From the NCBI GenBank assembly GCA_947650365.1, contig OX393550.1:67697744-67761743 (forward strand): a stretch of 64,000 nt of DNA, read 5' to 3'. The position numbers were made by a program, and so were the translations under genes. Every line of letters starts with the position of its first letter. Positions within the stretch are counted from its first letter, which is position 1. Source of the stretch: Chamaelirium japonicum (Eukaryota > Streptophyta > Magnoliopsida > Liliales > Melanthiaceae). Under the pieces are notes generated by a model, which searched no databases, was not told where the DNA came from, and was given only the letters and a program-made list of their open reading frames with translations. Below, one piece after another: positions 1 through 64,000 of this stretch.

Positions 1-1050
1 GCCAATTTTGTTAAGAGCTCGCAGAACCACTCACTGTTTGTGCGGTCCTCGCCTCAAGGCCGGGCGATTTTCCTGGTGTATGTTGATGACATGATCATCA
101 CATGCGATGACTCTACTATAATCGCTCTTTTCAGCAGCACCTTCGACGCCAGTTCTAGATGAATGACTTGGCTCCTCATCGCTACTTAATTCCTCAGCCT
201 TGAGATAACCCACATTGAACAAGGGATTTTGCTTCCAGCAGAAGTAGACCATTGACAGCCTCAGTCGAGTCGCTCTTTCTGATGTTTGCTCTGTTGACAC
301 TCCACTCGAGCTTCATATGAATCTCGGGCCCACAAACGATGAGCCTCTCTCAGATCTTACTCAATACAGACAGATCATTGGTTAGTTTTTCTACTTATTT
401 ATCATCGGACGTGATATTACCCACGCAGTTAGCATTATCGATATTATCCACGCAGTTAGAATCATCAACCAATTTATTGAGGTTCTTCACTCTGCTCACT
501 ATGATACCCTCCTACGGATTATACGGTTCCTTCGAGGCACCATCACTTAGTCGTGTTCATGTCCTCGACTCACTTCTGGTTCTACGTGCCTACTCTGATG
601 ATGACTGTACTGGGAACCTAGTCACTCGCCGTTCGACTACTGGATACTACATGTTTCTTGTAGACTCTCTCATCTTGTAGCTACGTACAACATCTCCTTC
701 AAGATTTAGGAGTTGAGATTTCTGAGCTACAACTCTTCATTGTGATAACCGGAGTGCCATCCAAATTGTTAACAACCTGGTTTTCGATGAGATGATGAAA
801 TACATCGCGCTCGATTGCTACTTCCCCCGAGAGCAGTATGAAGCCCGAACTATCTCTCGCTTATGCCTCCTCTATGGAGCAGCTTGCTGACTTCTTTACG
901 AAGTCACACCCAGCTCCGTGCTTTCAGTTCTTACTTAGCAAACTCATGGTGTTTGATCCATCATGAGTTTGAGGGTGGTTACTAGTATGGATTAGCTTAT
1001 ACATCATTTCATTATGTGTGAGAATCATATACTCTTGTATATATATTAAG
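1..1050 (+). mobile_element. Decayed Ty1/Copia pol relic (RT end, RNase H) with possible LTR remnant
   Basis: The window opens inside a decayed Copia retrotransposon. Translation around 74-106 gives the reverse-transcriptase motif VYVDDMIIT. After a disrupted stretch, 320-680 yields RNase H-type sequence: a segment resembling the LRYLRGT region, then RAYSDDDCTG and RRSTTGYYMFL near 570-660, which match the Copia RNase H motifs AYSDADWAG and RSTTGYCFFLG. Several frameshifts and stops separate these blocks, so no functional protein is possible. Around 840-960 the integrity is lower but the order still follows the Copia 3' end. Bases about 965-1050 may be the start of a 3' LTR. The same family seems to be present again at 41.9-43.6 kb. 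The antisense open frame at 31-300 is a shadow. Confidence 0.75.
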
Positions 1051-1080
1051 CTATTGACCAAATGATAGGGTAGGCAAAGG

Positions 1081-1525
1081 GTTGTGTCGGGTCAGGTTCG
1101 TGTTGTGTCTAGTTTCGGGTCGTGTCCAAAACCCCTAGACCCGGAACCGACCTGTTTAACTAATCATGTCTAGATTCTAAACCTGTACCCGACCCGTTTA
1201 TAAACGGGTAGACCCGATAAGAACCGTTAGACCCGTTTACCACACGGGTTTATTCAGTTGACCAACTTGACCCGATTCGACTCAACCCGACATTACCTGA
1301 TAGACCCGTTGATACTATATATTATAGTATCGGATTGCGGATAGATCCGACCCAACCCGGTGAATTTTAAACAGGTCTTCCTGGGTCTACCATGTCCGGA
1401 CCCTAAACCCGGACCCAACCCGTTTATTAAACAGGTCTATCATGTCGACCCGTTTACGACCCGAACTCGTTTAGCCCTGACCCAGAACTTCGTGTCGGGT
1501 CTTTCGTGTCAGGTCCGAATTTGCC
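1081..1525. repeat. Degenerate GACCCG/CGGGTC hexamer-rich repeat
   Basis: A roughly 440-bp tract in which GACCCG, AACCCG and CCGTTTA words recur on both strands at irregular spacing. Such tracts are common inside plant hAT-type non-autonomous elements. I see no clear terminal inverted repeat here, so the class is only inferred. An 84-residue open frame through it (1360-1614) is low-complexity and not a gene. Confidence 0.55.
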
Positions 1526-1542
1526 AGTCCTACCAAATGAGA

Positions 1543-1544
<2 letters not shown>

Positions 1545-1577
<33 letters not shown>
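1545..1577. repeat. (CT)n microsatellite
   Basis: About 16 uninterrupted CT units following the hexamer-rich tract. Confidence 0.95.
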
Positions 1578-1580
<3 letters not shown>

Positions 1581-1892
1581 TATGATTATTGGTGACACGA
1601 GGGAACCGTGTTGAAGCAGTCGAAAGAAGAAGACCATGTGGGTGGAGTCATCAATTTATGTTGCCATCCCAATATCTGTACTGACCAATGGCTCTACTAT
1701 TATAACACCAGGGGCAGCCAGCCCCAGAGTCCAAGCAGACAATCAGTCAAACCGCAGGGGAGGACACACCAGAGATACAAAATGCAAAGGAAAATAATCA
1801 TATAAATGTTTTATCTCTTCTTCCCCCTTGTTTGGGTGGTCAATACTTAATTCCCCTAAAGAGACAGATTTTTTTTCCCTGGGTAAAAAAAG

Positions 1893-1894
<2 letters not shown>

Positions 1895-1938
<44 letters not shown>
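1895..1938. repeat. (CT)n microsatellite
   Basis: About 22 CT units, roughly 270 bp downstream of the stop codon of the minus-strand cyclin gene (it would read GA in that transcript). The rest of 1578-2207 shows no gene and probably includes the cyclin 3'UTR. Confidence 0.95.
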
Positions 1939-1944
<6 letters not shown>

Positions 1945-2207
1945 AACACAGGTTTTAAATATTTGGTTAACAGCTGGAGGCCTGCTTCACTCATGTTAAA
2001 AGCATGAGCTAATAACTCCCCCATCTCTACTTATTCCTTTCTTGTCCACTCTGAAGAGCTGCATTAATCTACTTCCTTGTGTTTGGCACCTTGCAGACCA
2101 CACACAAAACCCCCACTAACCAAACCAAAACTGACTTGAAGGAACCAAGCCAAGCCTCTCATTGAGATAGGTGAGCAGTGCAAACAAAGCATCCCCCCTC
2201 ATGAGAC

Positions 2208-4425
2208 TCATGGTCTGTTGAGCTTCCTCCTCTTAGCAGAGGGAGAGCTTGCATGTGACCCAACAGCTGTATCATCACTTCTATAGCTCAGGCATGCATC
2301 CAGAACCCCATTAGGGCTCTGTGGTACTGAGGAGGCTGGGGGACTAACATTTTTGAGAGGCATGCTGTTCTTCATCAATGCCAAATCCTTAATCACTTGA
2401 TAGCATCTCATCACCCTCTCCTGCAACCAATACCAACCAATCTGAGTATGAATTCAGAAGTTTCATCGATGGCATTCACAGCTTGAAGGAGGTTTGATGG
2501 ATTATGACTACCTTATTAACAAGAATGGAACAAGTAACAGCCTTGTCAAATTCCACCACTTGGACTTCTCCCAGCGCAGACAGTGCAACTGCCGCAGCAA
2601 TCTCAGAAGGCCTGAACTCTAAGAAACCAATGCCTGTGCTTCCATTCCATCCAACCTCATAGTGATTACACAGTTCAAAACCATTCCAATCTCCAATTTG
2701 AAAAGCTGGACAGTTTCGGCAGAACTAACCTCTAATCGTGCTCAAAATGAGCTCAGCCGAGCGAGAGATTAAGTGCTCTGTCAGGGAATTACCAGCGTTG
2801 AACTTGTGAAGGAAGTAGTCGATAAACGCGAAAGGCGTCACAGCTCGCATCCTCCACTTGAGTGTGCTTAGCACCAGAAGCTCCATTCGCTGTATAGTCC
2901 TAGCTTCGAATACATATTTCGCGTCGCCCACCTGCCGAAGCACATCGAATTTACCGATCAGTTGGAAATCAATCACCATCGAGGAACACTGTTATGAACC
3001 CAAATTTTTTTCCAAAAGCTCCAGAGCTGATGGAGATTGGGCTCGATAACTATTTAGGCACATAACATACCACCACGCTTCCGCGACCGACGTCCTCGTT
3101 CGCCCACTCTATCTATACTAGCCTGATGATAGCCCTTTCCCTTTTTGGGCGGCTTTCACTCACCTACCAGTATTTTAATCCAACCTATAGGCCGCTTCTA
3201 CCGGAATTCAAACCTTGGACATGGGATTGGATCTGATACCAAGGGACCGTTTGGTTGCTATGCAAATGATGTACGAGCATCTGTTAGCACATGTGACATG
3301 TACAATTAAAGTTTCATATGTTTATGTGAAACTTCATTAGCATAGTTTTACATGCAAAAGTTGTACAAACTAAGCAAGTGCGCATCTATTTACACACATC
3401 ACACCCCATTAACCAAACAACCCTAAATTGTTTGCACATGTATTTCCATTTTTCAAAAAGCACGTAACAAACACGTTAATGAATTCCATCTGCGATGGGA
3501 AGATCACCTGTAGATCTAGTAGTAGAGGAACCATAGTTTCCTCCATCTTGGCAGCCAACGATACGCAGGCCACCGATAGCAATTGCGTCATCCAAGTCTT
3601 TCCTTGCTACAAATATCAAGCCTGGGATTAGGAATGGGAGCAACCCAATGGACACAACTCTAGATCCACAATCTGAATTGGAAGCCACAATGCAAATTGG
3701 GAACAAGTACGGGAGCGTAACAAAGAGTTGGAATCGAGTTCTTACGGGGAGTTCGTACGCCGAGAGGAATCGATCCAAGTAATTAACAGATAAATAGGCA
3801 CTCAAAGGTCCGAGGCCGTAATGGGCATGAACCTGTCCATCCCAAATTCAATTGATCACAACCACATTAATCTATGAACAGATGAATGGGAAGCAAAAAA
3901 AATTGGAAACAAATAACATCTACGATGAGAAAAAAGCATAGAGAAAGTTAAATGCATCTTCTTTACCACAATCAATGGCATTCGATACCCATTTCCAAAT
4001 AGGTAACAGAAATAAAGAAACATCAAAAACATCAAGAAATCAAAACCCTATTCTGCACAAAATCCACCAAAAGAAAATAGAAAAAGAAAAAAAAAAAGAA
4101 AACCACAACAAGGAAGAGCAGAAGGGAAAAAAGGAAACCACCCCACCTTGCTAATCCAATCAATGGCATCTCTTCTAACAGAGGGGTCCAAGACCCCACT
4201 CATCAATCTCTCAGCGTAGTTTCCCCCTGGGAAATGCTCTGACTCCCTCCCAACCATCAACCCCAAGCACTCCTCCGACTGCAGAGGAAAGCCCATGAAG
4301 AAATCCCCATAAAAACCCCTCTTTTGTTCAGGAATCGGGTCATTAGTCCCCTCATCATCAAAACCCAGGATGCCGATGTTGTCCTCTGAGCAGAGGAGAG
4401 TGGACGAAGCACAGTCGTACCCCAT
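2208..4425 (-). CDS. CYCD: D-type cyclin, CYCD2/CYCD4 group, six exons
   Basis: Regulatory subunit of the plant CDK that phosphorylates retinoblastoma-related protein at the G1/S transition in the nucleus. Coding exons on the minus strand: 4425-4147, 3832-3746, 3606-3508, 2931-2730, 2633-2512 and 2420-2208. All junctions have GT/AG ends and the phases join cleanly to 333 residues, a normal length. Seen: the Rb-binding LxCxE motif (LLCSE, residues 10-14); the cyclin box, with RRDAIDWISK (about 83-93), YLDRFLSAYELP and SLAAKMEET; the second cyclin fold with ARTIQRMELLVLSTLKWRM; a Ser/Pro-rich tail (SPPASSVPQSPNG); and a basic C-terminus KRRKLNRP. The EECLGLMV and AKRRKLNRP context fits the D2/D4 subgroup. 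The initiator is the first ATG of the frame. Intron 3 holds a retroelement fragment. A (GA)n tract lies about 230 bp upstream of the ATG. It appears intact; subgroup assignment is by motif recall only. Confidence 0.93.
2990..3424 (-). mobile_element. Small retroelement/TIR fragment in cyclin intron 3
   Basis: Most of the 576-bp third intron of the cyclin gene is foreign-looking. Read on the minus strand, 3241-3229 gives TTGGTATCAGATCC, a primer-binding-site-like word similar to the initiator tRNA-Met PBS (TGGTATCAGAGCC) used by many Copia and TRIM elements. The 250 bp beyond it (down to about 2990) resembles the internal part of such short elements. Bases 3242-3424 are bounded by inverted words AGGGACCGTTTGGTT and AACCAAACAACCCT, which could be the remaining LTR or a separate MITE. 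No target duplication was found. Confidence 0.45.
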
Positions 4426-4648
4426 TGTGAAGAGATCAGAGAGATGTAAACGGATCTCCTTTGAAGGGGCAACGGATGAGAGTCCAGTCCTTCTCAGTAT
4501 TCAGAGTGAGAGGAGAGGGTGACGGCAATGTTGCAAAGAGACGGGAGAGGGGTTTTGTAGGATATTGGGTGATGAGTATTTAGGGCAAGGGTAAGAGGAT
4601 GCTACGGATGGGAGAAATGGCAACCAAAAATAGGCAGGACAAAAAGAA

Positions 4649-4654
<6 letters not shown>

Positions 4655-4697
<43 letters not shown>
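4655..4697. repeat. (CT)n microsatellite upstream of the cyclin gene
   Basis: About 21 TC units, some 230 bp upstream of the cyclin ATG. In the gene's orientation this is a GA tract in the promoter or 5'UTR region, a position where GA/CT runs are frequent in plants and can bind GAGA-type (BBR/BPC) factors. That role is inference. Confidence 0.9.
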
Positions 4698-4700
<3 letters not shown>

Positions 4701-4757
4701 ATAATGATTGGGAGAATGGGAAAGATTTGGGGTTGATTTGATTATGAACCTATGATG

Positions 4758-5098
4758 CGGTAGTGCCTTGAGACTTTGCACCAAATTATTTGGTAGTACC
4801 ATAGGCATGATCTAGTTGAGGGGAGGGATTTGGCATTTGTGCCTTAAGACTAGGCACGAAATTATTTTGTAGAGCCACATCATGATTTAGTTAAGAGAAA
4901 TGCTATTCAGTCCGAAGGCTTTTCTGATTTTGCCGGCCCGATTGACATGGCAGCTGGTGGCTGAAACCCACTAGCAACATTTTAATCTTTTACACCACCA
5001 GTTGTACGCCGCCACGTCAATCGGGTTGAGCGGAATCTGAAAAACCTTCGGGCTGAATAGCATTGCTCTTTAGTTAAGGGGAGGGATTTGGCATGTGT
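4758..5098. repeat. Imperfect tandem duplication (~90 bp), second copy split by a MITE
   Basis: Copy 1 starts with GCCTTGAGACT near 4769 and runs through AAATTATTTGG to GGGAGGGATTTGGCAT near 4832. Copy 2 starts at GCCTTAAGACT near 4842, passes AAATTATTTTG, is interrupted by the element at 4895-5068, and resumes with GGGAGGGATTTGGCAT. Removing the insert and one copy of its target duplication restores two diverged tandem units. Confidence 0.75.
4886..5077. mobile_element. Mutator-type MITE with 9-bp target duplication
   Basis: The element at 4895-5068 (174 bp) starts GAGAAATGCTATTCAG and ends with the inverse of GAGCAATGCTATTCAG. The inverted repeats extend about 37 bp with a few mismatches. 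It is flanked by the exact 9-bp duplication TTTAGTTAA (4886-4894 and 5069-5077). Long inverted termini with a 9-bp duplication fit a MULE-derived non-autonomous element. It has no coding capacity. Confidence 0.85.
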
Positions 5099-5985
5099 AG
5101 ACAAGGACTTATCATACTGATAGATCCCTATGATAAGCTCAGTCTTACAATAAGAACATAAACAAATAATGATTTACATTGGGTTTATGGGTGAGGAATA
5201 GTTTTTATCACAGTCTTTGTTGAATTTTTGGGCCCATTTACACCACCGGATATATCTCAATCATCTGATTGAATGTAAAAAATGGTATGTGTGAGATGCA
5301 CATGTTGTGGCTTGGTGTAAAGTTCAGTTGGACGACTGTGATGTGGGGTGCATGCGATGGAATAGATGAAGGACGTAAACGATTTGGGTTCCTCCTCGAC
5401 GGGTAAAAGTTGCACGATCTTAACGTTATGAGAAAGTCGACACATAAAAGAGCCTAGGCAGGAATGACGAACGCTTGGACAGTAGAGGAGTGTCACCTAT
5501 GAGTTCTAAATGCCGGATTGTGGGGGAGCGACTTACATCATGCATTTGGGTGGCTGTTGCATGTGGAGACCAGAACGGATTGCGTGTCGGTACATGTGAA
5601 AACGCCAATGTTAGCAAAGTGCATGGAGGTTGATGGAGGCCATACATAAGCTGTGCTCGGAGGCAGGGGTGACAATGTCATGGTGCGCAAGGCACTAACG
5701 ATGGATGATCTGAGCGTTGTGTGGGCAATGATTGAGAGATGTAACACGTTGGGGTGTAGAATAGTGGTAGGTCGTTGTACTAGGTACAAGTCACAGTTGC
5801 AAAATCATTGATAGACGGTCGTCAATGTATGACTGATGGAGTCATTGACATGTGGCTGCTAAATTTGACGATAGATGGCTGATGGAGGACTTGAAATACA
5901 CAAGTAGTAAGTATCATCGATTGGCAATGGATCTGAAGTGATAAGGGTGAGGGTGTCCGACGTGGAGCATTCAACATGATCTACA
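5099..5985. other. No gene or recognisable element
   Basis: Only short overlapping minus-strand open frames (60-83 codons) without similarity to any family I recognise. The sequence is mildly G-rich with TGATGG-type words. It may be eroded retrotransposon sequence. Confidence 0.4.
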
Positions 5986-6202
5986 TAAAATATTGACAGA
6001 CGATGGGACAAAGATGGTTATATGGAATGGAGCATGGAAGCATGTTGTACGGTCGAAAGAGATTATGTTCTTGTATCTTAATGAAAGATGTGTTCACCTC
6101 TTGAAGAGCTTTGCCTCTTGATGTAATATCATTATAGTTTATAGTGAAGTTTATTGCTAGATTAGGTACCATGGGTGTAACCCGAAGGTAAACCACGTTA
6201 AG

Positions 6203-6206
<4 letters not shown>
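5986..6206 (+). mobile_element. Possible Copia LTR 3' portion
   Basis: The stretch ending in GTGTAACCCGAAGGTAAACC and ACGTTAAG directly before a CT tract resembles the R/U5 end of common plant Copia LTRs (a CCACGTTAAA-type end followed by CT-rich sequence). No matching second LTR, PBS or target duplication was found, so this is a weak call. Confidence 0.35.

Positions 6207-6286
<80 letters not shown>
6207..6286. repeat. Compound (CT)n(AT)n microsatellite
   Basis: (CT)n at 6207-6253 is followed directly by (AT)n at 6255-6286. The following 6287-6583 is AT-rich with no gene seen. Confidence 0.95.
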
Positions 6287-6289
<3 letters not shown>

Positions 6290-6854
6290 TGATTTGCTTG
6301 GTTGCTCCTAGTGGCTCATTGGTATGTTATAATATACATGTTGATTTGTCAATAATAGCCCAGTGGTTTTTTACCTCTCCCTTGTTGGATATTTATTAGC
6401 TATTGGGTTAAATTAGAAAAGAGCGGTTATCTTTAAAGATATTTATCTTGGAAAACTATTCTATCAATATTCTAAAACTGATTATTCTTTGTATTCCCTA
6501 AAAATAGAAAGTGGGTTCCAATGGTTGTTTAATGATTCAACTATTTCAAGATAGATTTATTTTTTAAACCATTTAATTATTTTATGGCTGTAGACACACG
6601 AATTTCGCTCGGACCCGAACCCGACTTACGTGTGCCGACGCGGATGCAAACCCGACACGCGGACCCGACTCGCGCGCACCGATGCGGACCCGGACCCGAC
6701 TCGCACCTAGCAAAGAGGAGCGGACCCCATGCCTCAAGGGGGGCCGGCCCCTACTAGGGTCCGAACCCCATGGGGCCGGCCCTTACTAGGACCCGAGCCA
6801 CATGGGGCCGGCCCTACTAGGACAAGAACCCCATGAGGGGCCGGCCGGCCTTGC

Positions 6855-6965
6855 AAGGAAAGAAAGAAAAAAAAAAGAAAAGAAAAGAAAGAAAAGAAAA
6901 GAAAAGAAAAGGAAAGAAAAGAAAGGAAAGAAAAGAAAAGGAAAGAAAAGAAAGAAAAGGAAGGA
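6855..6965. repeat. Purine-only tract (GGAAAGAAAAGAAA-type)
   Basis: About 110 bases of nearly pure A/G on the plus strand inside the 5' LTR; the counterpart is at 19860-19966 in the 3' LTR. Such homopurine mirror-like runs can form triplex DNA; no function is shown. Confidence 0.9.
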
Positions 6966-7234
6966 AATACCGCAATGCGCGGGGGGAGGTTGCGTATGAC
7001 GTCTGCACACACGCGGATCTGCTCCGATCCCTCGATCCGACGCACAAGAAGAAGCGCCTGATCGCCATCGATTTCGTGTGCGAAATCCAGCCATAATTGC
7101 ACCCGCCAGAAAAGGAAAACAACTAAATGTTATTCCCCTCATCAATGGATGAAGAAATCCCGGGTAATTATGAGAGAGATACAAAAGGGATTTAAAATTA
7201 AAAGTTCCCATATCTCTCTCCCCTCCCCTTTGCC

Positions 7235-7243
7235 TATAAATAG
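7235..7243 (+). promoter_or_regulatory. TATA box of the 5' LTR
   Basis: TATAAATAG preceded by a C/T-rich stretch, and conserved in the 3' LTR at 20232-20240. It is the likely core promoter driving the element's RNA, which would place transcription start near 7265-7275. Confidence 0.7.
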
Positions 7244-7258
7244 AGGGGGTGGGGGAAT

Positions 7259-8320
7259 GAAGAAGAGGTCGAAGACTGAAGACGAAGCGCGGGAGCTATG
7301 CAGAAGAGAAGACGCTTCTTCATCGACCCAAGGCTTCACGAGGCACAGTCAAGCCTGTCCCGTCAGGATCGGCTTACTGAAAGCCCTCATCAACGTGAAG
7401 ACCCTTGCACACGAAGATCATCCCTTCGACTCCGTGCACGAAGAAGAAAGCTCGGAGAAGAAGAACCCTTCGACTCCGAAGACGCTAGAAGCAAAGGCCG
7501 GAGAAGAAGATCGGAGCGGCACTACCCCTCGTCTCCAACAAGCCTTCAACTCCGATCAAGCCCAAAAGCCCGGAGAAGAAGAGGAGCGGCACTACCCCGT
7601 CGTCTCCAACAAGCCTTCGACTCCGATAAAGCTCAAAAGCCCGGGGAAGAAGAACGAAGTGGCGCTACACCCGTCATCTTCAACAAAGCCTTCGACTCCG
7701 ATTACGCCGAATATGCTCGGAGAAGAAGCCAACGCCACAAGGGCCGAGGTCGAAGATCGAAGACGAAACGTCGGAGCTCTGCAGAAGAGGAGACGCTTCT
7801 TCACCGACCCAAGGCTTCACGAGGCACAGTCAAGCCTGTCCCAAGGGATCGGCTTACTGAAAGTCCTGATCAACGTGAAGACCCTTGCACACGAAGATCA
7901 AGACTTCGACTCCGGGCACAAAGAAGAAAGCTCGGAGAAAAAGACCCTTCGACTCTGAAGACGCCAGAAGCAAAGGCCGGAGAAGAAGCTCGGACCGGTA
8001 CTACCCCGTCGGCTCCAACAAATCCTCGATCCCGATCAAGCTCCAAAGCCCGGAGGAGAGAAGCGAAGCGTCATCACCCCGTCGTCTTTGACCAACGCCT
8101 GCACTATCCACGAAGAAGAAAGCCTGGAGCAGATCGTCTGAAGCGTCGCTACCCCGTCGTCTTCATCAACAAAAGCCGACGCTATAACCGTCGCTACCCT
8201 CGTCGTCTTCATCAATAAAAGCCGACGCCACAATCGTCGCACGGAGATCGGTGCTACCCCCACTATCTTCGAAAGCATTCTTCGACTCCGATCACGCCAA
8301 AGAAGCCCAGAGAAGAAGAG
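7259..8320. repeat. Tandem array in the 5' LTR (two ~482-bp units with ~70-bp sub-repeats)
   Basis: The block containing CTTCTTCATCGACCCAAGG recurs at about 7314 and 7796 (spacing 482). Within the units a roughly 70-bp sub-repeat with GCCTTCGACTCCGATCAAGC and AAAGCCCGGAGAAGAAG recurs. The 3' LTR has the same array with four large units. Confidence 0.85.
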
Positions 8321-9021
8321 AAGTCCAGTCGACACGCAAACCGTCGAAGCACCGAAGAAGTAGCCCACGTCGTTCGAAGAAGAAGATCGAGTTGACGCTG
8401 AAGCTAAAGCCAATGCAAGAAGCCAAAGCAAAGCCCCAGTAAAGCCCGCGCCAAAGCAACGCAAGTGCCAAAGCCAAGCGACTACGCCGGCCACGAGCAA
8501 AAGCACCGCACGTTCTAGCCGATACGACGCGAAGTCCGGAAGAACGAAAGCATCGCAAGTCTCTCCCAGCTACGTCCAAGTGCAAGCGCCGAAACAAAGC
8601 AAAAGCCAGAGCCACGCCGGAGCCAAGCCAAAGCCAAAAAGCCAAAGCCAAAGCCAACGCCAAAAGCTCGATCGACGCCGCGAACCGACGATCAAGGACA
8701 CCGAGGTCAAGCAAGGAACGAGGAAGACACGGAGACCGAGGAACGAAGCCGAAAACCCCCTAGCCGAGAAAGCGCGAAGCACGGAAGGGACAAAGCAACG
8801 GTGGACATTCCTTAGCCTCTCCAAAACCCTATCCCTGTAAAGACCCCTGTCCTGGGCAACTCCTTCAGAGCTCTCGCACGAACACCACGTGGAGACACGG
8901 ATCAAAGGGATCCCCCAGAAGATCTTTCCCATAATCCCCTGATCAAAACTCGCCGCAACCCGGACTCACTACACCCGAGCCACCCGGGTCCCGGCCACAC
9001 TTGTAATCTCGTGTGATTCGC

Positions 9022-9027
9022 AATAAA
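9022..9027 (+). terminator. Polyadenylation signal AATAAA in LTR
   Basis: AATAAA lies about 30 bp before the LTR edge, and the same hexamer is at 25523-25528 in the 3' LTR. It is the likely 3'-end processing signal of the element RNA. Confidence 0.6.
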
Positions 9028-9062
9028 GACGACCCACGCTTTTTTCCCGTGCTACAGATTTC

Positions 9063-9080
9063 TGGCACGCCCGGTGGGAC
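9063..9080 (+). other. Primer-binding site
   Basis: TGGCACGCCCGGTGGGAC lies six bases after the 5' LTR. It starts with TGG, complementary to a tRNA 3' CCA, and resembles the TGGCGCGCC-type primer sites of Tat-lineage Gypsy elements. The exact primer tRNA was not determined. Confidence 0.75.
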
Positions 9081-9128
9081 CTCTTCTCCTTTCATCCGTA
9101 CGGTTGAAGAAGCTGCTTGAAGTTTGCG

Positions 9129-12100
9129 ATGGCCGGAACGAACAACGATGCGTTTGCTCCAAGCCTCTCACCAATCGCCGAGTCTCCTCTACTCCGACAC
9201 GGTGATCCAGTAAATCCAGAGGGTGATGCTCCTCCAATGGTATGCGTCTACACTCGGCGTACTCGGACTCGTGCGGACGTCTTCGTGCCGGAAGCTACTA
9301 CCGAAGATGCTCGCCAAAGCACCGACGAGGCCCTGGTGCTTGAAGAAACGAGCCTCGATCCTGGAGCCCATGTCCAGAAGTTTGGGGAGGACCAGCCCCA
9401 ACCCCGAACCCGTTCGGGTTCTCCAACAGACGTTGCACCTCCTCTGCAGGGGGCAAACATCAATCATCAGCCAGAAGCAAGTCGGCGTAACTACGTCTCC
9501 GATGATGATGGCGAGGATGCGAACATGCAACACCGAGACGTTCTCCGTCACCACCCTCCGTCCGCTCTTCAGCTCCAAGTCATGCAGATGAACGAGCACA
9601 TGGCGCAGATTACTCGGCTAATGGAGGAGAAGGATCGTCACATCAACACTCTGTTCCAAAAGCTAAGCGCGAAGGACGCTGCAGCAGTCGGCCAACCCGT
9701 CGCTTCTCCAGTAGCCACTCCAGTTCCGTCTTCAACTCCCGCTCCTGCAGAAGTTGCTCCGACGGTTCAAGCAGTTACTCCAGCGCTCTCCTCGGCTCCC
9801 GTCCCATTGGAAATCGTCTCCCCAGCGCCAGCCTCGGTGGCCACACAACCTCCGACAACGGCAACGATGAATGCTCAGCAAGTCCAAGCATTGATAGCCG
9901 ATATGATGCGCTCCCACGGCAGTAGCCTTCCTCCGATCACGACGGCATACTCGAAGCCCTACACTGCGAGGATCCAGCAGCTACGCTTCCCAATCGGATT
10001 CCAGCCACCAAAGTTCCAGCACTTCGACGGAAAGGGAAATCCAAGACAGCACGTCGCCCACTTCATCGAGGCCTGCAATAATGTCGGCACATATGGCGAC
10101 GAGATGGTGAAGCAATTCGTTCGCACCCTCAAAGGCAACGCGTTCGACTGGTATGTTGATCTTCCTGCAGGGACCATCGACAGCTGGGATCAGATGGAGA
10201 GGGAGTTCCTCAATCGCTTCTACAGCACCAGACGAACCGTCAGCATGACCGAGCTTACCGCCGTCAAGCAAAGGAAGGACGAGCCGGTGATCGACTACAT
10301 CGACAGATGGAGGAACCTTGCGCTGAATTCACGAGACCGCTTGTCTGAAGACTCGGCCATCGAGATGTGCACCCAAGGCATGCACTGGGGTCTGCTCTAC
10401 ATCCTCAAAGGTATCAAGCCTCGGTCTTTCGAAGAACTCGCAACTCGGGCTCATGACATGGAACTCAGCCTAGCAAACCGCGGGGACTCGAAGAACAAGG
10501 ACTTCTTGAAGGTGGAGAAGAAGGACAAGCCACCGGCACCAAAACCAAAGCAAGTCAACGTTGCTGATGTCGCTCTAACCTCCAAGCCGCTCAAGATCGG
10601 TGGCACGCCAGATCAAAAGAAGGGCGTCGCCGTACCGCCGCCTCCGAGACAAAGGATGGCTCTAGAAGAGCTCGAAGCCAAGGAATACCCCTTCCCAGAC
10701 TCGGAAGTCTCCTCTATGTTCGACCAACTGCTGCAAGAGAAGATGATAGAGCTCTCTCCTTCGAAGAGGCCCGAGCAGATGCATCGCGTCGACGACCCTC
10801 TCTTCTGCAAATACCACCGGGTGGTGAGTCATCCTATTGAAAGATGCTTCATCTTCAAGGAAAGAATCATGGCGCTCGCTAAGCAAGGGAAGATAGAGAT
10901 CGACTCCGGAGAGGTTGCTACGGCCAACATGACGTCCATCACCTTCGGCTCCTTCTCGTCGGTGCTCGGTGCTGCTCGGCGAAGCATGCCCAAATTGCGC
11001 ATCAACCGTCAAGCTCCAATCGCTAAGTCAACTTCCCAGCCGAAAGTCTCGAAGCGACGTCAACGTATTCCTGCGTTCACCGAGGATGAAACGTCGCTGC
11101 CCTGGGGGCAACCATCGCTCACACCAGCACCTCTTCCAAGCAATACTGCATCCCAACGAGCGCTCCAAAGGAGATACGAGCAAGGAGATCCAGAAGTCGG
11201 TTTGCTGGGCCAGCCTTCGGGGAAGTTCGACTATTACGTCCTCTACTCAAGGCCTCCGTCCGTTCCAATCGACGAAATCAAGCCCGCCGGCTGGGGATCG
11301 GGAGACGAGCCAGTGGAACCTCGAGAAGAGCAAGTCCCTTCCAGTCAAGATATGTCCCAACGCGCTCTTCGGGAAAGATACGAGCAAGGAGATCCAGAAG
11401 TCGGTCTGCTGGGCCAGCCTTCGGGGAAGTTCGACTATTACGTCCTCTACTCAAGGCCTCCATCCGTCCCAATCGACGAAATCAAGCCCACCGGTTGGGG
11501 ATCAGAAGACGAGCCAGTGGAACCTCGAGAAGAGCAAGTCTCTTCCAGTCAAGCTATGTCCCAACGCGCTCTTCGGGAAAGATACGAGCAAGGAGATCCG
11601 GAAGTCGGTCTGCTGGGCCAGCCTTCGGGGAAGTTCGACTATTACGTCCTCTACTCAAGGCCTCCGTCCGTTCCAATCGACGAAATCAAGCCCACCGGCT
11701 GGGGATCGGAAGACGAGCCAGTAGAGCCTCAGGAAGAACAAGTGCCTTCGAGGGAACCAGTTGCTGCTGTCGACCATCATCCTAGCGAAGGGGAATCCAC
11801 CGATGAAGAAGCATGGGTCATGCTACCGTGGCGGCGAAAGCCATGGCAAGAAAAGAAGCTCAAACAAGACCGTGTGATGAGGGGATTCACCAAGCGGAAG
11901 ACCTACAAGAAGAAAAGCAAGACTCCGGGGAGGAAGGCGTTCAAAGTGCCGCCAGCAAGCCAAGACGATATCCTTCAGCAGAGTCTTCCAGAGCTGACAA
12001 CTTTGCAAGAGTTCTTCCCGGATCACTTCCTCCCAGCGGACCAACACATCAAGGTGTCTTGTTGCATGGTCGAAGTCCATGAGGCATCGGAAGGAAAGAA

Positions 12101-13364
12101 CGAGAGCGAAACTTCTGGAGAAGGCGACTCCACAGATGAGGGAGACGATTCCGACAAAGGGGGCACCGCCTCTCACGACGAAGCAATCTTGCACATACCG
12201 CTCGTAGAGGCTTTGCATCTCCCGAAGAAGGCTCGCCTGGCAATAGCTGCGGCCTTGGCCGATCCGGATAGCTACAAGAGGAAGAGGAAGGATGATCAAA
12301 GGCGCAAAGCTGTGGTATCGTGTGATGCAACGATAACCTTTTCGGATGAGGACCTGCAACTCGGGACGCGATTGCACAACCGGCCTCTTTACGTTTCGGG
12401 ATACATCAAGGAGAAGCCAGTGAACCGAATCCTGTTGGACTGTGGCTCCGCCGTCAACATCATGCCTATCCAGACAATGCGGCAACTCGGCATTACCAAT
12501 GACCAGCTCTCGCCCAGTCAATTGGTTATCCAAGGGTTCAACCAAGGCGGACAGTCCACTATTGGAATCATTCGTCTGAAGCTGTCAATCGGCCCGCTAG
12601 ATACAACAGTCCTCTTCCACATCATCGATTGCCAGACGTCATATCGCCTCCTGTTGGGAAGACCATGGCTGTACGAGAACGGCATCGTGGTATCCACCTG
12701 GCACCGGTGCCTCAAGTACTACGAAGAAGGTGTGGAGAGGTGCATAGTTACGGACGACAAGCCATTCAACGAGGCCGAGGCACACTTGGCCGATGCTAAG
12801 TTCTACCAAGCAAAGGTCTTAGTCGCGGAAGTTCTTCCAGCTAAAGCCCCTCGAGTCCAGAAAATTGAAGAAGTAAAGAAGGACAAGACTTCTCTTCCCG
12901 TGAATCCGGCGCCACCCTCTGACGAGGCAAGACTCAAGGTCCAAGGAACGCTGAAACCTGGGCAAAGGATGTGCATCAGCTTCGAGCCAAGAGCAATGCA
13001 CCATACACCGTTGCCAATCCAAACGGTGCCTGTCCTGCGTCTCGCGCCGCAGTGGCTCCGTAAATCCGAGCGATCGCCTTCTACTCCGATAAGGAAGCTG
13101 GCCCCGTCGTTATCTCAGGCCAATGTCATCACTCTGCAAGAAATGACGGTGCCATTACCTAGTCTGACGCAAGCTCCGAGCCCAAGCAAACCCGTCGAAT
13201 CAGCAGACCTCGAGCAACTCGGATTCAAGCCAGAAGGGAGTTGGGGGCAAAATGCTGCCCAGTTGCTGTTCAGAGCCGGCTACAACGAGGAAAGCGACAT
13301 GGGCACACCCCCACCAGCAGCAACTCCACATGGGATGACGAGAACTCAAGCTCGGCTGTTTTAA
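9129..13364 (+). CDS. Gypsy Gag-protease polyprotein with internal 68-residue triplication
   Basis: An uninterrupted 1411-residue frame beginning at the first ATG after the PBS (MAGTNNDAF). Residues about 290-455 are a retrotransposon gag domain (PKFQHFDGKGNPRQHVAHF, NAFDWYVDLP, EREFLNRFYS, WRNLALNS). A zinc knuckle is not apparent. Residues about 675-875 hold three in-frame 68-residue repeats with the core YEQGDPEVGLLGQPSGKFDY. Residues about 1070-1200 are a retropepsin-like aspartic protease with active site LLDCGSAVNIMP (D1104). The usual Ser/Thr after Asp is Cys, a variant I recall from other plant Gypsy proteases. LLLGRPWLYENG marks the protease end. The frame ends at a TAA, after which the same frame stays open to 14165. 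No pol domain follows. The product would form particles and process Gag only. Confidence 0.9.
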   Translation: MAGTNNDAFAPSLSPIAESPLLRHGDPVNPEGDAPPMVCVYTRRTRTRADVFVPEATTEDARQSTDEALVLEETSLDPGAHVQKFGEDQPQPRTRSGSPTDVAPPLQGANINHQPEASRRNYVSDDDGEDANMQHRDVLRHHPPSALQLQVMQMNEHMAQITRLMEEKDRHINTLFQKLSAKDAAAVGQPVASPVATPVPSSTPAPAEVAPTVQAVTPALSSAPVPLEIVSPAPASVATQPPTTATMNAQQVQALIADMMRSHGSSLPPITTAYSKPYTARIQQLRFPIGFQPPKFQHFDGKGNPRQHVAHFIEACNNVGTYGDEMVKQFVRTLKGNAFDWYVDLPAGTIDSWDQMEREFLNRFYSTRRTVSMTELTAVKQRKDEPVIDYIDRWRNLALNSRDRLSEDSAIEMCTQGMHWGLLYILKGIKPRSFEELATRAHDMELSLANRGDSKNKDFLKVEKKDKPPAPKPKQVNVADVALTSKPLKIGGTPDQKKGVAVPPPPRQRMALEELEAKEYPFPDSEVSSMFDQLLQEKMIELSPSKRPEQMHRVDDPLFCKYHRVVSHPIERCFIFKERIMALAKQGKIEIDSGEVATANMTSITFGSFSSVLGAARRSMPKLRINRQAPIAKSTSQPKVSKRRQRIPAFTEDETSLPWGQPSLTPAPLPSNTASQRALQRRYEQGDPEVGLLGQPSGKFDYYVLYSRPPSVPIDEIKPAGWGSGDEPVEPREEQVPSSQDMSQRALRERYEQGDPEVGLLGQPSGKFDYYVLYSRPPSVPIDEIKPTGWGSEDEPVEPREEQVSSSQAMSQRALRERYEQGDPEVGLLGQPSGKFDYYVLYSRPPSVPIDEIKPTGWGSEDEPVEPQEEQVPSREPVAAVDHHPSEGESTDEEAWVMLPWRRKPWQEKKLKQDRVMRGFTKRKTYKKKSKTPGRKAFKVPPASQDDILQQSLPELTTLQEFFPDHFLPADQHIKVSCCMVEVHEASEGKNESETSGEGDSTDEGDDSDKGGTASHDEAILHIPLVEALHLPKKARLAIAAALADPDSYKRKRKDDQRRKAVVSCDATITFSDEDLQLGTRLHNRPLYVSGYIKEKPVNRILLDCGSAVNIMPIQTMRQLGITNDQLSPSQLVIQGFNQGGQSTIGIIRLKLSIGPLDTTVLFHIIDCQTSYRLLLGRPWLYENGIVVSTWHRCLKYYEEGVERCIVTDDKPFNEAEAHLADAKFYQAKVLVAEVLPAKAPRVQKIEEVKKDKTSLPVNPAPPSDEARLKVQGTLKPGQRMCISFEPRAMHHTPLPIQTVPVLRLAPQWLRKSERSPSTPIRKLAPSLSQANVITLQEMTVPLPSLTQAPSPSKPVESADLEQLGFKPEGSWGQNAAQLLFRAGYNEESDMGTPPPAATPHGMTRTQARLF
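11150..11755 (+). repeat. Three in-frame 204-bp tandem repeats within gag
   Basis: The word CAAGGAGATCC recurs at 11181, 11385 and 11589, an exact 204-bp (68-codon) period with very high identity between copies. A single diverged unit is in the downstream duplication (about 13945-14150). The repeat keeps the frame open, so it expanded under a frame constraint or by chance of period. Confidence 0.92.
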
Positions 13365-15406
13365 AACGGAGAACAAATTCCCCCGAACTGCCGAGGCATC
13401 GGCTCCAGTCAAGCTCCGTTGGTCATCAGAACCGCAGCAAAGAAGACCTTCACCTCGAACTACATCGAGGCGAGGATGGTAGATGAAGCAGCTGAAGGAT
13501 CGACAATCTCCGATGCACTCTCTACCTACCTCAGCCATCCAGACAGCAGGAGAAGACGACGACGGGCTCGATGCCAAGCCTTGTTCCGAAAACAAACCAG
13601 AGGTGGTAAAGACTGGTCGAATCGAAAACGCACATCCGTGTTCGAGAGGCTCGGGCCAGTCAAACAATCAAAGAAGAAGTCGGCATTCGATCGTCTGGGG
13701 ATGCCAATCGAGGACTTCGTCTCAACACCCACCCACCCACCCGTGGCGGCCGTCCATCATATCTCCATTACGGATCCCGACAACGGTGACACTTCTACTT
13801 CGGACGACGAATTGCAAGATGCCCCGTCGGTCCTTGCAGAAGGGGGGCAGTCCACCGTTGATGACTCAAAGAAAGGGGGCAGTCCAAGAAGACGACGACG
13901 ACATACTTCTTCAGTGCCTAGGGCCAAATCCTTACTGTCTTGGGGGCAACCGTCTCTCATGCAAGCACTCCCTCTTCCAAACGAAGCTACGTCCCGGCAC
14001 CTGCTCAAAGCTAGAGACGAACAAAGAAGCCCCGAAGTCAACCTGCTAGGCCAACCATCGGGCAAAATTGACTATTATGTCCTCTACTCCGGCCTCCTTC
14101 GATTCCAAATGAAGAAATCAAGCCAACCAGCTGGGGATCAGAAGATGAATCGGTACGGTCTCTAGAAGTGCAAGTCCTTCTGATCAAGGAAGAGCCTTCA
14201 GTCGCAACACCAGTTCTTCACCTTGGCGAGGAAGATCTTAACACATGGGCTATGACGCCTTGAAGGAGAAGGCCACGACGATCAAGCTACAGGATAGCAC
14301 GCCTAGCTAACCATGAGAAAGATCGGGCGACAAGAAAACTCCTCAGAAGAAAGTCCTTCAAGGAAAAGAATGAAGCTCCAGGAAGAAAGACGTCCAAAGT
14401 ACCACCAGCAAATCTGAAAAATCTCCTCCAACAAAGCTTTCTAGAGCCAGTGACACTCCAGAAGTTCTTTCCTATTTGCTTCCTTGAAGCTGGTCAAAAC
14501 TTCAAGATCTCCTGCTGCATGATGGAAGTTCACCAAGTGCTCCGGAAAGACGATGAAGAAAGCGGCATTAACATCGAAAGCATGGGGAGAAGCATCGCTG
14601 CCAACGACAAGCTGTTCAACAAGGCTAAAGCACACCTTGCTGATGCCGAGTTTTACCAAGTGAAAGATCCCGTTGCAGAAGCTCATCCAGCAAAACCTCT
14701 ACGAGCTCAGGGAGTCAAAGCAGCTGCGAGGGACAAAACCTCTCCACTTGCAAAACTAGTGACATCCTCCATCCAGACAGCGCACAAAGACAAAGAAGCG
14801 CCAGTTCCAAGACGGAAAATTCACATCAACTTCAAATCAAGCTCGATGCGATGCATTCCGTTGCCTGCTCAAGTTGCTTCAGTCCTACGGCTCGTACCTC
14901 AATGGCTTCGCAAACCAGGACGATCGCCTTCCCCTCCAGCAAAGGAACCAGCGTTATCATTCTTCGGGGCCAACTTCAGCACTTTGCAAGAGATGACACT
15001 ACCGTTACGTGATCTGTTGCACATCTCGAGCTCAACCGAGTCTTCCGAGCGCACCAGCTCTGAGCAACTCGCAATCAAGTCAGAAAACACTCGGGGGCAA
15101 AACTCCACCGAGTCGATGTTCAAATCCAGCCGCAGTAAAGAAAGCATGGCACACATGGGTTCACTACCCTCAGCTGCAATACCACATCGCCTGACAAAGA
15201 CTCAAGCTCGTCTCTGCAAAAGCGGCGAACAAATCCTTCCAAATTATCGGGGCATCGACTCCAGTCAAACTCCAACAATCATCAAAACTCCAGTCAAGAA
15301 GATCTTCACTTCCAACTATATTGAAGCGAAGAAGGCGGGCGATAGCTGCGAACCAGTGGCGACTTTGCCTACCAGTGGCAAGTCCCTCAAAAGGTACTTT
15401 GCCTAG
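13365..15406 (+). pseudogene. Continuation and decayed duplicate of the gag 3' region, protease core missing
   Basis: Beyond the TAA at 13362-13364 the same frame continues (through FTSNYIEAR near 13450) to 14165. From about 13930 the sequence is a diverged second copy of 11090-13490: WGQPSL, a single 68-residue-type repeat (LLGQPSGKIDYYVLYS), then after a frameshift near 14095 the frame 14450-15406, with ISCCMMEVHQ, AKAHLADAEFYQ, VLRLVPQWLRK, LTKTQARL and FTSNYIEAK. The protease block of the first copy (about 12130-12750) is absent: MMEVHQ leads within about 35 residues to NDKLFNKAKAHLADAEFYQ. At the site of the upstream TAA this copy reads Lys (AAA), so the stop may have arisen by one substitution. 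Probably non-functional. Confidence 0.75.
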
Positions 15407-15419
15407 CGCAAGGTTACCC

Positions 15420-15530
15420 CCCTTGCCAAAAAAAAAAAAAAGGGAATAAACGAACTACGTGCGACTTGATCCCTCTCAGTAGGGTACGTAGGCAACCTAC
15501 AAAGGTTCAGTCCAGACAAAAAAAAAAAAA
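15420..15530 (+). other. Conserved Tat-type untranslated motif after gag
   Basis: GAACTACGTGCGACTTGATC followed by CAGTAGGGTACGTAGGCAAC resembles a sequence block found downstream of coding regions in plant Tat/Ogre Gypsy elements. It is flanked by two A13 runs. Function unknown; recognition is by memory of the family. Confidence 0.5.
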
Positions 15531-15617
15531 CATCCCAACGTCGTCCCAGGAGGCCAGTCCAGAGGCAAGTGAGTGCATAACCATCAATCCGGTCAGCAAA
15601 CTAAAGGATGACAAGAA

Positions 15618-16262
15618 AGTCAAAGTCTTTGAGGCGTCAAAGCAGCTCGCCTTCCGCAGCTTACACGCGCTGCAACTCTAGGGGTAAAGAAGCTGTCAAC
15701 TTCCGACGCGTCGCCAGCTATGCACGCTGCTTCGCAAGGATCGCTCCGGCAGCCTTCTCGATCACTCCACCCGCTCCCGGCAATTCGTCAGCTCTTCACG
15801 CTGCTTCGCAAGCTCTACTCCAAACGTCTTCTCGGTTGCTCGAGCTTTCCCCAAATGGAACTCCAGCTTCTAAAGCGACGCACGAGTAGCAAGTCGAAGT
15901 CCTTAAGGCGCCGAAGTGGCTCGCCCTCCGCAGCTTACACGCGCTGCAACTCCAGAGGTAGAAAAACCGTCAGCTTCCGACGCGTCGCCAGCTATGCACG
16001 TTGCTTCGCAAGCTCTGCTCCAGACATCTTCTCGGTCGCTCGAGCTTTCCCCAAATGAAACTCCAGCTTCTAAAGCGACGCACGAGTGTGGCAAGTCGAA
16101 GTCCCTAAGGCGCCAAAGTGGCTCGCTCCCAACAGCTTACACGCGCTGCAATTCCAGGGGTAGGGAAGCAGTCAACTCTCGACGCGTCGCCAGCTTTCCG
16201 CTGCTTCACAAACTCTGCTCCAGAAGTCTTCTCGGTCGCTCGGGCATTCTCCAGCTTCTGAA
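15618..16262. repeat. Tandem ~200-bp repeats in the Gypsy interior (three units)
   Basis: Units begin near 15618, 15893 and 16094 with CAAAGTCTTTGAGGCGTC or CAAGTCGAAGTCC-type words and share CAGCTTACACGCGCTGCAA and CGACGCGTCGCCAGCT. Unit 1 is about 275 bp because of an internal insertion or partial duplication; unit 2 is 201 bp. Confidence 0.85.
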
Positions 16263-17046
16263 GCGATGCTTGACGTCTCTCCCCCTCAGTCGCAGCTAAG
16301 CCCAAGGAAGCGTCTTCCAGCGAAGACCGTCGTAAGCAATGAAGCTCGCCACCCTCCAAAGAAGGTGCGCATCTGCTCCGCAGAAAAAGAATCGTTGCCT
16401 TGAAATCCACCGGGCTCATGCAAAAGCTCAGGCCCACCTGAAGGATGGAAACTGCCACTGAAGTCAAAAGCAGCAACCCGAAGAATGGCGGACGCATAAA
16501 CAACAACCGCAGCCTTCGTGACCTCCACAAAGCCAAAAGAACCACTGGAGCTGTCATCAAGGTCAAGATCGACAAGCAAAAGACAACCAAAGCAGTCTAC
16601 TCCTTGTTGATGCTCGTGGCCTCGTCATCCACTTCAGAACGCCCATCTCGGTGTCCTTCAAGCTGACATTGCTACCAGAAAGGTGCAACCTCGCTAGTAA
16701 CTCTAAACCCGCGGTTGACCTCATCAATAATCTAGCCAGCCTTCGGAAGGTACTCAGGGGGACGAATCTTGCAAGGATATGAAAAGTGCAAGACCGATCG
16801 AGAGGTAAAGTCAATTCCGAAAAAAAAAAAAAGGAGCCACCTTCCCTGGCCTTCAACGCCTCCGACTCATCCTCGCACCAGGCGATCGCCACCACACTCG
16901 GCTTCGTCTTTTCGCCGTGCCGTTGTCATTATGCTCCCGCACCAAGAAGACGATAACACTCCGCTGAAGAATCTTTCGACTCCAAGCCGCCGAAGAATGC
17001 TTCGCCGCCAAGACTGAAGCTTTCGTCTTCGCGAGCCGTCGAAGAA
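16263..17046. other. Non-coding Gypsy interior
   Basis: No domain recognised in either strand. Short frames only, with a poly-A run near 16820. No pol motif such as YVDD, a DDE or an HHCC pattern is visible. Confidence 0.6.
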
Positions 17047-17706
17047 TCCTTCGTCTTCAAGCCGCCAAAGGAGCTTTCGTCTCCAAGCCATCGAAGAAGC
17101 CTTCGTCTCCAAGCCGACGGAAGCCTTCGTCTTCAAGCTCCGCGCACCATCGCCGCCGCCGCCGACGAAAGAGGCGACACCGGGAAGACGGAGCAAGTCT
17201 CGTGCAACCCCAGGCAGCACTCTTCCGCCGACGGTCTCCAAGCATCGAAGAAGCCTTCGTCTCCAAGCCGACGGAAGCCTTCGTCTTCAAGCGACGCGCA
17301 CTATCGCCGCCGCCGTCGACGAAAGAGGCGACACCGGGAAGACGGAGCAAGTCTCGTGCAACCCCAGGCAGCACTCTTCCGCCAACGGTCTCCAAGCATC
17401 GAAGAAGCCTTCGTCTCCAAGCCGACGGAAGCCTTCGTCTTCAAGCTCCGCGCACCTTCGCCGCCGCCGTCGACGAAAGAGGCGACACCGGGAAGACAGA
17501 GCAAGTCTCGTGCAATCCCAGGCAGCACTCTTCCGCCAACGGTCTCCAAGCATCGAAGAAGCCTTCGTCTCCAAGCCGACGGAAGCCTTCGTCTTCAAGC
17601 GACGCGCACCATCGCCGCCGCCGTCGACGAAAGAGGCGACACCGGGAAGACGGAGCAAGTCTCGTGCAACCCCAGGCAGTACTCTTCCGCCCCCGGCCTC
17701 CAAGCC
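17047..17706. repeat. 154-bp tandem repeat array (four or more copies)
   Basis: The word CTTCGTCTCCAAGCCGACGG starts at 17101, 17255, 17409 and 17563, an exact 154-bp period with near-identical copies. Each unit also has AAAGAGGCGACACCGGGAAG and CCCAGGCAGCACTCTTCCGC. A further partial copy lies at 19334-19432. Because 154 is not divisible by 3, the overlapping long open frames here (for example 17202-17774 and 17287-17880) are shadows of composition. Confidence 0.95.
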
Positions 17707-19333
17707 TGACACCGCCTTGTCGCTCGAGGCACCCCTGTGCCGCACGGTGTCCGCACACCACCTGCGCCACCTGAAGCCTGGCCACCGCCCGGCCAACCCG
17801 GAGACGCCGCCGTTACCACTGCGTCCCTTCTCCAACACGATCGGGGCCCGCCTGACTCGGAGTCGCACCGCCGTTGCCACCGCGTTCCACCTCCGACCCG
17901 ATCGGGGCCCGCCCGACTCAGCGTCGCACCGGCGACCGCCATCGTTGCTTCTGCGACCGCGCCGGGCCTACGCGCCACTCACTCCCGGCCCCCACGCCGC
18001 GCGTACTACAGCCCGCACTGTGGGCCGTCGCCACCGCTACCCGCTCCGACAGCCGCGCCGCATGCAGCCTTCGCGGACCGGAAAAAAAAAGAAAAAAAGA
18101 TAGCAGCAGCAGCCGGGGGGGCGAGCCCCCCTCCCCAATCAGCACCTGACACCAAAGGAAAAAAAAAAAAGGAAGGAAAGAAAGAAAGAAAAAGGGGGGG
18201 CTTGCAGCCCCCCTCCTTCGCTGGCCGACTCGGGGACGCCGGCCCGACTCCACCCGTGCGCCACCTCCGCTGGCCACCGCGCCCGACCAAGCCGTCGCCG
18301 CCCCGGCCTCTGGCCTCGCACCACCCGCGCCCGGGCCCACCACCGCGACGCCCCAGCCGCCCCGCGCCAGGGCCCCTCCGCGCGTGCCGCAGCCACCGCC
18401 GCTCGCCCGCGCGCCGCCCGCTCGCGCCCCGCGCCAGGGCCCCTCCGCGCGTGCCGCAGCCCGTGCCGCGACCTCCGACCTGCGCCCGGGCCGTCGCCGC
18501 CACCGCAGCACCGAGCCGCTGCTGCCGTTGCCCTTGCAGACCAGAACCAAAGGAAGAGAAAGGAAAGAAAAGAAAAGGAAAAAGAAAAGAAAGGAAAGAG
18601 AAGAAAAGGAAAGAAAAAAAAGAAAAAGAAAAAAAAAAAGAAAAAAGAAAAGGCGAGACCAATGAAAAAAAAAAAGGGAGGAGTTAGAGTCGCCATACCT
18701 GACCCGCGACGACTCCACCTCCTCTCTCTGTGCCGTCATCATCGCTTTCGGCCACGACAACTCCACCTCCTCTCTCTGTGCCGTCATCATCGCTTTCGGC
18801 CACGACAACTCCGCCTCCTTCTCTCGTTACGCCTGCGTCATCAACCTCGGCTGCGATAATCGGCCTCGCCATTGCACTCCCACACCGAAGAAGGGGCAAT
18901 AGTCCTCCGCCGAGATGCACCGTGGCCGTCCTCACGCTCCAGCCGCCTTCGTGCCACACTCGAACTCCGTACAGCGGCCACCTTCGACGTCCGTGCAATC
19001 TTTGGAGCAAAAGAGGTCCGCAACGAAGAAGATGATCGAAACCATAGCGAAGGTCTTCTCTACAAGCAAGAGCCACAACCAACTGCTCGCACCGGCACCC
19101 AGCTCTGCGCGCCGCACGCCGCTGGCCTCGTGCCCAGCCGCCGCAGCCCTGGCCGACCCTGCCACTGCCGCTGCAGCTCCCGTGGTCCATAAAAAAAAAA
19201 GGGAAGAAGAAGAAAGAGGAAGAGAGAGGCGACGAAGGCAACTCGCACCTCAGCCGCGCTCCTCCATCCTCCCTGCCTCGATCCTCGCCGCATCGTCGCT
19301 TCGAGCCCGCCTTCGCAACGATCGCCAAATCGC
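17707..19333. other. GC-rich low-complexity segment splitting the 154-bp array
   Basis: About 1.6 kb of C/G-rich sequence with A/G homopurine runs (18080-18100, 18155-18205, 18540-18660), a roughly 69-bp duplication (CCAGGGCCCCTCCGCGCGTG near 18370 and 18439) and a 49-bp duplication (CCGTCATCATCG at 18732 and 18781). The long Pro/Arg/Ala-rich open frames on both strands reflect composition. I see no protein family. It lies between the array and a detached partial array copy, so it may be an insertion. Confidence 0.6.
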
Positions 19334-19432
19334 GCACCATCGCCGCCGACGAAAGAGGCGACACCGGGAAGACGGAGCAAGTCGCGTGCAGCCCCAGGCA
19401 GCTCTCTTCCGACAGCGGTCTTCAGAAGCCGG
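19334..19432. repeat. Detached partial copy of the 154-bp repeat
   Basis: CGCACCATCGCCGCCGACGA followed by AAAGAGGCGACACCGGGAAG, GGAGCAAGTC and CCCAGGCAG matches the unit at 17047-17706 with more divergence. Confidence 0.8.
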
Positions 19433-19583
19433 CGGAACCTTCGCGAAGAAGCACAAAGGCGGATAAAAAGGGGTAGGGGTCCTTAAATAGACTCCTAACC
19501 CCGCCCACAAAAGGAATCGAGGACAAGTGCTCTACGATTCCTACGTGTCCAAACCCTACACGCTCTCACCATCGCACTCGTCC

Positions 19584-19596
19584 TTGAGGGGGCATT
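19584..19596 (+). other. Polypurine tract
   Basis: TTGAGGGGGCATT directly precedes the 3' LTR start TGTAGACACACG. It is the expected plus-strand primer for reverse transcription. Confidence 0.75.
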
Positions 19597-20258
19597 TGTA
19601 GACACACGAATTTCGCTCGGACCCGAACCCGACTTACGTGTGCCGACGCGGATGCAAACCCGACACGCGGACCCGACTCGCGCGCACCGATGCAGACCCG
19701 AACCCGACTCGCACCTAGCAAAGAGGAGCGGACCCCATGCCTCAAGGGGACCGGCCCCTACTAGGGTCCGAACCCCATGGGGCCGGCCCCTACTAGGACC
19801 CGAGCCAAATGGGGCCGGCCCTACTAGGACCCGAACCCCATGAGGGGCCGGCCGGCCTTGCAAGGAAAGAAAGAAAAAAAAAAGAAAAGAAAAGAAAGAA
19901 AAGAAAAGGAAAGAAAAGAAAGGAAAGAAAAGAAAAGGAAAGAAAAGAAAGAAAAGGAAGGAAATACCGCCATGCGCGGGGGGAGGTTGCGTATGATGTC
20001 TGCACACACGCGGATCTGCGCCGATCCCTCGATCCGACGCACAAGAAGAAGCGCCCGATCGCCATCGATTTCGTGTGCGAAATCCAGCCATAATTGCACC
20101 CGCCAGAAAAGGAAAACAACTAAATGTTATTCCCCTCATCAATGGATGAAGAAATCCCGGGTAATTATGAGAGAGATACAAAAGGGATTTAAAATTAAAA
20201 GTTCCCATATCTCTCTCCCCTCCCCTTTGCCTATAAATAGAGTGGGTGGGGGAATGAA

Positions 20259-22330
20259 GAAGAGGTCGAAGACTGAAGACGAAGCGCGGGAGCTCTGCAG
20301 AAGAGGAGACGCTTCTTCATCGACCCAAGGTTTCACGAGGCACAGTCAAGCCTATCCCGTCGGGATCGGCTTACTGAAAGCCCTCATCAACGTGAAGACC
20401 CTTTCACACGAAGATCATCCCTTCGACTCCGTGCACGAAGAAGAAAGTTCGGAGAAGAAGAACCCTTCGACTCCGAAGACGCCAGAAGCAAAGGCCGGAG
20501 AAGAAGATCGGAGCGGCACTACCCCGTCGTCTCCAACAAGCCTTCGACTCCGATCAAGCCCAAAAGCCCGGAGAAGAAGAGGAGTGGCACTACCCCGTCG
20601 TCTCCAACAAGCCTTCGACTCCGATCAAGCCCAAAAGCCCGGAGAAGAAGAGAAGCGGCGCTACACCCGTCACCTTCAACAAAGCCTTCGACTCCGATCA
20701 AGCCCAAAAGCCCGGAGAAGAAGAAGAGCGGCACTACCCCGTCGTCTCCAACAAGCCTTCGACTCCGATCAAGCTCAAAAGCCCGGGGAAGAAGAAAGAA
20801 GCGGCGCTACACCCGTCATCTTCAACAAAGCCTTCGACTCCGATTACGCCGAATATGCTCGGAGAAGAAGCCAACGCCACAAGGGCCGAGGTCGAAGACT
20901 GAAGACGAAGCACGGGAGCTCTGCAGAAGAGGAGACGCTTCTTCATCGACCCAAGGCTTCACGAGGCACAGTCAAGCCTGTCCCGTCGGGATCGGCTTAC
21001 TGAAAGCCCTCATCAACGTGAAGACCCTTGCACACGAAGATCATCCCTTCGACTCCGTGCACGAAGAAGAACCCTTCGACTCCGAAGACGCCAGAAGCAA
21101 AGGCCGGAGAAGAAGATCGGAGCGGCACTACCCCGTCGTCTCCAACAAGCCTTCGACTCCGATCAAGCCCAAAAGCCCGAAGAAGAAGAGGAGCGGCACT
21201 ACCCCGTCATCTCCAACAAGCCTTCGACTCCGATCAAGCCCAAAAGCCCGGAGAAGAAGAGAAGCGGCGCTACACCCGTCACCTTCAACAAAGCCTTCGA
21301 CTCCGATCAAGCCCAAAAGCCCGGAGAAGAAGAGGAGCGGCACTACCCCGTCGTCTCCAACAAGCCTTTGACTCCGATCAAGCTCAAAAGCCCGGGGAAG
21401 AAGAACGAAGCGGCGCTACACCCGTCATCATCAACAAAGCCTTCGACTCCGATTACGCTGAATATGCTCGGAGAAGAAGCCAACGCCACAAGGGCCAAGG
21501 TCGAAGACTGAAGACGAAGCGCGGGAGCTCTGGAGAAGAGGAGACGCTTCTTCATCGACCCAAGGCTTCACGAGGCACAGTCAAGCATGTCCCGTCGGGA
21601 TCGGCTTACTGAAAGCCCTCATCAACGTGGAGACCCTTGCACACGAAGATCATCCCTTCGACTCCGTGCACGAAGAAGAAAACTCGGAGAAGAAGAACCC
21701 TTCGACTCCGAAGACGCCAGAAGCAAAGGCCGGAGAAGAAGATCGGAGCGACACTACCCCGTCGTCTCCAACAAGCCTTCGACTCCGATCAAGCCCAAAA
21801 GCCCGGAGAAGAAGAGGAGCAGCACTACCCCGTCGTCTCCAACAAGCCTTCGACTCCGATCAAGCTCAAAAGCCCGGGGAAGAAGAACGAAGCGGCGCTA
21901 CACCCGTCATCTTCAACAAAGCCTTCGACTTCGATTACGCCGAATATGCTCGGAGAAGAAGCCAACGCCACAAGGGCCGAGGTCGAAGATCGAAGACGAA
22001 ACGCCGGAGCTCTGCAGAAGAGGAGACGCTTCTTCACCGACCCAAGGCTTCACGAGGCACAGTCAAGCCTGTCCCGAGGGATCGGCTTACTGAAAGCCCT
22101 CATCAACGTGAAGACCCTTGCACACGAAGATCAAGACTTCGACTCCGGGCACGAAGAAGAAAGCTCGGAGAAGAAGACCCTTCGACTCCGAAGACGCCAG
22201 AAGCAAAGGCCGGAGAAGAAGCTCGGAGCGGCACTACCCCGTCGGCTCCAACAAATCCTCGATCCCGATCAAGCTCCAAAGCCCGGAGGAGAGAAGCGAA
22301 GCGTCATCACCCCGTCGTCTTCGACCAACG
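20259..22330. repeat. Expanded tandem array in the 3' LTR (four units)
   Basis: Unit spacing is about 626, 610 and 481 bp. The last unit corresponds to the second unit of the 5' LTR. The 70-bp sub-repeat (CCGTCGTCTCCAACAAGCCT then TCGACTCCGATCAAGC) recurs several times per unit. Confidence 0.88.
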
Positions 22331-23036
22331 CCTGCACCATCCACGAAGAAGAAAGCCTGGAGCAGATCGTCTGAAGCGTCGCTACCCCATCGTCTTCATC
22401 AACAAAAGCCGACGCCACAACCGTCGCACGGAGATCGGTGCTACCCCCACTATCTTCGAAAGCATTCTTCGACTCCGATCACGCCAAAGAAGCCCGGAGA
22501 AGAAGAGAAGTCCAGTCGACACGCAAACCGTCGAAGCACCGAAGAAGTAGCCCACGTCGTTCGAAGAAGAAGATCGAGTTGACGCTGAAGCTAAAGCCAA
22601 TGCAAGAAGCCAAAGCAAAGCCCCAGTAAAGGCCGTGCCAAAGCAACGCAAGTGCCAAAGCCAAGCGACTATGCCGGCCACGAGCAAAAGCACCGCACGT
22701 TCTAGCCGATACGACGCGAAGTCCGGAAGAACGAAAGCATCGCAAGTCTCTCCCAGCTACGTCCAAGTGCAAGCGCCGAAGCAAAGCAAAAGCCAGAGCC
22801 ACGCCGGAGCCAAGCCAAAGCCAACGCCAAAAGCTCGATCGACGCCGCGAACCGACGATCAAGGACACCGAGGTCAAGCAAGGAACGAGGAAGACGCGAA
22901 GACCGAGTAACGAAGCCGAAAACCCCCTAGCCGAGAAAGCGCGAAGCACGGAAGAGACAAAGCAACGGTGGACATTCCTTAGCCTCTCCAAAACCCTCTC
23001 CCTGTAAAGACCCCTGTCCTGGGCAACTCCTTCAGA

Positions 23037-25375
23037 GCTCTTGTTAGAATTGGTGAGGTCTATAGCTCGTAAAAACCTATAGTTTAGCTATGTATGGTTG
23101 ATAGTATAAGATTGCATCTAGGTACGTACCTTAGTACGTGTTCTGATTACAGAACAGAGAGCCATGGCTACATGGTAATCCTCTTGAGTGGGAGACTCAA
23201 GGGACTGGTCCCATCTAACCTAAATACGTTCGCAGCTCTGATTAGGGTTGGTCGCCCTATCAGGTTAAGCTGTTGGGATGACAGAGCGTGGGTGTCTCCA
23301 CCACGGTCATTACCAGGCACAGTGTCTGTGGCCGAACGGAACCAACACGGTGCACAGATCGGTGAGCAAACACCGGTGCACTAAACCGTGTTTCTGCTTA
23401 GGGTAAAACGGTCCTAAACCCTGAGGAACCATGTCTGGTGGACTAACCAGTTGTGTGGTGCTTTGGCGCACCAATGTGTGAGGATCCGGATACAGTGATC
23501 CAAAACCACGGTGTACTGGGTTACCCGGCTGGCGTTGCATCAGCATATCACTCCTGCAGGCTATCCACACCCCTAACGGGAGGTGCGTTCCTTGGTCTGA
23601 CCTAAGTCGTATTAAACCCTGGCCAGGTGGTCATCAGTTGGACTGGTGATGGATTCGGTTGCTCATAAGTGTAATCGGAGGTACGATGTATGTGGTCAAC
23701 CTGGAAGGAACCGCGTCATATGAGCACTCGAGTCTGACGGTATTCTCCATCGCTCGAGTTGCGTCATGGCACCAGTGGAGGGACAGCGGGTTTACCGTAC
23801 TAAGCGGAGAGCAGGGATATGAGGGAGAACATAGTAAGTCCGGGGGAATTGGAGTGCAGCCTGCGTCGCACTCTGGGTGGCTACGCAGGTTAACTCGGAC
23901 TCAGAGGATCGATGGTACACTCGGGTAGTGTGTCGATCGAGTCTGAGTTGGAAGCCATGAACCCTGGTCCCTGAAGGTTCCACCTTATCGACATTATGTA
24001 TGGTTCTTATACCATCTCCTCGAAACACAGAACGTAGTTAGAGGAAGCGAGAAGTCCAAGCATACGCTCCGTGAGTGCTTCGCACTAGTGCACGGTAGAT
24101 GCGTAGCTACGTGTGTGCACTAAGGGGAAACCCTAGGTTAGTGCAGAGACGCATGTAGCAATTCCTTGCCATAAGTGGACTTTGCCACATGGGTGCGATG
24201 CACCGGGACATGTTGCGAGTTGACTAGTTGACTTCACTAGGGGCACCCTACGGGAACCTCAGAGAATAGTGAAATCACTGGTGCACTTCACTTATGTGTG
24301 CCTTGCAAAGTCTCGTACACGAGGAACGGTCAACTAGTGGCATAAGGGCGTTTTGGTCATACCATGCGCCACTATGCACTAAGGGGGCCGGCCCTAAGTG
24401 TTGAGAGACTGGTCAAGGCCGGCCCCATTAGTTTCGGGAGGTTGTTGCCTCCGATGAAGGGGCTGGTTATGAGGCGCAGAAAACGGGCTGGTTTTGACCG
24501 TTTTCGAAAACAAAGAAAGAATAGAGATAAAGAAGAGATATATAGGGATAAGGTTTGAATCAATCATCCTTATCCATACTGTCCTTATCCATATGGATAG
24601 GCCGGCTATATATATGAGAAGGAGAGAGAGGGTGCACGAAATTAGTAGCATGGGCAAGCCCTAGGGCCGGCCATGCAAGCCATGGGGAAACCGAAGCCCC
24701 TCTTCTCTCTTCGCATCTCCTCTCTCGTCTCTCTCTCCCTCGCTTGCGCCATTGGATGGCGACTCGTCTTCCTCGCATGGTGTTTTCGTAGAAGGAGAAG
24801 GCTCGTCGTATGGAGGCACTCAGAGATCCATCGACGAGGTGCCGTGCATCGTGTGAGATCGGGTGAACTAGAAGGCGTCTACCGCAACCTTTTGCTGTCC
24901 AGAATCTGCACAGAAAATCAACGTTATTTCTGCGATTCCGGGATCTACAGAAGTCCAAACGACGTGAAACTTGTTGGAAAAGTTGCGTCTCGAAGTTGGT
25001 TACCTGCAGTCCAAATTTCAGCCCAATCCGAGTTCGGAGCAGAAAGTTATGGACGTCGTACCGAAGCTATGTCGAGCAGATCCGTAGCCCGTCTCCATCG
25101 ACAAAGAAGAAATTTGTCGCGGTGAAAGATTCCGCACGCAGGTATGATCTCTAACAAGTAGATCTAACATAATTAGAACATGCATACATGCTAGATTGTT
25201 CTTTTGCGTTAGATCGTCGTTAGGGGTTCGCGTAGTTGCCATGCTAGTTTCATACACGCATATGTAGATCGTTTCGATGAAAATTTTGATATGTAACGCA
25301 CATCGCCTACGGTCCTCGGACCTTCACTTTGCTTCCGCTGCGGGCCTCTACCATGGATCTATTTCCAACAGCTCT
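23037..25375 (+). mobile_element. Nested LTR-type insertion (probable 2.33-kb solo LTR)
   Basis: The 5' LTR reads continuously across this point, while the 3' LTR is broken. The insert 23042-25370 begins TGTTAGAATTGG and ends TTTCCAACA (TG...CA ends with the imperfect inverted pair TGTTAGAA/TTCCAACA) and is flanked by the 5-bp duplication GCTCT (23037-23041 and 25371-25375). It has no coding domain, no internal second LTR that I can see, and a TATA-like run (TATATATATGAG near 24608) followed by transcribed-leader-like sequence. A solo LTR left by LTR-LTR recombination is the simplest reading. Confidence 0.8.
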
Positions 25376-25562
25376 CGCACGAACACCACGTGGAGACGCG
25401 GATCAAAGGGATCCCCCAGAAGATCTTTCCCACAATCCCCTGATCAAAACTCGCCGCAACCCGGACTCGCTACACCCGAGCCACCCGGGTCCCGGCCTCA
25501 CTTGTAATCTCGTGTGATTCGCAATAAAGACGACCCGCGCTTTTTTCCGACTCCACAATGGC

Positions 25563-25959
25563 AGTTTGTAATTCTCTTCCATTTAAAAAGGGGTACTGGG
25601 ATTTCTTTTCTTCGAGTTGTTTAGCTAAATTAATAAGAAAAATCTTTCCTAACTTAGATTCATACAACATTGACTACCGTGTGACTCACTCATCATAATT
25701 CTCTTGCAAATCAAGAGAAAATTTTTAGGTTCTAAGATTATTTGCTTAAATCTTAATTATAATGGTAGTCATACTTTGAATATCAATTGTTAAGAGTTTG
25801 AGAAATAGTTAAATTATTTGCTTATCCTTTTAAGGGTTTGATAATTAATTTATTTGTTTCAACCGGAGACAAGGAAGAGTGTTCTATAGTTGGTATCAAT
25901 ACCATAAAGCTTACTAACTAAAATAAAGTGATATGTGAATGGTGCATTATTGGGCTCAA
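25563..25959. other. AT-rich spacer, nothing recognised
   Basis: AT-rich sequence between the Gypsy 3' flank and the next repeat; no gene. Confidence 0.5.
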
Positions 25960-26690
25960 AGCGCTCCTTTCCCCTTTTCTCCCTGGTCTAGGGTTTCGGC
26001 AATCTCCCTCTTGGCCTCCTAGGTCATCGTCGGCTCCTCTGGGGTGGCCAGGAGTTTGGTAGATATGTTTCCTATGGGGCCAAATCTGGTTCATCTTCCC
26101 TCTTCCCCAGGGTTGGAGGCTTTTAATATTGTGATCGTCTCTCCATGGGTTGCGCAGACCTCTCAGCTCGGTTCGTAGGCCACCGCTCAGTTCCAGGGTA
26201 GTGGATTCCTGTCGGTTGCTGCCGGAGTGGCAGATCTGGACCCCGGGCCACCAGTGGCGGATGTTCGATCTCTGGGTCTCAAGATCCCCTCCTCTGCTCA
26301 GTGGGCGGATCCCGATGCCTCAATGCGGCGGCGGATGGATCGACGGTAGATAGAGGTTTCGTTTGTGGTTCATACACTATAGCTGCGATGTTGGTGATGG
26401 GTCTTCCTCTGGAGCCGGGGGGGGGGGGGAGTTTTCCCTTTTTCAGGAGGCTGGTGCTCCATGTCTTCTGTTTGATGTGGCAATATTGTTTGTTGTGTTA
26501 TTTGGAGGTATCTTTGTCTCTTAGTCTTCCGCTAGTGTGGCGGTGATTGTTTTAGGTTGTGCCCGACTGTGGTGCCTTGGCCTCCGACCGGTCACCGGGG
26601 TTTATGTGTGCCTTGTGCCGAGTTGTGGCACCGTCTCTTGGGGTTTGGTGTTGAAACCCCCCGCCCCCTTGACGAACAAAATAGAAGACT
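25960..26690 (+). mobile_element. Putative non-LTR retroelement copy A
   Basis: The sequence starts around CTAGGGTTTCGGCAATCTCC, has TTGGCCTCCTAGG and GGGGTGGCCAGGAG, and ends CCCCCTTGACGAACAAAATAG. It shares order and words with 29235-29990 (copy B), which ends CTCCCCCTTCGTTGAACAAA followed by an A-rich tail. A shared 3' end with an A-rich tail suggests a SINE or a truncated LINE. No reverse transcriptase is seen. Bases 26691-26945 downstream hold nothing recognised. Confidence 0.4.
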
Positions 26691-26957
26691 AACTAAAATA
26701 AAACAAGCATATAAATCCTTTTTCCAACCATAAAGGGTTCTAGAGTTCATTACTGCAATGTTTGAAGAAAATAAAACAAAGCAGAAACAACTACAACAAC
26801 CAGTTGCCACTGCTGAAAATGTTAGGCCTGAATAAAACCTCACTATCTTCTTCTACCAAACTAGAGAATCTGTATAACATCAATGCTTAACATATACAAA
26901 AAAACAAAGTAGCAGGATAGATACACAACTTGGGCATACAATTTTTTTTTTTTTGGG

Positions 26958-27511
26958 AAATTTTATTCATACCCCAAAAATATGTAATTAGCCCCCATTG
27001 TCAACAAATTTGAACACACCCATTTTTTTTTATTATACCCAATTTCTATCCCAAAAACACCCTTCTCTCTTAGAACTCACCTTAAATACACCCCAACTAA
27101 ATGGCAAGTCCCACCTTGATTATACCCCAATTAAACACCCACTCTTGAATATACCCCAAATATACGCCCTCTTGAACACATCCCTCTTAAATACATTCGG
27201 TGAGGATGCAAACTTCTCTTATTTCCCCATTGATAGAGGGGTTATATCTCCTATGAATGAATCTAATAGTGAGAATTGGGTTCGTTGAGTCCTGTTGCCG
27301 TTGCTATTACTGATGATGATGACGCCAATTCCATCGCCATGGTTTCCTTCTCAAATAGGCATTCAAAAGGGTCTGTATTTAAGTTGGGTTTTAGTTGGTA
27401 TGTGGGGTACAAGATAAGGCTATAGTAGGTATTTAAAAACTTTGAGAAAGTTATTGAGAAATGAATGGAGATGGGGGTAATTACATATTTTTGGGGTATG
27501 AATAAAATTTT
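26958..27511. mobile_element. MITE with ~40-bp terminal inverted repeats
   Basis: The left arm 26958-26997 (starting AAATTTTATTCATACCCC) and right arm 27471-27511 (ending GGGGTATGAATAAAATTT) are near-perfect inverse copies. The 550-bp element is preceded by a T14 run, so the target duplication cannot be read. No coding capacity. Confidence 0.75.
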
Positions 27512-28007
27512 TATTTTTTGGGGGGTTATTTTGACTTACCCCCATTTTCAAAATGTGTTTGGTGTAAACCCCCCCCCCCCCCCCCCCTTCTTTTTTTTTA
27601 CATAACCGTCTGTCGGTCTGTCAATAGGGGGGGGGGTTAAGTCAAAATTATCTCTCTCTTTTTTTTTTCTCTCATGTTTCCCCCTCTTCATCCCTCTCGG
27701 TCTCTATCCCCCTTCACATGTAGCAGCAGCAGCCCCCTAACCCTATTAAAGAAAACCCCTACCCACCCGATCCAGCTTGATCCCTACATCATCCAGTCCC
27801 CCTCCTCCCCCTCAAGAAATTGATTGGTGGGTTAGGATTTGAAGGCTTTTTGTATCTTCGCTATCCCCTTCAAGAAATTGGATTTGAAGGAGCTGAATTG
27901 ATCGTAGGGGGGTAGGAAAGAAAAAAAAGAAAAGAGGGGGGAAGAAGAGAGGGTTGACCTGGTCGGCGGCCCTTGGCTCTGGTAGTGGCCCTCCTCCTTG
28001 CTTCTCT

Positions 28008-28690
<683 letters not shown>

Positions 28691-29165
28691 TGATCCCCTC
28701 CAAGCTCTGGTTGTGGCTACTTTTGCCTTGACTGAAGCCACCAAACCAGAGAGAATGAAGGAAGGTAGGGGTCAGAGTCTCCTTGCTTCGACTCCTCTCC
28801 CACGATTTCTACCCTCCTTAGTGGGTGATGGAGATTGTAAGAAGGGGTTAGGGCTTCCATGAGGGGGAGGAGGGGCTGGATGATGTGGGGGATAAGGGGG
28901 GATTGATAGTTAGGGTTTTCTTAAATAGGATTAGGGGGCAGCGACTACTATGTTTGAAGGGGGGTAGAGATAGAGATCAAGAGGGATGAAGTGGGAAAAA
29001 CGGGAGAGAAAAAAAGAGATTATTTTGACTTAACCCCCCATTTTGATATGTGTTTTGTGTTACTCCCCCCTCCCCCCCCCCCACACACACACCATTTTGA
29101 CCTCCTGACATATAGTTATGTCAAAAAAAAAGGGGGGGGGGGGGGTGTTAAGTCAAAATAACCCC

Positions 29166-29234
29166 TTTTTTATTTATTGTAGGTGTCATCGAATTCTCTA
29201 AGCCCCCCACCCACCCACCCACCCACACACCCAC
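29166..29234. repeat. (CCCA)n-rich tract
   Basis: A short run of CCCACCCACCCA units next to the long-TIR element. Confidence 0.75.
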
Positions 29235-29997
29235 ATTTTTCCCCCCTTTGGTTAGGGTTTTGATTCCCCCCTTCTTGGCCTCTCCAGCCATCGACGATGA
29301 CGCTGGGGAGGCCAGGGGATATGGTCGGGTATGTGCTGGGTAGGCAGATCTGGCCCCTTCTCCCGCCACCTGTATATAGGGTCCCCCCCCCCCCCGCCCC
29401 ATTGTTTGGCAATTTTGTATTCGATTGTCCGACGGGCGTCCCTCCTACTAAAATCGGCATCGATGACGGCTCTCAGCTCGTGGGGTTCCGGTCGGTTAGC
29501 AGCCAAAGTGGTTTGCTCTGGGCCTGACCAAAGTATATCGTGGTTTTTCCAGATCCTCCATTACTCGGTGATGGTTCTAGGTGGCAAGACGCGACAGCGT
29601 CAACGGCTGGGTTTCGAGGCAGATCAAGGACATGCAGCTTATCTTCAGCACCGTAGAAGGTGGTGGTGGTGGATAGCTGGAGATCCCCTTTTTTGGATTT
29701 TTGTTTGTGAGTTTTTGGGTGCTTGTTTGCCATTTTTCTTTCTTTTTTGTTCTTGTGTCTCTCCGCCAGCTGGTGTGTTTGTCGGGATGGCATAGTTGTG
29801 GTTTTCCTGTCGGTTGATGGTCGGTGTTTTACCACCGGTTGGTAGCCTGTGTTTCCACGGGTGGTGGTGTTTCGATCGGTTGGCAGGGTGTCTTGCTTAC
29901 TTGAGAGTGGGCTCTTGTTTGCTGCATCGGCATGTGTGCCTCCTGGAGGTTCTGTTGTGACCTCCCCCTTCGTTGAACAAACAAAAAAATTGGGCAT
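29235..29997 (+). mobile_element. Putative non-LTR retroelement copy B
   Basis: Related to 25960-26690: it starts TTAGGGTTTTGATTCCCCCC, has TTGGCCTCTCCAG and CTGGGGAGGCCAGG, and ends CTCCCCCTTCGTTGAACAAA followed by an A-rich tail. Open frames on both strands lack domains. Confidence 0.4.
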
Positions 29998-30388
29998 ACA
30001 TGTGTTTTTAATTAATTTTCATGCCATTCTATAATTCACTAGGACATGGTCAAAGTAATCCACGGGAGCTCTGAGGAACTCTAACCTCCAACCATGTGAA
30101 GAATGTAGGCCGAAGATTCGAGCAGTTGAAGAAGGAGACCATCGTCAATTTGAATAACTTCTGATTCTTGTGAAGCCAAAAAGTCCAATGTTGATCACGT
30201 TCGGCGACCAGGATTACTAGGGAGTTTTACGCCCGCACACTGACCCGTTGGTCATACGACTATGGATAGCCCTGAAACTCATATGTTGAGTTCACATGGA
30301 CACGTGAAACTCTGTCAACATCCTATTCATCTCAGCCTATAGAAGCATGGGGCTAACAGAGGGGAGCCTCTAGCAAACTCATGTAACC

Positions 30389-30530
30389 TTGTTTGACTTT
30401 ATAGGAGAGGCAGCCAAGGTCATCGGACATATCACCCTGCCTGTCAAGGCTAGCATAGTCACTGTCATGAACAGGTTCATTGTGGTGGACTCTCCTTCTG
30501 CCCACAATGAACCGGATACACATTACATGT
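30389..30530 (+). pseudogene. Fragment resembling a Gypsy aspartic-protease C-terminal region
   Basis: The frame at 30389-30592 includes FIGEAAKVIGHITLPVKA and then MNRFIVVDSPSAHNE, which resembles the segment F-G-E-...-IGTI-LPV...-F-VVDSPS-YN found after the active site in plant Gypsy proteases. No active-site DTG/DSG precedes it. It is an isolated relic. Bases 29998-30388 and 30531-30744 show nothing else. Confidence 0.5.
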
Positions 30531-30744
30531 TTAATATTAAATACTTACAGATCATTACTAAGAAAAGTTCATTTCTGATGGCTAGTAGCTAATGAACACG
30601 TGTCACCGATCTTCTATTAAGCATGGGGAGCCAGTTAATATTGGAACCAGGTTTGAGTTTGAACCAAAATGTCTTCGATTAGGTTTGGGTCCGTCTATTC
30701 GCATCCATAGAATTAGTGATAACAGTATAATTTTTCTTTCCCTT

Positions 30745-31385
30745 AACTCATTTTGGCCTGCTACCTCCTCCTCTCGCCTCCTTCCTCCTCCTCCTGGCTA
30801 CTTCATCTTCCTTCTTTCTCCATCTTCTTCCTCCTCCTCCATCCTCGTCTTTCTTCCTCCTTCCTCCATCTCCCCTAGTGCTCGACTCCTTCTTCTTCTT
30901 CCTCCATCTTTCCCAATGCTTGACTCCTCCTCCTTCCTACACTTTCCTCGCACTGAAACCCTAAGATACTGGCCCTCCTCCCTTTTCCTCCTCATCCTTC
31001 CTCCATCTTCCCTGCGTCTGAAACTAAGCGGCTGCCAATGTTGGTGGTAGCCTGTCAACATTGTGTCGGTGGCTACCAGCCGATGGTGTTGGTGAGGAAT
31101 TTTCTCGACATCCCCATGATGATGTATGTTCATACCCACTACGGTAGCTTCGACAGGTAGCCAGTGGCTAGGGTTCAACACAGGGGAGATGAAGGAAGGA
31201 GGAGGAGGAAGAAGGAAGGGGGAGGAGGGCCAACAACTTAGGGTTCCAATGTGGGAAAGATGGAGCAAAAAGTAGGAAGACGGAGGGAGGAGGAGGACGA
31301 CAGATGATGCCGTCGGAAAAGGAGGGGGTGGAGGAGATAGAAGGCGATGGGGGGAGGACCAAGCGACTTCAATGGCGTCCGACTG
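30745..31385. mobile_element. Fold-back element with pyrimidine-rich/purine-rich arms
   Basis: The left arm (about 30745-31020) is TCC-rich and the right arm (about 31170-31385) is GGA-rich. They are inverse copies: ACCCTAAGATACTGGCCCTC near 30957 mirrors GAGGGCCAACAACTTAGGGT near 31225, and TTCCTCCATCTTCCCTG near 31001 mirrors CAGGGGAGATGAAGGAA near 31182. Open frames in both strands (30592-31050, 30798-31268) are low-complexity Ser/Pro or Arg/Glu runs. Confidence 0.65.
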
Positions 31386-32048
31386 AACGATGGGGATGAG
31401 GGTAAGCAGGGAATAAAAGAAAATTAACTTTAATGGGTGCCATGACTAATTCCATATAGGTGCAAACAGACGGACCCGTTCGGGTTCCACGGTGAGGGAA
31501 TATATCCCTTAGAGCATCTCCAACCGGCTCCGTAGCGAGCTCTGAAGGCCGACGTGGATCTCCGAACAGATTCCCGGGCTCCAACCGGCTCCGTAGCGAT
31601 GTCCCAAGGCCTACGTGGCATGCCACGTAGGCCACGTGCCCCCCGGACCTCCGAAGCCCTCCACATACAACAGAGGTCCTTCGGAGCCTCCGAGTGAATA
31701 AAAAATTCTGGATTTTTGTAAAAAACCCCCCGGACCTTTCATAAATTATTTTATATGTATATATCAAATCATCACTTTTCAACGGCTATATTTTATCCGA
31801 TCGAGGAGCAACGGCTACGGGCAACGGCTACGAGCAACGGCTACATTTTGGACCGTTGCCCCTAATTCCAATGTTTGTGATTATTTTAAAATAAAAAAGA
31901 ATAGGTTAAAAAATTCTAAAAATTATATTTTTTTTTGAAAATCTATAAATACCCCCTTCTACCCATCATTCTTCATCCTCCCACCATTCTTCATTCTCCC
32001 ACCCCATTTCAAAATAAATTGTGATTTTTTACACCCACCTACTAGCAT

Positions 32049-33190
32049 ATGGATCCGTATCAAAATTTTTCTTACTCTCAATTCCTCACCGGTAATGAAT
32101 CGGCCTTCAATGCATACATGAGTAGCGATCGAGTCGATGGGAACCTGATGTTCTCAATTCCGGAGAAGGAGGCAACGACGCAAGGAGAGGCATCGTCCGA
32201 ACAAGCATCGATCGTGGGGAAAAAGAAGTCTTACAAGCGGGGAGGAAACTGGACCATCCCCGAGGATAGATTGCTCGTGTCCGTATGACTCAATACGAGC
32301 CAAGATGCAATCCAAGGTATCGATCAACCACGACTTCATTTTTGGGCTAGAATTTTTGAATATTACAGCAAGTACAATACCCATTGTACGTTCGAACGAA
32401 CCCAAAGCCAGATGATGCATCGATAGTCGGCCATTCAAATGTCGGTCAATAAATTTTGTGGGTGTGTTAGCCAAATTGAAGGACGACCGAGATCTGGTAC
32501 CGGACTTGTTGACCAGGTAAATACTTATTAGCGAGTGATTTTGTTTAAATAGTTATACCGTCTATGATTTTAATTTATTTTAAATTATTTATGTAGCTAG
32601 CAGATGCAAAACTTCTTTACAATAATCTCTACCACGAGTCATTCAAATTCGAGCATTGCTGGGTGGAGCTACGACATCAGCAAAAATGGATACAGCAAAC
32701 ACAATCCTGGAATCAAGTAAGGACAGAGCCGAGGAGAGGGAAGGAGTCTAATTCATCACCAAACACCTCCTCTCCAGCAACCCCAGATGTTATGAGCCTC
32801 GGGGATGAAGATGACGGGCCTACCGAGATGCAAAGGCCGGAGGGGAGGAAAGCAACAAAATTGGCAAGGAAGCGTAAAGGTCAGGTGGTAATCGATGGAG
32901 GAAGCAACGAATCCGCCTCCAACCTATTCAGGGAGGCATTCGCATGGATGAAGATGGATAAGGAATAATCCAGGAAGGAGAGGAAAGAGAGAAGGGATAA
33001 GAATACCGAAAACACAACTATGGTCGAAGTCGCAAAGTTGGAAGCACAAATCGAGTCTCAAAAGGAAGCACGAAAGCAACAGAAATTGGATGATGCGATC
33101 ATGATGAAGGATCTCACGGGGCTCTCACAGGTAGAGCGAGATTATTTCGAACTATGCAAGGCTGAGATTCTAGCTCGGAAAGGGTTATGA
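32049..33190 (+). pseudogene. Harbinger ORF1 (SANT/Myb-like, NAM-associated C-terminus), three in-frame stops
   Basis: DNA-binding partner protein of the Harbinger transposase. Exon 1 is 32049-32516 and exon 2 is 32597-33190. The splice sites (CAG/GTAAAT and ATGTAG/C) keep phase 0, giving about 353 residues if open. Seen: YKRGGNWTIPEDRLLVSV at the SANT start, FWARIFEYYSKYN, SVNKFCG, then FKFEHCWVELRHQQKW and the charged C-terminal helix (KERKERRDKN, LDDAIMMKDLTGLS) of the NAM-associated domain. In-frame stops: TGA at 32286, TAG at 32424 and TAA at 32966. The first two sit where related proteins have Trp (TGG), so both would be G-to-A changes, as expected from methyl-cytosine deamination on the other strand. 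Confidence 0.85.
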
Positions 33191-33393
33191 TTTCTTTGAA
33201 GTGTAATATGTAGTAGCTTTAATTAGAGATATGACTTTCTTGAATTATTTAAATGTTGTAATTTTCAGTAGATTGTATTAGGTGTTGAACTCTTTTGACA
33301 TTCAATAAAAGTACTTTTATTATTGAAATTGAAAGCGCGTACAATAACTTGAATAAGTTCGAGACAATTACATTAAAATAAAAAAACATTATC

Positions 33394-34669
33394 TTAAACT
33401 TGATATCCCTTGAGTTGCCACAAATGCTCTATCAAATCATTTTGAAGTTGGTTGTGGGTTTCCCTGCTCCTTATCCGATGATGGTTCTGGATAAACTCCA
33501 TCAGATGCACCGTGTGCTCGTGAGAAGCTTCTACAGTTGGCGTTACATCGGGGACATCAAAGTCAAGATCATGGTGAAGATCTCGTTCATCTTCAACAAT
33601 CATATTATGCATTATAATGCAGGCTGTCATAATGTCTATAAGCATATTCGGCTGCCAAAAACGTGCCGGTCCTCTTACTATCGCAAATCGGGCTTGCAAC
33701 ACTCCAAAAGCTCGCTCGACATCCTTCCGTGCCCCCTCTTGCTGTTGAGCAAAATACTTATTTTTGTTTCCTCGAGGTGCTGGGATGGTCTTCACTAGTG
33801 TTGACCATGAGGGGTAAATCCCATCGGCGAGATAGTATCCCATATTATAGTCATGGCCATTGATTATAAAATTACATGGGGCAGCTCTTCCCTCTGCAAG
33901 TTGCCTGAAGACCGGTGAACGATCGAGGACGTTGATATCATTGTGCGACCCTGGCAGCCCGAAGAAGGAGTGCCAGATCCATAAATCTTTGCTAGCTACA
34001 GCTTCTAAAATAATTGTTGGCTCATGAATATGGCCAGTGTACATACCTTGCCAAGCTGTTGGGCAGTTCTTCCACTTCCAGTGCATGCAATCAATGCTTC
34101 CGAGCATGCCTGGAAACCCTCGTTGTTCACCTTCTGCGAGGAGTCGTGCAACATCTTCGTTATTGGGTGAACGAAGATACTCCTCCCCAAAGACGTTGAT
34201 GACCGCTCGAACAAACCTCTGCAAGCTCTCGATCGAAGTACTTTCTCCGATCCGAACGTAGTCATCCACGGAATCAGCGGATGCTCCATACGCGAGCATC
34301 CGCATAGCGGCAGTAGTCTTTTGAAGACTGGATAGTCCTAATCTTCCAGCATTGTCCCTCTTTTGGACGAAGTAGTTGTCGTGGTCCACGATTGCGTCGT
34401 GGATCCGCAGGAAGAGAGGACGACTCATCCTGAATCTCTGTCGGAACTGGTAAGGAAGGTAAGTTGACTGATCAGCGAAGTAATCCTGGAATAGCCGATT
34501 ATGGCCTTCCAGTCTATTACGATCAAGCATGGCGTGGCCTGGTACAGAGCCGCGTCTTAGCTTACTGCTCTTCCTCGCACGCGGTGGCTCCCAGAAGAAA
34601 TAACATTCTACGGGTGGAGCTATCGTCACTGCTGCTCGACGTGCTGTCGGTGGAGCTCAAACTGGACAT
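33394..34669 (-). CDS. Harbinger DDE transposase, nearly intact
   Basis: Catalyses cut-and-paste transposition at TTA targets. The main open frame is 34629-33394 (411 codons from the first non-stop codon). Motifs, numbering from 34629: RRGSVPGH (26-32); the FRMSRPLFLRI helix region (66-76); and the DDE_Tnp_4 triad GSIDCMHW (D180), GSHNDINVL (D231) and ERAFGVLQARF (E305). The C-terminus is CIIMHNMIVEDE and then QLKGYQV before TAA. All catalytic residues are present. The likely native ATG is at 34669 (start MSSLSSTDSTSSSSDD, typical of the family) but is in another frame, so a one-base indel near 34625-34632 separates it from the main frame. Downstream starts exist (for example the ATG in GHAMLDRN), so a shortened product is conceivable. 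Confidence 0.9.
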
Positions 34670-34748
34670 GGTGTTTGGAGAGTGGATGGTTTGGACAAAG
34701 CTTGAATTTGTGATGGTGTGATAAGAGAAGCCTCATCTTTATATAGAA

Positions 34749-35062
34749 AAATTTCCAACGGATAGATATCTATCCGTTGGTGGTGGTAATGCGTGCCACC
34801 TCGCTTGTTGTGCCCAACGGATAGAAATCCATCAGTTTGGTTCTTGAAATGCGAGCCACCTCTCATATCGTGCCCAACGGATAAAAATTTATTAGTTTAT
34901 CTCTTGAAATACGTGTCATCTCGCAGATCGTGTCCAACAGATAGAAATCTATCTGTTCGGCTTTTGGAATGTGTGTCGATTCGTAGATCGTGCCCGACAG
35001 ATAGAAATGAATTGTTTATGGTGGATATGTGAGCCGCGTTGCGGATCATACCCAACGGAAAT
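34749..35062. repeat. Five 60-bp subterminal repeats in the Harbinger element
   Basis: Units with an ATCGTGCCCAACGGATAGAA-type core recur at exactly 60-bp spacing (cores near 34810, 34870, 34930, 34990 and 35050). They lie between the transposase 5' end and the right terminus, so they overlap the transposase promoter. They are candidate binding sites for ORF1 or transposase. Confidence 0.85.
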
Positions 35063-35685
35063 AAATGTAACCGTTACAAGTATTATATATTTTTTAATAA
35101 ATTATTCATAATTTTTTTATAATTTTATCTATTTTTTTAATATTTAAATTGATGTGTGGAAAACAAATTTAAGGTGGGTCAGGGGTTTGGAGTCAAATTG
35201 GAGAGTTTGGATAACTTGAAAATTGGTTGGGTGTTCTGTGCAAAAGCCTCGGACAATTGGTTCGGAGGCGGTTGGAGCTGACCCTCTCACCGAAGAGACC
35301 TCCGATGAGGTGGCAGCAAATTGCGGGCCCCACTTGCTTCGGAGCACCTCCGAGCTTCAGAGCCGGTTGGAGATGCTCTTATTTGGATCACTAGTCCAAC
35401 CGAACTACAATAAATAGGTGCTCCGGTGAGGTAGGCAAAATGCCCCTTCTGAGCCTTTTTAGACCCCCGGCTCCTCCCTGCTCCCGCCACGCTTCGGCCC
35501 CTACACTGCACAGCCGTCGCGCGCCCCTGGTCGGAGCCCTGTGGGTGCTGAGCCTCGGCGCTCTATCCGCGCTTGCCTGCAGGACGGGGTGCTCTCAGTC
35601 CTACCGCCGCCTCCCTTTCCTCAGGTAAACCCCAGCCACCACTCCGTCCCGGGGAGAGCTTGCTGATCACTTGACTTTAATGTGT

Positions 35686-36108
35686 GAGAGGTCCCTGACA
35701 ACAGATCCATCCCGTTAACAGGACACCTTAAAGTTTCATTTAGCCTAAGGTCCCTGCCTTTTTTGATAAACCTGAAAATACCCCCCGGTTTCTTCTCCCA
35801 TATCTCCCGAGCAGCTCCGGCGGCGGTGGCGTTCGGTTCGGGGTTTAGTTGAGGACCCTAGGTCTAAGGTCTGGGGTTCATCCCATAGTCTGTAGATCTT
35901 AGGGTTAGGGTTAGGTTTAGGTTCGGTTCGGCGGCGGCGTTAGGTGTTCGGTTCGGTGGTGGCGAGCAGATCCGGCGGTCTCCGACGGGTTCACTGGTTC
36001 GGTTGCATGGCAAAAGAAAATTTGAAATGCTGTGAGGGCATTTTCGTCCACAGCATTTCAAAGTCCTTACTCCTTAGGCTAAACGTATCTCTTTGTCAGG
36101 GACGGCTC
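35686..36108. mobile_element. Probable fold-back/MITE with inverted termini
   Basis: AGGTCCCTGAC near 35690 mirrors GTCAGGGAC near 36096, and TTTAGCCTAAGG near 35738 mirrors CCTTAGGCTAAA near 36073, in the nested order expected of one hairpin. The interior has GGTTCGG/GGCGG words. Target duplication not found. Bases 35382-35685 hold no recognised gene. Confidence 0.5.
36021..36062. repeat. Perfect 14-bp hairpin
   Basis: TTTGAAATGCTGTG (36021-36034) and its exact inverse (36049-36062) are separated by 14 bp, inside the fold-back element above. Confidence 0.85.
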
Positions 36109-36218
36109 ACTAAATCCTCCCCTTTTTTTTCCGGCAAATTAGGTATAGGTCCTTAAACTATTTTGCAATATTTAGCCGTAGGACATCATAATTTGTTATA
36201 TTAGCTAAGGTCCCTACA

Positions 36219-36311
36219 TGTATACATTCGTCTCCAGGAAGAGTATATATTCATCTTCAGAAACATTATACATTCGCTTCAGAAAGAGTATACATTCTTC
36301 TTTAGAAAAAG
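36219..36311. repeat. Short ~28-bp direct repeats
   Basis: Four degenerate units of the form GTATACATTCGTCTCCAGAAAGA. The minisatellite-bearing element is inserted at the end of this run, and the run resumes after it (TATATATTCGTC at 38435). Confidence 0.75.
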
Positions 36312-38437
36312 TATGGGTGCGTTTGACATTGGTTTTGAAATTTTAGGTTTTGATTTTGGAATACCAAGAATTAGTTTTGTGCAAAACCAGTTTTAGCTTA
36401 TTGAAAACCAGTTCTAGAATTATCAATATTTGAACATTTGGCAATAAAACCAGTTTTGAGCCTAAAACTAGTTTTGCAGTTATTTCCTCTATTTTTAAGT
36501 ATTCTATTTGTAAAACATTATCTATATAACATACTCTATCCATCACATTCTTTTTCTATAGTATATTCTCTCTATAATATTTTCTCTATATCATTTTCTC
36601 TCCAATAATTTCTCATTTTAAAACATTATTTATGTAATACTCTCTCTGCTTATATTCTCTCTATATAATATTTCTCTTTAGAGTACTTTCTCTCTCTATA
36701 ATATTTTTTATCTATAATATTTTCTCTTTATAATATTTTCTCTCTATGATATTTTCTTCTTCTCTTTCTTATGTCAATTTATCTCTACAATATTTTATTT
36801 TTCTAAAATGTTCTCTCCAATATTTTCTCTCTACGATATTTTCTCTTTCTAATATATTTTCTCTCCAATATTATCTCTATGATATTTTCTCTCTATAATA
36901 TTTTCTCTTCTCACTACGTCTATCTAAAATACTCTCATTCTATAATATTTTATCACTCTACAATATTTTCTCTTTAAAATATACTCATTCTATAATATTT
37001 TCTCTCTCTAAAATATTCTCTTGCTACAAGATTTTCTCTCTCTAAAAATATTCTCTCTATAACACTTTCTCTAATATTTTCTCTCTACAATATTATTTCT
37101 CCTCTCTCTACCCCATTTTTTATCTCTATAACACTTCCTCTTTACAATATTTTCTATTTATAAAATATTATCTTTCTATAATTTTTTTTCTATCTGCAGT
37201 ATCTTCGATCTCTTTCAACAATATTTTTTCTCTATATCATTTTTTCTCTATGATATTTTCTCTGTATAATATTTTTTCCTCTTTATGTCATTTTCTCTCA
37301 CTATAATATTTTCTCTTTCTAAAATAATCTCTCCCTATAATATTTTCTCTCTCCAAAAAAATCTCTTTCTATAAAATTTTCTCTCTAAAATATCATATTC
37401 TACAATGTTTTCTCTCTACAACATTTCTCTCTCTAAAATATTCTCTTTGTATACTATTTTCTCTCTGTAAAATATTCTTTCTATAATATTTTCTCTCTTG
37501 AATATTTTCTCTCTCTATGATATCTTCTCTCTATAATTATATTTTTCTCCCCTCTATGTTATTTTCTCTCTCTATAATATTTCTTTTTTAAACTTTACTC
37601 TCTATAATATATTCTCTCTCTAAAATATTCTCTTATTTTATCTCTATAAAATATTCTCTTTCTACAATATTTTCTCTCTCTATAATATTTTTTCTTTCTA
37701 AAATATTCTCTTCCTATAATATTTTCTCTCTCGAAAATATCCTATTTCTATTAAGTTTTCGCTCTATAACATTTCTCTCTCTAAAATATTCTCTTTTTAT
37801 AATATTTTCTCTCTCTAAAATATTATATTTCTATTATATTTTCTCTCTATGATATATTCTCTTTCTATTATTTATATTTTTCTCCTCTCTATATTTTTTT
37901 CTATCTCTATAATATTTTCTATCTAAACTACTCTCAATAACATATTCTCTCTCTAAAATATTATCTTTGTATAATATTTTCTGTCTCTAAAATATTCTCT
38001 TTCTATAATATTTTCTCTCTCTACAATATTTTCTTTTTCTATAATATTTTCTCTATAATATTTTTATATCTATCATATATTTTCTCTAAAGTATTATCTC
38101 TATATTAATTTTCTCTCTCTACAATATGATATGTATATATTCTCCCGGTTTTAATTTTTTCTCTTTACAATAGTTTCTCTCTACAACATATATGTTATTC
38201 ACAATAATTTTTTTTAATTATTGTTTTGCCTTCTTGCCTCAAGAACCCAAAAGAAGAATCTAAAAGCAGAAAATTTCTGATTTTGGGTTTTGATGATTTT
38301 CTGGTTTTGGTTTTGGAAAACCAATGTTCTAATCGAATCCCAAACGCACTAAAATCTTATACCAAAACCAGTTTGGCTAGCGGAACTAGTTTTGATGCAA
38401 AACTAGGCCTCCAAATCCAATGTCAAACACACCCTAT
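36312..38437. mobile_element. TIR element filled with a degenerate CT/AT minisatellite
   Basis: The element 36315-38434 (2120 bp) starts GGGTGCGTTTGACATTGG and ends with the inverse of GGGTGTGTTTGACATTGG. It is flanked by the 3-bp duplication TAT (36312-36314 and 38435-38437), and removing element plus one TAT restores the flanking 28-bp repeat. The subterminal 150 bp on each side hold inverse AAAACCAGTTTT words. The interior (about 36480-38215) is the repeat described next. No transposase. The termini resemble Tourist-like or hAT-like plant MITEs; the 3-bp duplication favours PIF-like. Confidence 0.75.
36480..38215. repeat. 1.7-kb degenerate minisatellite (TCTCTCTATAATATTTTC-type)
   Basis: Nearly the whole 1.7 kb is built from variants of TTTTCTCTCTCTATAATA and CTCTCTAAAATATTC, about 17-24 bp per unit with heavy variation in unit length. 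The plus strand has very few G. No open frame over 60 codons crosses it. Confidence 0.9.
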
Positions 38438-39385
38438 ATATTCGTCGGGAGGGACTTCAGCTATATTTCGAAATTAACGTGTCCTGCAACTAAAAGTCAT
38501 CTCTCAAGGACTTAGGTCAAACTTCCCCCTTTTTTTTTCTTCTATTGGGATCCCACCACCCAATAAAATCATGAGAAAATGCATGTCAAGAATGTAGTTC
38601 CTGGGCGGTTATCCAATTAACCCTTTTATACTTATCATCAATCTGACCTAGGAAAAGTCTTGATCTTTAGCACACAGATCTCAACTCTCTTAAGGGTTTA
38701 TCATAACCTGACTTAATTAGTCGTGCTTGTATTTGAGAATGAGAGTAATTTTTTTGCTCCTTATGAGACCGGGGTTGAGGGATGGATGATATGTGCCATT
38801 GGTCCTCCGTACTAGATGTTAGTTATTGGGCTTTATTTGATCCCATGTAATGAACCAAGTAGAATCTCAAAAAGCTTGCTTTATGGCTAGTTTTGGTATT
38901 TTGGACTGCATTGAACTAAAATTTATGATTTTGCACAACAATTTTGGACAATTTTTTTTTTTCTCTTGTTCTTTCGACAACAATGTTCTCCCTAAGTTGA
39001 GTTCGCAGAGCGCATTATTAGCACTGCACGCTTTAAACCTTCAATCTTCTGGTCTATTGTATCATGGGAACAGATTGCCTATAACTGTAAGACCAGTGCA
39101 TATAGGGTGGCAATATTTGTTTTAAAGTCAATGACAACACGTCTGGGATCGATTTCTTAGTCATTTTATTTTTCATTCTTCATAATTAAAACTTTTAGTC
39201 CTGATTTCGAAACCAATTAGGAAAAGGAATATTTTGCAACATTTAAAAAGTATATTGCCGTTATTGATTTTAGAGTCATGGAAAAAGACTGAAAATATGA
39301 TTGAGAAGGTTGACAAGTCACTAAAGCCAAAAACCTTTTGATGCAAAGGACTTAAGAACGTCGTGCGCAATCCTGGCTCATCGTC
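38438..39385. other. No gene recognised
   Basis: AT-rich sequence with T-runs. The short frames at 38850-39125 and 39173-39370 lack any family signature. The last part may be the leader of the Copia relic that follows. Confidence 0.4.
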
Positions 39386-40090
39386 TTGAAAGTCTTCTTT
39401 GTTATCTTTGATTCCCCACCTACTTCCACCACCGATTATTTTGATCTGGGCAAGTTAGCCCAAATCCTGAAATTCCTTGATGATGACTATGCTTGTCATG
39501 GTCAAATTCTCAGTGCTCTTAGTGATCCTCGCTATGATCTTTATTGTGAGATTACAAATTCCAAAGAACTGTGGGAGTCCATTGAGAAGAAGTGCGTCAA
39601 GGAGATTGCAAGGGAGAAGTACACGGTCAAAGAATACTTTGACTACAAAATGGTTGACGATCGCCCGGTCCTTGACCAAGCCCACAAAGTGCAAAACCTT
39701 GAAAAGATCGACAACAAAGGCATCTTCATTGATGAAAGATTGCAAGTTCCGGCCCTCATTGACAAATTGCCTCGACAAATTGCCTCTGTCACAGGGTGAC
39801 TTCCAAGTCACGCAAAAGCACAAGAGGGAAGTCATGAGCCTTGATGGTGTCATGGTATGCATCCATATTGAGGATATGCATCAAAGCAAACACAAACTTT
39901 CACAAAGTTCCATTTCAAGGGAAAACTTATTTTGTTGAATCCAAAAGAGCAAATCCCTTCAAGAAGAAATTCAAGAAACCCAACAAACAATTCAATTCAA
40001 GAAACCCAACAAACAATTCAAACATTTTGGTCGAGTTCAAAAGGACCAAAATAAGAAGTTTGTACCTAAGGAAATTGATTCACTTGACTC
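39386..40090 (+). pseudogene. Copia gag (UBN2-type) relic
   Basis: The frame 39386-39799 reads FLDDDYACHGQILSALSD, NSKELWESIEKKCV, KYTVKEYFDYKMVDDRPV and DERLQVPALIDKLP, the order of the UBN2/gag-polypeptide domain of Copia elements. Near 39780 it shifts frame, and the adjacent frame continues GDFQVTQKHKREVMSL, after which the Lys/Asn-rich NPFKKKFKKPNKQF part follows in another frame (39930-40020). No zinc knuckle or protease is found afterwards. Confidence 0.75.
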
Positions 40091-41525
40091 GCTTGTTGCT
40101 TGAAGTAGTCAATCTTTGACACTTCATCTTCTTCTTCAAGCACACCGAACATCTTTACCAAGCTAGCCAATGTGATAGTACAACTATAGGCACACGATAA
40201 GTCTATAACGTAATTTGTTAATGTAAGTTCTTCACAGAATCCCCCTTTGGAAAATTTCGTGATAAAACAAAAACCGATAGAGTTATACATTGCTCTTTAC
40301 AATCAAGTTCACAAAAAGAAAACACAACTTTTTATTCAGCAACTTAATCATTGTCTTTTGCTTTAAGCCCGTCAACTGCACACTTAGGCAATTCATTCAA
40401 CAAACGTGTGGTAGATAAAATATAAAAAGATGACAATCAGGGAACAACAAATATTCTTTAGATTATAGAATTTCTCCTCCTATCAATATGCATACAAAAA
40501 GAGAAATAGAATGATTATGTTCATAAATGCAATAAAAAATGATGATGCAATTAATTAATCACAATACGCATACCCATGTTCAGAAATACCCAGTAAACCT
40601 CACAAAATAAAACGTAAAAAATTCAGAGAGGTTTCATCCATAAAAAAACTAGTAGATATACTAGGATATGTATATGAATACAAGTCTATACGCTTTAGGA
40701 ATCCCTTATGCAACGTATTGAATTTCCTACATAACACACATACGATCGGTCGGGAGTTCATATCCAATCGGTTGGTTGATGAAAAAATACAACACTACGC
40801 TTTGCATGAATTTTGATCGGTCAGACTCAAAGCACTGATTGGTCGGATGTGAGTCAGTCCTGTCACTTTACGGATTACCAAACTAGTACGCTTGAAGTAT
40901 GTGCACATAAAAATAAAGAAAAAAATAAATCAATAGAATTTCGATCGACTGGTCAAACTCAGATTGGTATTCCAGAAGCGATTTCCAAAAGCTCAAAACT
41001 GTCAAACTCCGATTGGTCGGATGACCTGGTGCAACCAATTTCAGCACAAGCCATCATCGACCTGTTACGGTCATGACCAGAGTGCTAGATCCTTTGATTG
41101 AGTTTATTAGGGTTCGTCCCATCAGTCAGAAACAATGGCCGATCGATCGGTTTGGCCGACTCTTGTATATCAGCAAAAAGGAAAAACCTTTTATTTGAAC
41201 ACTTTCGATACGATGTTCAAGAGAAACAATGTATTTCAAAAACTCATTAAATAAAAAATCCTATAAACACATGAGAGCATGCAATGTATGCAATTTGTGG
41301 GTGCGCTCTATAGGTCAACTAGGTAGCTAATGCAACTTACATGTACCTAAGGAGATTAATTCACCTTACTCGCTTCTTATTTGTTACTTGAAGTGGTCAA
41401 TCTTTGGCAATTCATCACCTTCGTTAATCACATCAAACATCTTTACTAAGCTGACCAATGTGATAATACAACTACACAAACACAATAACTCTACAATGTA
41501 ATTTGTCAATACAAGTTATTCACAC
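40061..41525. repeat. Pair of ~165-bp direct repeats, 1.28 kb apart, around a GATCGGTCGG-rich segment
   Basis: 40061-40228 and 41341-41520 share TACCTAAGGA, ACTCGCTT, CAATCTTTG, CATCTTTAC and CCAATGTGATA in order. The intervening part (40740-41170) is rich in GATCGGTCGG-type words known from some Copia LTR/UTR regions; related words recur at 55000-55230. Possibly the remains of two LTR-adjacent copies. No gene. Confidence 0.55.
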
Positions 41526-42531
41526 TTCCTACTTTGCTCCAATGCTTGAGCCCCCTCTCCCGCCTGTCATTTATACCTACACCTGTCACCAGCCAGTTCC
41601 ACTTGCACTGCCAACTTCACCAGCTACCACTTCCTTTATAGCAACCTTAGGTTCATCACTTTCACTATCAGTCTTGTCCTACTCTGAATATGGATCGGAT
41701 CCTCTGCTCCAATTTCTCCTATGCGATACCCTGAGCATGATGGACACCCACCTGATCGTTATGGCTTTTTTCAGGTGGCTTCAAACTCTCTGCAGTTTTA
41801 GACTTTTCTTTTAGCTTTCCACTCTCTTCTGGGGCCACAAACTTGTCGTGTCGCAGTTCAAACACCTCATTGGCAGCAGGTTATGACTGAGAATTTGCAG
41901 ACTTTTCAGTAGATCGATACTTGGGAGCTTGTTCGTCTTCCTCTAGGAAAGGATCGTATCAGCTATCACTGGGTTTACATGATCAAGACTCGTCCAGACG
42001 GGTCAGTTGAGAGGTAAAAGTCCCGTCTAGTTGCTTGTGGCTTCACCCAGGAGTATGACGTTGACTAGCGAAGATAACCATTGTCCGGAACTAGTAGTTG
42101 CTTTAGTTTGTCATTGCCTATTGTTCCAGATAGATGTGAAGAATGCTTTTCTTCACAAAGACTTCTCTGAAGAGATCTACATGAAAACACCTCTTGGTCT
42201 TTTGACTCCATCCCAGTATGTCTACCATCTTCATTGGGCCATTTATGTGCTCAAGCAAACTCCTCGGGCTTAGTTTGAGCACTTCAGGTCTTTGGGTTCT
42301 GCAGTTGACTTCAGAGAGTATGAATGAGTATGCTATGTTCACTTGCAGATCTGCTCATGGTCGTGCAATCTTGCTCTCTATCTTGTTGACATTATCATCA
42401 CTGTTGATGCTGTTGCCATCATTGACTCTCTGAAGAGGCACCTCTAGTAGCAATTCGAGATAAAAGATCTTTGATCACTTCGCTACTTCCTTTGTCTTTG
42501 AGGCCTTTTCTTCTCCCCAATGATACTTAGT

Positions 42532-42854
42532 CTTTCAGCCTCTGTTACCAAAAACTCCGATTTTTTGAATAAGTCTCGATTAAAACACGAATTATTCAGT
42601 AAACATTAACTATGCAATTTTTTTTCGGATTTTTTGAAAAAGTCACGATTTTATGAAAAAATCACGATTTCATGTTTTAATCCCGATTTATGTGTTTTAA
42701 TATGATTAATTGTGTTTTAATCCCGTCATGTATTGCTCAAAATACCTATTGTAAAATCTATATATAAATATGCTCTAAAATTCTACCGTTTGTTTCCCGA
42801 CTTCTCCCCTGGCTGATTTTTCCCGACTTTCGACTTGGTAACTATGCTCTTAGC
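42532..42854. mobile_element. hAT-type MITE inside the Copia relic
   Basis: The element 42540-42846 starts CTCTGTTACCAAAAACTCCG and ends CGACTTGGTAACTATG. The 8-bp flanks CTTTCAGC and CTCTTAGC differ by two transitions. It interrupts the Copia RT-RNase H reading order. Same family as 51528-51946. Confidence 0.7.
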
Positions 42855-43747
42855 AGAAGTTACCTCTGATATACTAAGTCGTGCTGGTCTTACAGACTCC
42901 TAGACCGTGGACACACATCGTGGAGCTTAGTGTGATGTTTCGTTCCACTGATGGCAAGCCACTTTCAGATCCCACTCAGCTTGTTGTTATTGCACATGTC
43001 GTCCGAGTTGTAGTCATTTTTTCAGCGCTCCTTACTCGGTGTACTATGTTGCACTGCTGAGGATTCTTCACTATCTTCAGGGCATGTTGACTTGCTCCCT
43101 GCTGTTGTCGTAATGTTCCTCTTTGGAGCTCTGTGCCTTTTCAGATGTGGACTGAACAGTAGATTCTACTGATCGATGATCCACTACTGGCTTCTGCGTT
43201 TTGTTAGGTAATCTTCTCATCTTCTGGCGTAGAAAATTGCAAAATATTATTTTGCTTTTCTGCACTGAGGTCGAGTATCGTGTTATGGCACGTATTGCTT
43301 GTGAGTTCGTATGGCTGTGTTGTCTACTCAATGATATGGGTGTTCAGCTGATCTCGTCGACTTCCCACTATTTTGATAACCTGGGTGTTATTTAGATTGC
43401 TAGCAATCCGGTGTTCCACGAGCGTACGAAGCACATCGAGCTTGATTGCACTTCATGCGACATCGCTACCCAGACGTAACGCTCTTGTTTTTGTATGTGT
43501 CTTCTACGGAGCAGCTTGATGACTTCTTTGCGAAGACACAACATTCAACGCTTTTGTTATCTCCTTTGCAAACTCTTGGTGTATGATCCACCTCGAGTTT
43601 GAGAGGGTGTTTTAGAGTGTATATACTTAGCGTTATTGTATAGGTTAGTCTTTCTTGGGGTATATTCACCTTGGGCGACTCCATCTCATGTACAACATAT
43701 ATAGGGCCATTGCCCCCTTTGAGTTTGAGTGAGATATTCCTTTCAAT

Positions 43748-43753
<6 letters not shown>

Positions 43754-43793
<40 letters not shown>
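43754..43793. repeat. (CT)n microsatellite at the Copia LTR end
   Basis: About 20 CT units directly following the LTR-like stretch. Confidence 0.95.
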
Positions 43794-43795
<2 letters not shown>

Positions 43796-44153
43796 TTTAG
43801 GGTTATCAACTATCAAGGACTTTTGGCCTTGAAAATGGACCCCATTATTTTAGAAGGTCTCTCCAGATATTGTCATAGTGTAGATAGGCTTTTATTTCGT
43901 AGGTTACACATTACAGTAATACATGTTATTCTATACATCACCTCCACTACATCATCCTCATGAGCTTTCCTACCAGTTTGTTCTCTTTCCAATAAACTAG
44001 TGTAATATTTTTAATTTCTTTCAATCTGTGTATGTCAAATATCATGTACTAAACAACATACTTTCTTCAACATCAGCTCATTTTTGTCTGTGGAAGCCTT
44101 CCAGGTCAAGCTTTGTTAGTTCATCATCTTTCAGAAGTCTGCATTCTACTGCA

Positions 44154-47100
44154 ATGGAGGCTGCTTCCAGCACAGTACCCACCATAGTTGTCTATGTTAC
44201 TGTTCCAAACAAAGAAGCAGGTTCCTCTTAATGGCCTAAGTTTGCATGGGATGCAATGTACATATTTGTTATCAAATGGCACTAAGTCTGTTGATGCGTA
44301 CTTTCCAGGATGCACTTCCGCTGCATTATTTAGATTGTTTTTTCTTGGTAATAACATAGGATAATGTGCCCATTATTCAGGTGGGTGAAGCATTACATGA
44401 AAGATTTGTTTATGGGTTTTAATGAAATGTAAGAGAAAAAACAGGAAAAAATTATATGGACAAATTCTCCACCTGTATCGCTTGCCCATAATATACATGC
44501 TTTGATCCAGATAGCGATACATTTTCCTTTCAATTATCACTCACAAATTATCGCCTGTCATGCACATATACATACCACTCTTCACGAATCATTTATAACA
44601 TATCACACGTTTATAGATATCCATTACTTTACATTCAACTGGCTGTGGCAATTGTATAGTCGCCTGAATTTTTTTCCTTCAAAACATTCATCTTTTTGGG
44701 TGATCACTTGGCAACCCCATTACTATTTTAATTGGTAAAACATGTGATGTTAATCCCAAAGGCTTGAAGGATGTTGAAGCTGTCTCTAAGAAGTTGGTAA
44801 TTCTATATAATTTGTGTAATGTAAGCACGGAAAAGTGAATGTGCCATAAAGACAAGTCTCATTGGGGGTCACTATGAAGAATAATGGGAATGTCAATATC
44901 TTAAAGAAGATAAGTGAAAAGATAAATTCTTGTAGAGCAACTATTTCCCATAAGTCAATGCGCTATGCTATAATTTTCTTTCTTTCTTTGGAGTTCCAAG
45001 GGATAGCAAATGGATCTCATAAACATGATATTCAGTTATTGAAGGGAAATTACATAGCTAGGGCTGTTAGTTGAATGTGTCACTTGTCGAAGGGTCCGTG
45101 TTCTACTCGGTGTTTGGCGGCTTTGGCCCAGTAAGGGTTCCATCAATTATTAGTCGGACAAGCACCAACATGGATATGGACCCAAAAATGCATTTCCGCT
45201 AAGCTTAAACAGAGGCTAACTTGCTCATATTAGTCTCAATGAGGCTCAACACACACCTGCATAATGTGTGGCTGTGGCTTTGTCAGCTGCAAACCTTCGT
45301 GAATGGCTCGTCTTCATCATGGTCATTGCCTTGACAAGGCCTCCGATAGTAATTAAAATGAGCTTGAGCCTGGGCCTTTGCTTAAAATTCTAATCAAACT
45401 GAGCTTGAAACCAGCTCCAAAGTATTATATTGATCTGAGTTGTTGATGTACTCATGTACCCATAAAACATTGTACAGTTTTTCCGCTGAAACCAAAAAAT
45501 TTGAATGATTCCTATTTCTTACTTTCTTTAGTATGAATGGCATCTAGAATTTTGTTTTACCTAAAATTTGCATACCTTTAGCCATGTAAACAATGCTAAA
45601 ACTATTTTTTTAATAATCCTAGTTTTCAAATATTGGTAGCTAATCATCCATACAAAACTCAGTTCTAAATCTCAAGAATAGATCTTGTTGAAAGTATAAG
45701 TGCCTTTAAGATGAATGTTCATATCCTTGTGAAACATAAATATTTAGATACTTCTTTTTTAACCAAAATTAGTAATAACAATTTTATTTGGGATTATTCT
45801 CAGATGGCTCAATATTTGGTGCTTCTTCATGTCCGTGGAGTTATTTCAATGTAAAAACCATGAATTAAGTTTACTGGAAAGAACAAAGGAAAATACAAAG
45901 TCTCAGTGTACCAAAAATGGATTGTTTAAAGGCGGTTACAATGACAACATACAAGTTAGTGGAACTATTTGGAACAAGACAAGCTTGGCGATGTCAACTG
46001 AGGAAAGAAATAGGGGACATAAGAGTAGGATTTAATCTACGTCAGATGCTTCTTACCTAACTAGCTCTTATATGAACCAGCTCGACCATATATTACTAAT
46101 GCATAGAAGGCTTGGTAGTCAAAATTGTTACATCTATTATGTGGACATGCTAATCATCTTTGACAACCAAGGTTGCTATATGTCATCTTACCTAACTACC
46201 TCGTACATCCATAATTTGATCTACATACACCACCTTCTGTGCTGGGTGAAACAACCAAGCTTCGTCTTATTTCAAATGCTTCCAGTTGGAGCCAATTGAA
46301 ACCACCTAGGATGCTATCCTGATGCGGGAGCATCTCAACCGCTCATCAACCCTGCATAATTCGAGACGGTTCAATTATGTTATTTCTTATTATTTTCGGA
46401 ATTTTTTATGCTGATTTTCTGTTAGTGGGTGGTTGAGTGGTTGGATTGGTTGTGTAACTATAGGGTAGTTGTGCATGTTATGGAGTTAGTGGAGTGGTGG
46501 ATAGTTGTGTGTGATAGCGGGTGGTTGTATCAATGCCTATATGACATCCATTGTACAACAATTATAGGGATCAAATGAGTTTAAAAAATAATTATGTGTT
46601 TCCTATGCGAGGAACGTGAGAGGGTGTGAGACCTTCATGTCGTGAGGCCACCAGTGAAATCAGAGTGCAACTCTCCATCCTTATCCCTCTCCGTCTCTTT
46701 TTCTCTCGAGCGACGATCGAAGTCCGACCGGCATCAATTTGGTATCAGAACCTCTTGACGGGTTTCGATTTTGTCAACGATCCGCAATTTCTTCACCTTC
46801 ATTCGTCGAAAATGTAAGCGTCACGCAAGGGTCTTACTTCTTTGGTCTTTTCACACACGAGAAAAACCATTCTTTTGGGCTAAGTTTACGACTAGTATTT
46901 GGAAAGTCAAGCCATAAAATATAGAGAAGGCTGCTTTTGGAAAGCCACTACTTCTTTCACCTTCTAATGGGACCTTCTAATCTAGTGTTTGTTCCAGTTT
47001 TGTCATCCCTTAATTAGAATTATCCCGAAGTGGGATAAGACCTCCAATCAACATCAACATTGATTGTATCCCAAAGAAAGGCCAGACAAACTTTGCCGCT

Positions 47101-50100
47101 GTTCAACCTGCCCCCTTCATCACAGCCCTATGGTTTACGAGGTCGTCGAACCCTACACCCCCCTTCCATTATCCCTAACCCACTGTTTCACTGTCATCAC
47201 CGAACTATTATCTACATCGGCTCTACATCACAAGATCATCACATTCCTCATCACATATCCATTATTATTCCCACGTCATCACAGAACCATCAAATCCACC
47301 ACAGACAAAGCGCCTTTCCCCATATCCCCTCATAGCATAAAGTAAAGAAAAAAAAAATCAGAACAAAGAAAAAACCAGAGAGAGGATCATAGGAGGTTAA
47401 AGAGGAACTTCTGTGGCACTCTTACTCATGGCCAACTACACCAACGATCATCGTCGCGGCTTGGCCTCCGTCTGACCCTCGCCACAACCGCCCGATCAGA
47501 TCCGCGCCTGCCCGACCTCCACCATGCAGCTCCGCTGTCGCCACGTCCAGATCCACCACCGCCCGGCCCGAGCGTGCAGCCCAGCCCTCGCCCGAGCTCG
47601 TCCAGCGTCGCCGGTCGGTCCCGCAGTCGCGCCCAAGCCATGCGGCTCCCCTCTTTTCCCTTGCCGCCCGTGGAGTAGAGTTTGAAGCCCTCGCCCTCTT
47701 CTCTGGATTTCGGTGTGAAGCCCATAGGGGTCAAACCCCTCTTCCTCTATGTTCTATGTGAAGAGCAAGGTTTAAAATCACGGTATCGGTCGACCTTGAA
47801 CCGGTATGTACCGACCGATACTGACCGATACCGGTTGAGGGAACCCCCCCTAAAAAAAAAACATGTCGGTACCGGTCGATACCGGCTTGAACCGGCCGAT
47901 ACGGACCGGTACGGGCCAGGTATCGGGATCGGATGCAATACCGGTCTCGAACCGGCCAAAACTGGTACGTACCGGTATCGGCTGAGATTTAAAACCCTGG
48001 TGAAGAGTGAAAACCCTTTACCTTTGCTCTATGATGTGAACAAAAAGCACAAACCTCAAGTCTTGTGTCGGCTTTTTATGAGTACAGAAAACGCCTCTTT
48101 GCAATTGGGATTCTCCGAGAGCACCCCTGTTGGCCTGTGCGTGCAAAAGCAGCCAATATCGTGCTTTCTGTTGATTGCAAAACTACTGATTCAGTCCCCA
48201 TGGTAGTGCTAATTAGAGGCCAATCGTATGGGGGCTCTGTTCTTTGGGTTCTATTCGGGCCGATCCGAGACGGCCCCATGACGACTTTTCGACTTCTGGA
48301 ACTCGAGGTCGAGTTCTTTCGAAGTCGAGGGGATTGATGCAGGAGCATATCGACTGTTCATCAACCTTGCATGATTCGAGGCGGTTCAATTATGTTATTT
48401 CTTGTTATTTTTGGGATTTTTTTTTGGTTGGTTTTCTGTTAGTGGGTGGTTGAGTGGTTGGGTTGGTTGTGTAACCATACGGTAGTTGTGCATGTTATGG
48501 TGTTAGTGGAGTAGTGGGTAATTGTGTGGGTTGGTGGGTGGTTGTATCAATGCCTGTATGACTGACATGATTGACATCTATTGTACATCAGTTATGGGGA
48601 TCAAATGAGTTTTAAAAAAAATGGTGGTTATGTGTTTCCTGTGAGAGGAATGTGAGAGGGTGCAAGACCTTCATGACATGATTCCGCCGGTGCGATACTA
48701 GTGAAATTGAAGAGCGACGCTCCATCCTTATTTCTCTCTGTCTCTCTCTAGAGGCGACGATCGAAGTCTGTTTGACATCAACCCATCTCCGGACCACCAT
48801 ATAGGCCTACTTAAAGGAATAAACACATCACTAATTTGTTTCTAACTTTTAGTGGCTCATGTTGTCTTTTGGATGTGCCGATACTTATGGGCAAGTATGT
48901 GACATCTTTCTAACTCTACATAATTGTATATTTGATTGTTGTTTTGATGACACTCGGCTCGGTGTGATTTCTTTGTATTTGGAAAATATTCAGTACCTCT
49001 CTCCACATTGTTGGATAATTGTTTGCTTTCTTTCTGAATAAGGCGCAGCATGATTAATATCCGAAAATGCCATACTACATCATTCTTTCACTTTAATCTA
49101 AATAACTTTCTGAGCTCAATCATCTCAAATTTCAATTATCACCACCTGTTTTAATGTAGGGAAGAAGCTTTCGGAAAGTATCATCAAGGAAAGGCTTGCA
49201 GCATGTGTCAATCGAGTACCAGGTCTGCATGTCATTCTTAGATGCGATGTATTGTGGTAGTTCTCGCAGTATTTTATTGACAATATTACGATAGTGGCTT
49301 TGCATCAATGGAAGGTGATAATCTTCTATATTTTCATTTATATGAATTTAATGCATTCTGTTTGGATTTGATTTGAATGTACTATAGATATGAATTGTTC
49401 TAGCTGATTTTCAGATGGTTGTTCTGCATCTTCTTCTTCTTGTGAATTATGACTATGAAGATACTTGTTTATTCCATGAAATAGCCAGGGTTATGTACTT
49501 GTAGTTGTTAAATGATATAGTTCCCTTAAATTGATTTTTTTTTTCTTCTGAATCCTGATAGTTTCCATAATGAAATTATACACACAACATGAGCTACCAA
49601 CTGTGAGGTCTTACTCAAGAAAAACAAAGGATCTGCTGAAATGGAACCTATGACATCTTGTTGTCCACTTCCTTCTGATCAATTCGTGGAATGGCCCACT
49701 TTTTTTCCTTTATCAGTTATCCACCCACCGTGACTTCTTGTGCTTGTGGTGGCAATGGAGGAACCCAAGTTGTTCGGTCTGAAACTTGTGGTGGAACAGT
49801 AACACCAAAAGTGGTAGAGTGCTAATCATGCCAGAATGTGGGTCTAGATGTGAAAAATTACAGCAGTAAATGCTGACAAATTCTTCCTTGCAACATTGGC
49901 ACGTGTCGATAAAATGCCTAGTTCTCTTGTTTTTGCGATAGAAAAATATAAATGCACTCCAAGGAAAGGTACCAGAATCTGGACTTGAGTAAGAATGAGT
50001 GGACAACTGCGAAATACCCAAGGCAGAGAACGCTGTTATATAATAGTGGCGTAGCTGCAGTGTGAAGGCATGCTTTCATAGCAAGAGCTCGGCTAGAGAT

Positions 50101-52432
50101 GATTCCAGTGAAAGTTAAGATGGGACAGATGCATATGATCTGGCAGGAAGCAATCTAACTTTTGTGAAGGCGCTTAAAGAAATAAATAGACATGGATCAT
50201 CTTGACATTGTTGCTATTGAGAGATGTATCCATTTTTGCCTTTTCCCTTGCACATATTTTCCTTTTTTATTTATTTGTATTCTCACCTGTTGGTGATCAC
50301 ACCGAGTTGTATGCCTTTATATTTGGCCTTTACATTTGATCTTGGCCTTTTGGTTTTTTTTTCCCAAGGTGTGCCCTTTTAGACTTTTTCCTCTGATAAC
50401 ATGGTATCAAAGTTTCTGCTCTCGATCCTTTTCCGGTTCCCTTCTTCCTTGGAGCTAGGGCTCTGGCTCTTTCATCTCATCTCTGGTTGAGCTAGGATCT
50501 CATTTTCCAGCTCCTTCACATCACTTACACCGGAGTTCAATCTCTTGTAACCTGGATTCCTCTTCATCAATCTCTTCCACTCTCCAGGACTACTCCATCC
50601 GGTCCAACCTCGTCTATGGTGGTATCGAGCGCAACCACGATTTGGTGGATCAAAGGCTCCATCAGCCACTTCGCGTGGCTACTTCTTTAACCGCCAACCT
50701 TCATCTTTTATGTGTAAAGATGATGTGCAGAATCCTCTTCAAACCCTAGCTCTCTAACATCATAGTTATCATAGGCCATCCTTAGCCATCCTCCTCAACA
50801 AGCTCCCCTTGCATCACGCTGAAGGCACTTACTATTTCTTCCCCAAGAATGCCAGGTGCAATCGGCTAATCTTTGCAACAAGGCACTGTTGTATTGCCTA
50901 TGAGATCATATTTGTGCCGTCGGGGATCACCACTAGTTGATCATGGTTGTCAATCCCGTCGCCGTCACTGCGATCTATTGTTGCTCATATCAAATCCTAG
51001 AGGAGTATCTAACATACTTAGAAGAGATCTTAGCTATTGGGTTGATCGGATTGGATCAAATTTGTCAGTTGTGATTAAGGTATGTGATCCAACCCATTTG
51101 ACTTACTCTATACTGGATCTGACCAGCTAGTTTTAAATTGTTAATATCCACTTAACCCAAGCCATTCTCTTATTCATCAACCTCTTCGGGAGTACTCTGT
51201 TTTTTGTGTTTGAATTCTCTATTCTCTGGGCTTCATGAGCTCTCTATTCGTTGTCTGGCTAGCACCCTCTTCCATAGAATCGCATTGTGTGCTTACTGAA
51301 GCTGGAGAAGGATTGTGTTAGGCTTATTTTCACTAATAATGTGAGGCCTCTATGAATTCCTGAAGGTTGCCCGTGAACCCAATCGAAACCTCCTCTAATC
51401 ACTGCGACCGAAACCACCATTCTCCTCCCATGGCCGCCGCTCATGTGTCACCGTATGTACCCTCTCATCAGCCTTGTTTCTTTCTATCCTCCATCCACTG
51501 TTCTTTTCTCCCTCAACTGCATACAGTCATAGTTACCAAATCGGGCGTTTTTTTGAAAAAAACACGTATAGAACGCGTATCGATCAGAAGACGTAGTAAA
51601 TAGGAAAAAAAAACTCGTTGTTTTGACAAAAACTTCCGTACGCATTTTATACGCGTTTAAAACGGAAAAAACGCGTATAAAACACGTATAAAACACATCG
51701 GGTTTGGTCCGTGTTTAAATTGGGTTCGGGTTTTATTTTATTCGTGCTAAATAAACGCATATGCTATATGTTTTGAACTTTTGATTACTTAATGTTGGAA
51801 AATGATATATATACATAGTTGGTATAATTTTTAAGTTTTTTTTTGTTTTTTTCAATGTTTTCACGTTTTTTTTCCCATTTCATCGTATCTTTCCGATTTT
51901 TTCCTTTGCCCTTTTTTTTTTTCCGTTTTCTGACTTGGTAACTATGCACACAGTCCCCTTCTCAACCTGCTTCAGTGCCTCTACGGCTTCATTCTAAAGG
52001 GTCAGCTTCGGGAACTGATAGGGGAGGAGTTGGTGTTTGATCTTTTAGTTGTAAAGCGTTCTAACTTTGTTCAAACTGGTTTGCCTTGCTTGAGAAGTTA
52101 TATGATCTTGGTAACGATTATGATGAGGTCCTCACGAGAAATTGAGGGTAATGGTTGCAGGAGGTGGTGGTATAGTGGGGTGGGTGTTAGGAACTCTTTC
52201 AAAACAATTTTGTTTACAAGAGAGTAGTGTAGTCGAGGGCCGAGGCGGTTAGGCAGTGCCTAGGTGTTTTGGCATTGTTCTTGGCCAAGCTGCGCGTAGG
52301 TGTTATATATATATATGCTTAAATGTGGTCTGCGGTCCGCGTCCGCAGCCGTCCGATGCACCCGCCGAATGCATCAGATGCACGGTGTGGTGCATCGGAC
52401 GGACGCGGACCGCAGACCGCACCTATGCATCC

Positions 52433-52487
<55 letters not shown>

Positions 52488-53046
52488 CATGATTTTGTAT
52501 GCCCATGCAATGAAGGCTTCAATGTATGCTCCTCTATTAACATACATAGAGGTTTCTGTATTTGCTAATTTTTTGTAGATGTGATATCTATGTTAAGATC
52601 ATCCTTACAAAAAATCAGCAACTTTCGAAACCTCTAAGTGTTTCAAATTAGCTCATCAAATTAACGGTTGAAATGGACAGGTGATACAACTTCTATCATT
52701 TTGATACATAAAGGTTTCATAATTTGCTGATTTTTGGTGAGGGTGATCATATTGCTATAGATATCATATCCACAAAAAATCAACAAATTCTAAAACATCT
52801 AAGTCCATCAAAATGTTAGAAGCTTTATCAAATGTCAATTTCAACCGTTAATTTGATGAGCCTATTTGAATCACTTAGAGGTTTTAGAAGTTGCTGATTT
52901 TTGGTGAGGATGATCATCTTAACATATATATCACATCCACAAAAAAATTAGCAAATTTGAAAACCTCTATGTATGTTAATAGAAGAGCATACATTGAGGC
53001 CTTCTATGCATGGGCATACGAAGGCATGCTTCTCTCTCTCTCTCTC

Positions 53047-53141
<95 letters not shown>

Positions 53142-53951
53142 TGGCATCACATCATACTCATCAATGATTACTGTCAGATAAGCATCAAACTTACCTTATA
53201 TATTAAGATATTGCTAATCCATGATTTATTCCTCTTTGGATGCATTTAGCTGATGTTGGTTACTCCTCAAACTTTCTCTAGCATTGTAGACTTTTCCGTC
53301 TTTAGTTAATGCTTAGATCAATTCCCTTGAACCCGATATTTATTGATCATGCATGCATTCTGTGGATTGCAGGCATCGAGTCTGTTTATTGGTGGGAGGG
53401 TAAGGTACTGATCTGATGCCCATTCTCCATTTAGATTTGAGTTTCTAGCATGGGGGCAAATTTCTGCGAAACGTTGAAAATTTACAGAGATTTATTCATA
53501 AATTCTGGAAATACCCATATAATTCATCCAGAATTCATGAATAGTTCACAAAATCCTCACATTTATATGGCAATTATCTTTGTTTGATTACAAGCATATA
53601 CTTAGAATATCGACCCCATATCGGAATACTGAATTTTTATCATATCATATTTCCAGGTTCAAACAGATTCTGAAGAACTGCTCATAATGAAGACCAGGGA
53701 ATCCCTTCTGGATGCCTTGACGGAACACGTTAAATCCAACCATGAATACGAGTAAGCTCTATTCTGAAGATCGAGTGCCGCCTATATTAGTGAAAAACCT
53801 AACACTTTAGATTGGCATAATTTGTGTTTTTCTGTTTTAACTCGACGATCAACATCTACTCACCAGGGTTCCTGAAGTCATTGCATTGCCCATCACTGGT
53901 GGTAATCTGAAGTACCTCGAATGGATCAGGAACAACACAAGGGAGAACTGA
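44154..53951 (+). CDS. CUTA: CutA-type divalent-cation tolerance protein (plant CUTA)
   Basis: Small trimeric CutA1-fold protein that binds Cu(II) and is plastid-associated in plants. Recognised exons: 44154-44220, 49160-49222, 53373-53404, 53657-53751 and 53867-53951, all with GT/AG introns and matching phases, totalling 113 residues from the ATG at 44154. Motifs in order: [73 protein letters not shown]. The CutA core is complete and no stop interrupts it. The frame upstream of 44154 stays open to an ATG at 44028 and is Ser/Arg-rich (RSSFVSSSSFRSLHSTA), like the end of a transit peptide. A TTCAACATCAG acceptor near 44076 suggests another upstream exon I could not place. The first two introns are 4939 and 4150 bp and TE-filled; the last two are 252 and 115 bp. 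Confidence 0.93.
44221..46319. other. CUTA large intron, 5' part
   Basis: Intronic sequence with short frames only and no recognised element. Small frames at 44502-44738, 44862-45074 and 45829-46035 have no family signature. Confidence 0.5.
46320..46736 (+). repeat. 5' LTR of the CUTA-intron element
   Basis: Shares the long words CGGTTCAATTATGTTATTTC, TTCTGTTAGTGGGTGGTTGA and GGTTGTATCAATGCCT with 48335-48780. Confidence 0.85.
46740..46752 (+). other. Primer-binding site (tRNA-iMet type)
   Basis: TGGTATCAGAACC lies three bases after the 5' LTR. It differs at one position from the canonical TGGTATCAGAGCC. Confidence 0.8.
47758..48007. mobile_element. hAT-type MITE with exact 8-bp target duplication
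   Basis: The element 47766-47999 (234 bp) begins CAAGGTTTAAAATC and ends GATTTAAAACCCTG. It is flanked by GTGAAGAG on both sides (47758-47765 and 48000-48007). The interior is dense in ACCGGT/CCGATACCGG words. It lies inside the small LTR element and so inserted after it. Confidence 0.9.
48335..48780 (+). repeat. 3' LTR of the CUTA-intron element
   Basis: Counterpart of 46320-46736, preceded by the purine tract GTCGAGGGGATT. It is somewhat longer because of small insertions. Confidence 0.85.
49223..51527. other. CUTA second large intron, 5' part, with a possible Copia start
   Basis: At 50401-50412 TGGTATCAAAGT in the context of GATAACATGGTATCAAAG resembles an initiator tRNA-Met primer site. 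The CT-rich stretch after it resembles the leader of Copia elements. No clear LTR pair or gag domain was identified. The short frames at 49713-50021 and 50873-51130 are unrecognised. Confidence 0.35.
51520..51954. mobile_element. hAT-type MITE (CATAGTTACC family)
   Basis: The element 51528-51946 (419 bp) begins CATAGTTACCAAATCGGGC and ends TCTGACTTGGTAACTATG. The 8-bp flanks CATACAGT and CACACAGT match at 7 of 8. The interior is rich in ACGCGTATAAAAC and T-run words. Related to the insertion at 42540-42846. Confidence 0.85.
52325..52422. repeat. GC-rich inverted repeat (~35-bp arms)
   Basis: Arms 52325-52362 (GTGGTCTGCGGTCCGCGTCC...) and 52389-52422 pair almost fully apart from a 6-bp indel. 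The element sits between TA runs (52303-52316 and 52435-52484). Likely a tiny MITE. Confidence 0.75.
52435..52484. repeat. (AT)n microsatellite
   Basis: 25 AT units, left border of the hairpin element that follows. Confidence 0.95.
52485..53030. mobile_element. Long hairpin MITE bordered by (TA)n on both sides
   Basis: The two ~260-bp arms are inverse copies: TTGTATGCCCATGCAATGAA near 52494 mirrors TTCTATGCATGGGCATACGA near 53001; ATTAACATACATAGAGGTTT near 52535 mirrors AAACCTCTATGTATGTTAAT near 52960; and TCATCAAATTAACGGTTGAA near 52653 mirrors TTCAACCGTTAATTTGATGA near 52840. AT runs lie on each side, as in (TA)n-targeting plant MITEs such as the Micron type. It is inside a CUTA intron, so its transcript would form a long double-stranded hairpin. 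Confidence 0.88.
53030..53139. repeat. (CT)n then (TA)n microsatellite
   Basis: A short CT run (53030-53046), TG units, then about 42 TA units (53055-53139). Confidence 0.95.
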
Positions 53952-53958
53952 TGCGCGC

Positions 53959-53962
<4 letters not shown>

Positions 53963-54024
<62 letters not shown>
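53963..54024. repeat. (GA)n microsatellite in CUTA 3'UTR
   Basis: 31 GA units starting 12 bp after the CUTA stop codon, so they should be transcribed in the 3'UTR. Confidence 0.95.
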
Positions 54025-54026
<2 letters not shown>

Positions 54027-57000
54027 TGCAATGTATTGTATTTATGTAGGCATGACTATAAAGATGAAAGATGAGAAAGGATGTGTGTGCCTGATTTACA
54101 GACCTTGTGGGTTCTATGCTTGAACAGCACATGATCACCATTTGATTTCCTTTCTTTTGGCATACAAAGCTCCATATAAGCCTGGAACCCAACATTATAA
54201 TGTAGGATCCATTTTCGACCGATCCTTCTTTCACCATTCATTTCTATTTAGGGCTATATCTTATTCTGTTTTTGTCGATATCAACAATTTAATCTCCACT
54301 ATCCATGTACCCTTGGCCATCTTACATAAGGAGCAAGTCATCCACTTTCAACCACCGATAGGATCTCGGGGGTTAGTGGCGGGGAACTTTCAAGAGCCTT
54401 AAAGTACCTTAGTGGTTGCGAACTCTAAGAACCACACTTCAAATACCTTGTTAGTAGTGAAGGACTTTAAGAGATGTGCTTACAATACTCAATTAGTCAT
54501 ATTTTGGGACTTTGGAATGGAAGTTTGAAGAAAGCCAGCAAATGGAGAACTTTGAAGTTCCCCAATGTATAAATTTACTTATTTCAGAAGTTACTCCAAA
54601 ATAGGTAGAAATGTAAATAAATTGAGTGTTAGGCAAAATCGGAAGTGAGTGTCCGTGGCTAATTTTAAACACCTTTATGGATTTTTTTTGAAAAAAAATA
54701 AGTTTAAATTTCTTCTATTTTTAGAGCTGTGCTATTTTTAAATATATCAGGAAAACTCTACTTTTTATAGAAACTGAAAATTCGTCTTTTGACCCATTTG
54801 GTTTTTAATTATTTTGATATTTTTATCAAATCCAAATGGGGAGGTATTTGATTATTTTTATAAAATAACTTATAATAAATGTAGATAATAAAGCTGAGGA
54901 TAAATAAAATTTACTTAAATGTTTTAGATGTAAATAAGGCACTAAGCCATCTGTTTTCCTAGAAACCTAAAGTTTTGAAAATCATGATGCTGAACCAGAC
55001 CCTGAAACGAAACGATCGAAAGGTCTATGTTCGATTGATCGGAATGAAAGTTTCACACATGGTGATTTTTAACTGACCGATCTGAACAAAGTCAGACTGA
55101 TCAAAAATTGAGAGACCGCTATGGTGGATCGATTAGGCTTTAAATTCGATCAATCGGGTTGTTAGTCTTCGTATAGGATTAGGACATACTTCAGATAGAC
55201 ATATCGAATTTTCAATTCAACTGATCGGGATGGGCGCTTTTGCTATCCTAATCCTATATGAACCCAATCTCTTGGGGTTTCTTTCCTACTTTGTTTTGGG
55301 CTTTCTTATGCTATAAATTGGGCACATTGCAACACGAATTTCCTATTCTCTCTAGTTATTTTTAGATTATATTTTGAGAGAGATCTTGATGGCTTCTTTG
55401 ATTTCTTCAGTATATTAGAGCCATCTTTCTCCATATTTGTGGAGAGGGTTTTAGGGTTTCCATGATGTTCATACATATCATATGGGAACACCCAAGAAAA
55501 CCTTCTCCATCATTCTCAACCATCATTAAGGTTGATTCTCCGTATGTTGAAGATCTTACTTTGTGGAGGAGTGTTGTACTTCGTGAGGAGACTGTGTTAC
55601 CTTATCTGAGTTACTCATGTGAGGTAACCTCTTAATTTAGCGTAGGAATTTTTTTTCAAAATATTATTCCTAACTGACGTATTTTGTCTTTTTGAGTCCG
55701 GGTGCATAGAGTGTAACGCCCTATATTTTAGATCAACTTAATGTGATAAGCTAATCTAAAATAAAGGATGTTAGGGTGATAAACTTTTGAATATTACAAA
55801 ACCACAAAGAGAAGTAAACTTCGACAAAACTAAATCATCCATTAAATAAAAAACTAAAAGATCATTACACCAGAGCAAATTTTGATACAAGCCCGACTAA
55901 GAAATATAAAGAATATTGAAACAGAACTGAAAAAAAAGAAGACTACTCCACTCAAGAAGCACAACAACGAAGCTACTCGACCAATCATCTAACCACCTCC
56001 TGAAAAGTACATGCGCCTCCAAATATCACGGGAGGTGTCAAATATGGTTACAAGACTGGCTAGTATCTTTTACATAAGAATATATAATAATTTTTATAAA
56101 AAGATGTATTTTAACTTAACAAAATAATAACGATAAGCATAACAAATGGATGATTCAAAACATAGCTCAACAATAATGAACAATTCTAAAACCGGGTTAA
56201 TTCAATTTACTTTCTTTATCTTAAATTTTTGTGGACATATTGATGGTGTTTCCTTAACGAAGTGGTGAGGAACGCGCCAACCAACATACCGGGTATAGGG
56301 GGAGAAGCCACACAGTACAAAGTTACATAGTACAAATTCATATTTGGCCAAATTAGGTTTTCATGTTTTTCATGAATGAGCTTTCATTGCTCATCTTGTT
56401 TGTTTTCTTCCAATATTCTTTTTGAGTATGCCAGAACATCTCTCATTTTGGGAGAAAACAATGTGAACCCCATGATATTGATCAACCCTTGTTGTGCTTA
56501 GATTTTATATGTAATAAGTGAGTTACCTAAACATCAGGGGGTTATCAAAACCGTTAGCTACCCATTGTGTGAGGGTCGATAGTTCCCCACAGTGTTAGCC
56601 TAACAAGTTACAAATTCGAAAGGTACAAAGCTCAATATTGATATCATTCTTTTCACAAAGCTCAAAACCATTTTTTTTTCAAAACTTAAAATTATTCTTT
56701 TCACGAAGCTCAAAACTAATTTTTAAATTATTTTTTTCAACAATAAGAAAACGATTCTACATATAATTCAAAGCTAGATAGATAAGTAACAAGAATAGAA
56801 GTGACTTTATACTAAAACAATAAACAAGCTTAGAAACAACTCAAACGCTTTTATTGTTTATTTAATGTATCCTACTACATCTAGTGATACTCATACATAA
56901 TTATTACAGTAAACCACAAATAAAAATATGCTAGAACCAAATCTTGTCAACTGGTATGAATATCAATCCCACCATGGTGATAGATTTGGTTTGATGGCTA

Positions 57001-57238
57001 CGACTTGCAAATCCGAACCGGCTCCTAACAAATAGCAAAGGACCTCCAATTAGTCTCTATGAAATCAGATTTTAAACAATTAAAATAGAGAAGGAATTTG
57101 AAAGAGAGATTTCTAGAGAGAGAAGATCCAGAGAGAACATTTTAGAGAGAAAAAGAGAGATAAGAGAGAACCATGGAGTGATGAATGAGAGAGAAGAGAG
57201 GGATTTTGGTTAGAGAGAGAATAATTACTGAGGGACTT

Positions 57239-57245
<7 letters not shown>
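54025..57245. other. Intergenic, LTR-like debris
   Basis: The CUTA 3'UTR probably ends within the first few hundred bases. Bases 54990-55650 carry GATCGATCGG-type words and a TATAAAT stretch (CTATAAATTGGGC near 55311) like a Copia LTR and resemble 40740-41170. At 55712 TGTAACGCCCTATATTTTAG could start another LTR. No coding domain. Confidence 0.4.

Positions 57246-57324
<79 letters not shown>
57246..57324. repeat. (GA)n microsatellite
   Basis: About 39 GA units within a broader AGAGAG-rich region (57100-57330). Confidence 0.95.
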
Positions 57325-57329
<5 letters not shown>

Positions 57330-57740
57330 TGAGGGTTGGATAGGGTTCCATTAACATTTTGGAAGCTTTAAAATATAAAATCATTTTGGGTAGTTAAGTT
57401 ACGAAATTTCCTTTCTCATGCGACGGGATTCACGGCAATCAAAGATTGGATGGAATTATGGTCGAACTAAGAGGAACACTGACCATATGGTTCATGAAGA
57501 ACTACATAGATATAACATATATTTTAATGAATCAAACTTATATCATTAGGTAGGGCTTGGGAATAGCTTTGAAACAACACCAATTTCACCGAATTTGGAG
57601 TCCGAACGAGAGAGCTATAATTGGACCAAAATATGATTTTAATTAGGTCTGAATCGGATCGGTTCACTGTCTTACTAATCAAACATAATGACTTGCATAT
57701 CCCCATCTTCTACCTCAAATCTGAACATGAGGGGTAGAAA

Positions 57741-57742
<2 letters not shown>

Positions 57743-57787
<45 letters not shown>
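57743..57787. repeat. (GA)n microsatellite
   Basis: About 22 AG units between LTR-like sequence and the Gypsy gag fragment. Confidence 0.95.
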
Positions 57788-57789
<2 letters not shown>

Positions 57790-57891
57790 TTGAAACTTGA
57801 AAGTCCTAAAAGATAAACAAAGACTTGATGGTTTGAAGGTGGAGGGAATGTATAACATCCATCTCAAACACACAAGATTTGTCCGCTTTAC

Positions 57892-58110
57892 CTATGACCT
57901 CTTTACCGACTTCCACCGGAAGCTGGATGCACCCTCAAAGGTGAAGGTGGCCAACGTAACTCGATCGTCTTTGGTTGCCTTCAACACATCCAGAAGCTCA
58001 ACGGTCCGATCGATCGAATACTCCGCTTCCATAGGTTCATGTTCACCTTCGAACTTCGGAGCTTTGAGTCCTGGGAAGTCTGTGGGGGGTAGTGTAGGTT
58101 TTACTTCTAA
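57892..58110 (-). pseudogene. Gypsy gag N-terminal fragment
   Basis: The minus-strand frame reads LKAPKFEGEHEPMEAE, then TVELLDVLKATKDDRVTLAT and FTFEGASSFRW, matching the start of the retrotransposon gag domain (PPTFTG...P-EAE-W...K...LATF-L-G-A--WW). It is cut at both sides and not part of a visible larger element. Confidence 0.7.
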
Positions 58111-58755
58111 ATTTTGACACCTACTCGCGACCAGCAGGGATGGATCCCCCATTTCCTTCTAAATCGTTGATTCCTTTTTGGACTCGATCCCAGCCATTGG
58201 AAACAAGAAAGAAAAAAAAAAACATAAAACCTGTGTTCACACCCACAAGCTCCATATCAAAGGTGTCCTACAAAAGTGGGACACCGTGCCCTCCACGGCT
58301 TGTCGACCGTTGGTCCCTCATCGCTGTCCCACACACACAACAATTCAAAAAACCAGACGGCATCCATCTGGTGCGCACCCTACGGCCGGACCCACCGCGC
58401 GGCGCTAGCCGTAGCCGACGACGACAGTGGCAGACCGCTGCTTCCCCTCTAGTAAATACAGTAGCAAATCAGGGGCGTTACGGTCATTCGCTAAACAGAG
58501 CGCGTTAGCAATGCTAGTGGTCCCCACCGGCCGATGCAACCCCAAGTGGTGACCCCATCCCTCCCATGTTCTTGCCTTTCGCGTGGGACGAGCGAGAGGG
58601 CGAGTACAACGCTCCCACTCCCCCCACACCGACGTTCGCCCGTTACGGGAGCGTCGGCTTCCTCTTGCCACGTCATCCTCCCGTTAGCATCCCCCAACGG
58701 CGGCCTTACGTTGAAATTTCAATACTAAACAAAACTCTCACTCACTGCCTGCATT

Positions 58756-58759
58756 CCCC

Positions 58760-58797
<38 letters not shown>
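58756..58797. repeat. Poly-C plus (TC)n tract in the 5'UTR region
   Basis: C15 followed by 13 TC units shortly upstream of the first exon's splice donor. Pyrimidine runs near transcription start sites are typical of plant promoters. Confidence 0.85.
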
Positions 58798-58798
<1 letters not shown>

Positions 58799-58799
58799 G

Positions 58800-58911
58800 C
58801 TCTCTGCTGTCCTTTTCTCTTTTCCCATTCTCTGCACCTTTTTGAAATCCGGACGAAGAACACAACGGAAGAGATCTAGTGGTTCGATTCGGTAATCTTT
58901 CAGCAGCACTG
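58800..58911 (+). other. 5'UTR exon of the downstream gene
   Basis: A donor CAGCACTG/GTAAGC at 58911-58912 fits the acceptor TCCTGTAG at 59138, giving a 227-bp leader intron with a T-rich end. The 5' edge of the exon is not determinable; transcription probably starts after the TC tract. Confidence 0.55.
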
Positions 58912-59145
58912 GTAAGCATGCATTTCCCCCTATTTTTTTCTGATTTTTTTGAATTTTTTGGGTTATATTTTGAGTAATCGAAGAAGACAGTGCGGTCTAT
59001 TCTTGATTTTTTTTTTTGAATTCCAATCAGCGGCTTGTGAAGCATTTCTTTCGAAAGGAATATATATGACCTTCATAAAGATTTGATTTCTTCTTCTTCT
59101 TCACATGCTTCTAAGATTTTTGTTCGGAATTCCTGTAGGGGTTTT

Positions 59146-59175
59146 ATGATCGGAACCCAGGTTTGGACGCCGTGA
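59146..59175 (+). promoter_or_regulatory. Nine-codon uORF whose stop overlaps the main ATG
   Basis: ATG at 59146 reads MIGTQVWTP and stops at TGA 59173-59175. The A of that TGA is the A of the main ATG (59175-59177), so the junction is TGATG. Such an overlap can permit termination-reinitiation. It was found by reading; translation is unproven. Confidence 0.6.
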
Positions 59176-59922
59176 TGTTCGCCGAAGGGCTCGATCCCCA
59201 CGCCCTCCGATGGATCCGGGAGGTCTGAATCTCCAATCCCATCTCCTTTCATGCTCTCCCTCTTCGCAAATCTCCCACATTGATGTTTTTATCGGTTTAA
59301 ATCACTAATCTGGGCTGTTGGTTGGTGTTGGGACCATCAGCAAAGAGTCGACGCTCGCAGTGGCCTCCGGAATGGCAGTGGCGGGCTTGGGATCCCCCCG
59401 CCGGAGAAATTCCGGAGCGGGCACCTACCCCGTGGTGTGTTCCCCGTGTCCCGCGCGATGCCAGTGGAGGACTGCAGCGTCTCCGGCTCTGACATGGATG
59501 AGTCGTCCGACACTGAGGAGCATATCTATGGTGGGAGGTATTCCCTTGACTCCTCCCCTCAGGATGATGCCCCCTGGAGGAAGTTTCCCAATGGCGTGAC
59601 TGCCGCCGCCGCTGCCACTGGTTATAGATACACAGCACCAGCTTCTGGGCATCGTCATTACTCGACAGAGGGATACTCGGACTTCAGTTCCTCGAGGGAA
59701 AGTGTCCAGAAGCAGCCACAACAGCAGCGGAAGCAGGTGAATGGTTACGTGGAAGTGGAGGAGGAAGGAGAGTCGTCCGATTCTGTTGGGAGCTCGGGAT
59801 TCACCGGGCAGGTGGGAAGATGTAATGCCGGTGTTTGTGTGCCGCCACGAGGACGCTACCCCCCTGAGAGCTTCTCTCGTGATATTCCAGTCCGGGAAGA
59901 TGTGAAAGCTGCTGCTGAGGAG
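59175..59922 (+). CDS. Plant-specific protein of unknown function, N-terminal two coding exons (partial)
   Basis: Coding exons 59175-59222 and 59341-59922 (GT/AG, phase 0) give 210 residues, and the reading continues into an intron at 59923 (GAG/GTTCGT) that runs past the window end or to an exon I could not identify. The start MFAEGLDPHALRWIRE is followed by GLGIPPPEKFRSGHLPRG, an acidic Ser-rich part (SVSGSDMDESSDTEEH), YGGRYSLDSSPQDD, a Gln-rich stretch (KQPQQQRKQ) and FSRDIPVREDVKAAAEE. I recognise the combination as conserved in land plants but cannot name a function. No membrane segment or signal peptide is seen; it looks largely disordered. The codon pattern, exon phases and GC-rich exon support a real host gene. 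A short uORF precedes it. Confidence 0.8.
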
Positions 59923-61175
59923 GTTCGTTTCTTCTTTAGGCCTTATGTTTTATCCCTTTATATCGTTGCTTATCTGCAAGAACTGATGTGCGAATATTGT
60001 GCATTATCTGTAGTGCTTTTGTACTCGGTGAGCATGCACATATGATTTTACGTGTATGCTAAATGTACCAGCAAATAATAAGGCTAGCAATGTTATTGGT
60101 TCAGAATGTTGGGCCATAAATAGGGCTTACGCACACAAGATGAGAATGTTGAGGTTGATGTGCCATAAACGGGTGGGGCTAGAATGGGGAATATGAGTAT
60201 ACCGGAGGAAGTGTAGGAGTTATACCATTTGAGGACAAAATGCTGAAAAACAAATTAATATACTTGATTCCCCGGTAAGGAGAGGATCTCTGGTTGATGT
60301 AGAGGAGAAGACCTAAAATAGCATTAATGGAAATTGTTTGAAATAAAAAAATTGAAAAAGCTTGTTCCGGTAACAGAGGTAGCACTTAACAGAGTGACTG
60401 GTGAAGACAGGTTCATAAAACTGACCTCAAATAGATAAGATAAGGGTAGATGTCTAGGGTTATGCTATCTATGGTTAATGGGTTTATATACGTTCTGTTT
60501 AAACTAGTGACTTTCTAAAGGAATACACGACCAATATGCGTGTTACCATATTTTTATATTGTGTGAGAATTGGATATGAACTGTATTTTATTATTAAAAT
60601 TATATTGTTCCCTGTTTACATGAGCTTAAATTACACAACCAACAAGGTAGGACTACCAACCTCCCAAGTGACCTTTTACGTTCCTTGGAGTGCCCCTCTC
60701 ATGCCAAGTTGACTTGGACAGGGTTTTGGCACCAATAAGGTGTTAGCTAGCTGGAAAATTCTTTTCAATCATCCTTATAGTTGCCCCAAGCTTGATGAGA
60801 TAAATACTAATGATGATGGAAGTTTATGGACAACCATATGCTATTTGCAAGTGATGATACTTAGAAGAGTTGCCACATTATTCGGAAAGATAAAAGAACA
60901 TTTTTTAAAAAGGTAAGATGGCATAAAATATGTAAAATTTTCATATTTAGGTTATACCACAATATCCTTCTTGTTGGATTGACGTAGTCATAAGACAAGT
61001 ATATAAGATATTTTAGAAGGTCAATGTTGAAGGAACACTTTTTGGATGTATTTACCATCTGCTATGAACTATTCAACAATATGCATCTTTTTAATTTATT
61101 TTGCACTCTTTCCCACTGGGATTCATTTAATTTCTTTTTGCACTCTTTTCCACTAAAGAATGTAAAATTCAAAAA

Positions 61176-61291
61176 ATTAGGGTCCTGCTCCACCATCAAC
61201 AAACATGTTTCATGATTAGGGCTGTGCATTATGATCCTCATAATCTAAAGTGGCATAGGGAAGACGATTGATGATGGAGCAGGACCCTAAT
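61176..61291. repeat. 24-bp inverted repeat (short fold-back)
   Basis: ATTAGGGTCCTGCTCCACCA (61176-) and its inverse TGATGGAGCAGGACCCTAAT (-61291) match at 23 of 24 positions over the full arms. Confidence 0.85.
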
Positions 61292-61395
61292 CTGGGAACA
61301 TGTTTGACAACAAAATTTAGCAATTCTTTCTTCTAAATTGACTAATGAAGGTGTATAATAGATAATTAAAACAATTGCATACATGACTTTTTCCT

Positions 61396-61830
61396 TAGAT
61401 GTGCCAATGGGCTAGGCATGAAGAGGCATGCAGTCTTTTTGGTTTGGATTTTGCTATATCTCATATCGGCCTTGAGCCTAGCTTATTCAAACTTTCAGGC
61501 TTTCTAGGCCTAGGCCTGATCCAGTAACACTTATCCTTTCCTTCAAATACTTTCGGTTATTTAACTAAATTTGAGAAAACAACATTATCTTGTTTCATTA
61601 AAGAGAGCATCAAAAAGGTAGTAGAGGATGTTTCCTTTGTTGTGGAAACATGCTTAGATTTCCTTAGAGGTGCCAATGGGCATGGCATGAGGTCTATTTG
61701 GTTCGGATTTACCCTGTCTCATATCGTCCTTGAGCCTTGCCTATTTAAACTTTTGGGCGTTCTAGGCCTAGGCCCGAATACTTATCCTTTCCTTAAAATA
61801 CTTTCAGTTATTCAATAAAATTCGAGAAAA
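61396..61830. repeat. Diverged direct duplication (~175 bp units)
   Basis: Unit 1 (about 61396-61580) and unit 2 (about 61660-61830) share CTTAGA-GTGCCAATGGGC, CTCATATCG-CCTTGAGCCT and TTCTAGGCCTAGGCC, plus CTTATCCTTTCCTT. Spacing is about 264 bp. The sequence between them (61581-61659) is unique. Confidence 0.75.
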
Positions 61831-62140
61831 CATTTTTATTAAAAAGCCAAATTGGGCCTTCTACCACTATTTTTCATTCTTTGCTTTGTTACAAATGATA
61901 CCTTTATGGGCCCATATTAGTTTGGTTTAGTTCCCAACATCAAATTAGTTGTAGATGATGTTCCTTATTGTTCTATCAAGTAGAAGATACTGAAAGGAAG
62001 TGAGGATGAATGCCAAAGATCAATGAGAGAAGTTGCAGGGTCGGACCCAACAAAAAAGATGACAGAGCTGCGGAATCTGATATGATCAAGCACCTCACGC
62101 TGTAGATTGAATCTTTGATCTCCAATTTTATGTGGATTAT

Positions 62141-62760
62141 CTAAGACGAGAGATCTGAAACCTGAAGTATGAATGTGTAGGAGGATGAACCTTCAAATCC
62201 GTTGTCTATCACAATGACAGATCTCGAAATTGTCGGAAGGGAGTTCCAAGAATACAGAGTACTCTTCTTCCTATACAATACCCAAAGGGAGTTTCCAATT
62301 GGGGTTCGTTCTTTTGGCAAGACATAATGAGCAAGGACAATGATGTCTCGAAAAATTAAATATCTCATGTTCTTTTCAGCTGGGCAAATCCATCTAAATT
62401 TTCGATGGATCAAATAGATCTCGGCAAATAATGTCTTACTCGCTGTGGGCAATCAATATCCGACCAATTTTGATGGGACTCTAATGTGCCACCAATCTAG
62501 AAAAAAAGGAATCTTGGAAAACCGTTTACCCAGGACATTAGACAAAAGAACGTGGTACAAAGTGAGATTACATGGTAAATCAATGTCCAACCTAATTTAC
62601 CCGCCAAAAGAATGGATCCTTATTGCTTGGCATTCACCAACCCTTTTAGACGAAGAGTCTGAAGTGATGCTAGCGGAGGAGTTTGCAAAAAATCCTACGA
62701 AAGTAGTAGGAGAAAGTTCAACTGATCATGAAGCTTCATATAAGAGCTAATGGAGAAGCC
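62141..62760. other. Unrecognised open frames on both strands
   Basis: The plus frame 62445-62750 (101 codons) and the minus frame 62141-62452 (103 codons) are AT-balanced and not low-complexity, but neither matches a family I know. Plus-strand frames upstream of 62445 read on with stops, suggesting an eroded coding sequence of a mobile element. No function assigned. Confidence 0.3.
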
Positions 62761-62974
62761 CATGGAGGGACCTGAAGATGCATTGAAGCCAATACTTGGA
62801 ATTGAGTACAAGAAGATTTAGTTGGAGAACCCCAAGAAGGACTGTGATGACTGTCATGGAGTCGTCCCATTGAAGTAGGCTTAATGAATTCCCGGAACTA
62901 CAAAACTTAGCAAGCAGCTTACCACTGATGCCAACGAATCATATTGAAACAAATATTCCATATATAAGTTTAAC

Positions 62975-62977
<3 letters not shown>

Positions 62978-63051
<74 letters not shown>
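62978..63051. repeat. (AT)n microsatellite
   Basis: About 37 AT units. Confidence 0.95.
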
Positions 63052-63054
<3 letters not shown>

Positions 63055-64000
63055 ATGATCGATACATGACACAATATGGAGTTGTGGAAGCTAGCAGAGG
63101 TAGACAAAAGCATGATCCAAAGAGTGTCGAAACAATGTAAGGTGATAATGTTGTCTATGAAAGAAAAATGTGTATTTCCTGAAGGGTTAACAATGATGAT
63201 CATACTACCAGAAGCTTCCATGAATTTTAGGAAAAAATGTATCACGAACTATGGTGGTTGTAGTTCAGGATTTTTATACCCTTATTTGACATTGATTCTA
63301 GACCCTCAATTTTGGATTCTGCTTCCAACGAGAATTAGATTTTTCCCTAATTACCGTTTGGGTATGTGTCGTTACTGATTTTGGTTAAAAGCGGGGAATC
63401 CATTTTTGGGCTAAAACCTAATTCTCGCAAGAAGTTCCGCGTGCCAGCTTCACCTGATCGCTCTCACGAAGAATCTGATTCGCTCAAGTCAAATGATCTG
63501 ATTGCCCCCTCGATTTTATAACCCAAAACATATACATTTGCTTACCACCGCGATCATCCCAACCAGACGACTGAAAGGGGGCGACAAGATTGTGAACACT
63601 CCTCAACTAGATCTCCATTGCTATCAGCCTTCCTCCTATCGTGACCCTCCTCTCGATCTCGATTGCGATAAATGATCTTATGGTTAACTGTCATGGTTTA
63701 ACCGTTCTAATCAAATAGTCCAGGTTAGTTGTATTGATCAAATGGTCATGACCAGCTCATTTAGGTCAATATATCAAGTAAGAGCATTATGGTCATTGAT
63801 GCAATATCTAAGAAGCATAACCTATTTTTACCATACAATATTCCAACTTCTAATAGTCTAGAATCAATTCCAAAAAACTCATTCCAAACAATAATCAGAT
63901 TCTCTACAGAATCTGAAAAGTTGATTCCTACATAATCAATTTCAGATTCTGCGGTAATTAATTATTTCAGAATCTTAAGTATGGATTAAATGAATTATTG
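63052..64000. other. No gene recognised at the right end
   Basis: The short frame at 63076-63378 has no signature. The last 200 bp contain recurrent CAGATTC/GAATCTG words (63890-63975) in inverse orientations, possibly the arm of a MITE that continues beyond the window. Confidence 0.4.

Follow-up and report, generated by a model that had tools for sequence, protein, structure and literature searches.

Plant elements that lack pol have been described before, some of them beside a putative or presumed partner. TR-GAG elements are defined by having only GAG, or GAG plus AP, between their LTRs (PMC6022998). In wheat, RLG_Sabrina_SA, which is called semi-autonomous, and RLG_WHAM are described as encoding GAG and protease but neither RT nor INT; both are present in high copy, and a different Gypsy family is presumed to mobilise them (PMC9744471). 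Maize Zeon codes for GAG and Cinful for the polyprotein domains, and the two are described as an interdependent pair (PMC8547701). Cinful-1 and RIRE2 are listed under Retand in a classification that gives a second RNase H, placed between RNase H and integrase, as the feature that marks Tat elements of angiosperms (Ogre or Retand), and that reports two ORFs in Ogre (PMC6317226).

We analyzed a stretch of 64,000 nucleotides, called the window here, from Chamaelirium japonicum (contig OX393550.1, 67697744-67761743; genome 1.52 Gb). The element that it contains probably belongs to a pol-less ("semi-autonomous") subfamily that has propagated within a Tat-type (Ogre/Retand group) Ty3/gypsy family. 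Pol-type relatives, with which it appears to share its gag pool, would mobilise it. Its features, in window coordinates, are as follows.

6584-6588, target site duplication ATGGC, left copy (exact 5-bp repeat)
6589-9056, + strand, 5′ LTR, 2468 bp, TG..CA ends
9063-9081, + strand, primer binding site (PBS), complementary to the 3′ end of tRNA-Arg(TCT)
9117-13361, + strand, gag-protease open frame; first ATG at 9129, 1411 codons, stop at 13362-13364
10116-10385, + strand, Retrotrans_gag domain (capsid), PF03732, E 4.8e-13; phmmer match to Arc, E 9e-5
11172-11749, + strand, 204-bp (68-codon) repeats within gag
12396-12671, + strand, retroviral-type aspartic protease region, weak profile match to PF13975 (gag-asp_proteas)
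13365-13866, + strand, protease-to-RT linker (followed by RT in pol-type copies), common to both classes of copies
13867-15367, + strand, block replacing pol, a diverged second gag C-terminal half without the protease part, ~65% nucleotide identity
15368-15406, + strand, frame end, resembling the C-terminus of the partner polyprotein
15407-19190, + strand, largely class-specific non-coding tail, tandem repeats at 15785-16253 and 17079-17705
19191-19585, + strand, 3′ interior
19586-19596, + strand, polypurine tract (PPT) GAGGGGGCATT, identical in one pol-type and four pol-less relatives
19597-25557, + strand, 3′ LTR, 5961 bp, TG..CA ends, lengthened by tandem units and a nested insertion
23042-25370, nested TG..CA insertion inside the 3′ LTR, solo-LTR-like, target site duplication GCTCT
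25558-25562, target site duplication ATGGC, right copy (exact 5-bp repeat)

The target site duplication, matched LTR edges, PBS and PPT that a preliminary description had claimed were all located at these positions. The high LTR similarity claimed there holds for substitutions (K2P 0.020 over 1491 unambiguous bp, tandem stretch excluded) but not for length, the 3′ LTR being 5961 bp vs. 2468 bp for the 5′ LTR, a surplus made up of tandem units and the 2.3-kb nested insertion. With an assumed substitution rate, the window copy inserted about 0.8 My ago. Over its first 18 bases, the PBS is complementary to the 3′ end, CCA tail included, of a tRNA-Arg(TCT) whose gene was found in the same genome; a 20-base pattern for this tRNA end had four genome matches, and ARAGORN called a tRNA at one of the two places checked. 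The protease match (gag-asp_proteas, E 0.0022) scored 19 bits, below the Pfam cut-off of 28.2. Neither an Rfam family (gathering threshold) nor a tRNA was found in the window. Outside the host genome, an IMG/VR search gave 12 pattern matches and zero relatives, and a plasmid search gave zero matches.

The same description had reported an interior without pol genes. When the translated pol of L031, a genomic relative, was compared with the window by tblastn, the best match had an E value of only 3.6, so that this query revealed neither a degenerate RT nor an integrase in 13.4-19.6 kb. The absence of pol was borne out, but 13.9-15.4 kb is not blank, as it holds the second, diverged gag segment. 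The 1411-codon gag-protease frame, described as uninterrupted, is indeed open over 9129-13361, but the frame of the relatives runs on: in open-framed pol-less relatives a single frame of ~1965-2102 codons spans gag, protease and block, and the window frame is such a frame shortened by a premature stop (13362-13364). With a one-base deletion in the block and the nested insertion as further defects, the window copy has decayed since its insertion and is now broken.

Relatives of the element fell into two classes. A genome protein search with gag gave 24581 loose candidates, of which the best 33 were scored; 30 loci were fetched, and these are the copies nearest to the window gag rather than a random sample. 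After the linker, 20 of the 30 copies continue with pol, and 10 (the window copy, L001, with L003, L004, L009, L015, L019, L023, L024, L025 and L029) with the same 1.5-kb block; none shows a plain gap. The preliminary description had allowed for a simple deletion, with other copies carrying pol at this place. Pol does lie exactly here in the 20 copies, but as the remaining 10 hold the block instead, the change is more than a simple deletion. The linker alignment reaches window position 13866 in 29 of the 30 copies and 13863 in L024, and in pol-type copies pol starts directly after 13866. One copy counted as pol-type, L018, has its pol interrupted by other DNA after ~300 bp and is at most a candidate for autonomous status. 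The copies are scattered over many contigs.

Both classes have the PBS, PPT, LTR edges and gag-protease in common. A PBS with 0-2 mismatches was present in all of the 30 copies but one (L011, where it was not found), and the PPT was identical in all five relatives that extend to it. The four pol-less copies that were followed further all keep the order of the window as far as the 3′ LTR, gaps in the tail aside, and window positions 19191-19456 are 93% identical to L031. In both pol-type copies that were read further (L031 and L032), RT, RNase H, a second RNase H and integrase were present, which agrees with the proposal of a probable autonomous partner with the same PBS, PPT and LTR edges. In each of the two, RVT_3 (849-968) lies between RT_RNaseH (696-797) and rve (1141-1236). 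With RVT_3 taken as the second, putatively archaeal-type RNase H domain, the partner would bear the Tat (Ogre/Retand) mark; its single gag-pol frame points to Retand rather than Ogre, a pointer that is only suggestive.

Genome searches with the class-specific parts returned many close matches, their candidate numbers not being copy counts. The block protein search gave 7020 candidates, of which the best 84 were scored (89-100% identity); 70 of these 84 had no internal stop, and 44 belonged to frames that stay open for 1965 codons or longer. With the tail probe there were 1122 first-look candidates, the best 40 of which were scored at 97-100% identity, with five short partial matches at 74-83% in addition. 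The pol search gave 30112 candidates; the best 42 that were scored were all stop-free at 99-100% identity, and 38 of them lay in frames of at least 2546 codons. The open-frame counts (44 of 84 and 38 of 42) come from best-scoring matches and are biased to intact copies. The best-scoring pol-type copies are very recent by their identity; the one LTR pair dated is that of the window. These searches, together with the block found in 10 of 30 copies, support the earlier proposal of a pol-less family that has moved recently and retains gag-protease.

The commonest frame lengths in the two classes were spaced by 68 codons, that is, by one 204-bp gag repeat unit. In the best 84 block matches, frames of 2033 codons (21 matches), 2101-2102 codons (nine) and 1965 codons (three) were found, and in the best 42 pol matches frames of 2614 codons (31), 2546 codons (two) and 2682 codons (one). 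The number of repeat units appears to vary in pol-type and pol-less copies alike. Gag alleles common to both classes would produce such spacing, and so would recurrent slippage.

The block is ~1.5 kb long. Over 13888-15213 it is 64-71% identical in nucleotides to the C-terminal half of gag, with the protease part missing, and it retains the order and orientation of gag close downstream of it. This arrangement is the one that an old tandem duplication within a single element would leave, and no block donor was found in the genome among the best-scoring matches examined, all 84 of which were at least 89% identical to the block. Among the alternatives, such a duplication survives best, and we regard it as doubtful. 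The tail patches and the frame end are also just ~67% identical to their counterparts in the partner, as if the whole middle had come from a diverged lineage, and the block would then be a segment from a diverged relative. Near the junction, a short linker motif is repeated ~30 bases further on; the repeat may be a trace of microhomology at the original joining.

Four block-containing frames of pol-less relatives had no Pfam match at E 0.01, nor had the 1022-aa tail frame of L034 at 0.001. The block frame is broken in the window copy and open in many relatives. Block dN/dS was 0.61 in 13 copies with open frames and 0.74 in five copies; in the same five copies, dN/dS was 0.21 for gag and 0.44, 0.47 and 1.41 for the non-coding tail read as codons in its three frames. 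The block values fall inside this noisy control range (0.44-1.41), and no amino-acid constraint on the block was demonstrated. Because the non-coding yardstick is too noisy, frame conservation was used for the block. We compared 14 block copies: the 10 picked by gag, over about the first 1 kb of the block (one of them, L019, being the reference copy itself), and four of the six picked by tail (L047, L048 in part, L049 and L052; the interrupted L050 and L051, which had no match, were dropped). Frame-breaking indels were present in two of the 14 copies (the window copy and L015), and the remaining indels were 9 or 18 bases long; in-frame stops, one each, were present in five of the 14 within the block stretch examined. 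For the tail, 26 of the 40 scored rows covered the whole 771-bp probe, the window row included (14 were dropped), and 14 of the 26 had a net length off by a non-multiple of three. Judged against these tail indels, the block frame is kept.

The dN/dS test of gag (pairwise NG86) gave 0.217 for pol-less copies (45 pairs, 10 copies) and 0.213 for pol-type copies (190 pairs, 20 copies), with 0.303 within the group of six pol-less copies that includes the window copy. By these ratios, gag is constrained in both classes (~0.21). Class labels were set from structure, ahead of tree building. In the tree of 30 gags the classes were interleaved, with eight label changes, six of them forced by starred branches (mean of shuffled labels, 8.5). 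A single clade for the 10 pol-less gags was rejected (lnL 605 worse, p-AU 1e-93), also when each gag part was taken separately (5′ part, P = 6e-12; 3′ part, P = 2e-31). Four extra copies, two per class, were compared over 850 bp of gag with the 33 other sequences; each had its closest match in the opposite class, one of them as a tie. Because the panel is mostly pol-type (20 of 30), this result counts for little by itself. The copy L024 grouped with the pol-type L018 in the gag tree (99/100), inside the other main gag clade, and with the window group in the tree of the first kilobase of the block (100/99). The two copies differ by one mismatch in 9076-11755, four in 11756-12142 and 111 in 12143-13837, and on this comparison L024 has a recombination breakpoint near 12.1 kb, where an L018-like gag meets a different downstream part. 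The simplest explanation of the interleaving would be exchange of gag between classes, and gag looks like a common recombining pool across them.

Interleaving could also have arisen by ectopic gene conversion among inserted DNA copies, with no template switching between RNAs packaged together. The long, nearly identical tracts are what conversion would leave, and they are equally compatible with template switching; the copies lie on many contigs, and their class-specific parts have not been homogenised, and we regard gene conversion as improbable.

The preliminary description had read the intact gag as a sign of selection for the element's own capsid. On this reading, gag of the pol-less class would be a self-sufficient lineage selected since the class split off, comparable to Quinta gag vs. 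Cereba gag. In general, selection on its own gag can explain why a non-autonomous element has a long-lasting working gag, and a dN/dS of 0.217 among the pol-less copies is what it predicts, as are the 44 long open frames in a sample that favours intact copies. But the value is the same in both classes, the pol-less gags are interleaved with pol-type gags, and one of them carries a breakpoint; a lineage of its own is thus very unlikely, and this claim was not upheld. As the pol-less gags form no separate lineage and one shows a breakpoint, constraint may act largely in the autonomous partner and reach the pol-less class via recombination. Low gag dN/dS here coexists with gag exchange with that partner, and a dN/dS test alone would therefore mislead.

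The remaining alternative is that an autonomous element underwent a single internal deletion or degenerated here, leaving a copy without a family of its own. It would suit the broken state of the window copy but is refuted by the structure common to 10 of 30 copies and by the close identity of the best block and tail matches, so that we give it next to no credence.

We therefore return to the propagated pol-less subfamily. In the mechanism that we infer, intact pol-type relatives would supply the RT, RNase H and integrase that reverse transcribe and integrate the element transcript in trans; these relatives have the same PBS, PPT and LTR ends and nearly the same gag-protease. The pol-less polyprotein would consist, in order, of gag, protease, linker, the protease-less second gag C-terminal segment and the C-terminus of the partner's polyprotein. 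The pol-less form probably had a single origin, by non-homologous joining at the end of the protease-RT linker; since junction and block are shared, independent origins would hardly account for the interleaving. The pieces joined would have been the 5′ part of the partner and a diverged relative already without protease and pol. Pol-type and pol-less RNAs have presumably recombined since, most simply by template switching when co-packaged, and the outcome would be pooled gag-protease and LTRs with a block and tail that stay class-specific.

A stronger version, which we put forward only tentatively, is that the two classes are a single recombining population, dimorphic only in its middle. The LTR-gag-protease cassette would be common, and the middle would be either pol or the second gag segment, without protease and with its frame kept. 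In that case pol-less copies would represent a stable allele of a two-part replicon and might act as gag donors or particle modifiers; template switching would keep renewing them, so that their gag never ages.

The element has LTRs with a target site duplication, a PBS and a PPT, as TR-GAG and semi-autonomous GAG-Pro elements do. Its interior corresponds to GAG or GAG plus AP only (gag clear, protease weak, no match to the relative's pol), and it has propagated as a family. Its PBS and LTR termini are in common with a pol-carrying family, one of the relations used for partner pairs in PMC9744471, where activity in the same period, co-expression and actual trans-mobilisation are the others. A LARD, with no coding domain between large LTRs, is ruled out by the gag domain and the long open frame. 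Thus, the element belongs to the known semi-autonomous GAG-Pro kind, and it is unusual in having a replacement block derived from gag and in how far gag is shared. As autonomous and pol-less forms, many open copies and class-specific middles occur together, the family lends itself well to measuring exchange between partners in a natural setting.

TR-GAG, as defined in PMC6022998, is a structural label that implies neither partner nor recombination, unlike the relation described here. As in Sabrina_SA and WHAM, gag-protease is kept, RT and INT are absent and copy number is high; those elements are described as having hardly any homology to their presumed partner Wilma (PMC9744471), whereas here LTRs and gag-protease are nearly the same and are exchanged. 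In Zeon and Cinful, gag and pol are described in separate copies (PMC8547701), whereas pol-type copies here hold gag, protease and pol in one frame. Rice Dasheng and RIRE2 are similar in pairing a non-autonomous element with a putative autonomous partner, and chimeric elements are reported for them (PMC5473765). There is also a likeness in layout to RLG_Quinta and RLG_Cereba of einkorn, where a single Quinta ORF combines gag with an additional segment whose function is unknown, Quinta has lost RT and INT, PBS and LTR ends are shared, and the lineages have recombined (PMC11302176). That pair is centromeric, and Quinta gag is described as strongly different from Cereba gag (PMC11302176), whereas in the present family gag is interleaved with that of the partner and the extra segment is itself derived from gag.

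Among the best-matching pol copies in the host genome, all 42 of those scored were stop-free and shared 99–100% protein identity with L031, the genomic copy whose translated pol served as query. This combination of near-identity and uninterrupted frames indicates that amplification of the autonomous pol-type family was very recent.

A tandem module at window 20262–22320 in the 3′ LTR of the gag-protease element exceeded its counterpart in the 5′ LTR by approximately 1.1 kb. The 3′ LTR was also interrupted at 23042–25370 by a nested 2.3-kb TG..CA insertion flanked by a GCTCT target site duplication. A search for terminal repeats belonging to this nested insertion itself found none, and in this it resembles a solo LTR from a different family.

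Downstream of the element, the window contained an open frame:

33394–34629, minus strand, 411 codons, Plant_tran (E = 3.6e-104) and DDE_Tnp_4 domains

We take this frame to be a Harbinger-like transposase. Further along, satellite-like diverged repeats formed an array at 36502–38193 (mostly 72–75% identical, at many offsets). The region 52435–53139 was self-complementary (82% match to its own reverse complement across 662 bp), including a perfect stretch of 84 bases. Two inverted copies of an approximately 90-bp sequence (28311–28420 and 57231–57333; 96–98% identity) are possibly MITE ends.
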